Of a DNA stretch of 64,000 bases, positions 1-64,000 are shown piece by piece. The notes under the pieces are model-generated. The model was not told where the DNA came from. It saw nothing but the letters and a program-made list of their open reading frames with translations, and ran no database searches. Origin of the DNA: Rhodoplanes sp. Z2-YC6860 (GTDB lineage: Bacteria > Pseudomonadota > Alphaproteobacteria > Rhizobiales > Xanthobacteraceae); assembly GCF_001579845.1 (NCBI RefSeq), contig NZ_CP007440.1, forward strand, positions 2,422,001 to 2,486,000, given 5' to 3'. How positions within the stretch are numbered: position 1 is the stretch's first letter; the number at the start of each line of letters is the position of its first letter. The position numbers were made by a program, and so were the translations under genes.

Positions 1-1
1 C

Positions 2-610
2 CATCCCTGGTTTGGCAAGCCGACGTTCGACATCAAGTACGATCCTGACGCCGCGCGAAAGCTGATGGCGGACGCGGGCTTTGGTCCGCGCAACAAGGCC
101 AAGGTCAAATTTCTGATGTCGACGGCCGGGTCCGGCCAGATGCAGCCGTTGTCGATGAATGAACTGATCCAGGAGCAGCTCCAGGAGGTCGGCTTCGAGG
201 TCAAGCTTGAGACACTGGACTGGGAAGCATTGCGGTCACGCCGGCTGGCCGGCGCCGAGGCACCCGAAAACCGTGGCGTGTCCGGCATCAATTACAGCTG
301 GACCATCCAGGAGCCGATCTTTGCGTTGATCGGGCAGACCTGGCACGGCGCTCAACGCGTGGGCGGCTACAACTGGGGCGGTTTCGCCGATCCGCACGCC
401 GACGAGCTCGCCAAAAAGCCGCTCGCCGAATTCGACATCACGGCGCAGGACAAGTTGCTTGCCGATCTCCACGCCTATCTGGTCGATCAGGCGATGTGGA
501 TCTTCGTGGTGCACGATCTCAATCCGCGGGGCCTTGCGCAAAAGGTGACCGGATTCAAATCGGCGCAAAACTGGTTCCAGGATTTCTCTCCCGTCGACAT
601 CAAGTCCTAG
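2..610 (+). CDS. ABC transporter substrate-binding protein, family 5 (3' end only)
   Basis: C-terminal part, about 202 residues, of a periplasmic dipeptide/oligopeptide-type receptor; the gene is cut by the left window edge and the reading frame is open from base 2. The visible part has the usual end of the family: a segment where the peptide chain is divided into Asp-Ala-Ala-Arg-Lys-Leu units, a two-domain crossover and a Trp-rich C-terminus. The next gene, a DppB-type permease, starts 6 bases after the stop, so this is the receptor of the importer that follows. The substrate cannot be read from the sequence; family members bind peptides, nickel, glutathione or opines. Confidence 0.9.
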   Translation, partial: HPWFGKPTFDIKYDPDAARKLMADAGFGPRNKAKVKFLMSTAGSGQMQPLSMNELIQEQLQEVGFEVKLETLDWEALRSRRLAGAEAPENRGVSGINYSWTIQEPIFALIGQTWHGAQRVGGYNWGGFADPHADELAKKPLAEFDITAQDKLLADLHAYLVDQAMWIFVVHDLNPRGLAQKVTGFKSAQNWFQDFSPVDIKS

Positions 611-616
611 CGGATC

Positions 617-1567
617 ATGTTTCGCTACGTCCTCCGGCGCATTGCGGCCATCGTGCCGATCCTGTTCGGCGTTTCGGTTGTCTGCTTCTCGTTCATCCAC
701 CTGGCGCCCGGTGACGCGATAACGGCCCTGGCCGGCGACAATGCATCGCCCGCCGTGCTGGAGAAGATACGGCAGGCCTACGGCTACGATCAGCCGTTGC
801 CGATCCAGTATCTGCGATGGCTGGGACTGGTCCTGAGCGGGAATCTCGGGACCTCTATCATGACCGGGCGGTCGGTGTTGTCCGAGATCGTGCCGGCTGC
901 CGGGCACACCGCAATCCTGGCGGCCGTCGCGATATTCATGAGCCTGCTGGCAGGCATATCGATGGGAACAATAGCCGCCTACACGCGCCGTGTGTGGCTG
1001 GACCGGCTGGTCACCGCGGTTGCGGTGCTGGGCGTATCGGTGCCGCACTACTGGGTCGGAATCGCCATGGTCGCGATCTTCTCGGCGACGCTCGGACTGC
1101 TGCCCGCCATGGGGATGGGGCCGGCCACGTCGATCGCAGAGTTTGGCTGGAACGATGCCAAGTTCATCATCCTGCCGGCCATCACATTGGCCCTCATTCC
1201 GACCGCGATCATCAGCCGGACCGTGCGGGCGACTCTCATCGAGATTCAAAAGAGCGAGTTCGTGCAAACGCTGCACAGCGTCGGCCTGGGACGCCGCCGC
1301 ATTGCGTTGCATGTGATCAGAAATTCCGCCCCGGCCATTCTGGCCGTCATCGGCCTGCAGATCGCGCAGCTCCTGGGCGGCTCGATCCTGATCGAGACGG
1401 TGTTTTCGTGGCCCGGGACCGGCTACCTTCTGAACACCGCCATCGCCACGCGCGATATGCCCCTGCTGCAAGGCACGATCCTGGTGCTGGCGATTTTTTT
1501 CGTGCTCATGAATTTTCTTGTCGATCTGGTGCAGCCGTTGGCCGACCCACGCATCGTGCGGGATTGA
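617..1567 (+). CDS. ABC transporter permease, DppB/OppB type
   Basis: A 316-residue inner-membrane permease, first of the two channel subunits of a dipeptide/oligopeptide importer. It has the typical N-terminus (FRYVLRRIAAIVPILFGVSV) forming the first membrane helix, a periplasmic stretch with the family LAPGD motif near residue 32, and about five further helices. The cytoplasmic EAA-type loop that docks on the ATPases lies around residues 205-235. It starts 6 bases after the receptor gene and ends 3 bases before the partner permease, so the genes are co-transcribed. Confidence 0.93.
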   Translation: MFRYVLRRIAAIVPILFGVSVVCFSFIHLAPGDAITALAGDNASPAVLEKIRQAYGYDQPLPIQYLRWLGLVLSGNLGTSIMTGRSVLSEIVPAAGHTAILAAVAIFMSLLAGISMGTIAAYTRRVWLDRLVTAVAVLGVSVPHYWVGIAMVAIFSATLGLLPAMGMGPATSIAEFGWNDAKFIILPAITLALIPTAIISRTVRATLIEIQKSEFVQTLHSVGLGRRRIALHVIRNSAPAILAVIGLQIAQLLGGSILIETVFSWPGTGYLLNTAIATRDMPLLQGTILVLAIFFVLMNFLVDLVQPLADPRIVRD

Positions 1568-1570
1568 GCC

Positions 1571-2470
1571 ATGTCGGTTCGATCCACCATCGTCGCGGCT
1601 TCTCCTCTCGCACCGGTCGATAAGAAGCACCGCCGCGGCTACTGGGTCGCGGTCCGAAGGCGGCTCGCGCGCGATCCGGTCGCGGTGACATGCGCCTGCA
1701 TCCTGATCCTGATCGTTCTGGCTGCGATCTTCGCTCCGCTGATCGCGCCGGCCGACCCGACCAAGACCAGCGTGATCCGCAGGCTGCTGCCGATCGGCTC
1801 GAAGGGCTATCTGCTCGGCACGGATGAGCTCGGCCGCGACATGCTCAGCCGGCTGATCTACGGCGGGCGCGTGTCGCTGCTGATGGGGCTGCTGCCGGTG
1901 GTCGTCGCGACGCTCGTCGGCGGCTTTCTGGGCATCGTCGCCGGCTTCTTCGGCGGCCGCACCAACATGATCATGATGCGGGTCGTCGACGTGTTTTTTG
2001 CATTTCCTTCGGTGCTGCTGGCGGTCGCCATGACCGGGGCGATGGGGGCGGGCCTGTCGAACTGCCTGATCGCCTTGTGCATCGTGTTCATTCCGTCCAT
2101 CACCCGCATCGCCGAAAGCGCCACGACGCAGATCCGCAATCAGGGCTATATCGAAGCCGCCCGCGCATCGGGCGCGCCTGCGATCCGCATCGTCACGGGG
2201 CACATCGTCAGCAACGTCATGGGGCCGATCCTGACCTATGCATCGAGCCAGGTCAGCGTTGCAGTGGTGATCGCGTCCGGTCTTTCGTTCCTGGGCCTGG
2301 GCGTGTCGCCGCCAACCGCGGATTGGGGCTTGATGCTGAGCACGCTACGGCAGTCGCTTTTTGTGGCGCCGGTCAATGCTTTGCTTCCCGGTGTGATGAT
2401 CATGATCACGTCGGTGAGCTTCAACCTGCTGAGCGACGGGCTCCGAACCGCGCTGGACGTCAAGCCATGA
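1571..2470 (+). CDS. ABC transporter permease, DppC/OppC type
   Basis: A 299-residue partner permease. It has a short cytoplasmic N-terminus, a first membrane helix near residues 40-60, then the family motif GTDELGRDMLSRLIYGGRVSL around residues 86-106 and an EAA loop (EAARASGAPAIRI) near residue 200. It forms the heterodimeric channel with the preceding permease. Its stop overlaps the start of the next ATPase gene (ATGA), which indicates translational coupling. Length and motifs are normal for the family. Confidence 0.93.
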   Translation: MSVRSTIVAASPLAPVDKKHRRGYWVAVRRRLARDPVAVTCACILILIVLAAIFAPLIAPADPTKTSVIRRLLPIGSKGYLLGTDELGRDMLSRLIYGGRVSLLMGLLPVVVATLVGGFLGIVAGFFGGRTNMIMMRVVDVFFAFPSVLLAVAMTGAMGAGLSNCLIALCIVFIPSITRIAESATTQIRNQGYIEAARASGAPAIRIVTGHIVSNVMGPILTYASSQVSVAVVIASGLSFLGLGVSPPTADWGLMLSTLRQSLFVAPVNALLPGVMIMITSVSFNLLSDGLRTALDVKP

Positions 2471-3501
2471 CGCCCGCCAGACAGATCGTCACGGTCTCCG
2501 GCCTGGTGAAGCATTTTCCCATCGGCAGCGGCTTCTTCGGCCGTTCGCGCAGCCATATTGCCGCCGTGGACGGCTGTGGTTTTTCGCTCGGCGCCGGTGA
2601 GACGCTGGGTGTGGTCGGCGAGTCTGGATGCGGCAAATCCACCCTCGCGCGCATGCTTATCCATCTGGTGAAGCCGGACCGAGGCACCATCGAACTCGAC
2701 GGTGCCGCCATCTCCGGACGGTCTGGCGGCGATGTGCGCCGGCTGCGCCGCGCCGTGCAGATGGTGTTCCAGGACAGCTACGCGTCGCTCAATCCGCGGC
2801 ACACGGCGAGCGAGGAGGTCTCGTTCGGTCTTGCTGCATTGGGCCGGCCGCGCCGCGAGGCGATGGCCCGCGCCAACGAGGCCCTGCATCTTGTCGGCCT
2901 GCCGCCCGAGCTTTTTTCCGGCCGTTATCCGCACGAGCTGTCCGGCGGTCAGCGCCAGCGAGTCAACATTGCCCGCGCGCTGGCCATCGAGCCCAAAGTT
3001 TTAATCCTGGACGAAGCCGTTTCCGCCCTCGACAAATCCGTGCAGGCCCAGGTCTTGAACCTGCTGGTGGATCTGAAGCGGAAGCTCGGCCTGTCCTACC
3101 TCTTCATCTCTCACGATCTCGATGTCGTGCGCTTCATCAGCGACCGGGTGGTGGTGATGTATCTCGGCAAGATCATGGAGATCGGCCCGGTCGAGAAAAT
3201 CTACAGCGCGCCTGCGCATCAATATACCAAGGCGCTGATTGCCTCGCGGCTGAGCATGGACCCAAGCCAGCGGACCGCCGCGCCGCCGATCACCGGTGAC
3301 CCGCCAAGCCCGATCGACCCGCCGGCCGGCTGCCGGTTTGCCACGCGGTGTGCAATCGCCGAGCCGCTGTGTCACGGCAAGGCGCCGGAATTGACGGCGG
3401 CTGCCGGCGATCCCTCCCATTGGGCTGCGTGCTACGCGAGCATACCGGGCAGCGGCCACTCGATGGCGCCACCGGCAAAGCCTGTCCCGGTGCCGCGATG
3501 A
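2467..3501 (+). CDS. Oligopeptide-type ABC transporter ATP-binding protein (DppF/OppF type)
   Basis: A 344-residue ATPase. It has Walker A GESGCGKST (about residues 54-62), Q-loop VFQDSYASLNPR, signature LSGGQRQR and Walker B VLILDEAVSALD, and a C-terminal oligopeptide-transporter extension with Cys residues (CRFATRC, later LCHGK) as seen in OppD/F proteins. The open frame extends further upstream, but the ATG chosen overlaps the stop of the permease gene by 4 bases, and the protein then begins directly with the nucleotide-binding domain. It powers the importer together with the next gene. Confidence 0.92.
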   Translation: MTPARQIVTVSGLVKHFPIGSGFFGRSRSHIAAVDGCGFSLGAGETLGVVGESGCGKSTLARMLIHLVKPDRGTIELDGAAISGRSGGDVRRLRRAVQMVFQDSYASLNPRHTASEEVSFGLAALGRPRREAMARANEALHLVGLPPELFSGRYPHELSGGQRQRVNIARALAIEPKVLILDEAVSALDKSVQAQVLNLLVDLKRKLGLSYLFISHDLDVVRFISDRVVVMYLGKIMEIGPVEKIYSAPAHQYTKALIASRLSMDPSQRTAAPPITGDPPSPIDPPAGCRFATRCAIAEPLCHGKAPELTAAAGDPSHWAACYASIPGSGHSMAPPAKPVPVPR

Positions 3502-4484
3502 AAGCCAACGCGGACGCACCGAACCTGCTTGACGTTCGCGGGCTGAGTGTCCGGTTCGTCGGCGACGAGGGGATCGTCACGGCCGTCGACGACGTGAGCT
3601 TTGCCCTGTCGCTTGGCGAGACGCTGTGTCTGCTTGGCGAATCCGGTTGCGGCAAAACCGTCACGATGCGCTCGCTGATGCGGCTTCTGCCGCCGACAGC
3701 CAAGCTGTCGGGTTCCGTGCGCCTCGATGGTCTCGAGGTGACGACGCTGCAGGCGCGCGAATTGCAGGCGATTCGCGGCTCCAAAGTCGCGATGGTGTTT
3801 CAGGACCCGATGTCGGCCCTCGATCCGGTCTTCACCATCGGCCAGCAGATCATGGAAGTTGTCGTGGCCCACGAGGGCGTCTCGCGCGCTGCGGCGCGGG
3901 CCCGGGCGCTGGAACTGCTCGAACTCGTGCAAATCCCTTCGGCCAAACGCCGCCTGGATGCGTTTCCGCACGAACTGTCCGGTGGCTTGCGGCAGCGCGC
4001 GATGATCGCGCTCGCGCTGTCGTGCCGTCCCAAGCTGCTGCTGGCGGATGAACCGACGACCGCGCTGGACGCCACGGTCCAGATTCAGATCCTCGTTCTG
4101 CTCCGTGAACTGCAACGCCAGCTTGGGATGGCGATCATTCTGGTCACGCACGATCTCGGCGTGGCCAGCGAGATCGCCGATCGTGTCGCCGTCATGTATG
4201 CCGGCCGGCTGGTCGAGACCGCCGGTATCGGCGATCTGATCCGTGCGCCGATCCATCCTTATACGGCGGGGCTGCTGGCCTCCACGGTCAGTGAGCGGAC
4301 CCAGGACAGCGTTCTCACGCCGATCCCAGGTGCGCCGCCTGACCTCGCGAACCTTCCGAAAGGGTGCGCGTTCGCACCACGCTGCAGCCGAACCGTCGAT
4401 CGCTGCACAGCCGAGGCGCCGCAATTCGTGGGAGTGGGCGCCGGTCGTGCCGTGCGATGTCACCTCGCCGAGCCGATCGCGTAG
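3498..4484 (+). CDS. Oligopeptide-type ABC transporter ATP-binding protein (DppD/OppD type)
   Basis: A 328-residue second ATPase. It has Walker A GESGCGKT, Q-loop VFQDPMSALDP, signature LSGGLRQRAMIA, Walker B LLLADEPTTALD and a C-terminal Cys-containing extension (CAFAPRCSRTVDRC). The start is the ATG that overlaps the upstream stop by 4 bases; longer in-frame starts would run into the previous gene. It is the last gene of the importer; the next gene follows after 51 bases. The order receptor-permease-permease-F-D is slightly unusual, since D usually precedes F. Confidence 0.92.
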   Translation: MKANADAPNLLDVRGLSVRFVGDEGIVTAVDDVSFALSLGETLCLLGESGCGKTVTMRSLMRLLPPTAKLSGSVRLDGLEVTTLQARELQAIRGSKVAMVFQDPMSALDPVFTIGQQIMEVVVAHEGVSRAAARARALELLELVQIPSAKRRLDAFPHELSGGLRQRAMIALALSCRPKLLLADEPTTALDATVQIQILVLLRELQRQLGMAIILVTHDLGVASEIADRVAVMYAGRLVETAGIGDLIRAPIHPYTAGLLASTVSERTQDSVLTPIPGAPPDLANLPKGCAFAPRCSRTVDRCTAEAPQFVGVGAGRAVRCHLAEPIA

Positions 4485-4535
4485 AATGCGTCCATAGTGA
4501 CGCTATGATGTTGTCTCATTCATGAGGGGGCTTCC

Positions 4536-5075
4536 ATGCTGAGAGTCTGCGTTGCGGCGCTTGGGATGTTTCTGGCGGGGCAGGCGTTTGCCCAGGACAG
4601 CGAGTGTCCAAAAGTCGACGCGGAGGCAAACTTCAAAGCCCTCGGCGTTGATTTTTATCCGCCTGTCAAAACGATGGGAAACTTCGTGCCCGCCGTCACC
4701 GTGGGAAAGATCATGTTCCTGGCGGGCAACGGGCCGAGACTGGCTGACGGCAAGTATGTGACCGGCAAGGTCGGCGAGGGTCACTTGACCGTCGAGCAAG
4801 GCTACGAAGCATCGAAACTCGCAGCGATCAGCATGCTCTCGAACATCAAGGCAGAACTTGGCGATCTCAACCGCGTCAAGCGTGTGATCAAGGTGCTCGG
4901 GATGGTCAATGCCGATCCTTCGTTCACGGCGCATCCGAGGGTCATCAATGGTTTCTCGGATCTCATCATCAAGGTCTTCGGCGACTGCGGGAAGCATGCA
5001 CGATCGGCCGTCGGAGTATCCGGGCTGGTCGGCGACATCACGGTCGAAATCGAGATGATTGCCGAGCTTCGGTGA
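4536..5075 (+). CDS. RidA/YjgF-family protein with signal peptide
   Basis: A 179-residue protein. Residues 1-20 form a Sec signal peptide ending AFAQ, and the rest is a RidA-type domain with the late Arg (R156 in KHARSAVGV) that matches the catalytic Arg of imine deaminases, followed by the family end VEIEMIAEL. Most RidA proteins are cytosolic and destroy reactive 2-aminoacrylate; this one is predicted to be periplasmic. It follows the peptide-type importer by 51 bases and may act on the imported substrate, but that is inference. A purine-rich ribosome site (GAGGGGG) lies just before the ATG. Confidence 0.85.
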   Translation: MLRVCVAALGMFLAGQAFAQDSECPKVDAEANFKALGVDFYPPVKTMGNFVPAVTVGKIMFLAGNGPRLADGKYVTGKVGEGHLTVEQGYEASKLAAISMLSNIKAELGDLNRVKRVIKVLGMVNADPSFTAHPRVINGFSDLIIKVFGDCGKHARSAVGVSGLVGDITVEIEMIAELR

Positions 5076-5134
5076 CCGCCTGGGCCGATACCGATCGCTG
5101 TGAACGTTGAAAGGCGCGTGTGCGGTGCTTCGGC

Positions 5135-5569
5135 TCAGGCGGAGGACGCGTGCGCCACCGCCTGCTGTTGCCAGGACCGCATCAATGCCGCGTTTCCAGT
5201 GCTGAAGAGCAAGATGCGGGCGGGGCCTTCCAGATCACGGAAGGCAATTCCGATTTTCATCCATGCCCGGAAATCCGAGGTCTCTGACCACCGGTATCGG
5301 ACGGTGTTGCGGAACAGTGCCTTGTAGTCGAACCCATCGCTGTCGAGTTTCAGGAAGGGACGCTCCGCCAGCACACCGGCGCATGCCAGAAACAAGATCA
5401 GGGCGCCCAACAGTATCAACACGGCGCCATCGAGCGTGCTCTCGCCCCGGAATGCCAGCGGCACCATCAGCGACAGGAGCAGGGCCAACATGACCATCCA
5501 TCGCGTGTTGCCGTAGACGACGGTTGGCCCCGGAAACGGGACGTTCTGTCTTGGCATGTTCACCTGCAT
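5135..5569 (-). CDS. Small membrane protein with PH-like C-terminal domain
   Basis: A 144-residue protein of no named family that I recognise. It has two membrane helices, about residues 23-40 and 48-67, followed by a soluble C-terminus whose strand pattern (LKLDSDGFDYKALFRNTVRYRW) resembles bacterial PH-like domains found after two-helix membrane anchors. It lies 41 bases downstream of a 45-residue gene on the same strand and is probably co-transcribed with it. Role unknown; related two-helix proteins are usually annotated as hypothetical. Confidence 0.7.
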   Translation of the reverse strand: MQVNMPRQNVPFPGPTVVYGNTRWMVMLALLLSLMVPLAFRGESTLDGAVLILLGALILFLACAGVLAERPFLKLDSDGFDYKALFRNTVRYRWSETSDFRAWMKIGIAFRDLEGPARILLFSTGNAALMRSWQQQAVAHASSA

Positions 5570-5610
5570 GGTTCACGTGTCGGATCGCAGGCTTGTCGCC
5601 ATCGTCAGGA

Positions 5611-5748
5611 CTAGCCTTTCCGGCCAAGCGCCTTCTCGACCAGGATCAGCATGTCGCTGAGCGCGCGTTTCAAAACCTCCACATCGTTGGAATCCTTCGC
5701 AGCCTTGATCACGCTGCGCAGGTGTTTGAGAGCGGCCATCTGATCCAT
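5611..5748 (-). CDS. Small acidic/basic helical protein, 45 residues
   Basis: The peptide starts MDQMAALKHLRSVIKAAKDS and ends LVEKALGRKG. It is preceded by a clear ribosome site (AAAGGAG, 9-10 bases before the ATG). The composition is typical of a two-helix soluble peptide with regular Leu/Ile/Val spacing, so it may form a coiled coil or bind a partner. It is the first gene of a likely two-gene unit with the membrane protein that follows. I do not recognise a family; the good ribosome site and normal composition are the reasons to call it a gene. Confidence 0.6.
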   Translation of the reverse strand: MDQMAALKHLRSVIKAAKDSNDVEVLKRALSDMLILVEKALGRKG

Positions 5749-6010
5749 GAGTTACTCCTTTGATCTGCAAGCATCTTTTCTAGGCAGAATTTCTAACCGG
5801 TTGAAAGTCCAAAAAGGAAATTGACCGCCCGGAGCAAATCAACCCTATATCGGTGCGGGCCGTCGCACCGCTTTGGAGCTGCCCTCCTTGTGGATACTTC
5901 GCGGCGGCCCATTCTTTCCTGTGAACATCGTATGACATGACGCCGCGAATCGGACACAGGTCCATTTCAGGTCGGGCGCCGCTCGTCCTGCAACCTGAAA
6001 GAGGGCAGCT

Positions 6011-6076
6011 ATGGCTAAGAAGGCAAAGAAGGCGAAAAAGGCTAAGAAGGCGACGAAGGCTCGCAAGAAGAAGTAG
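6011..6076 (+). CDS. Tiny Lys/Ala-rich basic peptide (21 residues)
   Basis: An ATG-to-TAG frame coding a 21-residue peptide made of four KKA-type repeats and a C-terminal ARKKK; apart from the start Met it contains only Ala, Lys, one Thr and one Arg. A ribosome site (AGAGGG) sits 5 bases upstream, and a very strong intrinsic terminator begins 14 bases after the stop, so this is almost surely a real transcription unit. The repeats resemble the C-terminal tails of histone H1-like bacterial proteins; binding of DNA or RNA is a plausible role but is inference. It could also be a small RNA whose coding capacity is incidental. Confidence 0.65.
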   Translation: MAKKAKKAKKAKKATKARKKK

Positions 6077-6090
6077 ACCTCACGGTCCGA

Positions 6091-6131
6091 AAAGCCGCCG
6101 CCCTTCACCGGGTGGCGGCTTTTTGTTTTTC
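6091..6131 (+). terminator. Intrinsic terminator, 13-bp perfect stem
   Basis: A 13-bp stem (one G-T pair) with a six-base loop TTCACC, followed by TTTTTGTTTTT. It ends the 21-residue peptide gene and separates it from the convergent acetyltransferase gene. Because the stem starts with AAA and ends with TTT, it may also work in the other direction. It is among the clearest terminators in the window. Confidence 0.9.
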
Positions 6132-6172
6132 CAGATCGTCCGAAGCGATCCTGGTGGAAAGAGCCGAGCCCG

Positions 6173-6778
6173 CTAGGCGACCGTCAGCGTGACGGTGCGG
6201 ACCCCCGGCTCGCCGGCGTTGTCTGCAACATGGAAGCCGAGCTCGGCGCACATGCGCAGCATGGTCGTGTTCTCGGCCAGCACCTCGCCCTGGATGGTGC
6301 GAATGCCCTCGGCGCGGGCGTATTCGATCAAGGTCTGCATCAGCAGCCAGCCGAGCCCATGGCCCTTGAGGTCGGAGCGGACCAGCACGGCGTATTCGCC
6401 CGTATCGCCGGGTGTGAGCGTGTGGAGCCGTCCGACGCCGAGCATCTCGCCGGATGCTTCGTCGAGCGCAATGAATGCCATCGCCTTGGCGTAGTCGATC
6501 TGCGTGAAGCGCGCGATGAAGGCCGGCGAGAAATCCTTCACGGGAGCGAAGAAGCGCATCCGAAGATCGTTCGGCGTGATGCGGCTGAGAAACGCCGGAT
6601 AGAGCCGCTTGTCGTCGGCGCGCAACGGGCGGATGAAGACCGGCGTGCCGTCCGGCAAGCGGGGGTGGCGCTCCCATTCCTTGGGATAAGGCCTGCGCGC
6701 GCCGTGCCCGTCATCGGATGCACTGCGGTCGGACTTCAGGGGACGTGGTGGGTCCGATGGCACGTTTCTGCCTGCCAT
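6173..6778 (-). CDS. GNAT-family N-acetyltransferase
   Basis: About 201 residues from the ATG used here; a longer in-frame TTG start 39 bases upstream would add 13 poorly conserved residues. After an unstructured N-terminus, the GNAT fold starts near residue 45 (RLPDGTPVFIRPLRADDK). The acetyl-CoA binding motif A is present (VRSDLKGHGLGWLLMQTLIEYA), as is a late ENTTMLRMCAELGFH segment. The sequence resembles the C-terminal GNAT module of bifunctional acyl-CoA synthetase/protein acetyltransferases, here as a stand-alone protein. The substrate is unknown; protein lysine or small amines are possible. Confidence 0.85.
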   Translation of the reverse strand: MAGRNVPSDPPRPLKSDRSASDDGHGARRPYPKEWERHPRLPDGTPVFIRPLRADDKRLYPAFLSRITPNDLRMRFFAPVKDFSPAFIARFTQIDYAKAMAFIALDEASGEMLGVGRLHTLTPGDTGEYAVLVRSDLKGHGLGWLLMQTLIEYARAEGIRTIQGEVLAENTTMLRMCAELGFHVADNAGEPGVRTVTLTVA

Positions 6779-6817
6779 GATGTCAGGGCTGCGACCCGGA
6801 TCGCAGCCGGTGCGCAA

Positions 6818-7579
6818 TATAGAACGACGCTGTGAGCAGAACGATCCCGATGTTTGCTGAGGAAACGTTCGGACTCGGATTGCCTGGCTTCGGCCGATAC
6901 ACTCGGTGGATCAAACGGTGGCCCGGCTGTTTCGCCGTCAGGGCGGACGCCGATCTCGAGTTTACCCGAGATCGGAATATGAAGTGCGCAAGTCGGGTAA
7001 ACCGCGACTTGCGGTGGTTCGAGACGCCGCGCTGACGCGCGGCTCCTCACCATGAGGCCGGGAGAAAATTTTCGCTTTGCATTCCCGCAAATCACGAGTA
7101 GACGCGATTCTGCCTCGTTCGTTGAGGGCGTCGACTAGGGACGTCTATTTGGCGGAGCGAGGTGTGGCGCCTGCAGGCGTGGCTCGTGACCACGTCCCAG
7201 GGTGCGAGGTCATCGTCCGTCCCCGATGAGGGGGCCGCCTTCAGTGGCAGGGCGCGATCGGGTGAAAGCGGGCGCAAATGCCCCCTGGAGCATGGTGGGT
7301 GAAAACCCAGCCGGTCCGATCGAATCTCGAACGGTGGCCTCGCAACAAATCGCCACGAGTGGAGCGCCGGGAGGCGAGCGGACCTGATCGCAAAGGTCCG
7401 CGGGCGCCTTCGCAAGGCGCCCAGATATCTGCGCCGTCTCGGCGCTCCGCTCCCTCACTCTGTGAGGGGAAGGAAAAAGAGAGAGGCGCTGGCCCCGCGC
7501 CTGATCTGAAGGGGCCGATGAATCACGCCCGCAGGAACGGGCATGAGCCAACGCCAGCCGATCAGTGGGAGAGGAAACC
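6818..7579. other. Intergenic stretch without a convincing gene
   Basis: About 760 bases between the acetyltransferase and the dehydrogenase relic. Open frames here have no family features or ribosome sites. The stretch holds overlapping inverted repeats and a palindromic element near 6960-7056 (listed separately), and further GC-rich segments with TGTGAGGGG-like runs around 7440-7480 that resemble dispersed intergenic sequence. A small RNA cannot be excluded. Confidence 0.5.
6960..7056. repeat. Palindromic intergenic element with competing stems
   Basis: Three inverted repeats lie in series. GTTTACCCGA (6960-6969) pairs perfectly with TCGGGTAAAC (6993-7002). CGCAAGTCG (6987-6995) pairs perfectly with CGACTTGCG (7005-7013) and would compete with the first stem. 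GCCGCGC (7026-7032) pairs with GCGCGGC (7037-7043) over a TGAC loop, followed by CTCCTCACCATGAGG. The last part resembles a dispersed element I associate with Bradyrhizobium-type genomes; this is memory, not a search result. Confidence 0.55.
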
Positions 7580-7735
7580 GTGGTTCAGATCCGGGCCAGA
7601 GGCCAAGGGCTGCACAGGTTGGAAGGTCGCGTTGCGGTCGTCACGGGAGGCAGCGGCGGCATCGGCGCCGCCACGGCAAAGCGTCTCGCCGCAGCGGGCG
7701 CGGCCGTCATCTCTGATGCGGCACTTGGAATCTAG
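7580..7735 (+). pseudogene. Truncated short-chain dehydrogenase (N-terminal relic)
   Basis: A 52-codon open frame from GTG. From about residue 15 it reads as the start of an SDR enzyme: LEGRVAVVTGGSGGIGAATA, then KRLAAAGAAV, with the TGxxxGIG nucleotide-binding motif intact. The similarity stops abruptly after the second strand and the frame ends at TAG, inside the 3' end of the convergent OsmC gene. With only about 40 of roughly 250 residues left it cannot be an active enzyme. It is most simply a deletion relic whose breakpoint lies near 7720. Confidence 0.7.
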
Positions 7736-8193
7736 CCGCCGTGCTCTTCAGACGTCCGGATGTCGATCTCGGATTTCAGCGTGTGATGCACCGGGCACTT
7801 GTCGGCGATCTCCATCAGCCGCGCACGCTGCTCGTCACTGAGGTCGCCTTCCAGCACGATGACCCGTTCGATGCGATCCAGCATTCCCGATTTCGTCTCG
7901 CATTCGGCGCAGTCCTGCGCATGGATGCGCGAGTGGCGCAGCCGGACCTGCGTGCGCTTCAATGGAATCTGTTTTCGGTCGGCATACAGCCGCAGCGTCA
8001 TGGATGTGCATGCACCGAGCGATGCGAGCAAAAGCTCGTACGGTCCGAAGCCGCTATCCAGCCCGCCGACGTTAACGGGCTCGTCGGCGATCAGGCTGTT
8101 CGCTCCCGACACCACCTCTTGCTGGAATTTTCCGCGGCCCGTTTCGCGGACCACGACGTACCCAGGTCCGGCGGTTTCGTTCGGTTCGCTCAT
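7732..8193 (-). CDS. OsmC-family protein
   Basis: A 153-residue OsmC/Ohr-fold protein with the two redox Cys in the usual contexts: C62 in ASLGACTSM and C133 in ADKCPVH. Family members reduce organic or fatty acid hydroperoxides as dimers. Two more Cys at 95 and 98 (DCAEC) are not part of the family core and might bind metal or form a disulfide. It is the last gene of a five-gene unit, 30 bases after the metallo-beta-lactamase-fold gene, and its 3' end overlaps the dehydrogenase relic by a few bases. Confidence 0.9.
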   Translation of the reverse strand: MSEPNETAGPGYVVVRETGRGKFQQEVVSGANSLIADEPVNVGGLDSGFGPYELLLASLGACTSMTLRLYADRKQIPLKRTQVRLRHSRIHAQDCAECETKSGMLDRIERVIVLEGDLSDEQRARLMEIADKCPVHHTLKSEIDIRTSEEHGG

Positions 8194-8223
8194 CGGCGTC
8201 CTCCATCAGGCGCCGTGTTTTCC

Positions 8224-9234
8224 TCAGTGCTCCAACGGCGGCCTGACCGTGACCTTATCACCGATCTCGAAAGCCATCAGGTCGACGCCGGATTCGAGAG
8301 GGCCCTGATAGGTCTTTCGCGCCTCGGCGATCATGTCCTGCACCGTCGGCGCCGGAAATGGCACCCCGAAGGCTGGCGCGCCCATCAGCACGATGTGGGT
8401 GAAAGCCGCAAGCTTCGGCTTGGTTTTCGCGAACACCTCGCCGCATTGCTCCGGCGACGTGTGAATGTTGAAAATCGCCTGCAGCTTCGGGTTTTTCTGC
8501 AGCACGGCCGGATTTACGGCGGCGACCTCGTGCAGCAGCAGATCGACGCCCGCGCCATATTTGATCACGTTGTCGTGCATGCGGGTGTCGCCCGACAGCA
8601 GCACCGAATGGCCGTTGTAGTCGATCCGGTATCCGACCGCGGGTTTCGCCGGTCCATGGTCGACGGTGAACGCGGTCACCTTGACGCCGTTGCGATCGAA
8701 GACGACTCCGTCCTGCTCGAAGTCGCGGCCGACGAGATCGATCTGCGGCTGGTCCGGCCGCGCCGCAACGTCCGGCGCGAATGCTTTCACGATATTGGCG
8801 GCAAGGTCTTTGGTGCCGACGGGGCCGACCAATTCCATCGGCTTGACGCGTCCGCCCCAGGTGAGCGTCAGGCGGCTGGTCAGCCAGAGGTCGGGCAGGT
8901 CGACGATGTGGTCGGAGTGGAAGTGGGTGAGAAAGACCGACGTGATGTCGCTGCCTTTCACACCGGCCTGCGACAGCCGCTGCACCACACCACGGCCGGC
9001 GTCGAACAGCAGGGTTTCCACGCCGGCTTGCACGAGCGTCGCGGCGTTCATGCGGTCCTGCGGCGACACCGGAGCAAGGCGCCCGGGCTCGGGGATCGGC
9101 GAGCCGGTGCCGAGCAAGGTGACGACGATGTCCGGCGGTTTCTTGTCTTGTGCGACGGCGGCTCCGTTCCAAAAAGCCAGCGCCAGGAACCCAGCCGCAA
9201 TTGCATTCCGCCGATGCGACGATGCCATCTTCAA
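8224..9234 (-). CDS. Exported MBL-fold metallohydrolase (RNase Z/arylsulfatase-like group)
   Basis: A 336-residue protein. Residues 1-29 are a signal peptide with an Arg pair (SHRRNAIAAGFLALAF, cleavage after VAQ). The metal site is complete: H104-F-H106-S-D108-H109, a later SGDT Asp near residue 215 and a C-terminal INIHTS His. The order of motifs is like the RNase Z/AtsA branch of the superfamily, in which exported members cleave sulfate or phosphate esters or lactones. It starts 12 bases after the NTF2-like gene and so belongs to the monooxygenase operon; substrate unknown. Confidence 0.88.
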   Translation of the reverse strand: MKMASSHRRNAIAAGFLALAFWNGAAVAQDKKPPDIVVTLLGTGSPIPEPGRLAPVSPQDRMNAATLVQAGVETLLFDAGRGVVQRLSQAGVKGSDITSVFLTHFHSDHIVDLPDLWLTSRLTLTWGGRVKPMELVGPVGTKDLAANIVKAFAPDVAARPDQPQIDLVGRDFEQDGVVFDRNGVKVTAFTVDHGPAKPAVGYRIDYNGHSVLLSGDTRMHDNVIKYGAGVDLLLHEVAAVNPAVLQKNPKLQAIFNIHTSPEQCGEVFAKTKPKLAAFTHIVLMGAPAFGVPFPAPTVQDMIAEARKTYQGPLESGVDLMAFEIGDKVTVRPPLEH

Positions 9235-9246
9235 ACTCCGGCTTGC

Positions 9247-9600
9247 TCAGGCGTAAACCGGAGCGACGTCGAAATAGATGCGCAGCGACGACACGAGGTC
9301 GCCGCTCCGTTCCAACACCGTGACGGTCGGAATGGTCACCGATCGCCCGTCCTTGCGCAGATATTCGACATCGGCCTCGAGAAACGTCAGGCCGTTGCTC
9401 TCGGCGACATTCCGGATGTGGTGCTTCATGCCGGCAATGCTGGAGAAGAACGAGCCGATGGCCTGCCTGGCCGCATCGCGGCCGTTCATCACCGGCGCGT
9501 TGCCGACCGCGAGCTTCACGTCGGGCGCGAGGCCCGCCGCGAATTCGTCGAGGCGCATGGCGTCGATGCTCGCGTAGAGGTCTGAGAACCAGTATGTCAC
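9247..9600 (-). CDS. NTF2-like (SnoaL-type) small protein
   Basis: A 117-residue protein with the cone-shaped NTF2/SnoaL fold pattern: an N-terminal helix pair (FSDLYASIDAMRLDEFAAGL), DVKLAVGNAPVMNGRDAARQAIGSFF, then four strands ending LRIYFDVAPVYA. The frame is open further upstream, but the GTG chosen overlaps the stop of the preceding gene in the sequence GTGA, a typical coupling arrangement. Proteins of this type often isomerise, cyclise or bind polyketide or aromatic intermediates. Here it probably handles a product of the flavin monooxygenase in the same operon (inference). Confidence 0.82.
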   Translation of the reverse strand: MTYWFSDLYASIDAMRLDEFAAGLAPDVKLAVGNAPVMNGRDAARQAIGSFFSSIAGMKHHIRNVAESNGLTFLEADVEYLRKDGRSVTIPTVTVLERSGDLVSSLRIYFDVAPVYA

Positions 9601-10088
9601 GGCACCGTCTCCCGCTGCTTGGCATATTGCGGGTCGGCGACCATCTTGCGGATGGCGCCGAGCGTGGCCTCGACCGCCTTCACGTAATCCCGCTCCATGA
9701 TCTCGCGGAACTCGCGCTCCTGCGTGCTGTCGGACGGCGCGTCGACGAGCTGCAACGCGAAGCTGAAGCGCAGCCGGAGGTCGTCGTCGCTGCCCAGAAC
9801 CTCGTTGACGATGAAGCCGTCCACGTTGCCGGACTCGCGCACGAACACCACCTTGTTTTCCGGGTGGAACGTGATGCGCTCGCGCGCATCCTCGCCGCGG
9901 AACACGATGTCGCGGACGAGCCCGTTCGGCGTCCGCGACACGACGTTGCACTTCGCCATGCCCGGGACGAACGGCAGAGCGTTCTCGGCCTTCATCACCA
10001 GGCCCTTCCAGATGTCGCTGCGGCGGAGCTTCGGCTGGCCAGCCGGGACGCCTTCGTTGGCCGAGACTTCCTTGGCAACGTAGATCAT
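9597..10088 (-). CDS. SRPBCC-superfamily protein, DUF1857/AtaL-like
   Basis: A 163-residue protein starting MIYVAKEVSANEG, with the SRPBCC (START-like) pattern WKGLVMKAENALPFVPGM, CNVVSR, then alternating strands and a long C-terminal helix (FREIMERDYVKAVEATLGAI). It resembles the DUF1857 group found in aromatic and secondary-metabolite clusters, where the fold forms a hydrophobic ligand pocket. It follows the monooxygenase gene by 27 bases and overlaps the next gene by 4. No enzyme activity can be assigned. Confidence 0.82.
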   Translation of the reverse strand: MIYVAKEVSANEGVPAGQPKLRRSDIWKGLVMKAENALPFVPGMAKCNVVSRTPNGLVRDIVFRGEDARERITFHPENKVVFVRESGNVDGFIVNEVLGSDDDLRLRFSFALQLVDAPSDSTQEREFREIMERDYVKAVEATLGAIRKMVADPQYAKQRETVP

Positions 10089-10115
10089 TGCACTTCTCCG
10101 ATTTCCGGTGACTGT

Positions 10116-11339
10116 TCAGAAGATGCCTTGCGGCTGCAGGCCGAGCTGCTGTGTGCCGTAGAGCGCCGAGAGCGTGTCCCAGTCGATGCTGGCGTGCAGC
10201 GCCGCCGCATTGGCGTCGCGCCAGAATCGCTGCACGCGGTTCTTCTCGTCGGCCGCAGCGGCGCCCGACTTGAAGAAGATGTCGTTGACGACCTCGGCCG
10301 AGGTGCGGGCGGCGAAGCCGTGGTTGCGGCGGATGCGCACGCGCTGCTCGATGCTGAGCGTGCCGCCGGCCCGCACGAGGTCTTGTCCTTCGCGCAGGCT
10401 CGTGAGCATCAGGGTCTGCGCGGCGTCGATGCGCGCTGCGGCCTGGCCGACCAGGCTCTGGATCAGCGGCGACTCGGCGACCTTCTCGAACACGCCGGGC
10501 CGCGCCATGCGCTTGGCGTCGCGCGCGGTTTCGGTGAAGGCATCGAGCGCGCCTTGCGCCATGCCGACGATCGGCGAAACCAATGCGGTCGGGCCAAACG
10601 TCGGATAGCCGAAGCGGGCCTGGTGATTGCCGGGCACGTCCAGCCCCGGCACCTTGCCGGAGAAGATCGCGCCGATCGGCAGCACGCGGTGCCTAGGCAC
10701 GAAAACCGGATCGGAGATCGATACGGTCTTGGAGCCGGTGCCTTCGAGGCCGCTGACATTCCAGCTTTCGTGATCGATGACGACGTCGCGGACCGGCACG
10801 AGGCACCAGGCCAGCGTCGGCGGCGTGCCCTTGCCGGGCAGAAGCGCCGCGAGGATCAGCCACTTGGCGCTGTCGACGCCGCTGGCCCAGGGCCAGCTGC
10901 CGGAAATTCTGTAGCCGCCGTCGACTTCCTCGACCTTCGGGCTCGGCGCGTAGGATACTGCGAGCAGATTGTCCGGATCGTCCCAGACCTCCTGTTGCGC
11001 TTCGAGCGGGAAGAACGCCGTCATCCAGCCGAAGCAGACCGCAAGCGTGCTGCACCAGCCGGTGCTGCCGCAGGCGCGGCCGAGTTCGAAGCCGATTTCC
11101 GCAAGCTCCGCGGGACCGTATTCGTAGCCGCCGAAGCGTTTGGGCTGCATGGCGCGGAATACATCCGCGTCGCGCAGCGCCGCCATGGTTTCGGCAGGGA
11201 CACGCTTGGCCTTTTCGGTCGCAAGCGCCCGAGATGCGATTTCCGGGCGAAGCTTGCGAACGCGGTCGAGGATTTCGGAAAACTCCGGGCGCGCCGCGGC
11301 GCCGCCATCCGCAAGAGGGCGAGTCGCTTGCATCTGCAT
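10116..11339 (-). CDS. Acyl-CoA-dehydrogenase-fold flavin monooxygenase (HsaA/HpaB-C2 type)
   Basis: A 407-residue protein of the group D flavin monooxygenases, which share the acyl-CoA dehydrogenase fold and receive reduced flavin from a separate reductase. The family pattern is clear: an N-terminal helical domain with LRDADVFRAMQPKRFGG, GRACGSTGWC in the core, SGSWPWASGVDSAKW, and a C-terminal helical domain (PF08028-like). The start is the ATG with ribosome site AGGGAG 8 bases upstream; the frame extends further without a better start. It is the first gene of the operon and lies beyond a TetR-type operator; it probably hydroxylates an aromatic or steroid-like substrate. No reductase gene lies in the window. 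Confidence 0.88.
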   Translation of the reverse strand: MQMQATRPLADGGAAARPEFSEILDRVRKLRPEIASRALATEKAKRVPAETMAALRDADVFRAMQPKRFGGYEYGPAELAEIGFELGRACGSTGWCSTLAVCFGWMTAFFPLEAQQEVWDDPDNLLAVSYAPSPKVEEVDGGYRISGSWPWASGVDSAKWLILAALLPGKGTPPTLAWCLVPVRDVVIDHESWNVSGLEGTGSKTVSISDPVFVPRHRVLPIGAIFSGKVPGLDVPGNHQARFGYPTFGPTALVSPIVGMAQGALDAFTETARDAKRMARPGVFEKVAESPLIQSLVGQAAARIDAAQTLMLTSLREGQDLVRAGGTLSIEQRVRIRRNHGFAARTSAEVVNDIFFKSGAAAADEKNRVQRFWRDANAAALHASIDWDTLSALYGTQQLGLQPQGIF

Positions 11340-11385
11340 GACGTTTCTCCCTGGTGTCTGGCTGTGATTTTTCTGGTTTCTATTA

Positions 11386-11406
11386 TGTACTGTACGGTAC
11401 GTTACA
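11386..11406. promoter_or_regulatory. 21-bp palindrome, likely TetR operator
   Basis: A near-perfect palindrome of the form TGTA-N2-GTAC-N-GTAC-N2-TACA: 16 of 20 paired positions are symmetric about the centre base. It lies between the start of the leftward five-gene operon and the rightward TetR gene. Length, symmetry and place are all typical of a TetR-family operator that represses both directions. A TATTAT sequence at its left edge could be a -10 box for either promoter. Confidence 0.75.
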
Positions 11407-11493
11407 ATAACCGAAGCCGTCGCGGCAAGCCCATGCTTGGGCCCAATCGCCGCAGGCAGGGGCAGGTCGCAAGCCGCCCAACAGGAAATTTTG

Positions 11494-12165
11494 ATGGATT
11501 CAACCGAAGTGCTAGGCAACGCCGGTATGACGGCAAAGAGCACGCAAGCGCGCCGGCCCAGGCCCGCGTCCCCCGATTCCAAACGCGACGGCATCATCCG
11601 CTCGGCTGCCGAGCTGTTTCTGGAGAAGGGCTACGAGAACGTCTCGATCGACGACATCATCAAGGTGGTCGGCGGATCGAAGGCCACGATCTATTCCAAC
11701 TTCGGCAACAAGCAGAAGCTGTTCGAGGCGGTCGTGCAGCAACTGTGCGCCGACGTCACGATCCAGATCGACACCCGGCCGGTCGGCACCCTCGACGAGC
11801 AACTGACGCGCATCGCGCATTCGTTCCTGTCGAAAGTTCTGTCACCGCAGATTCTGCGCTTTCATCGGCTGATGACCTCCATCGGCCGCACCTTTCCGGA
11901 CGCCGGGCGGCTGTTCTACGACACCGGCCCCCGGACCGTTTACCGGATCCTGACCGAATGGATCGCGCTCCATCAGCAGAAGGGCAACATTCGCGCCGAC
12001 CTGGATGCACCCCGGCTGGCGGTCCTGTTCCACGACATGCTGATCGGCGAGCAACTCCTGAGCTGGCTGACGTCCGCGTCCAGCGACAAGGACCGCGCCA
12101 AACGCGTCGAGCAGACGGTGCGGCTCGCGGTGACGGTATTTCTGCAAGGCTGCTCGCCTCGCTGA
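11494..12165 (+). CDS. TetR/AcrR-family transcriptional regulator
   Basis: A 223-residue regulator with a basic unstructured N-terminus (residues 1-30) and a TetR helix-turn-helix, about residues 33-80: RDGIIRSAAELFLEKGYENVS followed by GGSKATIYSNFGNKQKLFEAV. The rest is helical with a TetR_C-type dimer domain. The ATG chosen has AGGAAA 6 bases upstream. It is divergent from the flavin monooxygenase operon across a 154-base gap that contains the palindrome at 11386-11406, so it probably represses that operon and itself in response to an aromatic or CoA-linked ligand. Confidence 0.9.
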   Translation: MDSTEVLGNAGMTAKSTQARRPRPASPDSKRDGIIRSAAELFLEKGYENVSIDDIIKVVGGSKATIYSNFGNKQKLFEAVVQQLCADVTIQIDTRPVGTLDEQLTRIAHSFLSKVLSPQILRFHRLMTSIGRTFPDAGRLFYDTGPRTVYRILTEWIALHQQKGNIRADLDAPRLAVLFHDMLIGEQLLSWLTSASSDKDRAKRVEQTVRLAVTVFLQGCSPR

Positions 12166-12456
12166 TGCCCGCTTGCCGCGCCAGGCCGAGCTGTCAGCTT
12201 GGCTATTTTTGCGATGGGTCTGCGCGAAAATTGCGCATCAGGGATGCAGCGGACGAGGCTATAATCGCGAACATCGTGGCTCATGAGACCGGGCGTGAAG
12301 GCTGCGCGAAGCGAGACAACAGTCGGAACGGCAGCCATTCAAGGGGCCTGAGCAGAGCTGATATCACCTTACATTCCAGGTTCCAGCGGCATGCCGGCCG
12401 ACGGCCGATAGCCCCGCCACGCGGCGCCGCGACACAGGATCAACACGAGGAAATCG

Positions 12457-13581
12457 ATGCAATTCTCCGCAATGACGATGAACATGTTCTTCCCCACCAA
12501 CGACGATCCGGGGGACGACAACCGCATCATCGACATGGCCGTGGCACAATCCGTCTGGTTCGCCGAGCTGGGCTACCATGTGTGGTTCACGGACCACCAT
12601 TTCAGGGGCCCGTGGCACAGCAACCCGATGCAGTTCGCATCCTATGTGGCGCCGCTGATCCCGCGCGACCGTTACATGGGCTTCGGGGTGCTCTCGATCC
12701 CGTTCTATCATCCGGTGCGGCTGGTCGAGAGCATGAACCTGCTCGATCAGATGACCAAAGGCAAAGTCTTGTTCGGTGTCGGCAGCGGCTGGCAGGGCAC
12801 CGAGCCGACGGGACTCGGCATCGATCCGGAGCTTCATGCCTCGGGCCGCCTCGGCGACGAGACGCTCGACGTGATGGAGCGGCTGTGGAGCTTCAAGAAC
12901 GGCGACCCGGAGTACAGCTTCTCGGTGGGCTCCAACACCGGCGTGATCAAGCGGCGCATCATGCCGGCGCCGTATTCGAAGCCATATCCCACGATCATTC
13001 GCGTCGCGACCCGCGAGGCGGCTCTGGTCAAGGCAGCACACAAAGGCTGGCCGGTTTTTGTCGGCGTGCTGGGCGCTGACCTGCGCGAAACCATGCAGAC
13101 CTACCGTCGGGCACTCGACGAGGCCAATCATCCGCAGGCGGTGAAGGACAACTGCCTGCGCTGGTGCTCGTACGACTGGATCGGCGTGACGGTGGCGGCC
13201 ACGGATGAGGAAGCGCTGGCGCGCGAGAAGATCGCGAAGGCCGAAACGATGGCGATCCGCACGAGCTTCGCGGCACGGCACGGCAGGATCGACGGCCCGG
13301 TGGTGAAGACGCCGCAACCGACGCCCGGCCAGGCTGACACCTACGCCAAGGGCGGAGACATGCGGGCGACCATCGCCGGCAATCCCGACACCGTTGCCGC
13401 CAAGGTGAAGCAGTTGGCCGACATGGGCATCGGCCACCTGCATCTGCGCTTCCTGGGCGAATGGGCCGGTGAGACTCGCCACGTTTGCAAAGACTCGGCC
13501 GAGCTGTTCGCCAAAGAGGTCATGCCGCGCTTCGCCGAAGCGCCGGCTGCGCGCAAGCCTGCTTTGGCGGCCGCGCTTTAG
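12457..13581 (+). CDS. LLM-class flavin-dependent oxidoreductase (bacterial luciferase fold)
   Basis: A 374-residue luciferase-like monooxygenase with GYHVWFTDHHF, the substrate/flavin region IPRDRYMGFGVLSIPFYHPVRL, GKVLFGVGSGW and AAKVKQLADMGIGHLHLRF near the C-terminus. Such enzymes use FMNH2 from a separate reductase and oxygen. A ribosome site (GAGGAAA) lies before the ATG. It lies upstream of an SsuABC-type importer, with a hairpin and about 150 bases in between, so the pair may import and oxidise the same compound. The 290 bases before it hold no gene; a TATAAT at 12260-12265 has no good -35 partner. Confidence 0.88.
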   Translation: MQFSAMTMNMFFPTNDDPGDDNRIIDMAVAQSVWFAELGYHVWFTDHHFRGPWHSNPMQFASYVAPLIPRDRYMGFGVLSIPFYHPVRLVESMNLLDQMTKGKVLFGVGSGWQGTEPTGLGIDPELHASGRLGDETLDVMERLWSFKNGDPEYSFSVGSNTGVIKRRIMPAPYSKPYPTIIRVATREAALVKAAHKGWPVFVGVLGADLRETMQTYRRALDEANHPQAVKDNCLRWCSYDWIGVTVAATDEEALAREKIAKAETMAIRTSFAARHGRIDGPVVKTPQPTPGQADTYAKGGDMRATIAGNPDTVAAKVKQLADMGIGHLHLRFLGEWAGETRHVCKDSAELFAKEVMPRFAEAPAARKPALAAAL

Positions 13582-13600
13582 GCGAAGAGTTTCGATCTCG

Positions 13601-13640
13601 CGGCGGCTCATCTTCATGCGACGATGAGCCGCCGTTCCTT
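13601..13640 (+). terminator. Hairpin, 12-bp perfect stem, likely terminator
   Basis: A perfect stem CGGCGGCTCATC / GATGAGCCGCCG with a 10-base loop, followed by TTCCTTT. It begins 19 bases after the LLM gene stop. The T-run is short, so termination may be partial and part of the transcripts may continue into the importer genes. Confidence 0.65.
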
Positions 13641-13730
13641 TGGCCGGAAATTCGTCGTCCTCTTCCTGACCTTGGTTATTCGCGATAGCCTCCACGTGAG
13701 ATCGCAATCTCTTCCGGTGGAGTTCTGTCG

Positions 13731-14588
13731 TTGGCGACCGAGCAGACCTATTCGTCGCAATCCAGCCGCCGCGCGGTGAACGACGCGCGGGCGGCACCAG
13801 CGTCAAATATTTTCACGTCTCGCTTCTTCGCGCCGGCCCTCGCGATCGTCGTCGCCGTTGTGCTGTGGTGGGCGGTCGTCGCGGTCTTCAAAATTCCGGA
13901 CTATCTGCTGCCCGCACCTCAGGTGGTCGTGGCACGCATGATCAAAGAGTGGCGGGCGCTGCTGAGCCACGGCGCCTACACGCTGCTGTCGGTGCTGACA
14001 GGCTTCGTCACCGCGGTCGCGATTGGCGTGCCGATCGCTTTCGCAATCGTCTTGAGCCGCGGCGTCGAGCGGATCACGATGCCGTTTCTGGTGATGTCGC
14101 AGACCATCCCCAAGGTGGCGATTGCACCGATCCTCGTGGTCTGGCTGGGCTTCGGCATCCTGCCCAAGATCGCGATCGTCTTTCTGATCTCGTTCTTTCC
14201 GATCGTGGTGTCGACCGTCGTGGGTCTCAAGAGCGTCGAGACCGACATGATCGACCTGGTCCGATCCATGGGCGCGCGCACGCTCAAGATCATGGTCCGT
14301 GTTCGCGGCCCCTCGGCTCTGCCGCAGATGTTCGCTGGCTTCAAGATCGCGGTGTGCCTTGCAGTCGTCGGCGCCATCGTCGGTGAATTCGTCGGCTCGG
14401 ACCGCGGTCTCGGCTTCCTGCTGCTGACCTCGACCGGCACGCTGGATGGCCCCTTGGTCTGGGCGGCGTTGATTGTTCTTATTGCAATGGGCGTTGCGCT
14501 GTTCGCGTTCGTGTCCAAAATCGAGCGCCTGACGATCCCCTGGCACGTGTCCATGCGCGCAGACGATGCGCCCGCCTATCAGTCGTGA
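13731..14588 (+). CDS. ABC transporter permease, SsuC/TauC type
   Basis: A 285-residue permease with about six helices: first helix near residues 33-53 (ALAIVVAVVLWWAVV), LPAPQVVVARM after it, PKVAIAPILVVWLGFG, and the cytoplasmic EAA loop (SMGARTLKIMVRVRGPSALPQMFAG). It begins at a TTG with GGTGGAG 7-8 bases upstream; no in-frame ATG precedes the first helix. Its stop is followed within 15 bases by the receptor gene. Relatives import sulfonates, taurine, nitrate or pyrimidines. Confidence 0.9.
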   Translation: MATEQTYSSQSSRRAVNDARAAPASNIFTSRFFAPALAIVVAVVLWWAVVAVFKIPDYLLPAPQVVVARMIKEWRALLSHGAYTLLSVLTGFVTAVAIGVPIAFAIVLSRGVERITMPFLVMSQTIPKVAIAPILVVWLGFGILPKIAIVFLISFFPIVVSTVVGLKSVETDMIDLVRSMGARTLKIMVRVRGPSALPQMFAGFKIAVCLAVVGAIVGEFVGSDRGLGFLLLTSTGTLDGPLVWAALIVLIAMGVALFAFVSKIERLTIPWHVSMRADDAPAYQS

Positions 14589-14602
14589 ACGGGAGACATG
14601 AG

Positions 14603-15607
14603 ATGAACGTGCTTCGCTTCTGCCGGGCTGTCGCCGCCGCACTGGTCATTGCGATGGCCGTGGCTCCCGCCAAAGCCGCCGATGCCGTGAGCTTCCGGCT
14701 GGACTGGACGCTGTCGGGCTATCACCTGCCGTTCTACTGGGCGAAGGAGAAAGGCTACTACGCCGCCGAGAATCTCGATGTCGACATCAAGGAAGGTGCG
14801 GGCTCCGGCAAGACCGTGGCGTTGATGGCAGGCCAGCAGGACGACATCGGCCTCGCCGACTTTATGTTCATGTCGGTGGGCGTCGCCAAGGGCATGAAGC
14901 TCAAAGGCATCTTTGGTGAGGTGCAGGACGGCGCCTGGGCCATCATCTCTCGCGCTGACGCGCCCATCAAGAAGCCCGAGGACCTGATCGGCCGATCGGT
15001 CGCCACCACCGCCGATCACAAGGCCATGCTCGATCTGCTGCTGGCGATCAACAAGATTCCAGCCGACAAGGTGAAGATCCAGGTCACGAGCGCGGCCACG
15101 CGCAACACCGTGTTCGTCAACGGTCAGGTCGACAGCTTCATCAGCGTCGTGATCGGCTCGCCACTCGACCTTGTGGTCCGCGCGCAGCAAGGCAAGGACA
15201 AGCCGGTGTATTTCATGCCGTTCGCCGATTATGGGATCACGCCGATGGGACAGGGCCTCCTGGCGCATGAGCGGGTGATTGCTGAAAAGCCCGACATGCT
15301 GCGCCGCTTTGTGCGCGCCAGCGCCAAGGCGCTGGGCGAAATCACCAAGCCCGACAAGACCGAGGAGGCCGTCGACGTCGCGATGAAGCTGTCCGGCGCG
15401 CGTGACGAGCGCCGCGAATCGGTCAAGCTGCAGTGGATCGAAACCACACGGCGGCTCGCCACGAAAAACACCGAGGGCCGTCCGTTGGGCTGGATGAGCG
15501 ATAAGGACTGGGCGGTCTCGGTCGATATTCTGGTCAAGACCGGACAGCTCGAGAAGCCGATCCCGACCGACAGCCTCTACACCAACGCGTTCGTACCGGC
15601 GAATTGA
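14603..15607 (+). CDS. ABC transporter substrate-binding protein, NMT1/SsuA type
   Basis: A 334-residue receptor with a Sec signal peptide (cleavage after about AKA, residue 24), then the family start VSFRLDWTLSGYHLPFYWAKEKGYY. It has GAGSGKTVALMAGQQDDIGLAD, the ligand-pocket loop of the group, and a C-terminal segment typical of the THI5-like fold. GGGAGA lies 6 bases before the ATG chosen. The THI5-like wording of the start fits receptors for pyrimidine-like or aromatic sulfonate compounds; the exact ligand cannot be told. Confidence 0.9.
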   Translation: MNVLRFCRAVAAALVIAMAVAPAKAADAVSFRLDWTLSGYHLPFYWAKEKGYYAAENLDVDIKEGAGSGKTVALMAGQQDDIGLADFMFMSVGVAKGMKLKGIFGEVQDGAWAIISRADAPIKKPEDLIGRSVATTADHKAMLDLLLAINKIPADKVKIQVTSAATRNTVFVNGQVDSFISVVIGSPLDLVVRAQQGKDKPVYFMPFADYGITPMGQGLLAHERVIAEKPDMLRRFVRASAKALGEITKPDKTEEAVDVAMKLSGARDERRESVKLQWIETTRRLATKNTEGRPLGWMSDKDWAVSVDILVKTGQLEKPIPTDSLYTNAFVPAN

Positions 15608-15612
15608 AGGCG

Positions 15613-16395
15613 ATGATGGCTGTGCGTGACGAAGTCATCGGCCTTGAAGACGTCAGCCTGTTCTATCGATCGAAGAACGCCGAGGTTCATGCGCTCGACG
15701 GCGTTTCGCTGCGTGCCGGCGAGCGCGAGTTCGTCGCCTTGCTCGGCCCGAGCGGCTGCGGCAAGAGCACGCTGCTCAAGCTGATCTCCGGATTGATGCC
15801 GCAATCGAGCGGCGCGATCCGGGTGAAGGGCGAGCCGATCAAGGGCCCCACGCCGTCGATCGGGATCGTCTTTCAGAGTCCGCTGCTGATGGCGTGGCGG
15901 ACGGTTCTGCAGAACGTGCTGCTGCAGATCGAGATCCGCGACCTGGATGTCGCCAAATACCGTGAAGCGGCACGCGATCTTATCCGCCTCGTGGGGCTCG
16001 AAGGTTTCGAGAACGCGCTGCCGCATCAGCTCTCCGGTGGCATGCAGCAGCGGGTCGGGCTGTGCCGGGCCCTGATCCACGACCCGGATGTCCTGATCAT
16101 GGATGAGCCGTTCGGCGCGCTCGATGCCATGACCCGCGAGCTGATGAACGCAGAATTGCAGCGCATCTGGATCGAGCGGCGGAAGACCGTGCTTTTCATC
16201 ACCCATAGCATTTCCGAAGCCGTATTCCTGGCCGATCGCGTGCTGGTGATGTCGCCGCGGCCGGGCCGCATCGTCGGCGAGATCGCGGTCGATCTGCCGA
16301 GACCGCGCACCGTCGCGACCACGGAGCTGCCGGATTTCGTTGAGCTCACCCGCAAAGTGCGGCGCCATCTCAACACCGGATCAACGATCGAATAG
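15613..16395 (+). CDS. ABC transporter ATP-binding protein, SsuB/TauB type
   Basis: A 260-residue ATPase with Walker A GPSGCGKST, Q-loop VFQSPLLMAWRTVLQNV, signature LSGGMQQRVGL, Walker B VLIMDEPFGALDAMTRE and H-loop FITHSISEAVFLADRV. The fingerprint LMAWRTVLQNV is typical of nitrate/sulfonate/taurine ATPases. It starts 5 bases after the receptor gene (a second ATG follows directly) and completes the importer. The next gene begins 15 bases later. Confidence 0.92.
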   Translation: MMAVRDEVIGLEDVSLFYRSKNAEVHALDGVSLRAGEREFVALLGPSGCGKSTLLKLISGLMPQSSGAIRVKGEPIKGPTPSIGIVFQSPLLMAWRTVLQNVLLQIEIRDLDVAKYREAARDLIRLVGLEGFENALPHQLSGGMQQRVGLCRALIHDPDVLIMDEPFGALDAMTRELMNAELQRIWIERRKTVLFITHSISEAVFLADRVLVMSPRPGRIVGEIAVDLPRPRTVATTELPDFVELTRKVRRHLNTGSTIE

Positions 16396-16410
16396 CGGAG
16401 CGCAATCGCG

Positions 16411-17751
16411 ATGAAGCCGCAGATGCATTTGGCGATCGACGTGTCATGGACCCAGGTCGAGACGACATGGCGGGAGCCGGGCGCGCGGGTCGGCCGCCAC
16501 TATCCTGACGTGGGATTGTTCGAGGACATTGCGCGCGTCGCCGAGCGTGGTCTGATCGATTTGATCTTCTTCGGCGATTCAACGGGAATTCCAAACACCT
16601 GGAAAAATTCGATCGACGACGCCGTGAGCTACGGCGTGGCCTGGCCGCGCCTCGACATGAGTCCGTGGATCACCGCGATGTCGCGGGTCACCAAGCACAT
16701 CGGTTTCGGCCTGACCTACGCGACCACCTTCATGCATCCGTTCTATGTGGCGCGCCTGCTCAACTCGCTGGATCACATTACAGACGGCCGGATTGCGTTC
16801 AACGTCATCACGTCGCAGCGCAAGGCCGATGCGCAGAACTATGGCTTCGACGAATTGATGGAGCACAGCCAGCGCTACGATCGCATGGACGAGTTCATGG
16901 ACGTGTGCCAGGCGCTGTGGCGGAGCGTCGATCCCGATGCGTTCGAGTGGAACCGGCAGACCGGCCGCGTTGCCAACCCGGACAAGGTGCGTCCGATCAA
17001 TCACGTCGGCAAGTTCTTCAAAGTCAAAGGGCCGCTCAGCGTGCCGCCGTCGCCGCAGGTCGTGCCGGTGCTGATCCAGGCCGGCGGCTCGGCGCGCGGC
17101 ACCAAAACGGCGGCTCGCTTTGTCGACCATATTTTCGGGGCCCGAAAGCCGATCCCGGCGATGGCCAAGCAGCGCGCCGAGGTCGACGCGGCGCTCAGCG
17201 CCGAAGGCCGCGATCCGTCGAAAGTGGGCATCATCTGGTCGACGCAGGTCATGGTCGGCGAGACCGAAGCCGAGGCCAAGCGGATGCGCGAGCGCCTGAT
17301 CGCGGGTGTGCCGCGCGAGGCGGTCGGCGTCTGGCTGTCGCACAACACGGGTTTCGACATGTCGACGCTTCCACCGCGTTTCACGCTGCGCGAGTTGAAC
17401 GAGCGCATCGTCGCCGCGAATGCATCGCCGGTCGGCTTTGTTCAGCAGCTCTCGGCGACGTTGGGCGACGACGGCGAGATCACGCTCGACGACTTCATGC
17501 AGCACGGGCTGCGCACGGCGACCAGCTACGCGACGACGGTTCCTGGGACCGCAGCGCAGATCGCCGACTATCTCGAAGAGCGCTTCGAAGGCTCGGGCAG
17601 CCGGGGCGGCTTCATGCTGCGCCACTCGCAGGCCGAGCAGATCGACATGCTGCACAACATCGTCGACCTTCTGGTGCCGGAGCTGCAGCGCCGCGGCCGC
17701 TTCCGCACCGCTTATACGGGACGGACGCTCCGCGAAAACCTCGCGACCTGA
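16411..17751 (+). CDS. LLM-class monooxygenase, NtaA/SnaA/DszA type
   Basis: A 446-residue flavin-dependent monooxygenase of the nitrilotriacetate monooxygenase/DszA group: HYPDVGLFEDIARVAERGLIDLIFFGDS, SMDP-like MSPWITAMSRVTKHIGFGLTYATTFMHPFYVARLLNSLDH, GRIAFNVITS, and the C-terminal VPELQRRGRFRTAYTGRTLRENL. It needs FMNH2 from a reductase, which is not coded nearby. It is the last gene of the importer unit, so it is likely to oxidise the imported compound, for example to release sulfite or an amine (inference). Confidence 0.9.
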   Translation: MKPQMHLAIDVSWTQVETTWREPGARVGRHYPDVGLFEDIARVAERGLIDLIFFGDSTGIPNTWKNSIDDAVSYGVAWPRLDMSPWITAMSRVTKHIGFGLTYATTFMHPFYVARLLNSLDHITDGRIAFNVITSQRKADAQNYGFDELMEHSQRYDRMDEFMDVCQALWRSVDPDAFEWNRQTGRVANPDKVRPINHVGKFFKVKGPLSVPPSPQVVPVLIQAGGSARGTKTAARFVDHIFGARKPIPAMAKQRAEVDAALSAEGRDPSKVGIIWSTQVMVGETEAEAKRMRERLIAGVPREAVGVWLSHNTGFDMSTLPPRFTLRELNERIVAANASPVGFVQQLSATLGDDGEITLDDFMQHGLRTATSYATTVPGTAAQIADYLEERFEGSGSRGGFMLRHSQAEQIDMLHNIVDLLVPELQRRGRFRTAYTGRTLRENLAT

Positions 17752-17805
17752 AGCACTCCCGCATCTTCTGACTCGGACAATTTGCTGCGCTTGCGAAGAG
17801 CGCGC

Positions 17806-17833
17806 TCATGTCGCGTTTGCTCGCGCGACATGA
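17806..17833. other. Perfect 10-bp inverted repeat between genes
   Basis: TCATGTCGCG (17806-17815) and CGCGACATGA (17824-17833) with an 8-base loop, in the gap between the monooxygenase and the IclR gene. There is no T-run, so it is either a Rho-assisted stop or an operator. Confidence 0.5.
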
Positions 17834-17878
17834 CGCGAGACTCGGCGCCGGATTTGGTGTACAAAAGCTGCCATCGCT

Positions 17879-17895
17879 GTTTCATTATTCGAAAC
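17879..17895. promoter_or_regulatory. Possible IclR-type operator
   Basis: A 17-bp inverted repeat, GTTTC-N7-GAAAC with an AT-rich centre (ATTATTC), that lies 10 bases before the IclR start codon. Position and form fit an autoregulatory IclR operator. Confidence 0.4.
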
Positions 17896-17905
17896 GCAGT
17901 TTTGT

Positions 17906-18763
17906 ATGTTGGAACGACGTCAGATGCCGAAACGGCGTGCGGCCGAAAGCCGGGGGCAGCCCGCGCGGGCGAAATCGCCCCGCGCGCCGGCGCGGCGCGC
18001 TGCGGCGCCGAAAGACACCGGCACGCTCGATCTGGCGCTGCGTATCCTGGATCATCTGGCGGCGCAGGCTGCGCCCACGCCCCTGACGTCGATTGCGCAA
18101 GCCTTCTCGGCGTCGAAATCGACGGTCTATCGGCATCTCAGCGCGCTCGCCCGTCACGGTTTTGTGCGACGCGACGTCAGCACCGGCCGCTACGCGATCG
18201 GCATCAAGCTGATGGTCCTGGGCGAGACCTCGCGCGGCAACTTCGAGATCGTCGCCGTCGCCCGCGACGCGCTGCTCAAGCTGCGGGACACCACGGGGCA
18301 TGCGGTTTCGCTTTGCGCGCTGCTGGATGACGATCTGGTGGTGCTCGATCTCATGCACGGCCGCTCGGTGGTGGAGTTCTCGACGCGCCCCGGCACCCGC
18401 TTGGCGTTGCACGCGAGCGCGCATGGCAAGGTCTGGCTGGCTTTTGGCCCGGAAGGCCTGCTTGAGCGGGTGCTGAGCAAGCCGCGCCGAGCCTGGACGC
18501 CGCACACATTGACCGATGCCAAGGCGCTTTCAAGCGAGGTGCAGGCGGTCAGGAAGCGCGGCTGGTCCACTGCGCCACACGAGGCCGTCACGGGCGTCAA
18601 CACGCTGGCCGCGCCGGTGTTCGATCATCGCGGCGTGCTGGTCGGATCGATCGCCATGGTCGGGTCGACCCAGGTGATCGCGGCGAAGCCCACGCCGGCG
18701 CAGGTCAGTGCGGTCATCGAGACGGCGCGCAGCGTGTCGCGCGATCTGGGATGGCAAGGATAG
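17906..18763 (+). CDS. IclR-family transcriptional regulator
   Basis: About 285 residues from the first ATG; a second in-frame ATG six codons on (17924) is equally likely. A basic low-complexity N-terminus (residues 1-38) precedes the IclR helix-turn-helix (TLDLALRILDHLAAQ to HLSALARHGFVRRD, about residues 40-95). The C-terminal effector domain (LALHASAHGKVWLAF, VNTLAAPVFDHRGVLVGSIAMVG) is complete. It lies 26 bases before hyuA on the same strand and probably controls the hydantoinase/importer operon and itself. Confidence 0.9.
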   Translation: MLERRQMPKRRAAESRGQPARAKSPRAPARRAAAPKDTGTLDLALRILDHLAAQAAPTPLTSIAQAFSASKSTVYRHLSALARHGFVRRDVSTGRYAIGIKLMVLGETSRGNFEIVAVARDALLKLRDTTGHAVSLCALLDDDLVVLDLMHGRSVVEFSTRPGTRLALHASAHGKVWLAFGPEGLLERVLSKPRRAWTPHTLTDAKALSSEVQAVRKRGWSTAPHEAVTGVNTLAAPVFDHRGVLVGSIAMVGSTQVIAAKPTPAQVSAVIETARSVSRDLGWQG

Positions 18764-18789
18764 TTGATGAGCGTGAGAGAGGGTAACAA

Positions 18790-20853
18790 GTGACGTATTC
18801 GCTTGCAGTCGACATCGGCGGCACGTTCACGGATATCGTGCTCCGTCACTCGTCGGGCGTGCTGACGGTCGACAAGGTTCTGACCACGCATCATGACCTG
18901 CTCGAGGGGTTCTTCGCGGGCGTGTCGAATGTGATGAAGGCCGCCAAGATCGGTCCGCGCGATGTCGATGGCGTCGTGGTGCACGCCACCACGGTCGTCA
19001 CCAACGTGCTGATCGAGCGGAAGGGCAAGCCTACGGCGCTCCTGGTCACCGAGGGATTCCGCGACGTCCTGCATATCCGCAACGAGCACCGCTATGAGAT
19101 GTACGATCCGCAGATCGAATTTGCGGATCCATTGGTGCCTGCCGAGTTCACTCTCGGCGTCAACGAACGTGTCCGGGCGGACGGCACGGTGCTGCGCAAG
19201 CCGGACCTGACGCAGGTCAAGGCGCTGGCCGAAACCCTCAAGTCCAAGGGCGCCCAATCGGTCGCGATCTGCTTTCTCAACAGCTACGCCAATCCCGACA
19301 ACGAGCGCGCGGTCGGCAAGGAGCTTGCCGCGCTGTTGCCGGATGTGTTCGTCACGCTGTCGTCGGAGGTGGCGCCGCAAATCCGCGAATATCCGCGCGC
19401 CTCGACCGCCGCGGTCAACGCCTATGCCATGCCGATCTCGCTGCCCTATCTGCGAGGCTTGAGCGAGCGCCTCGAGCATGACGGTTTCCCGAACTCGCCG
19501 TTGATCATGCTGTCATCGGGCGGCGTGGTTGGCGCCGAGACCGCGGGCCGCTATCCGGCGCGCATGATCGAAAGCGGGCCTGCCGCCGGTGCCCTCGCGG
19601 GCTGCCATTACGCCGAGGTGCTGGGCATTGAGCGGCTGATGTCGTTCGACATGGGCGGCACCACGGCCAAGGCCTGCCTGATCGAGGACAGCGAGCCGCT
19701 GATCACCGGGCTGTTCGAGGTGGACCGCCGCTGGCGGTTCAAGGAGGGCAGCGGTCTGCCGGTCACCATCCCGTCGATCGACATGATCGAGATCGGCGCG
19801 GGCGGCGGCAGCATCGCCCGGGTTGATAGCCTTGGCCTGCTCAAGGTCGGCCCCGAAAGCGCAGGCTCGGCGCCAGGGCCTGCCTGCTATGGCCGGGGCG
19901 GCACGTCACCGACCGTGACTGACGCCGATCTCGTGCTCGGCCTCCTCGATGCCGACAATTTCCTGGGCGGCGACATGAAGCTCGACCGCAAAGCCGCCGA
20001 AGCTGCCGTCGGCAAGCTGGGCGACGATCTTGGGCTTACTCGCGCGCAGGCGGCGCGGGGCATTTTCCGCGTCGTGACCGAGTCGATGGCGGCCGCGGTG
20101 CGCACGCACGCCACCGACCGCGGCGTCGATTGGCGTGGCATGCCGCTGTTCGCGTTCGGCGGCGCCGGCCCGGTGCACGCCTGCGAGGTGGCGGCGCTGT
20201 TGCAGAGCTCCGAGGTGATCGTGCCGCCGCAGCCGAGTGTGCTGTCGGCCTTTGGCACGCTCGTTACGTCGGTGCGGTTCGATCTGGTGCGCAGCGATCT
20301 GGTGCGCGTCAACGAGTTGGATTGGACGCGGGTCGACCGCATCCTGGGAGAGCTCGCCCGCGAGGCGACGGCCGCGTTGAAGGAGGCCGGCTGCGCCGAG
20401 GAGACCGTGACGCTGATCTTCGCCGCCGATCTGCGTTATCTCGGCCAGCAGAGCGAACTCACCGTTGCACTCGACGTCGATCCGCGCACCCACCATGACG
20501 CGAGCCGCATCGTGGATGTGTTCATCCCGGCCTACAAGAAGCTCTACGGCGTCAATCCGTCCCACGTTCCCATCGAGCTTGTCACTTGGCGGGTGACCGC
20601 GCGCGGGCCCATCATCCCGTTCAATCGGGCGATGAGCCTGCCGGGCGAGCCCGGCCGACCGAAGGGCAAACGCCAAGTGGATGCCTGGAGCGACGGACTT
20701 CAAGTGCCGGTCTACGATCGCAATTCGCTCGCCGCTGGCCAGAGCGTCAAGGGGCCGGCGATCATCGAGGAGCGCGAGACCACGACGGTCATTCCGCCGG
20801 ACTGGACGGCGACGGTCGACAAGATCGGCTGTATCTTTGCGCGGAAGGGATAG
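18790..20853 (+). CDS. hyuA: N-methylhydantoinase/5-oxoprolinase A-type subunit
   Basis: A 687-residue ATP-dependent subunit with the actin-like ATPase pattern: DIGGTFTD (residues 7-14), VVHATTVVTNVLIERKG, then VAPQIREYPRASTAAVNAY, SFDMGGTTAKACLIED and EIGAGGGSIARVD. It starts at GTG with a GAGGG ribosome site. With HyuB it forms the enzyme that hydrolyses lactam rings such as N-methylhydantoin, 5-oxoproline or related cyclic amides, or carboxylates ketones in the acetone/acetophenone carboxylase branch. The substrate is unresolved, and the neighbouring importer should supply it. Confidence 0.92.
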   Translation: MTYSLAVDIGGTFTDIVLRHSSGVLTVDKVLTTHHDLLEGFFAGVSNVMKAAKIGPRDVDGVVVHATTVVTNVLIERKGKPTALLVTEGFRDVLHIRNEHRYEMYDPQIEFADPLVPAEFTLGVNERVRADGTVLRKPDLTQVKALAETLKSKGAQSVAICFLNSYANPDNERAVGKELAALLPDVFVTLSSEVAPQIREYPRASTAAVNAYAMPISLPYLRGLSERLEHDGFPNSPLIMLSSGGVVGAETAGRYPARMIESGPAAGALAGCHYAEVLGIERLMSFDMGGTTAKACLIEDSEPLITGLFEVDRRWRFKEGSGLPVTIPSIDMIEIGAGGGSIARVDSLGLLKVGPESAGSAPGPACYGRGGTSPTVTDADLVLGLLDADNFLGGDMKLDRKAAEAAVGKLGDDLGLTRAQAARGIFRVVTESMAAAVRTHATDRGVDWRGMPLFAFGGAGPVHACEVAALLQSSEVIVPPQPSVLSAFGTLVTSVRFDLVRSDLVRVNELDWTRVDRILGELAREATAALKEAGCAEETVTLIFAADLRYLGQQSELTVALDVDPRTHHDASRIVDVFIPAYKKLYGVNPSHVPIELVTWRVTARGPIIPFNRAMSLPGEPGRPKGKRQVDAWSDGLQVPVYDRNSLAAGQSVKGPAIIEERETTTVIPPDWTATVDKIGCIFARKG

Positions 20854-20857
20854 AGCG

Positions 20858-22402
20858 ATGGACGGCGTCGAGCTTGAAATCCTGTGGTCCAATCTCATCG
20901 GCATCGTGACCGAACGCGCCAAGGCGTTGCAGCGCATCGCCTTCAGCCCGGTGGTCCGCGAGGCCGGCGATTTGGCGTGTGCCTTGTTCGACCGGCGCGG
21001 CCGCATGGTGGCGCAGGCCAACACCGGCACGCCGGGCCATATCAATTCGCTGGCGATCGCCGGCTCGCACCTCGTGCGCATCTTCGCCAACAATCTCAAG
21101 CCGGGCGACGTGGTCGTGACCAACGATCCGTGGATGTCAGCCGGGCATTTCTTCGACATCACAGTGCTGACGCCGATTTTCGATGGCGACCGCGTGCTGG
21201 CCTATATCGGCTCGACCATCCATCACACCGACATCGGCGGCTATGGCATTGGCGCGGGCGCGCGCGACGTGCACGAGGAGGGGCTCTGGATTCCGCCGCT
21301 CAAGCTCTACAACGAAGGCGTGCCGTGCCCGGTGCTGCATGCCATGATCAAGTCGAACGTGCGCACGCCTGACGCCGTGTTCGGCGATCTCGCCGCACAA
21401 GTGTCGAGCGGGCAGGCGGCGAGCGAGCGGCTGATCGCGATGTGCCAGCGCTATGAGCTCGTCGACATCGAGGGCCTGTCGGACGAGATCATCTCGCGCT
21501 CGGAGGCGGCGACGCGCTCGGCGATTTCCAAGCTCAAGGCCGGTACTTACCATGGCGAAAGCGCGTTCGACGTGCCGGGCGGGCAGGTGATCACGCTGAA
21601 GTCGGCGGTCACGGTCGATCCCGACGCGGGCGAAATCCTGGTCGATTTCACCGGGTCGACGATGCAGACCACGAGCGGCATCAACGTCGTGCTCAACTAC
21701 ACCCATGCCTATTCGACATTTGCGATCCGCTCCTGTCTCAATCCGGATCTGCCGAACAACACCGGCAGCCTGGCGCCGATCAAGGTCCACGCGCCCGAAG
21801 GCTCGATCCTCAATTGCCAGTACCCGGTGCCGGTCAACGCCCGCCACGTGGTCGGCATGTATGTGCCCATGCCGATCCTCAAGGCGCTCTATCAAGTGAT
21901 CCCGGACCGCGTTCTCGCCGAGGGCTCGGGCGCCGTCTGGACGATGCAGATCCAGGGCAAGCGCGAGGACGGGAGCCCCTTCACCTCGTCGATGTTCAAC
22001 TACTCCGGCGGCATGGGCGCGCGCGCGACCAAGCCCGGGCCGAGCGCGACCTGCTATCCGACCGGCGTTGCTGCCGTGCCGGTGGAGATCGTCGAGGCCG
22101 TGACGCCCGTGCTGTTCGACCGCAAGGAGTTGCGGCCGGGCTCCGGCGGCGACGGCGCCATGCGCGGCGGCGACGGCCAGATCATCCAGTTCCGGCTGCA
22201 GACCAAGGACGAATGGCTGCTCAACGCCGTGGCGAGCCGCGTCGACGAAGGCCCCGAAGGGCTCGGCGGCGGCGAGGCGGGCGCGGCCGGCAAATTCCAT
22301 ATCAACGGCCAGCCGGTGAAAGAGCTGAGGAAGCTCACGCTGCAGCCGGAGGACATCGTGCTGTTCGAGACGCCCGGAGGTGGCGGCTACGGACATCGCT
22401 GA
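20858..22402 (+). CDS. hyuB: N-methylhydantoinase/5-oxoprolinase B-type subunit
   Basis: A 514-residue partner subunit. Family motifs include RIAFSPVVREAGDLACALFD, NTGTPGHINSL, TNDPWMSAGHFFDI, HHTDIGGYG and VVLNYTHAYSTFAIR. The ATG lies 4 bases after the hyuA stop, with GGAAGGGA just before. The frame is open upstream inside hyuA, but the protein starts naturally here (DGVELEILWSNLIGI). The C-terminus ends with the family ETPGGGGYG. Co-translation with hyuA supports a heteromeric enzyme. Confidence 0.92.
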   Translation: MDGVELEILWSNLIGIVTERAKALQRIAFSPVVREAGDLACALFDRRGRMVAQANTGTPGHINSLAIAGSHLVRIFANNLKPGDVVVTNDPWMSAGHFFDITVLTPIFDGDRVLAYIGSTIHHTDIGGYGIGAGARDVHEEGLWIPPLKLYNEGVPCPVLHAMIKSNVRTPDAVFGDLAAQVSSGQAASERLIAMCQRYELVDIEGLSDEIISRSEAATRSAISKLKAGTYHGESAFDVPGGQVITLKSAVTVDPDAGEILVDFTGSTMQTTSGINVVLNYTHAYSTFAIRSCLNPDLPNNTGSLAPIKVHAPEGSILNCQYPVPVNARHVVGMYVPMPILKALYQVIPDRVLAEGSGAVWTMQIQGKREDGSPFTSSMFNYSGGMGARATKPGPSATCYPTGVAAVPVEIVEAVTPVLFDRKELRPGSGGDGAMRGGDGQIIQFRLQTKDEWLLNAVASRVDEGPEGLGGGEAGAAGKFHINGQPVKELRKLTLQPEDIVLFETPGGGGYGHR

Positions 22403-22437
22403 ACTTCAACCAATATAAAAGGAGTGGGAGGGACGTC

Positions 22438-23574
22438 ATGAACAGGGTGAAATTTGCGACGCTTGCCGCAATCGCTGCCGCGCTGTCGGCCAGCCCGGCC
22501 GGTGCTCAGCAGGTCTACAAGATCGGCATTTCGGCCGGCCTGACCGGTTATGCCGCCACGGTCGACCGCGGCTGGAGCGACGGCGTCGAGCTCGCGGCGG
22601 CGGCGCTCAACGCCAAGGGCGGCATCATGGGCCGCAAGGTCGAGGTCGTCGTCGAGGACAACAAGTCCGAGCCGCAGGAGGCGGTGACGGTCTATCGCAA
22701 GATGATCTCGTCGGACAAAGCCGACATCTTCCTGTCGGGTTGCGTCTCGGCGGGTAATTTCGCCGGCGCGCCGCTCACGGTGCGTGCGCAAATCCCGATG
22801 GTGCTGTGCTCGATCCTGCCGCAGAACGCCGATCACGTGAAATGGGCGTTCAGCACGCTTCCGCCAGCGGGGTTCGAGGTTTCAACGCGGCTGTCGTATC
22901 TCAAAGAAAAGACCCAGGTCAAAAAGATCGGCGTGCTGCACGATCCGTCGCCCTATGCGGTGCTGCAGAAGAACATCGCCGAAAAGACCGCGGCCGATTA
23001 CGGCCTCGAGCTGGTCGGGATCGAACAGTACAAGCAGGATGACGCCGATCTCAGCGTCCAGATCAGCAAGATGAATGCGGCCGGCGCCCGCGCGATCCTC
23101 AAGATCGGCCTCGGCGGCACCACGCTGACCGCGGCCAAGAACATCAAGCAGCTCGGTCTCGACATGCTGATGCTGACCAGCGTCGAGGATCTGGCGGTGT
23201 TCCGCCCGGTCGCCGAAGTGCTCGGCGACAAGTTCTTCTTCGTCGCCTCGCCGTCGCAGGTCTACGACGCACTGCCGGACAGCGCGATGAAGTCGGAGAT
23301 CGCCAAGTTCCTGGTGCCGTGGAAGGCGAAATACCAGGACCGCGATCCGAACTGGGCGGCGCGCGGCTGGGACGGTGTGCAGATCACCGCCAAGGCGGTC
23401 GAGCAGGGCAAGAGCTTCGAGGGCTCGAAAGTTCGCGACCAGATCGAGGCCATCACCGGATTCCAGGGCACCACCGGCGTCTACAACATGTCGCCGACCG
23501 TGCACCAGGGCATCACCGTCAACCCGTTCCTGCTCGCAAGCATCGTCGGCGGGCGCGTCATAGTCGTGAAGTGA
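22438..23574 (+). CDS. ABC transporter substrate-binding protein, LivK type
   Basis: A 378-residue periplasmic receptor of the branched-chain amino acid group (peripla_BP_6). The signal peptide ends at AGAQ (residue 24), then VYKIGISAGLTGYAATVDRGWSDGVELAAAALNAKGGIMGRKVEV. GGGAGGG lies 5-6 bases before the ATG. It is the first of five importer genes, and its stop overlaps the LivF-type gene by 4 bases. Relatives bind aromatic acids and amides as well as amino acids; with hyuAB next door, a cyclic amide or its breakdown product is the likely ligand. Confidence 0.9.
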   Translation: MNRVKFATLAAIAAALSASPAGAQQVYKIGISAGLTGYAATVDRGWSDGVELAAAALNAKGGIMGRKVEVVVEDNKSEPQEAVTVYRKMISSDKADIFLSGCVSAGNFAGAPLTVRAQIPMVLCSILPQNADHVKWAFSTLPPAGFEVSTRLSYLKEKTQVKKIGVLHDPSPYAVLQKNIAEKTAADYGLELVGIEQYKQDDADLSVQISKMNAAGARAILKIGLGGTTLTAAKNIKQLGLDMLMLTSVEDLAVFRPVAEVLGDKFFFVASPSQVYDALPDSAMKSEIAKFLVPWKAKYQDRDPNWAARGWDGVQITAKAVEQGKSFEGSKVRDQIEAITGFQGTTGVYNMSPTVHQGITVNPFLLASIVGGRVIVVK

Positions 23575-24278
23575 CGGCGGTCCTCGAAGTCCGGCAGCTC
23601 TCGGCGCGCTACGGGCGCGTCGAGGCGCTGCATGACATCAGCCTCTCGGTTGCAGCCGGCGAGTTCGTCGCCGTGCTGGGCCCGAACGGCGCGGGCAAGA
23701 GCACGCTGATGCGCGCCATCATGGGCCTCGTCGCCAATTCCGGCGAGGTCAGTTTTGGCGGCGCGTCCTTGCCGCGCCAGTCGCCCGACGCCTGCGTCGC
23801 GCGTGGCGTGGTGCTGGTGCCTGAGGGGCGCGGGATCTTTGCGCCGATGACGGTCCAGGAAAACCTCGAGCTCGGAGCCTATCTGCTCAACGACACCGCC
23901 GAGTTCGAGCGTCGCGAGAAACGCGTGTTCGATCTATTCCCGCGGCTGCGCGAGCGGCTTCATCAAATCTCGGGCTCGCTGTCCGGCGGCGAGCAGCAGA
24001 TGCTGGCGGTCGGCCGCGCGTTGATGGCCGATCCGAAAATCCTGCTGCTGGACGAGCCTTCGCTCGGCCTTGCGCCCAAGGTCATCGACGAAATTCTCAG
24101 CACGCTCGCGCTCCTCAATAAGGAAGGTCTGCCGATCGTCCTGGTCGAGCAGAAGGCGCCGCTGGCGCTGCGTCGGTCGAGCCGCGCTTACCTGCTCTCG
24201 GTCGGTCGATTGATCGCCGAAATCGATCCGCGAACCATCACGTCCCATGACGAACTCGCCCGCTACTATCTCTCGTGA
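23571..24278 (+). CDS. livF: Branched-chain-type ABC transporter ATPase LivF
   Basis: A 235-residue ATPase starting at a GTG that overlaps the receptor stop (GTGA). It has Walker A GPNGAGKST, signature SGSLSGGEQQMLAVGRALM, Walker B KILLLDEPSLGLAP and the LivF feature VLVPEGRGIFAPMTVQENLELGAY. It ends 32 bases inside the permease gene, so translation of the two is coupled. Confidence 0.92.
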   Translation: MTAVLEVRQLSARYGRVEALHDISLSVAAGEFVAVLGPNGAGKSTLMRAIMGLVANSGEVSFGGASLPRQSPDACVARGVVLVPEGRGIFAPMTVQENLELGAYLLNDTAEFERREKRVFDLFPRLRERLHQISGSLSGGEQQMLAVGRALMADPKILLLDEPSLGLAPKVIDEILSTLALLNKEGLPIVLVEQKAPLALRRSSRAYLLSVGRLIAEIDPRTITSHDELARYYLS

Positions 24279-25218
24279 CTGGATCCGGCGCGCGCTGGCG
24301 GCGCTGCCGTGGGCGGTGGCGGCCGCGATGCTGGGTTATGCCTTCGTCAGTGGCGGCTATTTCGTCACCATCATGTCGTTCGCGATGATCTACGCGGTGT
24401 TCGTCATCGGGCTCAATGTGTTCATGGGCTTCGCCGGCCAGGTGTCATTCGGACACAACGCATTCGCGGCGTTGTCGGGCTATACCTCGGCCATTCTCAC
24501 CGCGACCTATTACTGGGAACCGATCGCGGCCTTTGCGGCGGGTCTCGGGCTGGCGCTCGTCGTGGCGCTGGTGATCGGCTGGCCGACCTTGCGGCTCAAG
24601 GGCCACTACCTCGCGATGGCGACGCTCGCGATCGGCTTGATCGTCTACGAGATCGCGATCCAGTGGCAGTCGGTGACTCAGGGCTACATGGGCATTTCCG
24701 GCGTCGCGCCGCTCGGCATCGCCGGCTACGAGATCGTGTCGGAGCGCGGCAAGCTGTTCGCGCTCATGGTGATCGTGGCGCTGGCGACGTTTGCCGCAGC
24801 GCGCCTTCGCGCCTCGCGCTTCGGGCGGGCGGTGGCTGCGATCGCCGGAAGCGAGGATGCGGCGCGAGCGCTTGGCATCGAGGTGGCCCGCTACAAACTC
24901 GCCGCGTTCATGATCTCGGCCGGCTATGCGGCGCTCGCCGGCTCGCTGTTCGTGCATGTGGTGGAGTTCGTCAGTCCCGAGGTGTTCGGGCTGCACATGG
25001 TCGTTCTCGCCTTCACGATGCTTTATGTCGGTGGCATCGGTACGATCGGCGGACCCATCCTCGGCGCAGTGATTGTCAGCCTGCTGCCGGAAATTTTCCG
25101 TGGCTTCAAGGAGTACCAGGATCTGTTCTACGGCGCCGGCCTGATCGCGCTGCTGATCTACGCTCCGAAAGGCCTCGCCGGCCTCGGCAGTTTGATGTCA
25201 CGCGGAGATAAGGCATGA
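24247..25218 (+). CDS. livM: Branched-chain-type ABC transporter permease LivM
   Basis: A 323-residue permease with about nine helices; the family motif VFMGFAGQVSFGHNAFAALSGYTSA lies near residues 58-82, PTLRLKGHYLAMATLAIG follows, and the EAA-like loop (SEDAARALGIEVARYKLAAFMISA) is near residue 200. The start overlaps livF by 32 bases; a later start would remove the first helix, so the overlap is accepted. It overlaps livG by 4 bases. Confidence 0.92.
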   Translation: MTNSPATISRDWIRRALAALPWAVAAAMLGYAFVSGGYFVTIMSFAMIYAVFVIGLNVFMGFAGQVSFGHNAFAALSGYTSAILTATYYWEPIAAFAAGLGLALVVALVIGWPTLRLKGHYLAMATLAIGLIVYEIAIQWQSVTQGYMGISGVAPLGIAGYEIVSERGKLFALMVIVALATFAAARLRASRFGRAVAAIAGSEDAARALGIEVARYKLAAFMISAGYAALAGSLFVHVVEFVSPEVFGLHMVVLAFTMLYVGGIGTIGGPILGAVIVSLLPEIFRGFKEYQDLFYGAGLIALLIYAPKGLAGLGSLMSRGDKA

Positions 25219-25991
25219 CGCTTTTATCTCTGCAGGGCGTGACGCGTCGATTTGGCGGGCTGGTCGCCGTCGATGCCATCAATCTCGAGGTCGCCCAGGG
25301 TGGCGTCACCGCGGTGATCGGGCCAAACGGTGCCGGCAAGACCACGCTGTTCAATCTGATTTCCGGGTTCCGGGAGCCGAATGCCGGACGCATCGTGTTC
25401 GCGGGCGAGGACATCACAGCGCGTCCGCCGGAGAAGATCGCCGCATTGGGCCTTATCCGCACCTTCCAATTGGTGCAGCTCTTCCAGAATCTGTCGGTGC
25501 TCGAGAACATCCAGGTCGGATGCCATCTGCACACCACGGGCGGCGCTTTGTCGGCCCTGGCCCGAAGCCGCGGCACGCGGGCGGCCGAGCGCGAGGTCGA
25601 GGCGCGGGCGCGCGAACTGCTCGATTTTGTCGGATTGGAAGGTGCCGCCGATGCGGAATCCACCGCGCTCGCCTACGGCCAGCAACGGCTTCTCGAAATC
25701 GCGCGAGCACTGGCGGCGCGGCCGAAGCTTCTGTTGCTCGACGAGCCCGCGGCAGGACTTTCGACCGATGAGTCCAAGCGTCTGTCGGCGACCATCCGCG
25801 CGATCGCCCAGCGTGGCACCACGGTGCTGCTGATCGAGCATGACATGAAGCTTGTGATGAACACGGCCGACACTATCGCGGTGCTGGATTTCGGCCGCAA
25901 GATCGCCCAAGGCACGCCGGCCGAGGTCCGCGAGAACCCTGCTGTCGTCGCAGCCTATCTCGGTGTGGGTCATGGAGCCGATCATGCCTGA
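25215..25991 (+). CDS. livG: Branched-chain-type ABC transporter ATPase LivG
   Basis: A 258-residue ATPase with Walker A GPNGAGKTT, the LivG-type ALGLIRTFQLVQLFQNLSVLENI, signature AYGQQRLLEIARAL (LSxGQ form, normal in LivG), Walker B LLLLDEPAAGLS and H-loop LLIEHDMKLVM. It is coupled to livM by an ATGA overlap and overlaps livH by 8 bases. Confidence 0.92.
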   Translation: MTLLSLQGVTRRFGGLVAVDAINLEVAQGGVTAVIGPNGAGKTTLFNLISGFREPNAGRIVFAGEDITARPPEKIAALGLIRTFQLVQLFQNLSVLENIQVGCHLHTTGGALSALARSRGTRAAEREVEARARELLDFVGLEGAADAESTALAYGQQRLLEIARALAARPKLLLLDEPAAGLSTDESKRLSATIRAIAQRGTTVLLIEHDMKLVMNTADTIAVLDFGRKIAQGTPAEVRENPAVVAAYLGVGHGADHA

Positions 25992-26862
25992 CCTGTCGTA
26001 TCTCCCCCAGATCGCGCTGTCCGGCATCGCCGTCGGCTGCATCTACGGCCTGATCGGCATCGGCTTCTGCGTCATCTACAACGCCAGCGGCATCGTGAAC
26101 TTCGCCCAGGGCGCGTTCGTGATGATGGGCGGCATGATCGCCTATAGCGCGCTCAAGACGCTCGGCCTGCCGCTACCGATTGCAGCCGCGGCCGCCATCG
26201 TTGTGGTCGCGGCCGCGGGTGTCGTCGTTGAACGCATCGTGGTGCGGCCGCTGTGGGATCGCAAGGCGACCATGTTCGTGATGATCCTGGCGACGCTCGC
26301 GGCCCAGATCGTCGTTGAGCGCCTGGCGTTGATCGTGGCCGGCGATCAGCCCCGAACCTTGCCGCAGTTCACCGACCTGCCGCCGATCCGGTTCGGCTCG
26401 GTGGCCGTGAGCTACCAGTTCCTCTGGATCGTCGGCATTTCGTTCCTTCTGATCGTTCTGCTCGACCAGTTCTTCAAGCGGACCAAGACCGGCAAGGCGA
26501 TGCGCGCCTGCGCGTTCAATCGCGAGGCTGCGTCGCTGCAAGGCATCAACGTCTCGCGCATGCTGGCGCTGTCATTCGCGCTGTCGGCCGGGCTCGGCGC
26601 CATCGCCGGTGTCCTCATCACGCCGACGCAATACACCGCGTTCAATGTCGGCGTGCCATTTGCAATCTCAGGCTTCATCGCCGCCATCGTCGGCGGCTTT
26701 GGCCATCCGCTCGGAGCGTTCATCGGCGGCATCATGCTGGGGCTCGCGCAATCGATCGCCATCGTGGCGTTCGGTGCGGGCTTGAAGAACGTGGCCGCGC
26801 TGTCGGTGCTGCTGATCTTCCTTTTCATCCGGCCGGGGGGCATCCTCGGCGAAACCAAGTAA
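25984..26862 (+). CDS. livH: Branched-chain-type ABC transporter permease LivH
   Basis: A 292-residue permease with about eight helices and the LivH motifs GCIYGLIGIGFCVIYNASGIVNFAQGAFVMMGG near the N-terminus and FNREAASLQGINVSRMLALSFALSAGLGAIAGVL as the docking loop. The start chosen is the ATG with GGAG 6 bases upstream; an ATG 12 bases earlier is possible. It completes the importer. The order receptor-F-M-G-H is a rearranged version of the common H-M-G-F. Confidence 0.91.
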   Translation: MPDLSYLPQIALSGIAVGCIYGLIGIGFCVIYNASGIVNFAQGAFVMMGGMIAYSALKTLGLPLPIAAAAAIVVVAAAGVVVERIVVRPLWDRKATMFVMILATLAAQIVVERLALIVAGDQPRTLPQFTDLPPIRFGSVAVSYQFLWIVGISFLLIVLLDQFFKRTKTGKAMRACAFNREAASLQGINVSRMLALSFALSAGLGAIAGVLITPTQYTAFNVGVPFAISGFIAAIVGGFGHPLGAFIGGIMLGLAQSIAIVAFGAGLKNVAALSVLLIFLFIRPGGILGETK

Positions 26863-26872
26863 GGAGACTGCC

Positions 26873-27214
26873 ATGGACCTGCACAAGATTGATTGGGAGA
26901 ACATCCCGTGGGAGCCGGTGCGCGAAGGCATCACGCGCAAGGCGTTCTCCGGCAACGGCGCGACGCTCGCTCTGCACAAGCTGATGCCGAAGCACGAGCC
27001 GAAGCCCCACAAGCACACGTACGAACAGATCGTCTACATTCTCGCCGGCCACATCCGCTTCCATGTCGGCGACAAGAGCGTGGTGCTCGGCCCCGGCGGT
27101 CTGCTGCAAATCCCGCCCGACGTGATGCATTGGGGCGAAGTGGTCGGCGACGAGCCGGTGCTGAACCTCGATATCTTCACGCCGGTGCGCGAGGAGTACG
27201 CCCCGGCGCCATAG
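26873..27214 (+). CDS. Cupin-domain protein
   Basis: A 113-residue single cupin. Motif 1 is PKHEPKPHKHTYEQIVYILAGHIRF (His ligands and Glu visible) and motif 2 is LQIPPDVMHWGEV. Proteins of this size bind Fe, Mn or Zn and act as small dioxygenases, isomerases or decarboxylases, or only bind ligand. It is the last gene of the hydantoinase/importer operon, 10 bases after livH, with AAGGAG before the ATG, so it probably acts on a downstream intermediate. Confidence 0.88.
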   Translation: MDLHKIDWENIPWEPVREGITRKAFSGNGATLALHKLMPKHEPKPHKHTYEQIVYILAGHIRFHVGDKSVVLGPGGLLQIPPDVMHWGEVVGDEPVLNLDIFTPVREEYAPAP

Positions 27215-27233
27215 GGCGCCGGCTCCGGCGCCC
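27214..27233. terminator. GC-rich hairpin between convergent genes
   Basis: A perfect 9-bp inverted repeat, GGGCGCCGG / CCGGCGCCC, that begins at the last base of the cupin stop codon and lies before the pncB 3' end. No T-run follows, so it is at best a Rho-assisted or weak two-way terminator. Confidence 0.5.
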
Positions 27234-27246
27234 GGTAAAGCATGGT

Positions 27247-28551
27247 TCAGATCAGAACCGGCTGCTCGACGCGTCCCTCGGTGCCGAACACCGAGAGATA
27301 GCGTTTGATCTCGCTCGGTAGACCCATCGCCTTGTTGATGCTGTCGGAGAGCTTCACCGCCGGACGTCCGTTCGCCTCCTTGACCTTGCAGACCAGCGAG
27401 ATTGCGCCGAGCTGATCGTTCGGATGCGGCGCGCAGCCCGCGAAATCGTTGGTCAGGTTGGTGCCCCAGCCGAAGCTCATCCGCGCCTTGCCGCGAAAAT
27501 GCTGGTACGTGCGCTCGATGGTGTCGACATCGAGCGCATCGGAAAACACCAGGAGCTTGTCTTGCGGGTTCTGGCCCTTGGCGCGCCACCAGTCGATGAT
27601 CATCTCGCCGCCTTCGATGGGCGGCGCTGAGTCCGGACGAAAGCCGGTCCAGTCGGCGATCCAATCGGGCGCATAGCGGAGAAATGAAGGCGTGCCGAAC
27701 GTGTCCGGCAGCACGATCAGAAGATTGCCGCCGTAGAATTTCTTCCAATCCTGCAGCACGCGATAGGGCGCCTGTCGTAGCTCCTCGTCACTCGTGGCCA
27801 GGGCCGCCAACACCATCGGCAGTTCGTGTGCGTTGGTGCCGATCGCTTCCATGTCGGTATCCATGGCGAGCAACACGTTGCTGGTGCCGATCAGCGCATC
27901 ACTTAAGCCTTCCTTCAGCGCCTCCACGCACCAGCGTTGCCAGAGAAAGCTGTGGCGCCGACGCGTGCCGAAGTCCGAAATCTTGAGATCGGGCAGTTTC
28001 GCCAGCCGCTCCACCTTCGACCACAGCTTGGCCTTGGCGCGCGCGTAGAGCACGTCGAGCGTAAAGCGACCCAGCCCCTTGAGCGCGGCCCGCGAGCGCA
28101 GCTCGTTGATGATCGCAAGCGCCGGGATCTCCCACATCGAGGTGTGGGTCCACAGCCCCGGGAATTCTAGCACGAACTCGCCGTCTTCCTTGTGCAGATC
28201 GTAATCGGGCAGCTCGAAGCGCTCGAGCCACGCCAGAAATTCGGGCGAGAAAATCTGCTTGCGCCCGTAGAACGAATTGCCGGCGAGCCAGATCATCTCC
28301 TTTTTGGTGAAGCGGATGGTGCGGGCGTGATCGAGCTGGTCGCGTAGTGCTTTCTGATCGATGGTATCGGCCAGCCTGATACGCCTGGTTCGATTGAGCA
28401 GCGAGAAGGTCGCACGCACATCCGGATGCCGCGCCCATATCATCTGCAGCATCAAAAGCTTGTAGAAATCCGTGTCGAGCAGGCTGCGGACGATAGGGTC
28501 GAGCTTCCACGCGTGGTTGTAAACACGTTGGGCGATGTCGAGCTGTGCCAT
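27247..28551 (-). CDS. pncB: Nicotinate phosphoribosyltransferase
   Basis: A 434-residue enzyme that makes nicotinate mononucleotide from nicotinate and PRPP (NAD salvage, Preiss-Handler route, cytosol). Motifs: [16 protein letters not shown] near the N-terminus, [35 protein letters not shown] with the catalytic-type His, [44 protein letters not shown] and [11 protein letters not shown]. Length is normal. It is alone on this strand and divergent from the acyl-CoA operon across 209 bases that show no further gene. Confidence 0.96.
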
Positions 28552-28760
28552 CCATTAACCCCGGTCGATCAGCCTGATCATAGCAGCCTCCGTATTGCAG
28601 CGCAGCGAAAGCCGCCCGCTTGTGCGATTATCGACCCCACCGTGGTTGCCTGTCATTCGCAAACGCAGTCTTGGCAGTCGGCGCGTGAGCCTGCATGCTC
28701 CGCGCGGTTATCGAACGCTGGGGCGGTGTTCGACGACAACGCAATGGCGATCGGGAAAGC

Positions 28761-30851
28761 ATGGTTGTGTTTCGGTCAGTTGAGTATCTGCTCCGCCCGA
28801 AATCCATCGCGCTTGTTGGCGCATCCGACTCCAGCCGCGGCGGGTGGGGTCAGGAAATCTACCAGAACCTGGAGTTCGGCGGTTTCCCGGCAAAGGTCTA
28901 TCTGATCAATCCGAAACGCGACGAGCTGTGGGGCCGGAAGGTCTATCCGAGCTTCGCCGCGCTCCCGGAGCCGGTCGATCTCGCCTTGACGGTGATCCCG
29001 ACGGCCGCGGTCGTCGACACGCTCACCGAGGGCGCGCAAAACGGCTTGAAATGCGCGCTGATCTTCGCGGCGCAATTTGGCGAAGGCGGAGATCCCGAAG
29101 GCCAGAAGCGTGCACAGGCGTTGCGCGCACTGTCGGACAACAACGGGCTTCGGATTTCCGGTCCGAATTGCATGGGCTCGCTCGCGATTCGCGAGAAGCT
29201 TCTGCTTTATCCAGCCAAGCGTGTGCGTTCACTGCAGCCGGGTGGCGTCGGGGTTGTGTTCCAGTCCGGCGGCACCTTCCAGTTCTGGCTGCAGCAGGCG
29301 GCGCTGCGCGGGCTCGACTTCTCTTATGCGGTGTCGAGCGGCAACGAGCTCGATCTCGATCTCGCCGACTACATCAATTTCCTGGTCGACGACGAGCACA
29401 CCAAGACCATTGTCTGTCTCGTCGAGGGCGTGCGGCGGCCGCAGGCCTTCATGGCGGCGGCCGAGAAGGCGCTCAAAGCCGCGAAGCCGATCATACTTCT
29501 CAAGGTCGGGCGCAGCGAACGCGGCAAGGCCGCGACCGCAAGCCACACCGGCGCCATTGCGGCAGACGATCAGGTGTTCGACGCGGTGTGCCGCAAATAT
29601 GGCATCGTGCGCTGTCCGTCGCTGGACGATCTGCTGGAAACATCGCTCGCCTTCAGCCAGGGACGCCTGCCGAAGGGCAACCGTATTGCCATGGCCTGCT
29701 ACTCGGGCGGCGCCAAGGGACTCGTGCTCGACTACGCCAGCGACGAGGGCGCCGAGATGGCGCCGTTCACGCCGGAAACCCGTGCCCGGCTTCAGCCGAT
29801 GGTCGATCCGGGGCTTGCGGCCGAGAATCCGCTCGACGTCGGTCCCGCCGTCGGCGTGCAGGCGCCGAAGTTTGCCGAGATTTGCAAGGTCGTCTGCGCC
29901 GATCCGACGGTCGATCTGGTCACGGTGCAGGGGCTCGTGCCGACCGGGCCGAACGACCCGTACAATGCCGAGCCGCTGCGAGGCGTTCTCGCCTCGACCG
30001 ACAAACCGGTGCTGGCCTTTGGCCGCATCTCGCAGAATGCTTCGGAGGTCAGCCGCAAATATCAAAGCGAGACCGGGGTGCCGTTCATCCAAGGCTTGCC
30101 GCAGACAGTTCGCGCGCTGCAGGGCCTGGTGCGCTACGCGGCGGCGCTCCGGCGCAAACCCGTTGCCGCGCCGGCGCCGCAGGGCCGTGCGGAAAACCTC
30201 AAAGGCGCGGCGCTCGACGCGCTGCTGAGCACTCATGATTTGAACGCGCCCAAAAGCGCGATGGCCAAGACCGCCGATGAAGCCGCTGCCGCCGCCTCCC
30301 GCATCGGTTTTCCCGTGGCGCTGAAAATCGTCTCGCCGCAAGCCAGCCACAAAACCGAGGTTGGCGGCGTTTCGCTTGGATTGCGCGATGCCAGCGAGGT
30401 CCGGGCCGCGGCGGAGACGATGAGCGCGCGCCTCGTTGCGCACGATGCCGGCGCCCGGATCGAAGGTTTCCTGGTGCAGGAGATGGTGTCGGGCCTTGAG
30501 ATCATCCTTGGCGTCCGCGAAGACCCGCAATTCGGTCCGTTCATGCTGGTCGGGCTCGGCGGCGTCATGGTCGAGGTGATGCGTGACGTGGCCATTCGGT
30601 TGCTGCCGGTTGACGAGCCAACCGCGCGCGAGATGCTGGCCTCGTTGCGGAGCGCGTCGCTGCTCGGCGAGTTCCGCGGCCGTCCGGCGCGCGATATCGA
30701 CGCCGTCGTTCGAGCGATGACGGGCCTGTCGCGGCTGTTCCTCGATCATCGGGCGTTCCTGTCCGATTTCGAGATCAATCCGCTGATCGTTCTTGCGAAA
30801 GGCGACGGCGCTCGCGCGGTCGACGTTCGCGTGGTGCCCCGTCAAGCCTAG
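28761..30851 (+). CDS. NDP-forming acyl-CoA synthetase (acetate-CoA ligase family)
   Basis: A 696-residue fused enzyme that makes an acyl-CoA from the acid, CoA and ATP with release of ADP and phosphate. Domains: CoA-binding (about residues 5-135, PKSIALVGASDSSRGGWG, NPKRDELWG), succinyl-CoA-synthetase-like flavodoxin domain (140-460) with the phosphorylated His in ATASHTGAIAADD, and ATP-grasp (about 475-690, MAKTADEAAAAASRIGFPVALKI, ILGVREDPQFGPFMLVGLGGVMVEV). The ATG has GGGAAAG just upstream. It is the first gene of the acyl-CoA operon and activates the acid that the next genes process. Confidence 0.92.
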   Translation: MVVFRSVEYLLRPKSIALVGASDSSRGGWGQEIYQNLEFGGFPAKVYLINPKRDELWGRKVYPSFAALPEPVDLALTVIPTAAVVDTLTEGAQNGLKCALIFAAQFGEGGDPEGQKRAQALRALSDNNGLRISGPNCMGSLAIREKLLLYPAKRVRSLQPGGVGVVFQSGGTFQFWLQQAALRGLDFSYAVSSGNELDLDLADYINFLVDDEHTKTIVCLVEGVRRPQAFMAAAEKALKAAKPIILLKVGRSERGKAATASHTGAIAADDQVFDAVCRKYGIVRCPSLDDLLETSLAFSQGRLPKGNRIAMACYSGGAKGLVLDYASDEGAEMAPFTPETRARLQPMVDPGLAAENPLDVGPAVGVQAPKFAEICKVVCADPTVDLVTVQGLVPTGPNDPYNAEPLRGVLASTDKPVLAFGRISQNASEVSRKYQSETGVPFIQGLPQTVRALQGLVRYAAALRRKPVAAPAPQGRAENLKGAALDALLSTHDLNAPKSAMAKTADEAAAAASRIGFPVALKIVSPQASHKTEVGGVSLGLRDASEVRAAAETMSARLVAHDAGARIEGFLVQEMVSGLEIILGVREDPQFGPFMLVGLGGVMVEVMRDVAIRLLPVDEPTAREMLASLRSASLLGEFRGRPARDIDAVVRAMTGLSRLFLDHRAFLSDFEINPLIVLAKGDGARAVDVRVVPRQA

Positions 30852-30861
30852 GAGAGCGGAT

Positions 30862-32043
30862 ATGGATGCACAGTCCGCGCCTGACGGGCTGAATTTTGAG
30901 CTTCCGGAGGAAATCCGGATGCTCAAGGACGCCGTTCGCAAGTTCGTCGATCGCGAGCTGATCCCGATCGAGCGCACCGCGCGCGAGAACAACAAGCTCA
31001 AGCCCGAGGTGCGAAAGCATCTGACCGCCAAGGCCAAGGAACTGGGCCTGCAAGGCTACGACGTGCCGGTGGAATACGGCGGTCTCGGCATGGGACTCGT
31101 TGCCAAGGCGACGGTCTGGGCCGAGCTCGGCCGCAGCATTGCGCTGCCGTCGCGCGGCGCCGACGTGTTCGGCCCCAACGTCAGCCCGATCCTCTATCAT
31201 CTCAACGACGAGCAGAAGAAGAAGTATCTGCTGCCGACGATCCGCGGCGAGCTGAATTGGTGCCTGGCCCAGACCGAGCCCGAAGCCGGCGGCGATCCCG
31301 GCGGCATGCGGACGACGGCCGTTCGTGAGGGCGACCACTACGTCATCAACGGCACCAAGCGCTTCATCACCAACGCCGACGAGGCGCATTTCACGCAGCT
31401 CGTTGCGGCGACCGACCGCTCCAAAGGCTCGCGTGGCGGGATTTCTGCCTTCATCGTCGATATGAAATCGCCCGGCGTGAAACTGCTGCGGGCGCAGGAA
31501 CTCGTCATCGACGACCGGCCCTGGGAGATCGCCTTCGACAACGTCAAGGTGCCGGTCGAGGATCGGATCGGCGAGGAGGGAGAAGGCTTCGCCCACGCGC
31601 AGCACTGGCTCAATGTCGGCCGCATCCGCCATGGCGCGCGCAGCATTGGCGTGATCGAGCGCTGTCTCGAGCTCGGCACCAAATACGCGAAAGAGCGCGT
31701 CACCTTCGGCAAGCCGTTGGCGGACCGGCAGGCGGTGCAGTGGATGCTCGCCGAGAGTTTCATGGAGATGCATCAGTTGCGGCTGATGGTCTACGACGCC
31801 GCGTGGAAATATGATCAGGGCCGTGACATCCGCGCCGAGGCCTATATGGCCAAGATTTTCGGCGACACCCAGTCGTTCCACGCCGCCGACCGCTGCATGG
31901 AGATCCACGGCGGCATGGGGCTCGCGACCGATCTGCCGATCGAGAAATTCTGGAGAGACCAGCGCAGCATGATGATCACCGAAGGTCCGATCGAGATTCT
32001 GAAGATGACGCTCGCGCGTCATGTGCTCCGGACTTACGGCTGA
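30862..32043 (+). CDS. Acyl-CoA dehydrogenase
   Basis: A 393-residue FAD enzyme, 10 bases after the ligase gene with AGGAGAG before the ATG. It has the family N-terminal helical domain (LPEEIRMLKDAVRKFVDRELIP), LAQTEPEAGGDPGGMRTTA (FAD/substrate region), FITNADEAHF, and the C-terminal domain with CMEIHGGMGLATDLPIEKFWRDQR, in which the ExHGG box fits the family. The catalytic Glu position of the dehydrogenases falls in this C-terminal box, but assignment needs an alignment. It introduces the 2,3 double bond that the hydratase-like product of the next gene would use. Confidence 0.9.
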   Translation: MDAQSAPDGLNFELPEEIRMLKDAVRKFVDRELIPIERTARENNKLKPEVRKHLTAKAKELGLQGYDVPVEYGGLGMGLVAKATVWAELGRSIALPSRGADVFGPNVSPILYHLNDEQKKKYLLPTIRGELNWCLAQTEPEAGGDPGGMRTTAVREGDHYVINGTKRFITNADEAHFTQLVAATDRSKGSRGGISAFIVDMKSPGVKLLRAQELVIDDRPWEIAFDNVKVPVEDRIGEEGEGFAHAQHWLNVGRIRHGARSIGVIERCLELGTKYAKERVTFGKPLADRQAVQWMLAESFMEMHQLRLMVYDAAWKYDQGRDIRAEAYMAKIFGDTQSFHAADRCMEIHGGMGLATDLPIEKFWRDQRSMMITEGPIEILKMTLARHVLRTYG

Positions 32044-32099
32044 TTTGAAATCGGGCCATGTCGGCCCGTAACGAGACACGCAACAGGAGGACGTCTCAA

Positions 32100-32957
32100 A
32101 TGGCTGAATACAAGTATGAATGCGTCAAGGTGCGGATCCGGGATGGCATCGCCTGGACCTCGCTCAACCGCCCGGACAAGCGCAATGCCATGAGCCCGCA
32201 GTTGCACTACGACATGGATGACGCGCTGGCCCGGCTCGAGGTCGATGACGACGTCAAGGTCGTGGTGGTGACCGGCGAGGGCGGCAACTTCAGCGCCGGC
32301 CAGGACTTGAAGAAGTTCTTCCGCGAGCTCGAGAAGAACCCGGGCGAACGGAAAAAGGCCGCAGCTGCAGCGAACCGCTGGCGCTGGGAGCGGCTCTATC
32401 AATACGACAAGCCGACGATTGCCATGGTGCACGGCTACTGCGTCGGCGGCGCCTTCATGCAGCTTCTGGCCACCGACTTTGCCATCGCGGCCGAGAACGC
32501 GACGTTCTCACTGTCCGAGGTGAACTGGGGCATTCTGCCGGGCGCGCTGGTGTCCAAGGCGGTGATCGACACCGTGCTGCCGCGCCACGCGCTCTACTAC
32601 GCCTGCCTCGGTGATCCGTTCGACGGCAAGGAGGCGGCGCGGATCGGCATGATCAACTACGCGGTGCCGCTCGAAAAGCTGGAAGACGCCGTCACCGATC
32701 TGGCCGAGCGCTTGATGAAGAAGAGCCCGGCGGTGCTGCGTGCGACCAAGCAGGCGATCCGCCATTGCCGGACCATGGACGTGGCGCAGTCCTACGAATA
32801 CCTCGCGGCAAAAGGTCAGGCCATCAAGACCGCCGACAAGGAAGACTCCTACAACACCGGCCTGCGGCAGTTCCTGGACGAGAAGTCGTACAAGCCGACC
32901 TTCGAGCCTTTCAAGCTCGGCACGCTTCTGACCGACCAGAGGTCGGCCAAGAAGTAG
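32100..32957 (+). CDS. Enoyl-CoA hydratase, hydroxycinnamoyl-CoA hydratase-lyase-like
   Basis: A 285-residue crotonase-fold protein. Its closest match in my memory is p-hydroxycinnamoyl-CoA hydratase-lyase (ILNRPEKRNAMSP versus SLNRPDKRNAMSP here; FGLSEINWG versus FSLSEVNWG; RAAKHGFKRCRE versus RATKQAIRHCRT). The catalytic Glu is kept (E140). The residues that hold the phenol group and Ser in the Pseudomonas enzyme appear as Phe73, Met120 and Ala236 here, so the substrate is probably not a 4-hydroxycinnamoyl-CoA. AGGAGG lies before the ATG. The 56-base gap to the dehydrogenase holds nothing evident. Confidence 0.88.
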   Translation: MAEYKYECVKVRIRDGIAWTSLNRPDKRNAMSPQLHYDMDDALARLEVDDDVKVVVVTGEGGNFSAGQDLKKFFRELEKNPGERKKAAAAANRWRWERLYQYDKPTIAMVHGYCVGGAFMQLLATDFAIAAENATFSLSEVNWGILPGALVSKAVIDTVLPRHALYYACLGDPFDGKEAARIGMINYAVPLEKLEDAVTDLAERLMKKSPAVLRATKQAIRHCRTMDVAQSYEYLAAKGQAIKTADKEDSYNTGLRQFLDEKSYKPTFEPFKLGTLLTDQRSAKK

Positions 32958-32983
32958 CGGCTCGATTGCCGGCCACTGAAGAA

Positions 32984-33011
32984 CCGTCGCGGCGCGCCGT
33001 CGCCGCGACGG
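32984..33011. other. Intercistronic hairpin, 10-bp perfect stem
   Basis: CCGTCGCGGC / GCCGCGACGG with an 8-base loop, followed by AAAAACAAAAA. The A-run means it is not a rightward terminator; it may protect the 3' end of the upstream message or set different levels for the receptor gene. Confidence 0.5.
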
Positions 33012-33046
33012 AAAAACAAAAACGTGGCGTTTATGGGAGGAATTCG

Positions 33047-34114
33047 ATGACGAAGGTGCTGTGGGCAGTCTTCGGAATCCTGGTGCTGGCGCTGTTGCCT
33101 CATGAGGCGAGCGCGCAGTTCTACAAAGGCAAGACGATCACCATGATCGTCAACTATCCGGCTGGCGGCCCGACGGACCTCGAGGGCCGGATCGTGGCGC
33201 AGCATCTGCCGTCGCATATCCCCGGCAATCCGACCATCGTGGTGAAGAATGTCGGCGGGGGCGGCGGCATCATCGGCAGCAACCAGCTCGGCGAAGCGCA
33301 GCCGAATGGCGATACGATCGGCTTCTTCACGCTGGACGTGCCCGGCCAGATCGTCGGCACATCTGCGATGCGCACGTTCTACTCGGACTTCGTGCTCATC
33401 GCGGGCGTCGAGAGCCCATTGGTGGTCTATGCGCGCAAAGACATCCCGCCGGGCATGAACACCGCCGCCGATATCATGAAGGCGACAGACTTCAAGGCGC
33501 TGTCGCTGAACGCGCAGAACAGCAACACCATGAACCTGACGCTTTCGCTTGACCTGCTTGGTCGCAAGTACCAGGCGGTTCCGGCGTATCGCGGCCTGAA
33601 GGAGGTCGAGACCGCGATCCTGCAGAACATCGGACAGGTGGCGAATTCGTCGCTGTCCGGCTGGGCCGGATCGATCGAGCCGACCATGGGCCATGTTGTC
33701 CTGCCGCTGTGGCAGCTTTCGCCGCGCAAGAATGGCGCCTATCCGCGCAGCAAGGCGCTGCCGAACATGCAGACATTCGAGGAGTTCTACGCGCAGGTGC
33801 AGCCGGGCAAATCTCTGGCTGGCAACAAGCTCTACGAGGCGTTGCGGACCGTCGCCGATCCGCAGCTCGCCATGTTCCGCGTCGTGCTGCTGCCGCCGAA
33901 AGCCGCCGACGAAGCCACCGCGATCATGCGGGCGGCCTTCGTCGATCTCTGGAAAGATCAGAAATTTCTGGCGGACTATTCCAAGGTGATCAAGACCGAT
34001 CCTATTCTTGTGACTGGCAATGAAGGGCAGGCGGTGCTGACGGGTCTCGGAACCATCAGCGAAGACATGAAGCAGTTTATCGTCAGCTATACCAACAGCC
34101 TGACCAACCGATGA
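33047..34114 (+). CDS. Bug/TctC-like periplasmic receptor
   Basis: A 355-residue exported binding protein with a signal peptide ending EASA (about residue 23), then FYKGKTITMIVNYPAGGPTDLEGRIVAQHLPSHIPGNPTIVVKNVGGGGGIIGSNQL, the Bug-family start with a divergent tail. It is longer and more divergent than the other two receptors in this window. GGGAGG lies 6 bases before the ATG. There are no TctA/TctB membrane genes nearby, so it works with a remote transporter or acts as a sensor. It sits in the acyl-CoA operon and probably binds its acid substrate. Confidence 0.85.
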   Translation: MTKVLWAVFGILVLALLPHEASAQFYKGKTITMIVNYPAGGPTDLEGRIVAQHLPSHIPGNPTIVVKNVGGGGGIIGSNQLGEAQPNGDTIGFFTLDVPGQIVGTSAMRTFYSDFVLIAGVESPLVVYARKDIPPGMNTAADIMKATDFKALSLNAQNSNTMNLTLSLDLLGRKYQAVPAYRGLKEVETAILQNIGQVANSSLSGWAGSIEPTMGHVVLPLWQLSPRKNGAYPRSKALPNMQTFEEFYAQVQPGKSLAGNKLYEALRTVADPQLAMFRVVLLPPKAADEATAIMRAAFVDLWKDQKFLADYSKVIKTDPILVTGNEGQAVLTGLGTISEDMKQFIVSYTNSLTNR

Positions 34115-34153
34115 TCTATGGTCTGCCTCCCGATCGACCAAGAGTGTGCTGCC

Positions 34154-35044
34154 ATGATTGACGTCAGGAGACTGGGACACGCCACGCTGACGACGCCAGA
34201 CCTGGGGCGTCAGGTGGAGTACTGGACGTCGGTGATGGGCCTGCAGCTCATTCACCGCGAGAAGGATCGGGCCTTCTTCGCGAGCAAGCTCGGGCAGGAG
34301 GCTCTGGCGCTCGAGCAGGGCACGGAATCATCGCTGATGCGCGTGTCGTTCCAGGTTCAGCCGGGCGCCGATCTCGCGGACATCGAACGCGCTCTCGGCC
34401 AGCAAGGCGTCAAAGCGGAACGCCGGAGCGACGTCAGCCCCGGCATCGGCGCGGCTGTCGTGTTCACCGACGCGAAGGGCACGCTGGTCGAGCTGTTCGA
34501 AGCCGAGAAATTCTTTCCAAAGGACACCTCCGACACCGGAATCGGCACTCTCAAACTCGGCCACGTCGCCTATCGCGTGACCGATGTTGCGAAGGTCACC
34601 GACTTCTACACCGGCACGCTCGGCTTTCGCGTGTCGGACTGGGTCGGCGATCATTTCTCGTTCCTGCGCTGCGGGCCGGACCACCACACGGTGAATTTCG
34701 TCCGCTACGAGTCGCCGCGGCTTCATCACATCGCCTTCGAGGTGAAGGACTGGGCCGAGGTTCAGCGCGGCTGCGAGATCTTGCAGAAGAACGGCATCCA
34801 GCTGGTCTGGGGGCCGCTGCGCCACATCGTCGGCCACAACGTCGCGGCCTATCATCGCAACAGTGACGATGTCCGGGTCGAGATCTACTGCGAAATGGAC
34901 ATCATGAAGGATGAAAAGCTCGGCTACTGGGAGCCCAGGCCCTGGCACGAGGAGGTGCCGCTGCGGCCGAAGAAGTGGCCGCAGGACACCATGAGGAGCG
35001 CCTGGGGTTTCGGCTCGTTTGGCACGTTCCCGGGCTATCCGTAA
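34154..35044 (+). CDS. Two-domain VOC protein, extradiol dioxygenase type
   Basis: A 296-residue protein with two vicinal-oxygen-chelate domains, the arrangement of type I extradiol dioxygenases. The metal ligands appear complete in the second domain: H137 (KLGHVAYRV), H192 (RLHHIAFEV) and E243 (VRVEIYCEM). The first domain (GHATLTTPDLGRQVEYW) is the degenerate repeat. It thus may cleave a catechol-like ring with Fe(II), but the C-terminal Trp/Pro-rich tail (GYWEPRPWHEE) is not standard for the family. An upstream in-frame ATG exists 36 bases before; I prefer the start directly before the first VOC strand. Confidence 0.85.
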   Translation: MIDVRRLGHATLTTPDLGRQVEYWTSVMGLQLIHREKDRAFFASKLGQEALALEQGTESSLMRVSFQVQPGADLADIERALGQQGVKAERRSDVSPGIGAAVVFTDAKGTLVELFEAEKFFPKDTSDTGIGTLKLGHVAYRVTDVAKVTDFYTGTLGFRVSDWVGDHFSFLRCGPDHHTVNFVRYESPRLHHIAFEVKDWAEVQRGCEILQKNGIQLVWGPLRHIVGHNVAAYHRNSDDVRVEIYCEMDIMKDEKLGYWEPRPWHEEVPLRPKKWPQDTMRSAWGFGSFGTFPGYP

Positions 35045-35054
35045 TCGCGCGAAT

Positions 35055-35945
35055 TCAGTTGCAGCAGTACGGCGGCGGCGGTGGCGGCGGCTTCGTCGTG
35101 CTGCCCGCCTGGGTGGTCTGCGACACGCCTTTGCCGCTGGTGCCGAAGATCGACGTATAACCCAGAGGATCGGTGCCCGGCGGCTCGGTCGGATACTGCA
35201 CGACCGTGTATCGGTATCCGCTCGGCACCTGGCCGGGCCTTACGACATTGGCGACGCCGCCGGTCTGGTTCTGCTTGCTGTTGATCAGCCGGGCGATGAG
35301 CCTGAGCGTCGCGTCCGAGATCCGGACTGGCGTCGGGATCGGATCGTTGGCCGAGCCGATCACGGTGGCGAAACCCGAAGGCACAGTCACGGTGCTGACA
35401 TTGTTGCTCAGCGTGATCTGGCCGAAATGCGCGATCACCAGTTCGCCCGTGAGGCCCGCAAGCGCCGGATCGCTCTGCGCGATGCTTCGCGGCAGAGGCA
35501 GCAGGAGCGTGACCATGCCGCCACGAATGCCCAGCGAGCCGATCGGCGTCCGGATGGTGGCGCCGGTGTTGTGGCTGATGTTGCCGCCGATGAAGCGCAG
35601 CACGCCGCGGCTCACGCTCGCGACCATCGTGCCGGACTTGGCACCTGGGTTGTAGACGAACTGATCGATGACAAGGTCGCTGTTGGCGCCGAGGTTGACG
35701 GCCGACTGATCGGGAAACTGAATCTGGGTCGAGCCGGATGCGGAGGTGCGCACGCGCTCCTTGACCACGATGTTTGTGCCGACGGTGAGCTTGCGTGCCG
35801 CGCCGCCCGGTGGAGTGCCGGTGGCGTCCTGATTGACGGCGCCGACCCGGCCGAAAGCCTCCGCATGGGCGGCGCTTGTCGACGCTGCAGCCAGCAAAAG
35901 AACACCAAGCAGTGCAGTGGTCAGCGAAGCTTCGAGACGGTTCAC
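35055..35945 (-). CDS. FecR-domain periplasmic protein
   Basis: A 296-residue exported protein starting at GTG with GGGAGG 6-7 bases upstream. The signal peptide ends AHA (about residue 28). A FecR domain follows (about 35-150: VGTNIVVKERVRTSASGSTQIQFPDQSAVNLGANSDLVIDQFVY, then RGVLRFIGGNISHN and IRTPIGSLGIRGG). The C-terminal part is a low-complexity linker ending in seven Pro and YCCN. Unlike sigma-regulator FecR proteins, it has no cytoplasmic helix and no sigma factor gene nearby, so it is of the exported, carbohydrate/LysM-like FecR type. Function unknown. Confidence 0.85.
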   Translation of the reverse strand: MNRLEASLTTALLGVLLLAAASTSAAHAEAFGRVGAVNQDATGTPPGGAARKLTVGTNIVVKERVRTSASGSTQIQFPDQSAVNLGANSDLVIDQFVYNPGAKSGTMVASVSRGVLRFIGGNISHNTGATIRTPIGSLGIRGGMVTLLLPLPRSIAQSDPALAGLTGELVIAHFGQITLSNNVSTVTVPSGFATVIGSANDPIPTPVRISDATLRLIARLINSKQNQTGGVANVVRPGQVPSGYRYTVVQYPTEPPGTDPLGYTSIFGTSGKGVSQTTQAGSTTKPPPPPPPYCCN

Positions 35946-36130
35946 GAGGCGCCTCCCGTTGTGGTGCCACGGGAGCATCTCTATTCGGGTGCGGTCCTGT
36001 GCGAAGTGCGCGAAGTCACACGGCGCAACATGACGGGTTCCACCGTCAAAATCGCGCCGCAATGTGTCCAGGTTTACGACACCGGGACCGACGGGATATC
36101 CGCCGAATGGAGGAGTCGCCGGCTTGGCGG

Positions 36131-37456
36131 CTACGAGGCCGCCTGCCGCCGCATGACGCCGGGCCGCTCGAGGCCGAGATGCGAGCGCAGCGTCGTGCCG
36201 GAGTATTCGGTCCGGTACAGCCCGCGACGTTGCAGTTCCGGCACGACACGATCGACGAAATCGTCGAACGCACCGGGGAAATAGGCCGGCATGATCACGA
36301 AGCCGTCGGCAAGGCCGCTCGTGAACCATTCCTCCAACGTGTCGGCGATGCGCTTCGGCGTGCCGTAGATCACCCAGTGGCCGCGGGCGGCGGCCGTCAC
36401 GTTGTAGAGATCGCGCAGCGTCATCTTCTCGCGGCGGGCCATGTCCAGCAACGCTCGCGAGAAGGCCTGGCCGCCTTCGGTCTGCGGAAAGTCCGGCACC
36501 GGCCCGTCGAGCGGATAGCCGGAGATGTCGTGGCCGAGCCGCGCCGAGACCAGCGCCAGCGCATTCGTCGGTGTGAGCCAGCTTTGCAGCTTGGCGAGCT
36601 GCTCTTTGGCCTGCTCGTCGGTGTCGGCGATGATCGGCATGACGCCCGGCAGGATCGGCAGTTCATGCGGGTCACGGCCGTGCTTCACCACGCGCTGCTT
36701 CAGGCTGTCATAGGCGGTCTTGGCGGATTCCTTGTCGCCGTTGACGACCGAGAACACCAGGTCCGCGGACCGTGCCGACAGGTCCTGTCCGGCCGGCGAG
36801 CCGCCGGCCTGGATGATGACCGGCTGCCCCTGCGGTGAACGTTCAATGTTGAGCGGGCCCTTCACTTGATAGAAGCGCCCCTTGTGGTCGAGCGGATGGA
36901 TCTTGGATTTGTCCAGATAGACGCCGGTCTTCAAATCGGCGACCACGGCGCCATCGTCCCAGCAGTCCCAGAGGCCGCGCACCACGTCGACGAACTCGCT
37001 TGCGATCTCGTAGCGCAGATCGTGCTCGTCGAGCCGCTGCTTGCTGAAGTTGAGCGCGGCCTTCTGGTTGGCGCTGGTCACCACGTTCCAGCCGGCGCGG
37101 CCGTTGCTGAGATGGTCCAGCGAGGCGAAGGCGCGCGCGACGTGATAGGGCTCGCCGAAGCTCGTCGATACCGTGGCGCCCAGCCCCACGTGCTTGGTTA
37201 CCATGCTCAGCGCGGACAACAGAGTCAGAGGCTCGAAGCGGCTGACGAACGACGGATGGTCGTTCGTCTCCATGAGCAGGCCGTCGGATATGAAGAACAG
37301 GTCGAACTTGCCGCGTTCGGCGGTGGTCGCGATGTTCTGCAGCACCGGCAGCCTGCAGCCGCTGGTGAAGGCGCCTTCCATGCGCCAGCCGGCCGAATGA
37401 TTGCCCGTCCCGAGCACAAAGACGCCGAAATGCATCTGACGCTTGTGTTCAGACAT
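36131..37456 (-). CDS. LLM-class monooxygenase, NtaA/DszA type
   Basis: A 441-residue flavin-dependent monooxygenase: GVFVLGTGNHSAGWRMEGA, FDLFFISDGLLM, SMVTKHVGLGATVSTSFGEPYHVARAFASLDHLSNGRAGWNVVTS, and the family end VPELQRRGLYRTEYSGTTLRSHLGL. It belongs to the same group as the protein at 16411-17751 but is not a recent copy. It lies 33 bases downstream of a Bug receptor gene, probably in one operon, which suggests oxidation of a compound that the receptor binds. No reductase is visible. Confidence 0.9.
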   Translation of the reverse strand: MSEHKRQMHFGVFVLGTGNHSAGWRMEGAFTSGCRLPVLQNIATTAERGKFDLFFISDGLLMETNDHPSFVSRFEPLTLLSALSMVTKHVGLGATVSTSFGEPYHVARAFASLDHLSNGRAGWNVVTSANQKAALNFSKQRLDEHDLRYEIASEFVDVVRGLWDCWDDGAVVADLKTGVYLDKSKIHPLDHKGRFYQVKGPLNIERSPQGQPVIIQAGGSPAGQDLSARSADLVFSVVNGDKESAKTAYDSLKQRVVKHGRDPHELPILPGVMPIIADTDEQAKEQLAKLQSWLTPTNALALVSARLGHDISGYPLDGPVPDFPQTEGGQAFSRALLDMARREKMTLRDLYNVTAAARGHWVIYGTPKRIADTLEEWFTSGLADGFVIMPAYFPGAFDDFVDRVVPELQRRGLYRTEYSGTTLRSHLGLERPGVMRRQAAS

Positions 37457-37489
37457 GTGGGAACCCTCTTGTTCTGCGGATCGACCTTT

Positions 37490-38470
37490 TCATGGGTCGA
37501 TATGGATATTCTTTTCGCGGACGATTGTCGCCCATTTTTGCAAATCCGACCGCACCGTGGCGGCGAGGACGTCGGGTCCGCCGCCAACCGGCTCGTTGCC
37601 GATCTTCAGGAAGCCGTCCTTGACCTCGGCGGCCTTGAGCGCGTCATTGACCTTGTGGTTGAGCAGATCGATCACGGCCTGAGGTGTCCCGGCGGGCGCG
37701 AACAGGGCAAACCAGGCGGACGCATCGAAACCCGGCACGCCTTGCTCGGCAATGGTCGGCGCGTCAGGCAGGACGAGCGACCGTTTGGCACTGGAGACTC
37801 CAAGCGGTCGTACGGTGCCGCTTCGGATATAGCCGACGGTTGTCGCCACCCCATCGAAGGCGAACTGAATGCGGCCGCCGATCAGGTCGGTCATCATCGG
37901 CGCCGAGCCGCGGTAGGGGATGTGGTTGGTTTGTATGCCGGCCATCGAATTCAACAGCTCGGCGAAGAGGTGGTTGTTGCTGCCGGTGCCGTAGGAGCCG
38001 AACGACAATTCGCCGGGCTTGGATTTGGCGAGCGCGATCAACTCGGCGGCGTTCTTCACCGGCACGTCGTTGTTGGCAACGAGCATCATCGGCGCGGAGG
38101 TGATCAGCGCCACGGGTGCGAAATCGCGCACGGGATCGTAGCCGAGCCGGGTGTAGACCAGCGGGTTGGTGCCGTGCGTGCTGCCGGTGCCGAGCAGCAG
38201 CGTGTAGCCGTCATGCGGCGCTTGCGCGACCGCCGTGGCGCCAACCGAGCCACCGGCGCCGCCGCGGTTCTCGATGATCACTGACTGGCCAAGCGACTCA
38301 CTCAAGCGCGGCGCGATCATCCGCGCCACCACGTCGACGCCGCCGCCCGGCGGGAACGGCACGATGATCTTGATGATCTGGTTCGGGTAATCGGCCGCGT
38401 GAGCCGGGCCGCTCGGCGCTACGGATAGCGCAAAGATGAGGGCAAAGACCGTGCAGACGGCGGACCGCAT
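37490..38470 (-). CDS. Tripartite tricarboxylate transporter receptor, Bug/TctC family
   Basis: A 326-residue exported binding protein: signal peptide ending AHA (about residue 27), then YPNQIIKIIVPFPPGGGVDVVARMIAPRLSESLGQSVIIENRGGAGGSVGATAVAQAPHDGYTLL, which is the canonical Bug N-terminus, and GVPGFDASAWFALFAPAGTPQAVIDLLN in the C-terminal half. The ATG was chosen over an upstream TTG two codons before. No membrane TctAB genes are nearby. It is the first gene of a two-gene unit with the LLM monooxygenase. Confidence 0.93.
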   Translation of the reverse strand: MRSAVCTVFALIFALSVAPSGPAHAADYPNQIIKIIVPFPPGGGVDVVARMIAPRLSESLGQSVIIENRGGAGGSVGATAVAQAPHDGYTLLLGTGSTHGTNPLVYTRLGYDPVRDFAPVALITSAPMMLVANNDVPVKNAAELIALAKSKPGELSFGSYGTGSNNHLFAELLNSMAGIQTNHIPYRGSAPMMTDLIGGRIQFAFDGVATTVGYIRSGTVRPLGVSSAKRSLVLPDAPTIAEQGVPGFDASAWFALFAPAGTPQAVIDLLNHKVNDALKAAEVKDGFLKIGNEPVGGGPDVLAATVRSDLQKWATIVREKNIHIDP

Positions 38471-38624
38471 CGGCAAAGTTTGAACGAAGGCTAAGGGCTT
38501 GTCATCCCGGATGATGAGCCGGAGCAGACGGCTGGCGCATATCCGTTATGATCCGGAGCCTTCCGTATTCCATCGATCTGCTCATTCGCTATCATTCTGC
38601 ACCGGTTTTAATCAGGGGGCTGTC

Positions 38625-39656
38625 ATGAACCGTTCGATTTTTCGCATCGAATTCTTCGCCGCGGCGCTGCTCGGATGCGTATCGAGCACGAATGTCACGG
38701 CGGCTGAGCATACCCTGTTGCCCACGCCGAAGACGGTCCACATCGGCTACTTCCTCTCGACGCTGAAGCCGGTGCTGAGCATCGACAGCGGCGACACCGT
38801 GACGCTCGAAAGCATCGCATCGATCGTGCCGGCCGTGGTCGACGCTTCCGGCGTCGTCCCGCCCTCGGCGCTGCCGCAGGCGATGCGCGACATCTACGGC
38901 ACCGTGCAGGATCGCGGGCCGGGCCCGCACGTCCTCACCGGACCGATCGAGATCAAGGGCGCGATGCCGGGCGATGTGCTGGAGGTCCGCATCCTCGACG
39001 TCCAGCTCGCAATCGACTGGGGCTATAACCGTCAGCGCCCTTATGCGGGCACGCTGCCGGACGAATTCCCGGCGCTCTGGAATCGCATCATCCCGATCGA
39101 TCGCACGGCCAAGACCGCCGAGGTTGCCAAGGGAGTCGTCGTGCCGGTGAACCGTCCGTTCTTCGGCATCATGGGCCTTGCGCCGGATTCAGGGCGGATC
39201 AGCAGCGGTCCTCCCGGCGTTCACGCCGGCAACATGGACAACAAGGACCTGACCGCGGGCACGACGCTCTATCTGCCGGTCCATGCTCCGGGCGCGCTGT
39301 TCTCGGCCGGAGACGCTCACGCAGCGCAGGGGCATGGCGAGGTCGATCTGACCGCGATCGAAACCGGCATGCGCGGCACCTTTCAGTTCATCCTGCACAA
39401 GGACATGAAGCTGCGCTGGCCGCGTGCCGAGACGCCGACGCACTGGATGGCGATGGGTCTCAATCCCGACCTCGACGACGCGATGCGGATCGCGGTGCGC
39501 GAGACCATCGAGCTGATCGTGGAGAAGTATCCGAAACTCACCCGCGAAGAGGCCTACATGATCGCGAGCGTGGCGGTGGACTATCACGTCACGCAGGTGG
39601 TCGACGGCACCAAGGGGGTGCACGGGATGATTCCAAAATCGATCTTCAAGCAATAG
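38625..39656 (+). CDS. Exported acetamidase/formamidase-family protein
   Basis: A 343-residue member of the FmdA/AmdA family, with GPGPHVLTGPIEIKGAMPGDVLEVRILDVQ, GVHAGNMDNKDL and SAGDAHAAQGHGEVDLTAIET as diagnostic motifs (the last holds the metal-type His residues). Most relatives are cytosolic amidases that release ammonia from formamide or acetamide; this one has a signal peptide (residues 1 to about 28), so it acts in the periplasm. GGGGGC precedes the ATG. It is convergent with the next gene and divergent from the receptor/monooxygenase pair. Confidence 0.88.
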   Translation: MNRSIFRIEFFAAALLGCVSSTNVTAAEHTLLPTPKTVHIGYFLSTLKPVLSIDSGDTVTLESIASIVPAVVDASGVVPPSALPQAMRDIYGTVQDRGPGPHVLTGPIEIKGAMPGDVLEVRILDVQLAIDWGYNRQRPYAGTLPDEFPALWNRIIPIDRTAKTAEVAKGVVVPVNRPFFGIMGLAPDSGRISSGPPGVHAGNMDNKDLTAGTTLYLPVHAPGALFSAGDAHAAQGHGEVDLTAIETGMRGTFQFILHKDMKLRWPRAETPTHWMAMGLNPDLDDAMRIAVRETIELIVEKYPKLTREEAYMIASVAVDYHVTQVVDGTKGVHGMIPKSIFKQ

Positions 39657-39672
39657 GACGGGTGAGACGGAG

Positions 39673-42186
39673 CTACGCGGCGGTGCCCTCGACCCTCGCG
39701 CCGCCGTAAACCGCGTCGAAATCGAGCTCGCCGGCAGGTCCCGGTCGCTTGAACAGGTAGCCCTGCAGGGCCGTGACGCCTGCGAGCCGCAGGAGCTTGT
39801 ACTGGTCCTCGGTTTCGACACCTTCCGCCGTGGTCGCGATGTTCAGGCTGTTGGCGAGCGTCAGCGTCGCCGAGATGATCGCGGCGCAGTCGGCGCGCTT
39901 GGTCATGCTGCGGATGAACGACGTGTCGATCTTGATCTTGTCGAACGGGAACATGGTGAGCTGGCTGAGCGAAGAATAGCCGGTGCCGAAATCGTCGAGC
40001 GCGATGGCGATGCCGAGCGTCTTGAACTGCCGCAACAGAGGCACGCACTCGGAGGCCCGTTCGATCAGCGCGGTCTCGGTGATCTCGAGCTCCAGCCGCG
40101 ACGGCGAAAGCCCTGAGCGGGCAAGCGCCGTCGAGACGACTTCGCCGAGATTGGCCTTGCGGAACTGAATGGGCGACAGATTGACGGCGAGCTTGATGTC
40201 GTCCGGCCATTGCGCGGCCTCGGCGCAGGCTTTGGACAGCGCCCATTCGCCGATTGGAGCGATCAGGCCAGTCTCTTCGGCGACGCCAATGAACTGTCCC
40301 GGCTCGATCGTGCCCCGGGTCGGATGCTGCCAGCGGATCAGCGCTTCGGCGGCACAGATTTTCCGCGTTCGGGTGGAGACGATCGGCTGGTAGTACAGCG
40401 TGAGCTCGCCCTTCTGGATGGCGCGGCGCAACTCGGTTTCGAGCTCGCGGCGGGCGCCGGCGGCCTGCATCATCTCGGCGTCGAAAAAGCAGTAGTTGCC
40501 GCGCCCTGACGATTTGGCGCGATAGAGCGCGAGGTCCGCCATTTTCAGCAGGCCGTCGGGGTCCTTGGCATGCTCCGGCGCGAGCGCAATGCCGATGCTG
40601 GTGCCGATATTGACCTCTTGGCCTTCGATGATGAAGGGTCGCGACAAGACGTCGATGATGCGTGCGCCGAACGCCGCAGCCGCGCCACGCTGGTCGAGCG
40701 CGCTTGCCTGAATGATGGCAAATTCATCGCCGCCGAGGCGCCCGAGCACATCGGTTTTCCGCAGCGACGCCTTGAGCCGCGTCGCGACCTCGCGGAGCAG
40801 CGCATCGCCCGCCGGATGGCCGAGCGTGTCGTTGACGTACTTGAAGCGGTCGAGATCGAGCAGAAGGATCGCGAACGACTCGCCCCAGCGGCGGTGCCGC
40901 GCTGCTGCCTCATCGATCCGCTGCGCCACCGCTGCCCGGTTGGCGAGCCCGGTCAGCACGTCGTGATGCGCCATGTACGCGATCTTGGCTTGGGAGCGCC
41001 GCTGTTCGGTGGTGTCGCGATGCGTGGCGAGCCAGCCGCCGTCGGGCAGTGGCTTGTTGGTGATCTCGATCGAGCGTCCGTCCGGCAGATGGGCATGGGT
41101 GTGCGTGATCTTCTGCTGCGCCAGATCGGCCATCAACGTCGAGCGATAGCTGTCGATGTCTCCCGTGAAGGTGCCGGTCTGCCGGCGATGCTGGAGCAGA
41201 TCGTGCAACGTACAGCCGGCTTTCACGACGTCCGGCGACAGCCGATACATCTCGATGTAACGCTGGTTGCAGATGACGATGCGTTCCGACGAATCGAACA
41301 GAAGCAGGCCGTGCGACATGTTGTTGACGGCCATGTCGAGACGGAACGTCTGCTCCTCCAGCTTCATCTGTGAGGCTTCGGTCTGCTGACGGGCCTCCTT
41401 GAGCTCCTGAATGATCTTCTGAAACTTGTCGGTGCGGACCGCAAGCCGTCGATCCGCCAGCACGCCGATGAAGCTCATGCCGAGCACCGTCAGCGCCACG
41501 CCTGCGATCGCGACCGCCAGCAAGGTCGGCGACAGCGAGAGGTGGCTCAGAGTTCGCGCCGGATCGGGAACGAGCTCGATCGCTCCCATGGCGGTGAAGT
41601 GGTGGGAGACGATCGCGAGCGTCAGCAGAACACCGGCCAGCAGCGTTTGCAGCATGCCGGCGGAGCGAACGGCAACCATCAGCGCCGCCATGCCGAACAG
41701 CATCCCAAGGATCACTGAACTCGCCGCCAGGTCGATTGACCACGAAATCCGGCCGGGCGCTTCGAGCGCCCACATGCCGAGGTAATGCATACTGGCGATG
41801 CCGGCGCCGACGATCGCGCCGCCGAGTGCCGCATGGCCGCGCCGGCTCGCGCCAGTCCCGGCTGCGATGCCAAATCCCGCGGAGGTCAGGACCATGGCGG
41901 CAGCGAGCGATAACCCGGTCAGGGGCAAGCCGTAGCCGATGACGATGCCGGGATCGTAGGCCAGCATCGCGATGAAATGCGTGGCCCAGATGCCATAGCC
42001 GATCGCCCCGCCCGCAATCGCGATCCAGATCAGGCGGCTTCGTGCCTGCGAGGCGACGGCGCGATGGAAGATGTGGACCGCAACGAGGCTCGCCAAAAAG
42101 CAAACCAGCCCGGCAAGGCCCACGAGCCGCCAGTCGTGCTGCTCTGCAAGACAAGTGAAGACCCGGAACATCAGTCCCCGCGACAC
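39673..42186 (-). CDS. MHYT-PAS-GGDEF-EAL cyclic-di-GMP enzyme
   Basis: An 837-residue inner-membrane signalling protein. N-terminal seven-helix MHYT sensor domain (about 15-250) with the three repeated motifs ATHFIAM, SMHYLGM and SHHFTAM. A short coiled coil (about 265-290) is followed by a PAS-type domain (about 290-390). The GGDEF domain (about 400-560) has an intact GRLGGDEF and an upstream RKTD inhibitory site. The EAL domain (about 570-825) has intact EAL, ETETAL-type ITETALI and LDDFGTGYSSL. Both catalytic sites thus look active. The start is GTG; an ATG five codons later is possible. Confidence 0.93.
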   Translation of the reverse strand: MSRGLMFRVFTCLAEQHDWRLVGLAGLVCFLASLVAVHIFHRAVASQARSRLIWIAIAGGAIGYGIWATHFIAMLAYDPGIVIGYGLPLTGLSLAAAMVLTSAGFGIAAGTGASRRGHAALGGAIVGAGIASMHYLGMWALEAPGRISWSIDLAASSVILGMLFGMAALMVAVRSAGMLQTLLAGVLLTLAIVSHHFTAMGAIELVPDPARTLSHLSLSPTLLAVAIAGVALTVLGMSFIGVLADRRLAVRTDKFQKIIQELKEARQQTEASQMKLEEQTFRLDMAVNNMSHGLLLFDSSERIVICNQRYIEMYRLSPDVVKAGCTLHDLLQHRRQTGTFTGDIDSYRSTLMADLAQQKITHTHAHLPDGRSIEITNKPLPDGGWLATHRDTTEQRRSQAKIAYMAHHDVLTGLANRAAVAQRIDEAAARHRRWGESFAILLLDLDRFKYVNDTLGHPAGDALLREVATRLKASLRKTDVLGRLGGDEFAIIQASALDQRGAAAAFGARIIDVLSRPFIIEGQEVNIGTSIGIALAPEHAKDPDGLLKMADLALYRAKSSGRGNYCFFDAEMMQAAGARRELETELRRAIQKGELTLYYQPIVSTRTRKICAAEALIRWQHPTRGTIEPGQFIGVAEETGLIAPIGEWALSKACAEAAQWPDDIKLAVNLSPIQFRKANLGEVVSTALARSGLSPSRLELEITETALIERASECVPLLRQFKTLGIAIALDDFGTGYSSLSQLTMFPFDKIKIDTSFIRSMTKRADCAAIISATLTLANSLNIATTAEGVETEDQYKLLRLAGVTALQGYLFKRPGPAGELDFDAVYGGARVEGTAA

Positions 42187-42486
42187 TGGAGTGCCCTTCC
42201 GAAACCCGAAGCACGCGAAATGCCTGCGTGCGAACTTGGCTCGGAGTACTCGCGGAGGGTGTACCAGATCGGGGCTCGCGCGCCGTTAAAATGAAGCGGC
42301 TTGGCTTCCGAGTGACTAACAAGATGCCAAAAGTTGCGCGAGGTAACGATCGCGCCGGATTTGTTGTGGTTTGCCGCGATTCGGCATCAAAAGCTTGGGG
42401 TGCCGGCCCGCGCATTTAAAAAGAATTGCTGCGGAATCAGAAACGCTTCTGCCCGGATTCTTCAGCGATTAACTGCGGCGACGGCT
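42187..42486. other. Intergenic stretch without gene
   Basis: 300 bases between the signalling protein start and the DUF1254 gene end. It must hold the promoter of the leftward signalling gene. No convincing coding frame, terminator or repeat is seen. Confidence 0.5.
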
Positions 42487-43974
42487 TTACTTCATCGCCT
42501 CGAACTCGCCGGGCCGCCAGGTCTTATCGAACCAGGGTTTGGTCGGTCCGCGAAGACGAAGGATCGCGAACCAGCCTTTGCCCGGCGCGGTCCGCAGGAA
42601 GCTGTCCTCCTTGCCGGTCGGTGCTTTCGGCCCGAACCACAGCTCATAGGAGCCGTCGGCGGCGGGCTTGAGCTTCTCATTCAGGCTCGAGAGGCTCGGC
42701 TGCAGCGCTTCGGTCTGCAGCAGCGAGCGGGTTTGCGGGTCATACAGTGTGATCGACCAGGATTCCTTCGCTGGCACATTGGCCGGCAGTTGCAAGCGAT
42801 AGAGCTTGCCGCCGTCGAGCCAGTCGCCGTTTGCGTCCATCGCCGCGACCGCAAACTGCATGCCCGCGCCTGGCGCGGTCGTCATCAGCGAAGGCGCCAC
42901 CACCGCATGGCCGTAGTGATAGGCTGTTCGCGCATCGAACAGCCGCACGCCATTGCGCAGGAACGTCGAACCGCCGACGAGCGGCGTGGTCCAGGCCGAG
43001 TCCGGATAGAGCGTGGCAGCCGGATCGCGCGGCTTGAAGAACATCGTCCGTGCGCTGGCGCTGCCAATCGCGGCGGCCTCGGTCAGGATGCGCTTCATGC
43101 GTTCGTCGGGCGCGAAAGGCTTATCCTTGACGATGCCGATCGCCGCGAGCTGGCCCGTCAGTTCCGGGTCGAGCACATCGGCGGGGTCCTCCTGCACCAG
43201 GCTCGCAATGTCCTCGAAGAACGAGAAGCCGTTGCTCTGAACCAGATTGGCGACGTTGCCCGACGCATTGATCACATCGACCGCCGGCGGGTTGTCGGCG
43301 GCGGCGAGCGGGTAGACTTTCAGGCTCTGGAGAATCTGCATCACGCCCGCGGACTGGTCGCCGCTGCCCGCGCCAAGCCCGAGCATGATCGCCCACACGC
43401 CGTTGGTGCGCGAGCGCGCCAGATGGTAGCCCGATGGAAGCTTGCCTTTATAGCCAGGCGGGACGATCAGGAATTTGCCGCCCTTGCCCTTGTCCGGTCC
43501 CTTGTCGCCGAAGTCGGCGATGTGCCGCGACCACATATCGTCGAGCACGCCGATTGCGCGGGGCGGATATTCCAGCACCACCGGGCCTTTCGACAGATCG
43601 AGAAAGCTCGACGCATAAATGCTGTCGGTGGCGCCGGTCAAAAAGAGGGTCTTGGAATCGAGATATTGCTCGAACACCACGAACGTGTTGTCGGCGGCGC
43701 CCATGCTGCGCTGGCCGCGGCGCATCGCGACCATCGAGGCGCCGGGCATCGCATTGAGGAACACCTCGACGCCGCGGATGAAGTCGAGCTGGTCGTAGAC
43801 CTGCACCACCGTCTTCGGGGTCGGACGGCCCTGGTTGAACTGCAGCGTGCCGATTGTGGTCTTGAACTCGTTCGGCGTGGAGATGTCGCGGATTTCATTC
43901 GCGATGTCGGTTTGCGCGAATACCGGCGTTGCGGCGCAGATCAGCGCCCATGCGGCGAGAGCTGTTTTTGTCAT
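42487..43974 (-). CDS. Exported DUF1254/DUF1214 protein
   Basis: A 495-residue exported protein; the signal peptide ends PVFAQ (about residue 21). The DUF1254 domain (about 60-190, YDQLDFIRGVEVFLNAMPGASMVAMR) and C-terminal DUF1214 domain (about 370-480, ESWSITLYDPQTRSLLQ, GSYELWFGPKAPTGKEDSFLRT, GKGWFAILRLRGP) are complete. Function unknown; such proteins are common in soil proteobacteria and are often found beside oxidative pathways. The start is the ATG after an in-frame GTG two codons earlier. It is on the same strand as the first PQQ unit, 105 bases after the small cytochrome. Confidence 0.9.
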   Translation of the reverse strand: MTKTALAAWALICAATPVFAQTDIANEIRDISTPNEFKTTIGTLQFNQGRPTPKTVVQVYDQLDFIRGVEVFLNAMPGASMVAMRRGQRSMGAADNTFVVFEQYLDSKTLFLTGATDSIYASSFLDLSKGPVVLEYPPRAIGVLDDMWSRHIADFGDKGPDKGKGGKFLIVPPGYKGKLPSGYHLARSRTNGVWAIMLGLGAGSGDQSAGVMQILQSLKVYPLAAADNPPAVDVINASGNVANLVQSNGFSFFEDIASLVQEDPADVLDPELTGQLAAIGIVKDKPFAPDERMKRILTEAAAIGSASARTMFFKPRDPAATLYPDSAWTTPLVGGSTFLRNGVRLFDARTAYHYGHAVVAPSLMTTAPGAGMQFAVAAMDANGDWLDGGKLYRLQLPANVPAKESWSITLYDPQTRSLLQTEALQPSLSSLNEKLKPAADGSYELWFGPKAPTGKEDSFLRTAPGKGWFAILRLRGPTKPWFDKTWRPGEFEAMK

Positions 43975-44079
43975 GATCACACTTTACACCGCCGCGCGGC
44001 CAAGCGCCTGCGGCAGTTCGGCCGGCTTGGGGAAATCGCGCCTGTGCTGGGGCCGATCCGGCGCTAAAACGCTCGCCGG

Positions 44080-44424
44080 CTACTTCTCATACGCATTGGC
44101 GCGGATGTAGCTCCACAACTGGTCGATCTGCTCGGGGCTCACCACGCCTTTCCAGGGCGGCATCTGCTTCTTGCCGTTCGTGACGGAATTCTCGAACCGT
44201 GGCCGCTCATCGGCCTTGAGCTTGCGCAGGTCGAAGGTGGTCGGGCCGGTGTTGACCAGATCGTCGCCATGGCAGGTCGAGCAGTAGGTGGCGTAGGTTT
44301 CCGCGCCAGCTTTGATCTTGGCCTGGTCCTGATCCTGCGCGAGAGCGGCTCGCGGCGCGGCACCCGCGATGACCGCAACGGCAAGCAACAGCGAAATTCG
44401 CAACATCACGGGAGAGTCCTTCAT
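44080..44424 (-). CDS. Small c-type cytochrome (PQQ dehydrogenase unit 1)
   Basis: A 114-residue periplasmic cytochrome c: signal peptide (about 1-29, ending ALA), one heme site C48-S-T-C51-H52 and a likely Met ligand M88 in KKQMPPW. A start six codons later (MLRISLL) has AAGGAC upstream and would be equally good. It is the third gene of a unit with a PQQ alcohol dehydrogenase and a 104-residue protein, and is the most likely electron acceptor of that enzyme, like XoxG in lanthanide methanol dehydrogenase units. Confidence 0.88.
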   Translation of the reverse strand: MKDSPVMLRISLLLAVAVIAGAAPRAALAQDQDQAKIKAGAETYATYCSTCHGDDLVNTGPTTFDLRKLKADERPRFENSVTNGKKQMPPWKGVVSPEQIDQLWSYIRANAYEK

Positions 44425-44466
44425 TTTGTTATTGGCACGAGAGCTGAGCGACGCGTGGAGCGGCCG

Positions 44467-44781
44467 TCAGTGAAACGGCGCGTAACCGCGCTTGGTCAGA
44501 TATTCGCCGGCCTCGAAGCGGCAGATGTCGATTTTGTCGGCCATGTCCTCGGACACCAGCTTTTCGATCATCGTGATGGAGTCGGCGCCTTCGGAGACTT
44601 CCTTGCGGAATTTCGCGCCTTTGGCCGCGTCCTTGTCTAGCACGTTGTCGATCTGCTGCTTGACCGGAGCGAAGTCGCAAGAGGCCGCCCGCGCGGGCAG
44701 GGCTGAAGCTATCAGCGCAGCAACAACGACAACGGCAAGGCGGAGAGGGAGGGTATCAGAACCAAGCATTTCAAACTTCAA
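44467..44781 (-). CDS. Small periplasmic protein with two Cys (PQQ dehydrogenase unit 1)
   Basis: About 104 residues; a signal peptide ends ARAAS (a start four codons later is possible). The mature part is about 70 residues, mostly helical, with one Cys near its N-terminus (CDFAPVKQQIDNVLD) and one in DICRFEAGEYL, probably one disulfide. I do not recognise a family. It lies between a PQQ alcohol dehydrogenase and its cytochrome, the position of MxaJ or MxaI-like accessory genes, but it resembles neither. A small subunit or assembly factor is a reasonable guess. Confidence 0.75.
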   Translation of the reverse strand: MKFEMLGSDTLPLRLAVVVVAALIASALPARAASCDFAPVKQQIDNVLDKDAAKGAKFRKEVSEGADSITMIEKLVSEDMADKIDICRFEAGEYLTKRGYAPFH

Positions 44782-44866
44782 GGGACGACTTTCACGAAGA
44801 TTCTTGTTTTTGGCCGTGACGAGCGTGATGCGGGGAGACCGCGGCTGCGATCTCCCCGCGGATCAC

Positions 44867-46570
44867 TCACTTCTGGTCGTACAAGCCGAAGGTCCAGAGC
44901 GACGCGCCGGCCGGCACGTTCACCAGGTTCGGATCGCCCGCCTTCTGGGCATAGACGCCGCCGATGCCGCTGATGACGGTGATGTACTCCTTGCCGTCCT
45001 TCTCCCAGGCGATCGGCTGGCCGACGATGCCGGACGGGGTCTGGAAGCTCCAGAGCACCTTGCCCGTGTCGCCGTCCAGCGCCTGGAATTCACCGGTCAT
45101 CACGCCTGTGAACACAAGGTTGCTCGCTGTGGTCATCACCGACGAGAAGTTCGGGCTCTTGTAAGGCGTCGCCCACTTGGCCTTGCCGGTCATGGGATCG
45201 ATCGCCTTGAGGAAGCCGCGGACGTTCGGATCCTCGGTAACGGTGGTGCGCTTGACGGTGCCGGGGCCGGACGGCTTGCCGGGGACCAGCTTCGGCGGCT
45301 CGGGCGCCTCGTACGTCATGCCGACATGGATGGTGTTGACGTAGAGCAGCGAGGTCTTCGGGCTGAAGGACGCGTGCTGCCAGTTGGTGCCGCCGGACAC
45401 CGACGGCCACACCGTGACGTTCTTGCCGGCGACCGCGTCGTGGTACACCTGATTGAACTTCGGCCGGCCGGTCTTCAGGTCGACGCCGTCAGCCCAGTTG
45501 ACCTTCTCGAAGGCGTTGGCAGCGAGCAGTTTGCCGTCCTTGGCATCCAGCACATAGAGGAAGCCGTTGCGGTTCGCCTGCATCACGACCTTGCGCGGCT
45601 TGCCGTCGACCTTGACGGTGCCGATGATTGGCGTCTGCACCGCGTCGTAGTCGAACGGGTCGTTCGGCGAGGTCTGGTAATACCAGACCCGTTCGCCGGT
45701 CTTCGGGCGCACCGCAAAGATCGAATTGGTGAAGAGATTGTCGCCTTTGCGGGCGCGGGCGTTCCACGGCGACGGATTACCGATGCCCCAATAGACTAGG
45801 TCGAGCTCCGGATCGTAAGTGCCGGTGACCCAGCTCGAGCCGCCACCGGTCAGGGCGGAGTCGCCCTCCCAGGTGTCGTAGCCGGGCTCGCCTTTGGCCG
45901 GCACGGTATAGGTCCGCCACAGATGCTTGCCGGTCTCCGCGTCGTAGCCTTCGAGGAAGCCGCGATGGCTGTACTCGGCGCCGGCGACGCCGACGACCAC
46001 CACGCCGTTGACGACCAGCGGCGCGCCGGTCATCGCATAGCCGTTCTTGATGTCGACCGGCTCGGGCGAGGCGGTGTTCCAGACCTCCTTGCCGGTCTTG
46101 GCATCGAGCGCGATGATGTGATTGTCCATCAGCGCGCGGATGATCTTGCCGTTGTAGATCGCGGCGCCGCGATTGACGATGCCGCAGCATACCACGCGCA
46201 GCGTCTCCGGCGGATATTCGTGCTCGACGCGCCACATCTGCTTGCCGGTCATCGCATCGACCGCCACGGTCGAATCGTGCGAGTTCACGTAGATCACACC
46301 GTCCTTGAGCAGCGGGAAGGTCTCCGAGCCGCGATTGTCGGTGACCGAGAAGGCCCACTTGGGCACCAGCGTCTTGACGTTGTTCTTGTTGATCTGGGTC
46401 AGCGGGCTGTAGCGGTTGCCCGAATAGCCCATCCCGTAAACCAGGACGTCGCCGGGCGTTTTTTCGTCGTTCTTGAGATCGTCAGCCGACTGCGCAATTG
46501 CGTTGCCAGTCACCGCCGCTGTCAGAGCCAACGCGCTCATCAGCGACGCCGCATGTCTCAGCGTCCTCAT
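44867..46570 (-). CDS. PQQ-dependent alcohol dehydrogenase, predicted lanthanide type (copy 1)
   Basis: A 567-residue periplasmic eight-bladed quinoprotein; signal peptide ends AIAQ (about residue 27). The active site is canonical: vicinal C128-C129 before NRG (R134), metal ligands E199 and N265, PQQ-stacking W247 in GGGSSW, catalytic D307 and, two residues on, D309 (FDYD). MxaF has Ala at the last position; Asp there marks lanthanide-dependent enzymes such as XoxF, ExaF and PedH. It oxidises an alcohol or aldehyde and passes electrons to cytochrome c. GGGAGGG precedes the ATG; the frame is open further upstream without a signal peptide. First gene of a three-gene unit. Confidence 0.93.
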   Translation of the reverse strand: MRTLRHAASLMSALALTAAVTGNAIAQSADDLKNDEKTPGDVLVYGMGYSGNRYSPLTQINKNNVKTLVPKWAFSVTDNRGSETFPLLKDGVIYVNSHDSTVAVDAMTGKQMWRVEHEYPPETLRVVCCGIVNRGAAIYNGKIIRALMDNHIIALDAKTGKEVWNTASPEPVDIKNGYAMTGAPLVVNGVVVVGVAGAEYSHRGFLEGYDAETGKHLWRTYTVPAKGEPGYDTWEGDSALTGGGSSWVTGTYDPELDLVYWGIGNPSPWNARARKGDNLFTNSIFAVRPKTGERVWYYQTSPNDPFDYDAVQTPIIGTVKVDGKPRKVVMQANRNGFLYVLDAKDGKLLAANAFEKVNWADGVDLKTGRPKFNQVYHDAVAGKNVTVWPSVSGGTNWQHASFSPKTSLLYVNTIHVGMTYEAPEPPKLVPGKPSGPGTVKRTTVTEDPNVRGFLKAIDPMTGKAKWATPYKSPNFSSVMTTASNLVFTGVMTGEFQALDGDTGKVLWSFQTPSGIVGQPIAWEKDGKEYITVISGIGGVYAQKAGDPNLVNVPAGASLWTFGLYDQK

Positions 46571-46831
46571 GTTCCCTCCCAATGGCCGCACACATTGCGT
46601 CGCCAAGTTTTGCCACTTCAGTTGAATTGGACCGTGTGGCATCGGTCCGTTCGCATTGCCATCGCGACGCGATTGTGACCCAATAATTCTGCTCATCTGG
46701 AGCGCCTGTAAAGTGGTTGGGCCGAATACTGCATCGCCAAAATCGCGGACCCGATATTCGGTTTCCGCCCACTCGAGGTTGGGCCGCTATCGCAGTGCAG
46801 CGATGGGCTTTCAGCCGATGCTGGAACGCCG

Positions 46832-47233
46832 ATGATCGAACGGCTTAAAGTCTGGGCACGAAGCATCAAGCGCGACGTTCATGCGCTCTATCTGGCGAGC
46901 CGCGACCGGCGCGTACCGTGGTATGCCAAGGCGCTGGGCGCCGCCGTCGCGGCCTATGCGCTGTCGCCGATCGATCTCATCCCCGATTTCATTCCGGTGC
47001 TCGGCTATCTCGACGATCTGATCATCGTGCCGGCCGGGATTTTTCTCGTTGTCCGCCTGATTCCGCCGGAGATCATGGCGCAGCATCGGGCAGCCGCCGC
47101 CGCGGCCTCCGCACGGCCGGTGAGCCGCAAGGCGGCTGCGGTCATCATCGCGATCTGGCTCGCGTGCATGTTGCTCGGCGGATGGCTTGTCTATCGCTGG
47201 TTCGCACTGGATGGCACGCACAACCTGCGTTAG
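46832..47233 (+). CDS. DUF1232/YkvA-family membrane protein
   Basis: A 133-residue protein with the DUF1232 core WYAKALGAAVAAYALSPIDLIPDFIPVLGYLDDLIIVPAGI (about residues 30-70; the SPIDLIPDFIP box is diagnostic) and one C-terminal membrane helix (about 101-125). Function unknown; the family is widespread as a small membrane protein. It stands between two PQQ dehydrogenase genes, 39 bases before the second, and may simply share its transcript. Confidence 0.88.
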   Translation: MIERLKVWARSIKRDVHALYLASRDRRVPWYAKALGAAVAAYALSPIDLIPDFIPVLGYLDDLIIVPAGIFLVVRLIPPEIMAQHRAAAAAASARPVSRKAAAVIIAIWLACMLLGGWLVYRWFALDGTHNLR

Positions 47234-47275
47234 CCTCGCGATAACGCGACAATAAAAATTTTATGGGAGGAGTTG

Positions 47276-48994
47276 ATGAAGTCCATCGCACGGGTTGGAT
47301 TGGCTGGGCAGCTTCGCGCGAGCGTTGCGGCCGTTGTTCTGATGGGGACAGCGGCGTCGGGCGCTGGAGCGGCCGACGTGACTTTCGAGCGGCTGCTCAA
47401 CCCCGAGCCGCAGAACTGGCTGATGAACCACCACGACTACTCGTCGCAACGCTATTCGGCGCTCAACACCATCAACCGCGAGAACGTCAAGAACCTGAAG
47501 CTCGCCTTTTCGGTCGCGCTCGGCGGCACTTCGGCGAACGAATATGTCGAGGCAACGCCGCTGGTCGATGACGGCTTCATGTACATCACCGATGTCTGGG
47601 GCGTGGTCTACAAGATCGACGTCCGTTCGGGCGAGAACGGCCGCATCGTCTGGAAGATGGATCCGGGACAGGAGAAGCCCGATCGCAACCGCGGCGTGGC
47701 GCTGTGGGGCAATCTCGTCATCTCGGTGACCGGCCTCGACGGCCGGGTGATCGCGACCGATCGCGAGACCGGCAAGATCGTCTGGGACAAGAAACTGCTC
47801 GACCAGCAGGGGCTGGAGATCACCGCGGCGCCGCTCGCCTTGAAGGACTCCATCATCATCGGCGCTTCGGGCGGCGACAACGGCACCCGCAACTGGCTCG
47901 CCTCGCTCGATGCCAAGACGGGCGAGCTGCAATGGAAGACCTTCATCGTCCCGGCGCCCGGGGAGCCCGGCAGCGAGACCTGGAAGGACAAGGTCAATGC
48001 CTGGCAGACCGGCGGCGGCGCGCTCTACGTCACCGGTTCCTACGATCCGGCAACCAACCTGACCTACTGGGGCACGGGCAATCCGTCGCCGCGCTACGAC
48101 TCGGCCTACCGGCCGGGCGACAACCTGTTCACCGACTCGTCGGTCGCCTTCAACGCCCAGACCGGCAAGATGGTCTGGTACTTCCAGCACACCCAGAACG
48201 ACAACCGCGACTATGATTCAGCGGGACCGCAGATCATCATCGACGGCAAGTTCAATGGCGAAGACCGCAAGCTCCTGGTTCACGCCAACCGCAACGGCTT
48301 CCACTACACGCTCGACCGCTACAACGGCCAATTCCTGAAGGCGGTGCCATATTCGGCCAAGATCACCTGGACCAAGGGCATCGATCCGAAGACCGGCCGG
48401 GCGGTCGACTACGATCCCAACAAGGACGTGCAGAGCTTCGCCATCGACTGGAAGGGCGGCACCGACGTGCTCAAGGGCGCCTGCCCGGATGTGCATGGCG
48501 GCACCAACTTCTGGCCGCCGGCCTTCAGCCAGAACTCGAAGCTCCTCTACATCGCCGGCAACGAGGGCTGCGCCAACATCACGCCGGACCCGACCGCCCA
48601 CGTGAAGGGCAAGTTCGGCGGCGGCAACTACGTCAACGAGGAGCGCATCACGAGCTCGCTTGCGGTGGTCGATCCGGCGACCGGCGAGTTCAAGATGCGC
48701 AAGGCAATGCCCTATGCCAACCATTCGGGCGTGCTCGCAACCGCGGGCGGCATCGTCGTCACGGCGCTGCTCGACGGCACGATCGCGGCCTATGACGACC
48801 GCAATCTCGATGAACTGTGGAAGATCAATCTCGGCGTGGGTTACGTCGCGCCGCCGATGACCTATTCGGTGAACGGCAAGCAGTACATCGCGATCGCCTC
48901 GGGGATCGGCCCGGTGGCGCGCGCCAAGCTCGCGCGCTCGCCGGAAATGAAGACGCTGTCGAACGCGACGATGCTGTTCGTGTTCGGGCTTTGA
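47276..48994 (+). CDS. PQQ-dependent dehydrogenase, divergent active site (copy 2)
   Basis: A 572-residue exported quinoprotein; signal peptide ends AGAAD (about residue 33). The propeller repeats are regular, and the lanthanide-type catalytic pair is kept (D312-Y-D314). Three usual features differ: the vicinal Cys pair before NRG is replaced by E133-K134; the stacking Trp is Tyr (Y251 in GGGALY); and the metal ligand Glu is Asp (D201 in SGGDNG). N269 is kept. It is closely similar to the protein at 52936-54636, from VTFERLLNPEPQNWLMNH onward. Start: ATG with GGGAGG 5 bases upstream (a TTG directly before is less likely). Substrate unknown. Confidence 0.92.
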   Translation: MKSIARVGLAGQLRASVAAVVLMGTAASGAGAADVTFERLLNPEPQNWLMNHHDYSSQRYSALNTINRENVKNLKLAFSVALGGTSANEYVEATPLVDDGFMYITDVWGVVYKIDVRSGENGRIVWKMDPGQEKPDRNRGVALWGNLVISVTGLDGRVIATDRETGKIVWDKKLLDQQGLEITAAPLALKDSIIIGASGGDNGTRNWLASLDAKTGELQWKTFIVPAPGEPGSETWKDKVNAWQTGGGALYVTGSYDPATNLTYWGTGNPSPRYDSAYRPGDNLFTDSSVAFNAQTGKMVWYFQHTQNDNRDYDSAGPQIIIDGKFNGEDRKLLVHANRNGFHYTLDRYNGQFLKAVPYSAKITWTKGIDPKTGRAVDYDPNKDVQSFAIDWKGGTDVLKGACPDVHGGTNFWPPAFSQNSKLLYIAGNEGCANITPDPTAHVKGKFGGGNYVNEERITSSLAVVDPATGEFKMRKAMPYANHSGVLATAGGIVVTALLDGTIAAYDDRNLDELWKINLGVGYVAPPMTYSVNGKQYIAIASGIGPVARAKLARSPEMKTLSNATMLFVFGL

Positions 48995-49015
48995 GCGATG
49001 TCAGGCGGGCGTGCG

Positions 49016-49525
49016 CTACTGCGCGATCTCATCGCAGGAGCGCCCGCGCTCGCCGAACACCTCGTGGCATTCGGCGCGGGTCACCGGTCCGCGCCGAATG
49101 ATTTTTGCGAGCAGGTAATCGGCCAGCGCCTCGATCTCGCGCTTCTGCAGCGTGGTGCTCGGCGGCAGCCCCGGCGTGCGGGAGCCAAGCTCGGCCTCGG
49201 TCATGCCGTAGCACCGGTTGTCGCTGTAGGCGCCCTCGTCGAAATGCGGCATTGGCGTGCCCGGCACGCCGCAGGAAATCACCTCGATCAGCGATTTCCG
49301 GTCGAGGCTGGAGTTGCGCAGGTTCGCCGCGCCACCGTTCGATTGCGGCTCGCCCGCGCCGTCGCCGGCCCAGCCGTGGCAATAGGAGCACTGCGCCTTG
49401 TCGAGAAACAGCCGCCGTCCGTAGGCAAAGTCATCGTCGGCGAGAAGGCGTGACGGAGCCATGCTGAGCGCGATGGCGAACAGGCTTGCGGTCGTCGCAA
49501 GCAGACCACTGACACGGGATTTCAT
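49016..49525 (-). CDS. Cytochrome c with four extra Cys (module copy A)
   Basis: A 169-residue periplasmic protein: signal peptide (about 1-29), heme site C46-S-Y-C49-H50, likely Met ligand M92 in GTPMPHFD. Four further Cys, C85, C105, C153 and C164, match in position those of the protein at 59177-59719 (C96, C116, C163, C174), so two conserved disulfides are likely. The C-terminus RAECHEVFGERGRSCDE matches the second copy in spacing. It is convergent with the copy 2 dehydrogenase (21-base gap) and its start codon overlaps that of the divergent four-Cys protein. Probable electron acceptor of a nearby dehydrogenase. Confidence 0.88.
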   Translation of the reverse strand: MKSRVSGLLATTASLFAIALSMAPSRLLADDDFAYGRRLFLDKAQCSYCHGWAGDGAGEPQSNGGAANLRNSSLDRKSLIEVISCGVPGTPMPHFDEGAYSDNRCYGMTEAELGSRTPGLPPSTTLQKREIEALADYLLAKIIRRGPVTRAECHEVFGERGRSCDEIAQ

Positions 49526-50252
49526 GCGACCGACACTGCCGCGTTTTCAATTGATGCTCTTCGCCGCATGCGTAGCAGCCGTCGCGCTGATCGGCAACCG
49601 CGTCGCGGCGCAGGAGCGGCCGACACGAACCGAGATCTGGGACCTCACGCTCGGCACCGCGGCGACGGCTTTGCCCGATGCCTTCACCGACTACGCCTGC
49701 GGAACCAATGGCGGTCCGCCGTCAGCACCGCTGAAAGGCTTCAGCGATTTCAAGCGCTGTCGCCCCGAAGCCAGCGGCCTGCGCGAGGTGTACTTCCGCT
49801 ACGACGACGAACTCGAATACTGGGCCAAGGCCAACGACCTGCCGATGGAGGTCGAGAAGTATTCCGGCACCAAGGCTTTCGGCTATCCGGTGGTGGCGTC
49901 GGCGCTGTTTGCCGAGAACGGCATTCTCACAGCGCTGCGCATCATCAGTGATCCGCGCGACACCTCGCGCTCCCGCGAGGATGCCTATTCGCTGCGGAAC
50001 TTCCTGACCGCGCGCTTCGGCCGTGACGGCTGGGATTGCGTCGACGCGCAGCCAGAGGACGGCGAGGGGCCGGTGGGGCGAACCTTCATCAAGCAACGCT
50101 GCTTGAAGTCGGTCCCCAACGGTCCGCGGCTTGATCTCACCACGAATTACTTCCGCAAGCGCGGGCAGCGGCAGTTCGACGCCCGCACGGAGCGCGAAAC
50201 CGAGGGTCAGTTCGAGAGCCTGGTGCGCTTCGAATGGAGCCTTGGTCGTTGA
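49524..50252 (+). CDS. Four-Cys periplasmic protein of unknown family (module copy A)
   Basis: A 242-residue exported protein; signal peptide ends VAAQ (about residue 30), a start 10 codons later is possible. Mature part: C59 in DYACGTNGGPP, C79 in FKRCRPE, C172 in GWDCVDAQPEDGEGPVGRTFIKQRC193, with mixed strands and helices. The Cys pattern and spacing (20 and 21 residues) are the same in the protein at 58408-59166, which I take as its paralogue; no named family is recognised. The start codon overlaps that of the divergent cytochrome by two bases (CATG). Both copies sit next to the same cytochrome type, so a role with it is likely. Confidence 0.82.
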   Translation: MRPTLPRFQLMLFAACVAAVALIGNRVAAQERPTRTEIWDLTLGTAATALPDAFTDYACGTNGGPPSAPLKGFSDFKRCRPEASGLREVYFRYDDELEYWAKANDLPMEVEKYSGTKAFGYPVVASALFAENGILTALRIISDPRDTSRSREDAYSLRNFLTARFGRDGWDCVDAQPEDGEGPVGRTFIKQRCLKSVPNGPRLDLTTNYFRKRGQRQFDARTERETEGQFESLVRFEWSLGR

Positions 50253-50268
50253 TGAGCCGCGCCGACAG

Positions 50269-51564
50269 CTAACCCACGACCCGCAGCGGTTTGGGCGCGG
50301 GCCGGTGCGCCTCGTACAGGCTGCACACCTCGTCGGTGATCGGCGAATGCGCGGCGTGGATGCGCATCATCCAGCTCCGCATGCCTTCCGCGTTATGGTG
50401 CTTGTCGCCTTCGTTCGGCAGGTCGATGCAGGTGTTCTTCGCCGGATCGCGGAAGGTGAACATCGGATCGAGACCTTCCTCGACCTTCTTCATCTCCCGG
50501 CGCAACGCGCGGCGATAGAGCGCGATGCCGCTGTCGGACGCGCCAAGATTTTCAACCGTGCGGTCGGCGATCGCGCCTTGCGTGATCCAGGCCATGATGT
50601 CCTGGGCGTCGACGTTGTCCATCATGAACTCGCCGTTCTCGTCCTTGTACGGCACCTCGTAGGCATAGACCTTGTCGAGCAGATGCTGCGGCACTTTGGC
50701 GGCCTTCGGCGGCACGTAGGCCGTGTACCAGAGGTGCAAGGTGTGCGTGTCGTCCATCGGCACGCGGATTTGAAAAGCGTAGTAGCGGGAATCGACGCGC
50801 TCGTCGCCCGCGCCAACCGAAAGGATGTTGGGGAACACGATCGGATGGCCGACGCGCCAGTCGTCGCAATCTTCGGACTGGCCGGTCAGCAGACGGTGCT
50901 TGGTGATGCCGTATTCGAACTCACGGAAGCCGATCTTCTCGTGGTGTGCACTGACCGCGACCTTCTGGCCCTCGCCCTTCTGCTCCTTGACGAACTCCCA
51001 GGTGTGGCCATGCAGCCATTCGGTGTGCACCGGGTCGAGCGAGTTCTCCATGATCTGCAGCCAGTTGCATGGCACGACGCAGCGGCCGAACATGCGGATG
51101 GTGCCGTCGCGGACGAAGCCGTCGAGGCGCGGCAACAGCGGCTTGGTTTCGGCTGGCCCGAGATAGGCCCAGATCACGCCGCCCATTTCCTCGACCGCGT
51201 AGGCCGGTGTCTTCACCTTGTGACGGAACTGGCTTTTCTCCGGCTCGTTCGGCTGCGCCAGGCACTCGCCGCCGTGCCCGAACTCCCACCCATGATAGGG
51301 ACAGCGGATGCCGTCCTTGGTCGGGATACCATGGGCGAGCGAGGCGCGGCGGTGCGGGCACTGCTCGGTGATGAGGCCGTAGCGGCCCTGGCGGTCCTTG
51401 AACAACACCAGGTCTTCGCCGAGCAGGCGGACCCGCATGTTCCACTTGTTGCCTTCGAGCTCCGAGCCGGCCGCGATCGGGTGCCAGTAGCGCCGCATCA
51501 TGTTGCCGGCCGGTGTCCCGGGCCCGATCCGCGTGAGGAGTTCGTTTTGCTCGGCGGTCAGCAT
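50269..51564 (-). CDS. Rieske non-heme iron oxygenase, alpha subunit (phthalate/PobA type)
   Basis: A 431-residue oxygenase with the Rieske cluster CPHRRASLAHG and CPYHGWEF (about residues 69-95), and the mononuclear iron site NSLDPVHTEWLHGH with two His; the Asp ligand lies in the C-terminal half. It belongs to the two-component group (phthalate 4,5-dioxygenase, phenoxybenzoate dioxygenase, vanillate demethylase-like) that needs a reductase, which is not in the window. AGGGAAA precedes the ATG. It is convergent with the four-Cys protein and divergent from a Bug receptor gene. Confidence 0.9.
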   Translation of the reverse strand: MLTAEQNELLTRIGPGTPAGNMMRRYWHPIAAGSELEGNKWNMRVRLLGEDLVLFKDRQGRYGLITEQCPHRRASLAHGIPTKDGIRCPYHGWEFGHGGECLAQPNEPEKSQFRHKVKTPAYAVEEMGGVIWAYLGPAETKPLLPRLDGFVRDGTIRMFGRCVVPCNWLQIMENSLDPVHTEWLHGHTWEFVKEQKGEGQKVAVSAHHEKIGFREFEYGITKHRLLTGQSEDCDDWRVGHPIVFPNILSVGAGDERVDSRYYAFQIRVPMDDTHTLHLWYTAYVPPKAAKVPQHLLDKVYAYEVPYKDENGEFMMDNVDAQDIMAWITQGAIADRTVENLGASDSGIALYRRALRREMKKVEEGLDPMFTFRDPAKNTCIDLPNEGDKHHNAEGMRSWMMRIHAAHSPITDEVCSLYEAHRPAPKPLRVVG

Positions 51565-51647
51565 CGCTCGGTTTCCCTGTTCAGCCGGTCGCAGGCAGTC
51601 TAGCTTTGGTGCGCCGGAGTGACCAGGGACAGTCGCGGGGACCAGGA

Positions 51648-52715
51648 ATGACGGTAAAGCTCGGCACATCCGGACTTGGGTGCGATTTTGGGTGCGATCT
51701 TGGGGACGGCCTTGGCAGGAGGGCCGCAAGTAATCTGCACCGAAGAGGATTCTTACGTTTGGCTGTGGGGGTTGCGTCGCTCTCGGGAGCGAATGGGCTC
51801 GCGCTCGCGCAGCAGGACTATCCATCGCGGCCGGTTCGCGTGATCGTGCCGTTTGCGCCTGGCGGGCAGACTGACGTGGTCGCCCGCCTGATCGCGCAGC
51901 GGCTGTCCGATAAGCTCGGCAAGCAGTTTTACGTGGAGAATGCAGCGGGCGCCGGCGGCAACATCGGCGTCGGCCGCGCGGCGCAGGCCGCGCCGGACGG
52001 CTACACCATTGTGTTCATCGACTCGATTGCATTCGCTGCCAATCCGAGCCTGTACGCCAAGGTGCCCTATGACCCGGTGGCGGACTTCGATGCGGTCGCG
52101 ATCGGGGCGACCACGATGCAGGTGCTGGCTGTCAATCCCAGTGTGCCCGCCAGGACCGTGCAGGAGCTGGTCGCGCTGATCCGCGCCGAGCCCGGCAAGT
52201 ATAGCTACAGCTCTGCGGGCGTCGGCACCGGCGCGCACCTGACCGGAGAGTTGTTCAAGTCGGTGCTCAAGCTCGACATGCTGCACGTGCCCTATGGCGG
52301 AGGCGGACCAGCGATCGCGGCGGCGATCGCCGGCCACACGCAGATTTCGTTCGGTTCGGCGGCCGCGACCATTTCGCAGCATCAGGAGGGTACGCTCGTC
52401 GCGCTCGCGGTCGGCGGCAAAGCTCGCTTGAAGGGGCTGCCGAATGTGCCGACTTTCCTTGAGGCGGGTTACGACGTCGTTTGCGAGGCGATGGTCGGCC
52501 TGCTCGCGCCGGCCAAGACCCCGAAAGACATCATCGCGCTGCTCAACAAGGAGGTCGCTGCCGTCGTCGCCATGCCGGAGGTGCGGGACCGCCTGGCGAC
52601 GCTTGGCTTCGAGGTGTCGAGCCCGTCCCCGGAGGAGTTCGGTGCGGTTCTCAAAGCCGAGCTGCCGAAGTGGGCAGACGTCATCCGCACCGCGGGCATC
52701 AAGACGGCGCAGTGA
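51648..52715 (+). CDS. Bug/TctC-family receptor with Tat-type signal
   Basis: A 355-residue exported binding protein. From about residue 35 it reads NLHRRGFLRLAVGVASL, a twin-Arg signal, cleaved after LALAQ, then YPSRPVRVIVPFAPGGQTDVVARLIAQRLSDKLGKQFYVENAAGAGGNIGVG, the canonical Bug start. The ATG chosen leaves a long leader before the twin-Arg motif; the true start may be nearer 51730, where AGGAGG occurs but no standard start codon follows. Divergent from the Rieske oxygenase gene (83 bases apart), so it may bind the oxygenase substrate. No TctAB genes near. Confidence 0.88.
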   Translation: MTVKLGTSGLGCDFGCDLGDGLGRRAASNLHRRGFLRLAVGVASLSGANGLALAQQDYPSRPVRVIVPFAPGGQTDVVARLIAQRLSDKLGKQFYVENAAGAGGNIGVGRAAQAAPDGYTIVFIDSIAFAANPSLYAKVPYDPVADFDAVAIGATTMQVLAVNPSVPARTVQELVALIRAEPGKYSYSSAGVGTGAHLTGELFKSVLKLDMLHVPYGGGGPAIAAAIAGHTQISFGSAAATISQHQEGTLVALAVGGKARLKGLPNVPTFLEAGYDVVCEAMVGLLAPAKTPKDIIALLNKEVAAVVAMPEVRDRLATLGFEVSSPSPEEFGAVLKAELPKWADVIRTAGIKTAQ

Positions 52716-52768
52716 GTTGGTGGTGCTTTAGAGCATTTTGCGACTGGTTCGCGTCACGCGCCACAACG

Positions 52769-52916
52769 GCGGTGTCATCGCCGGGCTTGTCCCGGCGATC
52801 CATGAGCGGGCGCGGTTTAAAGCAGTCCTCCGTACGACTTCCGCTGTCGAAGCTGGGTCATGGACCCGCGGGTCAAGCCCGCGGGTGACAGAGTGCCTGT
52901 TGCGCGGACGTGCTTC
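52769..52916. repeat. Dispersed palindromic repeat, copy 1
   Basis: A repeat also present at 58249-58390. It holds ATCGCCGGG / CCCGGCGAT (9-bp stem at 52777-52799) and a CCCGCGGG-TCAA-GCCCGCGGG type stem near 52866-52885, joined by a variable middle. Both copies sit between convergent gene pairs, which fits a two-way transcription stop. Confidence 0.75.
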
Positions 52917-52935
52917 AATTGAGGTGGAAAGTGGC

Positions 52936-54636
52936 CTAAAGCCCGAACACGAAAATCATCGTCGCGTTCGACTGGTTCTTCGCCTCGGGCGCCTTGGTCA
53001 ATTTATTCTTGGCGTTGCGGAACAGACCTGAAGCGATCGCGACATACTGCTTGCCGTCGACCGCGTAGGTCATCGGTGGTGCGTTGAAGCCGGTGCCGAC
53101 GTTGATCTTCCACAACTCCTCCATCGTCGTGTCGTCGAGCGCCACGATGGTTCCATCGAGGAGTGCCGTCATGACGATGCCGCCACCCGTCGCGAGCACG
53201 CCGGCAAAGTTCGGGTAGGGGAAGTCGACACGCTTCTTGGCTTCGCCTGCGACCGGATCGAACATCACGATGCCGCTCGAGATGCGGCCCGGATTGACAT
53301 AGGTGCCGCCGTCGAATTTTCCCTTCACATGGCGCGTGTAGTCCGGCGTGATGTCGGCGCAGCCTTCCAGCTCGGGGATGTAGACGAACTTGGTCTTCGG
53401 GCTGTAGGCCGCCGGCCAGTAATTGGTGCCGCCGGCATTGTCCGGACAGACGTTCCGCGTCGCCTTGTCGTCGTTGACGTTCGCAGGCTCAGCGTAGATC
53501 TGCACGTCGCGGTTCGGATCGTAGTCGATCGGCTTGCCGGTCTTGGGATCGATGCCCTTGGTCCAGGTGATCTTGCCGACATGCTGGCCGGCTTTCAGGA
53601 ACTGGCCGTTGAGACGGTCGAACGAGTAATTGTAGCCGTTGCGGCCGGCATGCGAGACGATCTTGCGATCCTCGCCGTTGACCTTGGCGTCGATCAGGAT
53701 GTGCGTGCCGGTCTCGTCGTAGTCGCGATTGTCGTTCGGCGTGTACTGGAAGTGCCAGTTGAACTTGCCGGTCGTGGCATCGATCGCGAGAAGACTGTTG
53801 GTGTAGAGATTGTCGCCAGGCCGATAAAACGAATCGTAGCCTGGCACCGGATTGCCCGAGCCCCAATAGGTCGTGTTGGTGGCGGGATCGTAGGAGCCGG
53901 TGACGTAGAACGCGCCGCCGCCGGTCTGCCAGGCGTTGTTCTTGTCCTTCCAGGTCTCGCTGCCGGGCTCGCCCGGCGCCGGCACCGAGAAGCGTTTCCA
54001 TTTGACGTCGCCGGTCTTGGGATCGAGCGAGGCGATCCAGTCGCGCACGCCGCGGTCGCCGCCCGACGCGCCGATGATGATCGAATCCTTCAGCGCCAGC
54101 GGCGCGGCGGTCAGCTCGACATCCGGCTGGTCGCGCAGGTTCTTGTCCCAGACGATCTTGCCGGTTTCCTTGTCGGTCGCGATGACGCGGCCGTCATAGG
54201 ACGTCACCGAGATCACCAGATTGCCCCACAGCGCGACGCCGCGATTGCGGTCGAGCCGCTCCTGGCCCGGGTCCATCTTCCAGACGATGCGGCCCGCGGT
54301 GCCGGAGCGCACGTCGATCTTGTAGACCGCGCCCCAATGGTCGGAGATGTACATGAAGCCGTCGTCCACCAGCGGCGTCGCTTCGAGCGCCTCGTTGCCC
54401 GCGCTGCCGCCGATCGCGACCGCGAACAGAAGCTTCATGTTCTTGACGTTGGTCTTGTTGATGGTATCGAGCGGCGAATAGCGCTGCGCGGCGTAGTCGC
54501 GGTGGTTCATCAGCCAGTTCTGCGGCTCGGGATTGAGCAGGCGCTCGTAGGTGACGTCGGCAGCCTGCGCCGCGCCCGCCAAGGCCGTGCAGCACAAAAG
54601 CCCAATCACATGCGCGGAAACGCGAACCTTCACCAT
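52936..54636 (-). CDS. PQQ-dependent dehydrogenase, divergent active site (copy 3)
   Basis: A 566-residue exported quinoprotein; signal peptide ends AQAAD (about residue 27). It shares the features of the copy 2 protein: E126-R127 in place of the vicinal Cys pair, Tyr (Y244 in GGGAFY) for the stacking Trp, Asp (D194 in SGGDRG) for the metal ligand Glu, while N262 and the lanthanide-type pair D305-Y-D307 are kept. GGGAGG precedes the ATG (about 6 bases); the frame is open upstream without a signal. It is alone on this strand between two other transcription units and is divergent from the exported 254-residue protein. Confidence 0.92.
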   Translation of the reverse strand: MVKVRVSAHVIGLLCCTALAGAAQAADVTYERLLNPEPQNWLMNHRDYAAQRYSPLDTINKTNVKNMKLLFAVAIGGSAGNEALEATPLVDDGFMYISDHWGAVYKIDVRSGTAGRIVWKMDPGQERLDRNRGVALWGNLVISVTSYDGRVIATDKETGKIVWDKNLRDQPDVELTAAPLALKDSIIIGASGGDRGVRDWIASLDPKTGDVKWKRFSVPAPGEPGSETWKDKNNAWQTGGGAFYVTGSYDPATNTTYWGSGNPVPGYDSFYRPGDNLYTNSLLAIDATTGKFNWHFQYTPNDNRDYDETGTHILIDAKVNGEDRKIVSHAGRNGYNYSFDRLNGQFLKAGQHVGKITWTKGIDPKTGKPIDYDPNRDVQIYAEPANVNDDKATRNVCPDNAGGTNYWPAAYSPKTKFVYIPELEGCADITPDYTRHVKGKFDGGTYVNPGRISSGIVMFDPVAGEAKKRVDFPYPNFAGVLATGGGIVMTALLDGTIVALDDTTMEELWKINVGTGFNAPPMTYAVDGKQYVAIASGLFRNAKNKLTKAPEAKNQSNATMIFVFGL

Positions 54637-54818
54637 CCCAGCCTCCCTGATGCGGCTCATGAGTCCGGCCGCTGCGCGCAAGGTTATTCTGGTGGGCAGC
54701 AATGTCGAGTGGGCATCGCGCAAAGCCGCGATGCCCCTAGCCACAGGTCATTGAGTTTGACGATAATGCGCCGAACAGGCAGCCCGATCAGAGGCTGCGG
54801 CATGGGGAGAGTTCGGTC

Positions 54819-55583
54819 ATGATTTCGAATCGTTTGTTATTGGGTGCAGCCATTGCGGTGGTATGCCTTGCAGGCTCCGCGAGCGCGCAGACCTTGGTCG
54901 ATCAGGCCGCCGAATTCCGGATGCAGATCGACTTCGGCGTGCCCGATGCGGCGCTGCGTAAATTCCTGCCGGCCGGCTGGGAGCCGGCGGTCGCGACGCA
55001 GGGACCTGCGAAAGACTGCAACATCCGCGTGATCTTCATCGATCGCGCCGACATCACCAACGGCGAGGGCGCGCCGACCGGCAGCAACCGGATGGTCTAT
55101 CTCGCGGCGCCGGTGAAGCAGACCGGCACCAACAACGCCGGGCAGATGATCATCGCCGGGCTCACCGCCGACGCCAAGGAAGTGCCCGGGCCGTTCGGCA
55201 ATTACGAGCAGGCGACCAGCCACAGCATGGCGCGTTCGCTGAAAGACGACGGCAAGATCACGACCGGGGAGGAGACCTGGTCGTTCGCGGCGGCATCGGG
55301 CGAGCGGCTCGATATCCACATCAAGTACGAGCGCGGCCCGGCCCGCAAAGGCAGCCAGGAGGTGAAGTTCTTCTCGCCGAGCAATCCGAGTTCGTACCAG
55401 ATCTTCAAGGTCGACAGCGGCATCGACATCATGCGCAACGCCACGGTGCCGATCAAAGACCGGGTCACGGAGTTCACCTACAAGATTTCCGGCGGGCGGC
55501 TTTCGGCGATGTTCGACGGCACCGAGAAGGTGCTGAGCCTCGACTCGTTCCATTGGTACAATCGCGCGGTTTATCAGCCGTAG
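54819..55583 (+). CDS. Exported protein of unknown family, acetoacetate-decarboxylase-like start
   Basis: A 254-residue protein with a signal peptide ending SASAQ (about residue 24). The mature N-terminus, FRMQIDFGVPDAALRKFLPAGWEPAVATQG followed by NIRVIFIDRADI, resembles the ligand-shell start of acetoacetate decarboxylase/DUF2071-type proteins, but no catalytic Lys context can be claimed. It is rich in strands. Divergent from the copy 3 PQQ dehydrogenase (182 bases) and 7 bases before a pentapeptide-repeat gene, so the two are probably co-transcribed. Function unknown. Confidence 0.75.
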   Translation: MISNRLLLGAAIAVVCLAGSASAQTLVDQAAEFRMQIDFGVPDAALRKFLPAGWEPAVATQGPAKDCNIRVIFIDRADITNGEGAPTGSNRMVYLAAPVKQTGTNNAGQMIIAGLTADAKEVPGPFGNYEQATSHSMARSLKDDGKITTGEETWSFAAASGERLDIHIKYERGPARKGSQEVKFFSPSNPSSYQIFKVDSGIDIMRNATVPIKDRVTEFTYKISGGRLSAMFDGTEKVLSLDSFHWYNRAVYQP

Positions 55584-55590
55584 CGCTGTG

Positions 55591-56364
55591 ATGATGGTCC
55601 GAGGTCTCATTTCGGGAGTTGTCGGACTGCTGCTGGCCGCAGCGCAGGTGCCAGCCGGCTTGGCTGGTGAGCGCGAGCAGGATTTCCTGAACGGCAAATC
55701 CAAGGCCTGTCCCGATTGCGCGCTCGAGCGGGCGCCGCTCAAGCGTCGCGATCTCAGCGGGGGCGACCTTGCCGGTGCGCATTTGAAGCTTGCTGTGCTG
55801 CACCGGGCGAGGCTTGCGGGGGCGAGCTTCGCCGGGGCCGAACTCGTGAACGCCAATCTCAACAAGAGCGATCTGAAGCGGGCTTCGCTCACGGGTGCGA
55901 AGCTTTCCGGCGCAATGCTTTACGAGGCCGATCTGAGCGCGGCCGATCTCACCGGTGCAGACTTGTCCGATGTGAAGCTGCACAAGGCGCGCCTGGTCGG
56001 TACCAGGCTCGACCGCGCCAATCTCAACCATGCGATCCTGACCGGCGCGCGGCTCGATGACGCTTCGCTTGCCGGTGCCGATCTTCGCGGCGCCAATCTC
56101 ATCGGGGGGCTTCTGCGCGGCACGAACCTCAACGGCGCAAATCTTTCCGAGGCCGGCTTGATCGACGCCGTGCTGCGCGACGCCAGGCTTCGCGGCGCCA
56201 ATCTCATCGGAGCCGACCTCTACGGCGCAGACTTCACCGGCGCTGACCTCTCGGGCGCGGACCTTTCCGACGCCCGCCTGTCCGGCGCCACGTTGACCAA
56301 CGCCAATCTGGAAGGAGCCAGGCTTTCGGGCGCGCTGATGCCCGACGGTACGACGCATGAATGA
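55591..56364 (+). CDS. Exported pentapeptide-repeat protein
   Basis: About 257 residues with a Sec signal peptide (cleavage near LAGERE, residue 26), a CPDC pair near residue 42, then about 40 pentapeptide repeats of the A(N/D)LxG type (residues 48-245), for example ADLTGADLSDVKL and ANLIGGLLRGTNL. The fold is a right-handed quadrilateral helix. Most pentapeptide proteins are cytosolic; export and the CPDC pair are uncommon. Role unknown. GTG/ATG starts occur in series (GTGATGATG); the first ATG is given. Confidence 0.9.
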   Translation: MMVRGLISGVVGLLLAAAQVPAGLAGEREQDFLNGKSKACPDCALERAPLKRRDLSGGDLAGAHLKLAVLHRARLAGASFAGAELVNANLNKSDLKRASLTGAKLSGAMLYEADLSAADLTGADLSDVKLHKARLVGTRLDRANLNHAILTGARLDDASLAGADLRGANLIGGLLRGTNLNGANLSEAGLIDAVLRDARLRGANLIGADLYGADFTGADLSGADLSDARLSGATLTNANLEGARLSGALMPDGTTHE

Positions 56365-56415
56365 AGCATGACCGGCCGAGGGGCCGGGCATGTCCGACAA
56401 CGCAAGGAGGCTTGT

Positions 56416-57696
56416 ATGAAGCGACGCTTGCGACGAACGGGAGAAAACAATCCGGAGCCGGTTGCCGGCAATGGGCTGCTGAACCGTCGTCTGTTACTCG
56501 AAGGCCTCGCGCTCGCCGGCGCGATGGGGGCGACGTCGGCCGCGGCCGAGCCGCTGACGGTGCCGAAATGGTCGAAGGAGCCCGGTGCAGGCTTCGAGCC
56601 CTACGGCAAGCCCTCGCATTTCGAAGACAAGGTGGTGCGCGCGATCCCGCCGGCGCCCAATCCGGTGACGGTCGGCATCGGCACGGCGCGCACGCCGCTG
56701 CATCTGCTCGACGGGATGATGACGCCGTCGGGCCTGCATTTCGAGCGCAGCCATTCCGGCATTCCTGACATCGATCCCGAACAGCATCGCCTCGCCATCC
56801 ACGGCATGGTGAAGCGGCCGCTGGTGTTCACGCTCGAGGCGCTGTCGCGCTATCCGATGGAGTCGCGCATCGCCTTCGTCGAATGCGCCGGCAACAGCCA
56901 GGCGCTCAACACCGCGCAGGCGCAGCCGCTGAACGCGACCGCGATCCACGGCCTGCTGTCGTGCTCGGAATGGACCGGCGTGAAACTCTCGACCCTGCTC
57001 GACGAAGCCGGAGTCGAGCCCGGCGCCGCGTGGGTGCTGGCCGAAGGCGCGGATGCGGCCTCCATGAGCCGGAGCTTCCCGCTCGGCAAGGCGATGGATG
57101 ACGCGCTGGTCTGCCTGTATCAGAACGGCGAGCGTATCCGGCCGTCGAACGGCTATCCGGTTCGTCTGCTGCTGCCCGGCTTCGAGGGCAACATGAACGT
57201 GAAATGGCTGCGGCGCATCAAGGTCACGGCTCAGCCGACGATGACCAAGGACGAGACTTCGAAGTACACGATACTCCTTCAGGACGGCAAAGCCTGGCAG
57301 TTCGTGTTTCCGCTCGAAGTGAAGTCGGTCATCACCCGGCCATCGCCAGGGCTCGGCCTGAAGCAGCCGGGCTTCGCGGAGATTTCGGGGCTGGCATGGT
57401 CCGGCAACGGTCGCATCCGGCAGGTCGAGGTGTCGGCCGATGGCGGGCAGAGCTGGGCCAAGGCTGCGTTGCAGGAGCCGGTGCTGCCCAAGGCGCTGAC
57501 GCGCTTCCGGATGCCCTGGCAATGGAACGGGGGACCTGCGGTGCTGCAAAGCCGCGCCACCGACGAGACCGGCATGGTGCAGCCGAGCCGCGCGCAGTTC
57601 ATCGCCGAGCGCGGACTGCGCGGCATCTATCACTTCAACGCGATCGCGAGCTGGGCGATCGACGAGAAAGGGCAGGCCGCCAATGTTCTGGCTTGA
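56416..57696 (+). CDS. soxC: Sulfite/sulfane dehydrogenase molybdenum subunit, SoxC type
   Basis: A 426-residue molybdopterin oxidoreductase of the sulfite-oxidase fold. A twin-Arg signal (NRRLLLEGLALAGA, about residues 23-36) sends it folded to the periplasm. The molybdenum ligand is C157 in FVECAGNS, with RSHSGIPDIDPEQHRLAIHG before it and GFEGNMNVKWLRRIKV after it, both typical of SoxC. The C-terminal immunoglobulin-like dimer domain is present (GLAWSGNGRIRQVEVSADGG). AGGAGG precedes the ATG. It overlaps its cytochrome gene by 14 bases. SoxC with SoxD oxidises sulfane sulfur on SoxY, but no soxXYZAB genes are in the window, so it may work as a free sulfite dehydrogenase. Confidence 0.9.
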   Translation: MKRRLRRTGENNPEPVAGNGLLNRRLLLEGLALAGAMGATSAAAEPLTVPKWSKEPGAGFEPYGKPSHFEDKVVRAIPPAPNPVTVGIGTARTPLHLLDGMMTPSGLHFERSHSGIPDIDPEQHRLAIHGMVKRPLVFTLEALSRYPMESRIAFVECAGNSQALNTAQAQPLNATAIHGLLSCSEWTGVKLSTLLDEAGVEPGAAWVLAEGADAASMSRSFPLGKAMDDALVCLYQNGERIRPSNGYPVRLLLPGFEGNMNVKWLRRIKVTAQPTMTKDETSKYTILLQDGKAWQFVFPLEVKSVITRPSPGLGLKQPGFAEISGLAWSGNGRIRQVEVSADGGQSWAKAALQEPVLPKALTRFRMPWQWNGGPAVLQSRATDETGMVQPSRAQFIAERGLRGIYHFNAIASWAIDEKGQAANVLA

Positions 57697-58213
57697 ACGC
57701 TTTGCATGTGCGGCGTTGCTTTGCGCGGCCACAGCCGCATCGGCGGCCGACGTGCCGCAACTCGGTCAGGCCGCGACGCCCGCCGATCTTGCCGCGTGGG
57801 ACATCAGCATCGCGCCGGATGGCGCAGGCTTGCCGCCGGGCAAAGGGACATCGGCACAGGGTGAGGCCGTCTACGCCAGCAAGTGCCAGGGCTGTCATGG
57901 CGAGAAGGGCGCCGGCAAGCCGAACGACGTGCTGGTCGGCGGCGCGGGCTCGCTTGCGGCCGGGAAGACGCCGGTGAAGACGGTGGGCAGCTACTGGCCT
58001 TACGCCACGACGCTGTTCGACTACATCCGCCGCGCCATGCCCTACAACGAGCCGAAGTCGCTCAGCAACGACGAGGCCTACGCGGTGTCGGCCTATCTCC
58101 TGGCGCTCAACGGCGTGATCGGCGCGGACGATGTGGTCGACGCGCAGTCGCTGCCCAAGGTGCAGATGCCGAATCGCGATGGGTTCGTGCCGTTTCCGCG
58201 GGCGCAGCGTTAG
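57683..58213 (+). CDS. Cytochrome c subunit, SoxD-like
   Basis: A 176-residue periplasmic cytochrome: signal peptide ending SAAD (about residue 22), one heme site C68-Q-G-C71-H72, likely Met ligand in RRAMPYNEPKSL. The pattern WDISIAPDGAGLPPGKGTSAQGEAVYASKCQGCHG is typical of the first domain of SoxD. Classical SoxD has two heme domains; this short form is common with stand-alone SoxC. It overlaps soxC by 14 bases, so the two are translated together and form the complex. Confidence 0.9.
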   Translation: MFWLERFACAALLCAATAASAADVPQLGQAATPADLAAWDISIAPDGAGLPPGKGTSAQGEAVYASKCQGCHGEKGAGKPNDVLVGGAGSLAAGKTPVKTVGSYWPYATTLFDYIRRAMPYNEPKSLSNDEAYAVSAYLLALNGVIGADDVVDAQSLPKVQMPNRDGFVPFPRAQR

Positions 58214-58248
58214 CGTCTTTCCGAGTTGCGTTGCCAACAGCAACGACA

Positions 58249-58390
58249 GCGGTGTCATCGCCGGGCTTGACCCGGCGATCCATGAGCGAGCGCAGTGCGG
58301 GCAGTCGTAAGAGCGTGCCTGTCGCAACATCGCATGGACCCGCGGGTCAAGCCCGCGGGTGACAGCGTGCATGTTGCGCGAGTGTGCTTC
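58249..58390. repeat. Dispersed palindromic repeat, copy 2
   Basis: The second copy of the element at 52769-52916: the outer parts (GGTGTCATCGCCGGGCTTG and CATGGACCCGCGGGTCAAGC) agree nearly base for base and the middle differs. It lies between the convergent SoxD-like and four-Cys protein genes, starting 35 bases after the SoxD-like stop. Its stems ATCGCCGGG / CCCGGCGAT and CCCGCGGG / CCCGCGGG suit a two-way terminator. Confidence 0.75.
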
Positions 58391-58407
58391 ACAGAAGCGA
58401 AGCTTCC

Positions 58408-59166
58408 CTAGCGCGGCGTGGCAGACGCCTGCGGCTCGGGCTTCCGCAGCGCCGGGTCGAACACCTCGAAGCGGGTCCAGCTCTCGTACTGGCCCGGCCG
58501 GTACTCGCCATTCGCATCGGTGCCGGTCTGGCCGGGCTTGCGCAGGAAGTGCGCCTCGACGGTAAGCCAGCGTTCGGGCGTCACCTTCTCGCAGCGCTGC
58601 TTGACGAACACGCCGCCGACCGGGGTCTCGCCCTCGGCGGCGGGAAAGTCGGTGCAATTCCAATTGCCCGGGCCATAGCGGTTGATGACGGCGAGCCGCA
58701 GCATATGCGCCATGCGGCGCTCGAGCTCCGAACCGCGCGGATCGGTGATGAAGCGGAGGCCTTTGAGGGTGCCGCCGTCGTCGAACAGTGCCGACAGAAT
58801 CACCGGATGGCCGGCGACCCGTGTCGAGCTTTTCTGGTCGGCATAGCGGTCGTCGTCGATGGCGCGGCCGATATATTCCTGCTCGTCCTCGAAGCGGACA
58901 TTGACTTCGTGCAAACCGTTCGGCTCCGCCCGGCATTTCATGTAGCCGGTCCAGTCGTCGAGCTTCTGCCGCGCCGGCCCGCCATTGCTGCCGCAGGCGA
59001 ACTCGCTGAAGCCGTCGGTGGTCATGGTCTGGGCTTTGAGGCCGAGCTTCAGCCCGCGGATCTCGCCGGGGTCGCCTTTGTTTTGCGACAGAGCAGGATG
59101 CGCAGCGAACGCCAAGATAGCCGCCGCGCAGACGACCCTCAACGTGGCGCGGACGCTTGGCGTCAT
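58408..59166 (-). CDS. Four-Cys periplasmic protein of unknown family (module copy B)
   Basis: A 252-residue exported protein; signal peptide ends ALSQ (about residue 28). C58 in EFACGSNGGPA, C78 in YMKCRAE, C171 in NWNCTDF and C192 in VFVKQRCEK match the Cys of the protein at 49524-50252 in both context and spacing. The paralogues also share the EVxxRFxDExEY and GHPVxxSALF-like segments. It is the last gene of a unit with the copy 4 dehydrogenase and the second four-extra-Cys cytochrome, 10 bases after the latter. A periplasmic partner or assembly protein for the cytochrome is likely; no family is recognised. Confidence 0.82.
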   Translation of the reverse strand: MTPSVRATLRVVCAAAILAFAAHPALSQNKGDPGEIRGLKLGLKAQTMTTDGFSEFACGSNGGPARQKLDDWTGYMKCRAEPNGLHEVNVRFEDEQEYIGRAIDDDRYADQKSSTRVAGHPVILSALFDDGGTLKGLRFITDPRGSELERRMAHMLRLAVINRYGPGNWNCTDFPAAEGETPVGGVFVKQRCEKVTPERWLTVEAHFLRKPGQTGTDANGEYRPGQYESWTRFEVFDPALRKPEPQASATPR

Positions 59167-59176
59167 GCCCAGCTCG

Positions 59177-59719
59177 TCACTTCGGCTTCATCGGATCGCA
59201 TTGCTTGGTGTCCTTGCCCCAGAAGTCGACGCAATCTTCATAGGTCGCAGGACCACGGCCGACCACGCGGGCGAACAGATATTTCACCACCGCGTCGACC
59301 TCGCGCTTCTGCAACGATTCCACCGCCATCGGCGGCATGTCCTTGCCGAGATCGGCGCGCGTGTAATCGTAACAACGCTTGTCGGTGTAGGCACGCTCGT
59401 CGTGGTACGGCATGCCGGTGGTTGGCCGGCCGCACCGGATCACCTCGGCGACCTGCTCTGGCGTGAGCTGCGTCTTGCGCAGCGATAGCGCGAGTCCGCC
59501 ATAGCCCTGATCGCCGCCGCCGTCCCATTTGTGGCAGTACTGGCACTCCGCCTTGACCTTGAATATCTCCTTGCCGAACTCGATGGTGCGCAGCTCTTCC
59601 GCCGAAAGTTTCTCCTGTGCGTGGCTGGGGGCGATCGACAGAGATACAAAGACGACGAATAGCCACGTCCAAGCCTGGAGCGAAGACACCAGACCGAGAC
59701 GAGTGCCGGAACGATGCAT
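59177..59719 (-). CDS. Cytochrome c with four extra Cys (module copy B)
   Basis: A 180-residue periplasmic protein: a signal/anchor segment (about 16-35, cleavage after SHAQ), heme site C59-Q-Y-C62-H63, likely Met ligand M103 in TTGMPYHD. Extra Cys C96, C116, C163 and C174 match those of the protein at 49016-49525. The segment LQKREVDAVVKYLFARVVGRGPATYEDC matches LQKREIEALADYLLAKIIRRGPVTRAEC there. It lies 81 bases downstream of the copy 4 PQQ dehydrogenase, with a hairpin in between, and is its probable electron acceptor. Confidence 0.9.
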   Translation of the reverse strand: MHRSGTRLGLVSSLQAWTWLFVVFVSLSIAPSHAQEKLSAEELRTIEFGKEIFKVKAECQYCHKWDGGGDQGYGGLALSLRKTQLTPEQVAEVIRCGRPTTGMPYHDERAYTDKRCYDYTRADLGKDMPPMAVESLQKREVDAVVKYLFARVVGRGPATYEDCVDFWGKDTKQCDPMKPK

Positions 59720-59752
59720 GGGCAGTGACCTGTGTGAGCGCCGGGACGTTAC

Positions 59753-59774
59753 AGGCGCCGCAGACGCGGCGCCT
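59753..59774. other. Intercistronic hairpin between PQQ dehydrogenase and cytochrome
   Basis: AGGCGCCGC / GCGGCGCCT, a perfect 9-bp stem with a four-base loop, 26 bases after the dehydrogenase stop on the leftward strand. There is no T-run. It may protect the dehydrogenase message or lower the downstream cytochrome level relative to the enzyme. Confidence 0.5.
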
Positions 59775-59800
59775 GCCGATTGTACGGTCGTGTGCGTGGC

Positions 59801-61585
59801 CTAGAGGCCGAACACGTAAAGCATCGAAGCCGGTGCGGTGTTCCTCAGCTCCGGCGAATTCTGCATGATGGCGAGGTTCTGACGGGAGCCCGCCAGAACT
59901 GCGATGTACTGCTTGCCGTTGACCGAATAGCTGACCGGCGGCGCGTTGATGCCGGTGCCGACGCTGAAGCTCCAGACCTCCTTCAGGGTCTTGGCGTCAT
60001 GGGCGGTCAGGGTGCCGTCGGCATGGCCGATGAACACCAGGCCGCCGGCGGTCGCAAGCGCGCCGCTGTAATTCGGATATTCGAGCTTCAGCGCCGCCTT
60101 GGTCTCGCCGGTCGCTGGGTCGACCGCCTTCAAACTGCCGTAGAGCCGCTCGTTGGTCTTCGTGCCGCCGCCGGCAAAACGCTCGCGCCATTTGGTCGGG
60201 CCGCCCTGGTCCTCCATGTCCTGCTGCACTTTGTTCTCGAGCGAATTGCAGCCCTCGATGGCGGGGATGTAGAGGAGCTGGAGATCCGGATTGTAGGCCG
60301 TCGGCTCCCAGTTCTTGCCTCCGACGTGCGCCGGGCAGAGCCGTGTCGCAGCCTTGCCGCGCCCTGGAGCCGTGCCCGCCACGTAGGTTTGCACGTCCTT
60401 GGTCGGATCGTAGCTCAGCGGCCGGCCGGTCTTCGGATCGAGCCCGGTCGTCCAGTTGAGCTGGTCGACAAATTGCTTGCCGGCGACGAACGAGCCGTTG
60501 GTGCGGTCGAGCGCGTAGTAGAAGCCGTTGCGCGCGGCATGCACCACGAGCTTGCGGTCCTGGCCATTGACCTTGATGTTGATAATCGGGTGCTCGGCAA
60601 TCTCGTCAAAGTCGTAAGGATCATTCGGCGTGTATTGGTAGCCCCACTTGATCTTGCCGTCCTGCGGGCTCAGCGCGAGCACACTCGCCGCCCATTTGTT
60701 GTCGCCCGGGCGATATTCGGGATCCCAGTCCGGGCCGGCATTGCCGATGCCCTGGTAGAACGTGTCGCTCTCCGCATCGTAGGTCGCGGTCTCCCAGACC
60801 GAGCCGCCACCGTGCTTCCAGCGGTCTTTGCCGTCCTTCCAGGTCTCGTTGCCGGGCTCGCCCGCGCCGGGAATGGTGTAGGTGCGCCAGACCTGCTTGC
60901 CGGTGTTGAGGTCGGTGCCGTCGATCCAGCCACGGACGCCAAACTCGCCGCCGGCGACGCCAACGATGGCGATATCGCGGATGACCAGCGGCGCAAGCGT
61001 GATGGTTTCGGCCACCGCTGGGTCGGCGACCTTGCGCTCCCAGATCATCTCGCCGGTCGCCTTGTTGATCGCGAACAGCCGGCCGTCGAGCGAGATCGAG
61101 ATCACCTTGTCCTTCCACAGCGCCACGCCGCGATTGTTGACGCCGCAGCAGGCGACATCGCCGGCCCAGGCGCGATCGACCGCCGGGTCGAATTTCCAGC
61201 GAATTTTGCCGCGCGTTCCGCTGGTGGCGTCGATGGCATAGACCGAGCCCCAGCCGTCGGTGACATAGATGATGCCGTCTTCGACCAGCGGCGTGCCTTC
61301 GAGATTGCCGAACTTGTAGCGCCCGCCGCTTTCGAAGCCGCCGAGCGCCACGCCGAACGCCATCCTCAGGTTCTTCACGTTGTCGGTGTTGATGTCTTTC
61401 AGCGCTGAGAAGCGGTGGCCCTGGTAGTTGCCGTGATGCAGCAGCCAGTTCTGCGGCTCGTTGGCGACATTCAGCGCGCGCTCTTGCGTCATGTCGGCGG
61501 CGTTCGCTGGCGACAAGGCGGACGTCAGAAATGTCGATGAAAGAAATGCGCACGCCAGCGCGCACACGAGATGTGTGGGTTTCAT
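59801..61585 (-). CDS. PQQ-dependent alcohol dehydrogenase, predicted lanthanide type (copy 4)
   Basis: A 594-residue exported quinoprotein; signal peptide ends NANAAD (about residue 30). The canonical active site is complete: vicinal C146-C147 before NRG (R152), metal ligands E214 (AGGEFG) and N282, stacking W264 in GGGSVW, catalytic D325 with the lanthanide-type D327 (YDFD). It is the longest of the four and heads the unit with the module-B cytochrome and four-Cys protein. Substrate unknown; the sequence is not a close match to XoxF as I remember it. The 201 bases upstream hold no gene and should contain its promoter. Confidence 0.93.
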   Translation of the reverse strand: MKPTHLVCALACAFLSSTFLTSALSPANAADMTQERALNVANEPQNWLLHHGNYQGHRFSALKDINTDNVKNLRMAFGVALGGFESGGRYKFGNLEGTPLVEDGIIYVTDGWGSVYAIDATSGTRGKIRWKFDPAVDRAWAGDVACCGVNNRGVALWKDKVISISLDGRLFAINKATGEMIWERKVADPAVAETITLAPLVIRDIAIVGVAGGEFGVRGWIDGTDLNTGKQVWRTYTIPGAGEPGNETWKDGKDRWKHGGGSVWETATYDAESDTFYQGIGNAGPDWDPEYRPGDNKWAASVLALSPQDGKIKWGYQYTPNDPYDFDEIAEHPIINIKVNGQDRKLVVHAARNGFYYALDRTNGSFVAGKQFVDQLNWTTGLDPKTGRPLSYDPTKDVQTYVAGTAPGRGKAATRLCPAHVGGKNWEPTAYNPDLQLLYIPAIEGCNSLENKVQQDMEDQGGPTKWRERFAGGGTKTNERLYGSLKAVDPATGETKAALKLEYPNYSGALATAGGLVFIGHADGTLTAHDAKTLKEVWSFSVGTGINAPPVSYSVNGKQYIAVLAGSRQNLAIMQNSPELRNTAPASMLYVFGL

Positions 61586-61786
61586 GGTCGCTCCTCCAGC
61601 AGCCGCTGCGCCATCGCGCGGCCGGTTTCACAGCTTCAGGGTCCGTCTTGAATCGCGCACCTCAGCCGATGCTTGGAGCGTAGTCCTCGCGATCTCAAAC
61701 GGTCAATGCCGGCAACGCCTGACAGGCATGACGCTCACGAGACATCTCAGCTTTGCTTGGCATCTCAACTTGGGAGTCTGCCCACT

Positions 61787-62128
61787 CTACTGGCAGGAGG
61801 TCAGCTCTTTCTCTTCGATGGAGAAGTTTTCACCGGCCTCGACCTTCACGCCGCGCACGAGGCATTGCCGACCGCTGACGTCCTTCAGACGGACATCGTA
61901 TGTGCCGGGAGGTACACCGGTAATTCGCAAGCGCTCGTCGGGATCGACCGTGCCATCCTTGTCGTTCTTGCACTGGTTCGGGCCGAAGTCGGTCGATCCC
62001 GCCGGCGCAAGCGACAGCTCGGAGATCGTGTGCCGGGTCAAATTCCAGAAGCGCGTCGGCCTTTGCTGCTGCGCGTCGGCTGCGGCCATGCCGGCAAGCC
62101 AGAGCAGAGCGATCAGGCAGGCACGCAT
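61787..62128 (-). CDS. Small exported protein, 113 residues
   Basis: A signal peptide (about 1-20, ending ADAQ) is followed by about 90 residues: RFWNLTRHTISELSLAPAG, a Cys in NQCKND, a Gly-Thr-rich segment and VRGVKVEAGENFSIEEKELTSCQ, with three mature Cys. The strand-rich pattern resembles small exported proteins of Hyphomicrobiales with a Tro-His-Thr-type start, but I cannot name a family. The start chosen has AAGGGA 6 bases upstream; an ATG five codons earlier is possible. It lies upstream of the copy 4 dehydrogenase on the same strand and could be the first gene of that unit. Confidence 0.75.
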   Translation of the reverse strand: MRACLIALLWLAGMAAADAQQQRPTRFWNLTRHTISELSLAPAGSTDFGPNQCKNDKDGTVDPDERLRITGVPPGTYDVRLKDVSGRQCLVRGVKVEAGENFSIEEKELTSCQ

Positions 62129-62291
62129 GGCAATCCCTTTCATTCGTCCGTCGAGACGAGCCTAAGCGTCACGCACCGAGGAGGGAAGCCATGTCGATGA
62201 AGCGCCGCTGCGCTGCACCCAGGATCAGAAAATCGGGGTCGCAATCCGGACAGGCCGTGCCTTGACAGGGTCCGGACCCGCGTCAGACTCG

Positions 62292-63089
62292 ATGGGAGAT
62301 ACGACCTTTCAGTCGCAAAGCGTTTTTCCGATGTCATTTCGGTTCTTTGGCGAGCAGTCTTCTGATCAAATGCCGCTGTTGCGTTGGCTCATGTTCACCG
62401 GCGTGTCCGTGTTCGGCTTCGTGGTGGCGTGGCACTACGGCCTGTTCCACCTGATGATCGCCAACGACAAGACGTGGATTTCCACGATCATCAGCGTGGC
62501 CTACGTGGTCGTCTCGCTGCACTGCCTCATCCGCACTGTCGTGATCTCCAACGAACTCTCCCGCGCCCGGCGCGTTTCGGCGATCGTCAGCCAAAGCCCG
62601 TCGGCATTTCGCGTGGAAGGCTCCGATGTGCTGGCCGGCAACAGCAAGCTGCCGCCCGGACGCGTCGCCGAGCACATCCGCAATCTGGTGCTGAAGGCCG
62701 GTTTGCAAGGCCGGCACCGGCTCGATCAGACGCTGCTGCTGCGCGGTTTTGCCGACGCGCTGCGCGGGCCGAACCAGTTCGGCTCGTTTGCCAGCGACGC
62801 GCTGATGAAGCTCGGGCTTCTCGGCACCATCATCGGCTTCATCCTGATGCTCGCACCGATCGCGGGGCTCGATGCCGCCGACCGCGCCTCGGTGAAGACC
62901 TCGATGGGGCTGATGAGCGACGGCATGGCGGTTGCCATGTACACCACGCTTGCGGGCCTCGTGAGCTCGATCCTGGTGCAGGCCCAATACTACATGCTCG
63001 ATGACGCGACCGCGAACCTGTTTGCGCTCGCGACCGACCTGACCGAAGTGTTCGTGATCTCCACGCTGGAGCGCGAGCAGGATGGATAG
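62292..63089 (+). CDS. MotA/TolQ/ExbB-like membrane channel protein
   Basis: About 265 residues; a start at 62331 is equally possible, since neither has a clear ribosome site. Four membrane helices: about 29-50, 62-82, 178-200 and 215-238. The core LMKLGLLGTIIGFILMLAPIAGL with SMGLMSDGMAVAMYTTLAGLVSSILVQ is the MotA/TolQ/ExbB proton-channel signature (the last two helices). It overlaps the next gene by 8 bases. The following protein is membrane-anchored, with its bulk in the periplasm, like a TolR/ExbD or MotB partner, so this may be a proton-driven energy-transfer unit of an undefined type. Confidence 0.82.
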   Translation: MGDTTFQSQSVFPMSFRFFGEQSSDQMPLLRWLMFTGVSVFGFVVAWHYGLFHLMIANDKTWISTIISVAYVVVSLHCLIRTVVISNELSRARRVSAIVSQSPSAFRVEGSDVLAGNSKLPPGRVAEHIRNLVLKAGLQGRHRLDQTLLLRGFADALRGPNQFGSFASDALMKLGLLGTIIGFILMLAPIAGLDAADRASVKTSMGLMSDGMAVAMYTTLAGLVSSILVQAQYYMLDDATANLFALATDLTEVFVISTLEREQDG

Positions 63090-63711
63090 TTTCGGCAACT
63101 ATCCGCGCGACCGGCCGTTCGATCCGTTCAGCGTGATGCTGTTCAAGGCGCTGCAGGTCGTGGCCTTCCTGTTCTTCATCGCGCTGCTGGTGATCAATCC
63201 GGAAGCCAAGCAGGGCAAGATCGACACCAAGGCCGATTTCATCATCACGATGACCTGGCCCGACAGCCACCCCGACGACATCGACCTCTATGCCGAGGAT
63301 CCGCTCGGCAACATCGTCTGGTATCACGTGCGCGAGGCCGGCTTCATGGTGCTCGACCGCGACGACCGCGGCGGTCTCAACAACTCCATCACGGTGAACG
63401 GCCAGAAGATGTCGAGCCCGATCCGGCAGGAGACGGTGAGCATCCGCGGCATCATCGCCGGCGAATACACCATCAACGTCAACCATTATCTCGCCACCAC
63501 CAATGCGCCGGTGCCGGTGTCGGTGAAGGTCGAGAAGGTCAACCCGACGGTCGAGGTGATCCACTACGACACGATCATGGTCGATCACGCGGGCGAAGAG
63601 AAAACCGCGGTGCGATTCCGCGTCGCCGAGAACGGCCGGGTCACCGACGTGAGCCACCAGGACAAATCGCTGATCCAGCTGACGCGCAGCGTCCGTCGTT
63701 CGGCGAAGTAG
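63082..63711 (+). CDS. Membrane-anchored periplasmic protein, partner of the channel protein
   Basis: A 209-residue protein with one N-terminal membrane helix (about 20-40, MLFKALQVVAFLFFIALLVIN) and a strand-rich periplasmic part: ADFIITMTWPDSHPDDIDLYAEDPLGNIVWY, then YTINVNHYLATTNAPVPVSVKVEKVNP. This resembles bacterial immunoglobulin-like or DUF2135-like folds, which bind peptides or metal. The topology matches TolR/ExbD/MotB, but the soluble domain is different. ATG overlaps the channel gene by 8 bases. Function unknown. Confidence 0.8.
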   Translation: MDSFGNYPRDRPFDPFSVMLFKALQVVAFLFFIALLVINPEAKQGKIDTKADFIITMTWPDSHPDDIDLYAEDPLGNIVWYHVREAGFMVLDRDDRGGLNNSITVNGQKMSSPIRQETVSIRGIIAGEYTINVNHYLATTNAPVPVSVKVEKVNPTVEVIHYDTIMVDHAGEEKTAVRFRVAENGRVTDVSHQDKSLIQLTRSVRRSAK

Positions 63712-63732
63712 GCAAACACAGGCACGGGCAGC

Positions 63733-64000
63733 ATGACCGGAACGGTGCTCGCCATTTCGATCGCCTACGTGGTGATGGGCCTCGTGCTGCTCGGCATGGG
63801 ACTCACCTCGCGGTTTGCGTGGTGGGTGAAGGCCATGGCGATCGTCGTCACCTCGGTGTTCTTCGTCGAGGTGTTCTACGCCACCAAGGGCCTGCTCGGC
63901 TGGCCCGGCACCGAGAAGCTGCCGCAGCGTTTCCAACTGCTGTGGGCTCGGCCCGTCGAGCCCGATGCCAAGGTCGGCGATCCCGGCTCGATCTATCTCT
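63733..64000 (+). CDS. Small membrane protein, cut by the window edge
   Basis: The visible 89 residues have two membrane helices (about 4-24 and 30-50, AISIAYVVMGLVLLGMG and VKAMAIVVTSVFFVEVFYATKG), then a cytoplasmic or periplasmic part that runs past the end (QLLWARPVEPDAKVGDPGSIYL). It starts 21 bases after the previous stop and is the third gene of the channel operon. I do not recognise a family. The 3' end is missing. Confidence 0.8.
   Translation, partial: MTGTVLAISIAYVVMGLVLLGMGLTSRFAWWVKAMAIVVTSVFFVEVFYATKGLLGWPGTEKLPQRFQLLWARPVEPDAKVGDPGSIYL

Follow-up and report, generated by a model that had tools for sequence, protein, structure and literature searches.

The window, that is, the whole 64,000-nucleotide stretch analysed here from the genome of the soil bacterium Rhodoplanes sp. 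Z2-YC6860, was found to carry two genes for quinoproteins that lack the disulfide loop, as recognised by open reading frame, Pfam, alignment and tree. Protein A is encoded at 47276..48994 on the forward strand and protein B at 52936..54636 on the reverse strand, and the two are 68% identical. A starts at the ATG at 47276, with GGAGGA ahead of it, and its residues are numbered with the TTG at 47273 as 1. B starts at the ATG at 54636, followed by a signal-peptide-like stretch; a longer frame opens with the GTG at 54744. A is adjoined by a gene for a c-type cytochrome with the haem motif CSYCH (49016..49525, reverse strand), and X1 (49461..50252, forward strand) is an exported-looking protein of about 250 amino acids with four invariant Cys, a companion of the quinoprotein group.

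Paralogue D (59801..61585, reverse strand), in which Cys-Cys, Glu and Trp are all present, is a natural control for A and B. Beside it lie a c-type cytochrome with the motif CQYCH (59177..59719, reverse strand), 43% identical to that beside A, and X2 (58408..59166, reverse strand), a paralogue of X1 (40% identical). D is 46% identical to A and has the same companions, cytochrome c and X, but D and its Cys-Cys relatives differ from A and B in having Cys-Cys, Glu and Trp. Divergent from B is the unnamed, exported-looking protein Y (54819..55583, forward strand), homologues of which occur in three similar clusters; a pentapeptide-repeat protein, here at 55588..56364 (forward strand), is found in the same clusters.

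Active-site substitutions

Trp, Glu and Cys-Cys are assigned their functions at PQQ by MxaF numbering, and their columns in the present sequences were taken from alignments. With both reading frames confirmed, no Cys-Cys was found ahead of the xRG in either protein. The column of the metal-ligand Glu of the Cys-Cys paralogues holds Asp202 in A (codon 47876..47878, forward strand) and Asp194 in B (54055..54057, reverse strand), and that of the stacking Trp holds Tyr252 (48026..48028, forward strand) and Tyr244 (53905..53907, reverse strand), respectively. Asn270/262 (A/B), the Asp-X-Asp motif (Asp313-Tyr-Asp315 in A, 48209..48217, forward strand; Asp305-X-Asp307 in B) and Arg340/332 are retained. 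In all these points the preliminary description of the locus proved correct; Asn412 (A)/Asn405 (B) is also retained.

The same description had placed Glu-Lys or Glu-Arg in the position of the Cys-Cys, which the alignment contradicts, as the loop is missing in its entirety. Compared with D, A has 9 fewer residues at this point (DPGQEKP---------DRNRG vs DPAVDRAWAGDVACCGVNNRG), and E134-K135 of A align with Asp-Arg/His upstream of the lost loop. The Glu-Lys is not conserved, residue 134 being Gln in 12, Glu in 6 and Lys in 6 of the 24 sequences of clade I (see below). On both counts, the deletion and the variability at E134, Glu-Lys/Arg was rejected as a substitute for the Cys-Cys. Judged by conservation, the invariant Arg138 (codon 47684-47686, forward strand), which stands beside the deletion within the segment E134-R140 (EKPDRNR, 47672..47692, forward strand), is a better signature than Glu-Lys.

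Fold and family membership

A and B scored 199.9 and 195.1 bits with Pfam model PF01011 of the PQQ beta-propeller superfamily, over its gathering cut-off of 26.7, and the PQQ-propeller Pfam matches had E values of 1e-58 (A) and 2.9e-57 (B). With TIGR03075, the model for methanol/ethanol family PQQ dehydrogenases (cut-off 480.05), they fell just short at 459.8 and 454.8 bits; of the paralogues with Cys-Cys, C scored 604.4 and D 540.6, both over the cut-off. The AlphaFold2 model of A was confident (pLDDT 88.5), including block 131-140 at the loop (91) and block 251-260 around the Tyr (95). Its best Foldseek match was PedH (6zcv, E 6.9e-51, TM 0.85), also the best match of A by sequence (E 9.8e-84, about 33% identity).

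The lanthanide-dependent alcohol dehydrogenases PedH/ExaF (6zcv, 6zcw) share with A and B the eight-bladed propeller, the Asp-X-Asp and the Asn and Arg at the cofactor. In the phmmer alignment of A with PedH (6zcv), SGGD falls on AGGE, GGALY on GAAPW, DYD on DFD and NRNG on DRNG; PedH has Cys-Cys, Glu and Trp, whereas A and B have the deleted loop, Asp and Tyr. The same three differences separate A and B from the XoxF lanthanide methanol dehydrogenases, with which they share the Asp-X-Asp, the propeller fold and a c-type cytochrome partner, the last suggested for A and B by gene position.

Phylogeny and order of the changes

In a tree of the best 85 of 109 sequences, A and B fell in clade I (24 sequences) with an SH-aLRT of 97. 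Stretches shorter than 450 aa (109-sequence set) or 400 aa (wider set of 135) had been dropped before counting, which removed L024, with its broken frame, and two fragments, L055 and L058. Since no more than 3 or 4 candidates were scored in each genome, the copy numbers per genome are minimum values. Asp202, Tyr252, Arg138, Arg140, Asp313, Asp315, Arg340, Asn270 and Asn412 were each invariant in 24/24 clade I sequences. The second Asp of the Asp-X-Asp as in XoxF and PedH (Asp315) is therefore always present, but the other features of those enzymes are not: none of the 24 has the Cys-Cys, the loop being deleted, and all have Asp for Glu and Tyr for Trp.

Sister clade II (21 sequences, e.g. L110, L160 and L162) resembles A and B in the loss of the loop, in Asp at the Glu column (20/21) and in the Asp-X-Asp (21/21), but differs from them in that Trp is kept in 20/21 and Arg138 is missing in 19/21. 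Cys-Cys, Glu and Trp were all found in 24/24 of the Cys-Cys sequences of the tree. The column of Tyr275 differs by group, with Tyr in 23/24 of clade I, Phe in 16/21 of clade II and Trp in 22/24 of the Cys-Cys sequences. Among the 135 sampled sequences Cys-Cys is absent from 87, one of which is cut off before the loop, and every sequence with Tyr at the Trp column (26/26) has a loop-less, Asp background. This Tyr was gained at least twice on the tree, in clade I and in L088; the minimum numbers of changes were at least four for Cys-Cys, at least five for Asp and at least two for Tyr.

As read from these sequences, the active-site changes arose stepwise and not in one event, because clade II is without the loop and mostly has Asp, yet mostly keeps Trp. 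Linkage of the three changes, as had been proposed, could not be demonstrated statistically: a test on independent pairs included too few pairs, none with Asp and Tyr changing together. Nor do A and B count as two separate cases, since their active-site state was inherited from a common ancestor. A search for plasmid carriers matched 305 plasmid records, none at 60% identity or above.

Gene neighbourhood

In 7/7 near-full-length clade I loci from betaproteobacteria (L015, L016, L019, L020, L027, L054 and L129/L163), the gene immediately downstream, in the same orientation, encodes a cytochrome c homologue; in L011 and L018 one lies within 3 kb, with other genes in between. No such cytochrome occurs within 3 kb in nine clade I sequences with about 8 kb of downstream sequence (L012, L014, L017, L021, L022, L023, L025, L026 and L034). 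For B, the closest such cytochrome is that next to A, at a distance of 3.4 kb. Clade I quinoproteins are accompanied by cytochrome c in part of the clade and by X in a few loci, as are their Cys-Cys relatives, and some clade II loci carry the same gene module. The cytochrome at 49016..49525 is the likely electron acceptor of A. For X, no relative in the PDB was found by sequence and no PDB fold match under E 0.001, so there is no sign of likeness to XoxJ.

Twenty neighbour proteins of clade I genes belong to mixed families (UbiD, OYE, TauD, sulfatase, thiolase and others) and gave no lead to a substrate. Neighbours of the TctC type carry little meaning because these genomes are so rich in TctC. 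The PQQ synthesis gene pqqE is present in the genome, PqqE scoring over its cut-off.

Proposed function

On the features above, A and B are probably periplasmic PQQ dehydrogenases that would feed a c-type cytochrome and would probably use a lanthanide. They would be exported, working enzymes of the methanol/ethanol dehydrogenase fold in which the disulfide loop has been deleted and Glu and Trp have been replaced by Asp and Tyr. PQQ would sit on the propeller axis, gripped by Arg140 and Arg340, and would chelate a metal, most likely a lanthanide, held by Asp202, Asn270 and both Asp residues of Asp313-X-Asp315. Tyr252 is expected to pack against one face of PQQ, and the other face, which loss of the loop would open, may be partly roofed by Arg138. 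Asp313 would be the base oxidising an alcohol-type substrate, one whose size or polarity would keep it out of the usual pocket, and electrons would pass without a disulfide to a periplasmic c-type cytochrome, e.g. that beside A.

A first alternative, which we consider unlikely, is that A and B are 'empty' propellers without PQQ that kept the fold and now serve in binding, in sensing or as a scaffold. The changes affect the two stacking faces and a metal ligand, Arg138 could occupy the vacated space, and the NCBIfam model for acido-empty-quinoprotein group A (TIGR04528) was matched at 387.1 (A) and 363.9 bits (B); these scores are, however, far under the cut-off of 650 and in the same range as those of C (433) and D (377), which have Cys-Cys. 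The invariance of Arg140, Asn270, Asp313, Asp315, Arg340 and Asn412 also speaks against it, since a protein without enzyme activity would have no need to keep Asp313, the base, as does the haem c protein found within 3 kb of 10/25 clade I sequences.

Membrane glucose dehydrogenase is likewise not known to have the Cys-Cys ring, and A and B might be active PQQ enzymes dependent on calcium or another metal, with a sugar- or polyol-type site like that of this enzyme. We hold this to be rather improbable. As a metal ligand Asp is shorter than Glu, and one clade I neighbour (L025) is an SMP-30/gluconolactonase-like protein, but the remaining neighbours are of the mixed families listed above, the second, lanthanide-type Asp is invariant and the best fold match is a lanthanide enzyme. 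The membrane glucose/quinate dehydrogenase model (TIGR03074) was indeed matched at 135.1 (A) and 129 bits (B), far under its cut-off of 832.65, and the Cys-Cys paralogues C (180) and D (166) match it better. PMC11996626 argues for possible lanthanide use by membrane glucose dehydrogenase itself, so that the calcium/sugar and lanthanide readings would overlap.

That A and B are relics on the way to decay is highly improbable: one clade I member is interrupted by TAA (L024/L108 in G589), the betaproteobacterial L055 (56% identical) matches residues 1-119 only though its contig continues, and several MAGs have many copies, but the 24 clade I sequences used have no stop within the matched stretch, and decay is contradicted by dN/dS values of 0.037-0.373 over 12 clade I pairs and by the residue invariance. 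Together with the clade support and the confident model of A, these values uphold the earlier view of a coherent active-site type. The absence of Cys-Cys alongside a retained Asp-Tyr-Asp has been published before: PMC7300363 reports marine Thaumarchaeal (HMT) quinoproteins without Cys-Cys, four variants of which keep the Asp-Tyr-Asp; these are archaeal and are likened to A and B by description only. The combination with Tyr and Asp was not found in the accessible parts of the open-access literature.

Returning to the dehydrogenase reading, we tentatively propose a distinct PQQ site, without the loop, with Asp and Tyr and with Arg138 and Tyr275 in its roof and channel. This site might use a lanthanide and pass electrons without a disulfide to a cytochrome whose homologue serves Cys-Cys enzymes, and X, as a new four-cysteine periplasmic family of no known fold, might mature or serve it. 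The vicinal disulfide on PQQ was reportedly described in 1994 by Blake, and its role is still debated. Paralogues with the loop (D) and without it (A, B) coexist here in one genome, with A and D each beside a homologous cytochrome and a homologous X, and the A/D pair is a natural experiment on the need for the disulfide in electron transfer; if the distinct site is real, the disulfide would be dispensable for transfer from quinoprotein to cytochrome. Screens that call lanthanide use from the Asp-X-Asp alone take in sites with other altered ligands. Last, the locus brings to light an unnamed protein family, X, tied to the quinoprotein group.

Quinoproteins lacking the Cys-Cys pair

The genome carrying the window consists of a single contig of 8,193,889 bases, and a 17 kb span of the window holds four PQQ-propeller proteins: C (44867-46696, minus strand), A (47276-48994, plus strand), B (52936-54636, minus strand) and D (59801-61585, minus strand). 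Alignment showed that A and B, as the preliminary description had it, lack the Cys-Cys pair as well as Glu and Trp at the metal-ligand and stacking columns; their paralogues C and D keep all three. In A, Glu is replaced by Asp202 and Trp by Tyr252 (numbered from the TTG codon at 47273), and Asn270, Asp313, Asp315, Arg340 and Asn412 are retained. At the junction of Pro136 and Asp137, A is 9 residues shorter than D, and the missing stretch is the one that carries Cys-Cys. The Glu-Lys previously placed opposite Cys-Cys is obtained only by counting back from xRG, as the alignments pair both residues with Asp-Arg/His upstream of the loop; E134 is also variable (Q, E or K) within clade I, the group including A and B.

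Four more quinoprotein genes were found in the same genome outside the window. L004 encodes a protein without Cys-Cys and with Asp and Trp, L005 and L007 encode proteins without Cys-Cys and with Glu and Trp, and L008 has kept Cys-Cys. As three of these four genes lack Cys-Cys, this loss alone is not special in the genome. At 7708000-7724000 of the genome, locus L164 includes a quinoprotein of this group with Asp and Trp but no Cys-Cys, adjoined by its own cytochrome c, X (described below) and pentapeptide protein.

Phylogeny and distribution

A scan of genome contigs gave 48 loci, which together with those from whole-genome searches provided 109 distinct quinoproteins; the best 85 of these were used to construct a tree from which the trait columns were left out. 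SH-aLRT support was 97 for clade I (24 rows), 100 for its loop-less sister, clade II (21 rows), and 100 for the two joined. A and B fell in separate subgroups of clade I, so that on the tree their duplication looks old. Arg138 was present in 24/24 clade I rows, 2/21 clade II rows and none of the 24 Cys-Cys rows, and Ser199 in 24/24, 7/21 and 0/24, respectively. The Tyr275 column, which we take to correspond to Trp265 in the substrate cavity of MxaF, holds Tyr in 23/24 clade I, Phe in 16/21 clade II and Trp in 22/24 Cys-Cys rows.

Clade I is rare. Clade-I-level scores were recorded for 3/296 genomes of the family; at E 1e-200 the order (297 genomes) yielded, besides the window's genome, only a single clade II genome, and the phylum (398 genomes) the window's genome alone, while protein A as query at E 1e-100 matched 1/11 genomes of the genus. 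In contrast, 7/74 genomes of one betaproteobacterial family were positive. Named members beyond the window's genome are MAGs titled Xanthobacteraceae, Rhizobiales, Hyphomicrobiales or betaproteobacteria. In the tree, a MAG record labelled Bordetella parapertussis (L019) has a quinoprotein that clusters with those of betaproteobacterial MAGs from the environment, and its title is perhaps a mislabel. The soil MAG G590 (Centralia_MAG_73) gave 22 matches with E values no higher than 1e-140, and 14 scored as clade I or II; its quinoproteins of the wider group, several in tandem, form a large lineage-specific expansion, parts of which are in L110-L113, L115-L117, L124, L126 and L127.

Combination of the three states

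Among 135 quinoproteins, 48 have Cys-Cys, with Trp in 48/48 and Glu in 47/48. The 87 without it, including L156_3-1364, whose sequence ends before the loop, carry Asp (56), Glu (29), Gly (1) or Gln (1). Tyr occurs in 26 rows, each of them with Asp and without Cys-Cys, and thus it seems likely that loop loss and Asp came first and Tyr later. The tree of all 135 requires a minimum of 4 changes for Cys-Cys, 5 for Asp and 2 for Tyr; independent-pairs tests on it, with just 3-5 pairs, gave no median signal for linkage. The nesting of the states suggests dependence, short of proof.

Signs of function were set against those of decay. Pairwise dN/dS (Nei-Gojobori, own script) was 0.037-0.373 over 12 clade I pairs, A-B being the highest. 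The AlphaFold2 model of A has a mean pLDDT of 88.5 and matches PedH along its length (TM 0.85), and PqqE is above its cut-off in the window's genome. Against a living clade, two clade-like genes elsewhere, L024/L108 and L055, are broken or fragmentary.

In the accessible text of PMC8546591 and PMC12997753, both citing Mennenga 2009, the disulfide ring is given a role in helping electrons reach the cytochrome. Should A and B prove to work with the cytochrome nearby, this view needs limits; if they are slow or use another acceptor, it is upheld. Part of PMC7300363 reports that Cys-Cys is absent from all HMT thaumarchaeal quinoproteins and Asp-Tyr-Asp is kept in four, and PMC11845868, in the portion available, says the same and calls their function unknown. 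PMC11996626 deduces the lanthanide use of ocean PQQ dehydrogenases from the Asp-X-Asp motif, and its text contains none of the words cysteine, disulfide or tryptophan. The combination of Cys-Cys absence, Asp and Tyr was not found in the accessible parts of the open-access literature searched.

Neighbouring genes

A is followed by a c-type cytochrome with CSYCH (49016-49525) and by X1 (49461-50252), an X protein with four Cys. Beside D are a c-type cytochrome (59177-59719) and X2 (58408-59166), 43% and 40% identical to their respective counterparts near A. In all 7 betaproteobacterial clade I loci that are near full length, the quinoprotein gene is directly followed by a cytochrome homologue. 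When all 135 rows were counted, X or a homologue of the cytochrome was found within 3 kb, as lower bounds with flanks of at most 1.5 kb in many loci, in 10/25 clade I rows (cytochrome 10, X 3), 5/22 clade II rows, 20/24 Cys-Cys rows of this group, 7/12 other loop-less rows, 0/24 more distant Cys-Cys rows and 2/28 more distant rows without Cys-Cys, both beside a Cys-Cys gene of the group. Neither was present for nine rows of clade I whose downstream sequence extended for about 8 kb.

X looks exported, has no named function, and its four Cys are invariant across 11 aligned members, among which there was no NCBIfam match and a single weak Pfam match (DUF6965, 1/11); no PDB relative was found by sequence or by fold (model pLDDT 79). 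X occurs in 11/198 family genomes, all 11 among the 19 with this quinoprotein group. By coordinates, and with G030 and G590 counted as one assembly because their contig numbers and coordinates are shared, 15/18 X places are within 1 kb of a quinoprotein gene of the group.

The pentapeptide protein is also in the cluster in G084, G232, G590 and G491. Y (54819-55583), an exported-looking protein encoded divergently from B, had no Pfam or NCBIfam match and no significant PDB relative, and recurs in this cluster on three further contigs (G084, G232 and G590). Between A and B, a Rieske oxygenase with a LigXa/VanA-like C-terminal part (50269-51825) did not recur as a neighbour across the clade I loci surveyed. 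Between B and D, a sulfite-oxidase-type molybdopterin protein is encoded with its own c-type cytochrome (56368-58213), and L022 has the same pair close to a gene of clade I.

The whole genome has 462 candidate TctC solute-binding proteins, and of the 150 scored all were over the cut-off. This large family agrees with what the accessible text of PMC5994714 gives for Rhodoplanes sp. Z2-YC6860, namely 434 TctC genes in an 8.2 Mb genome.
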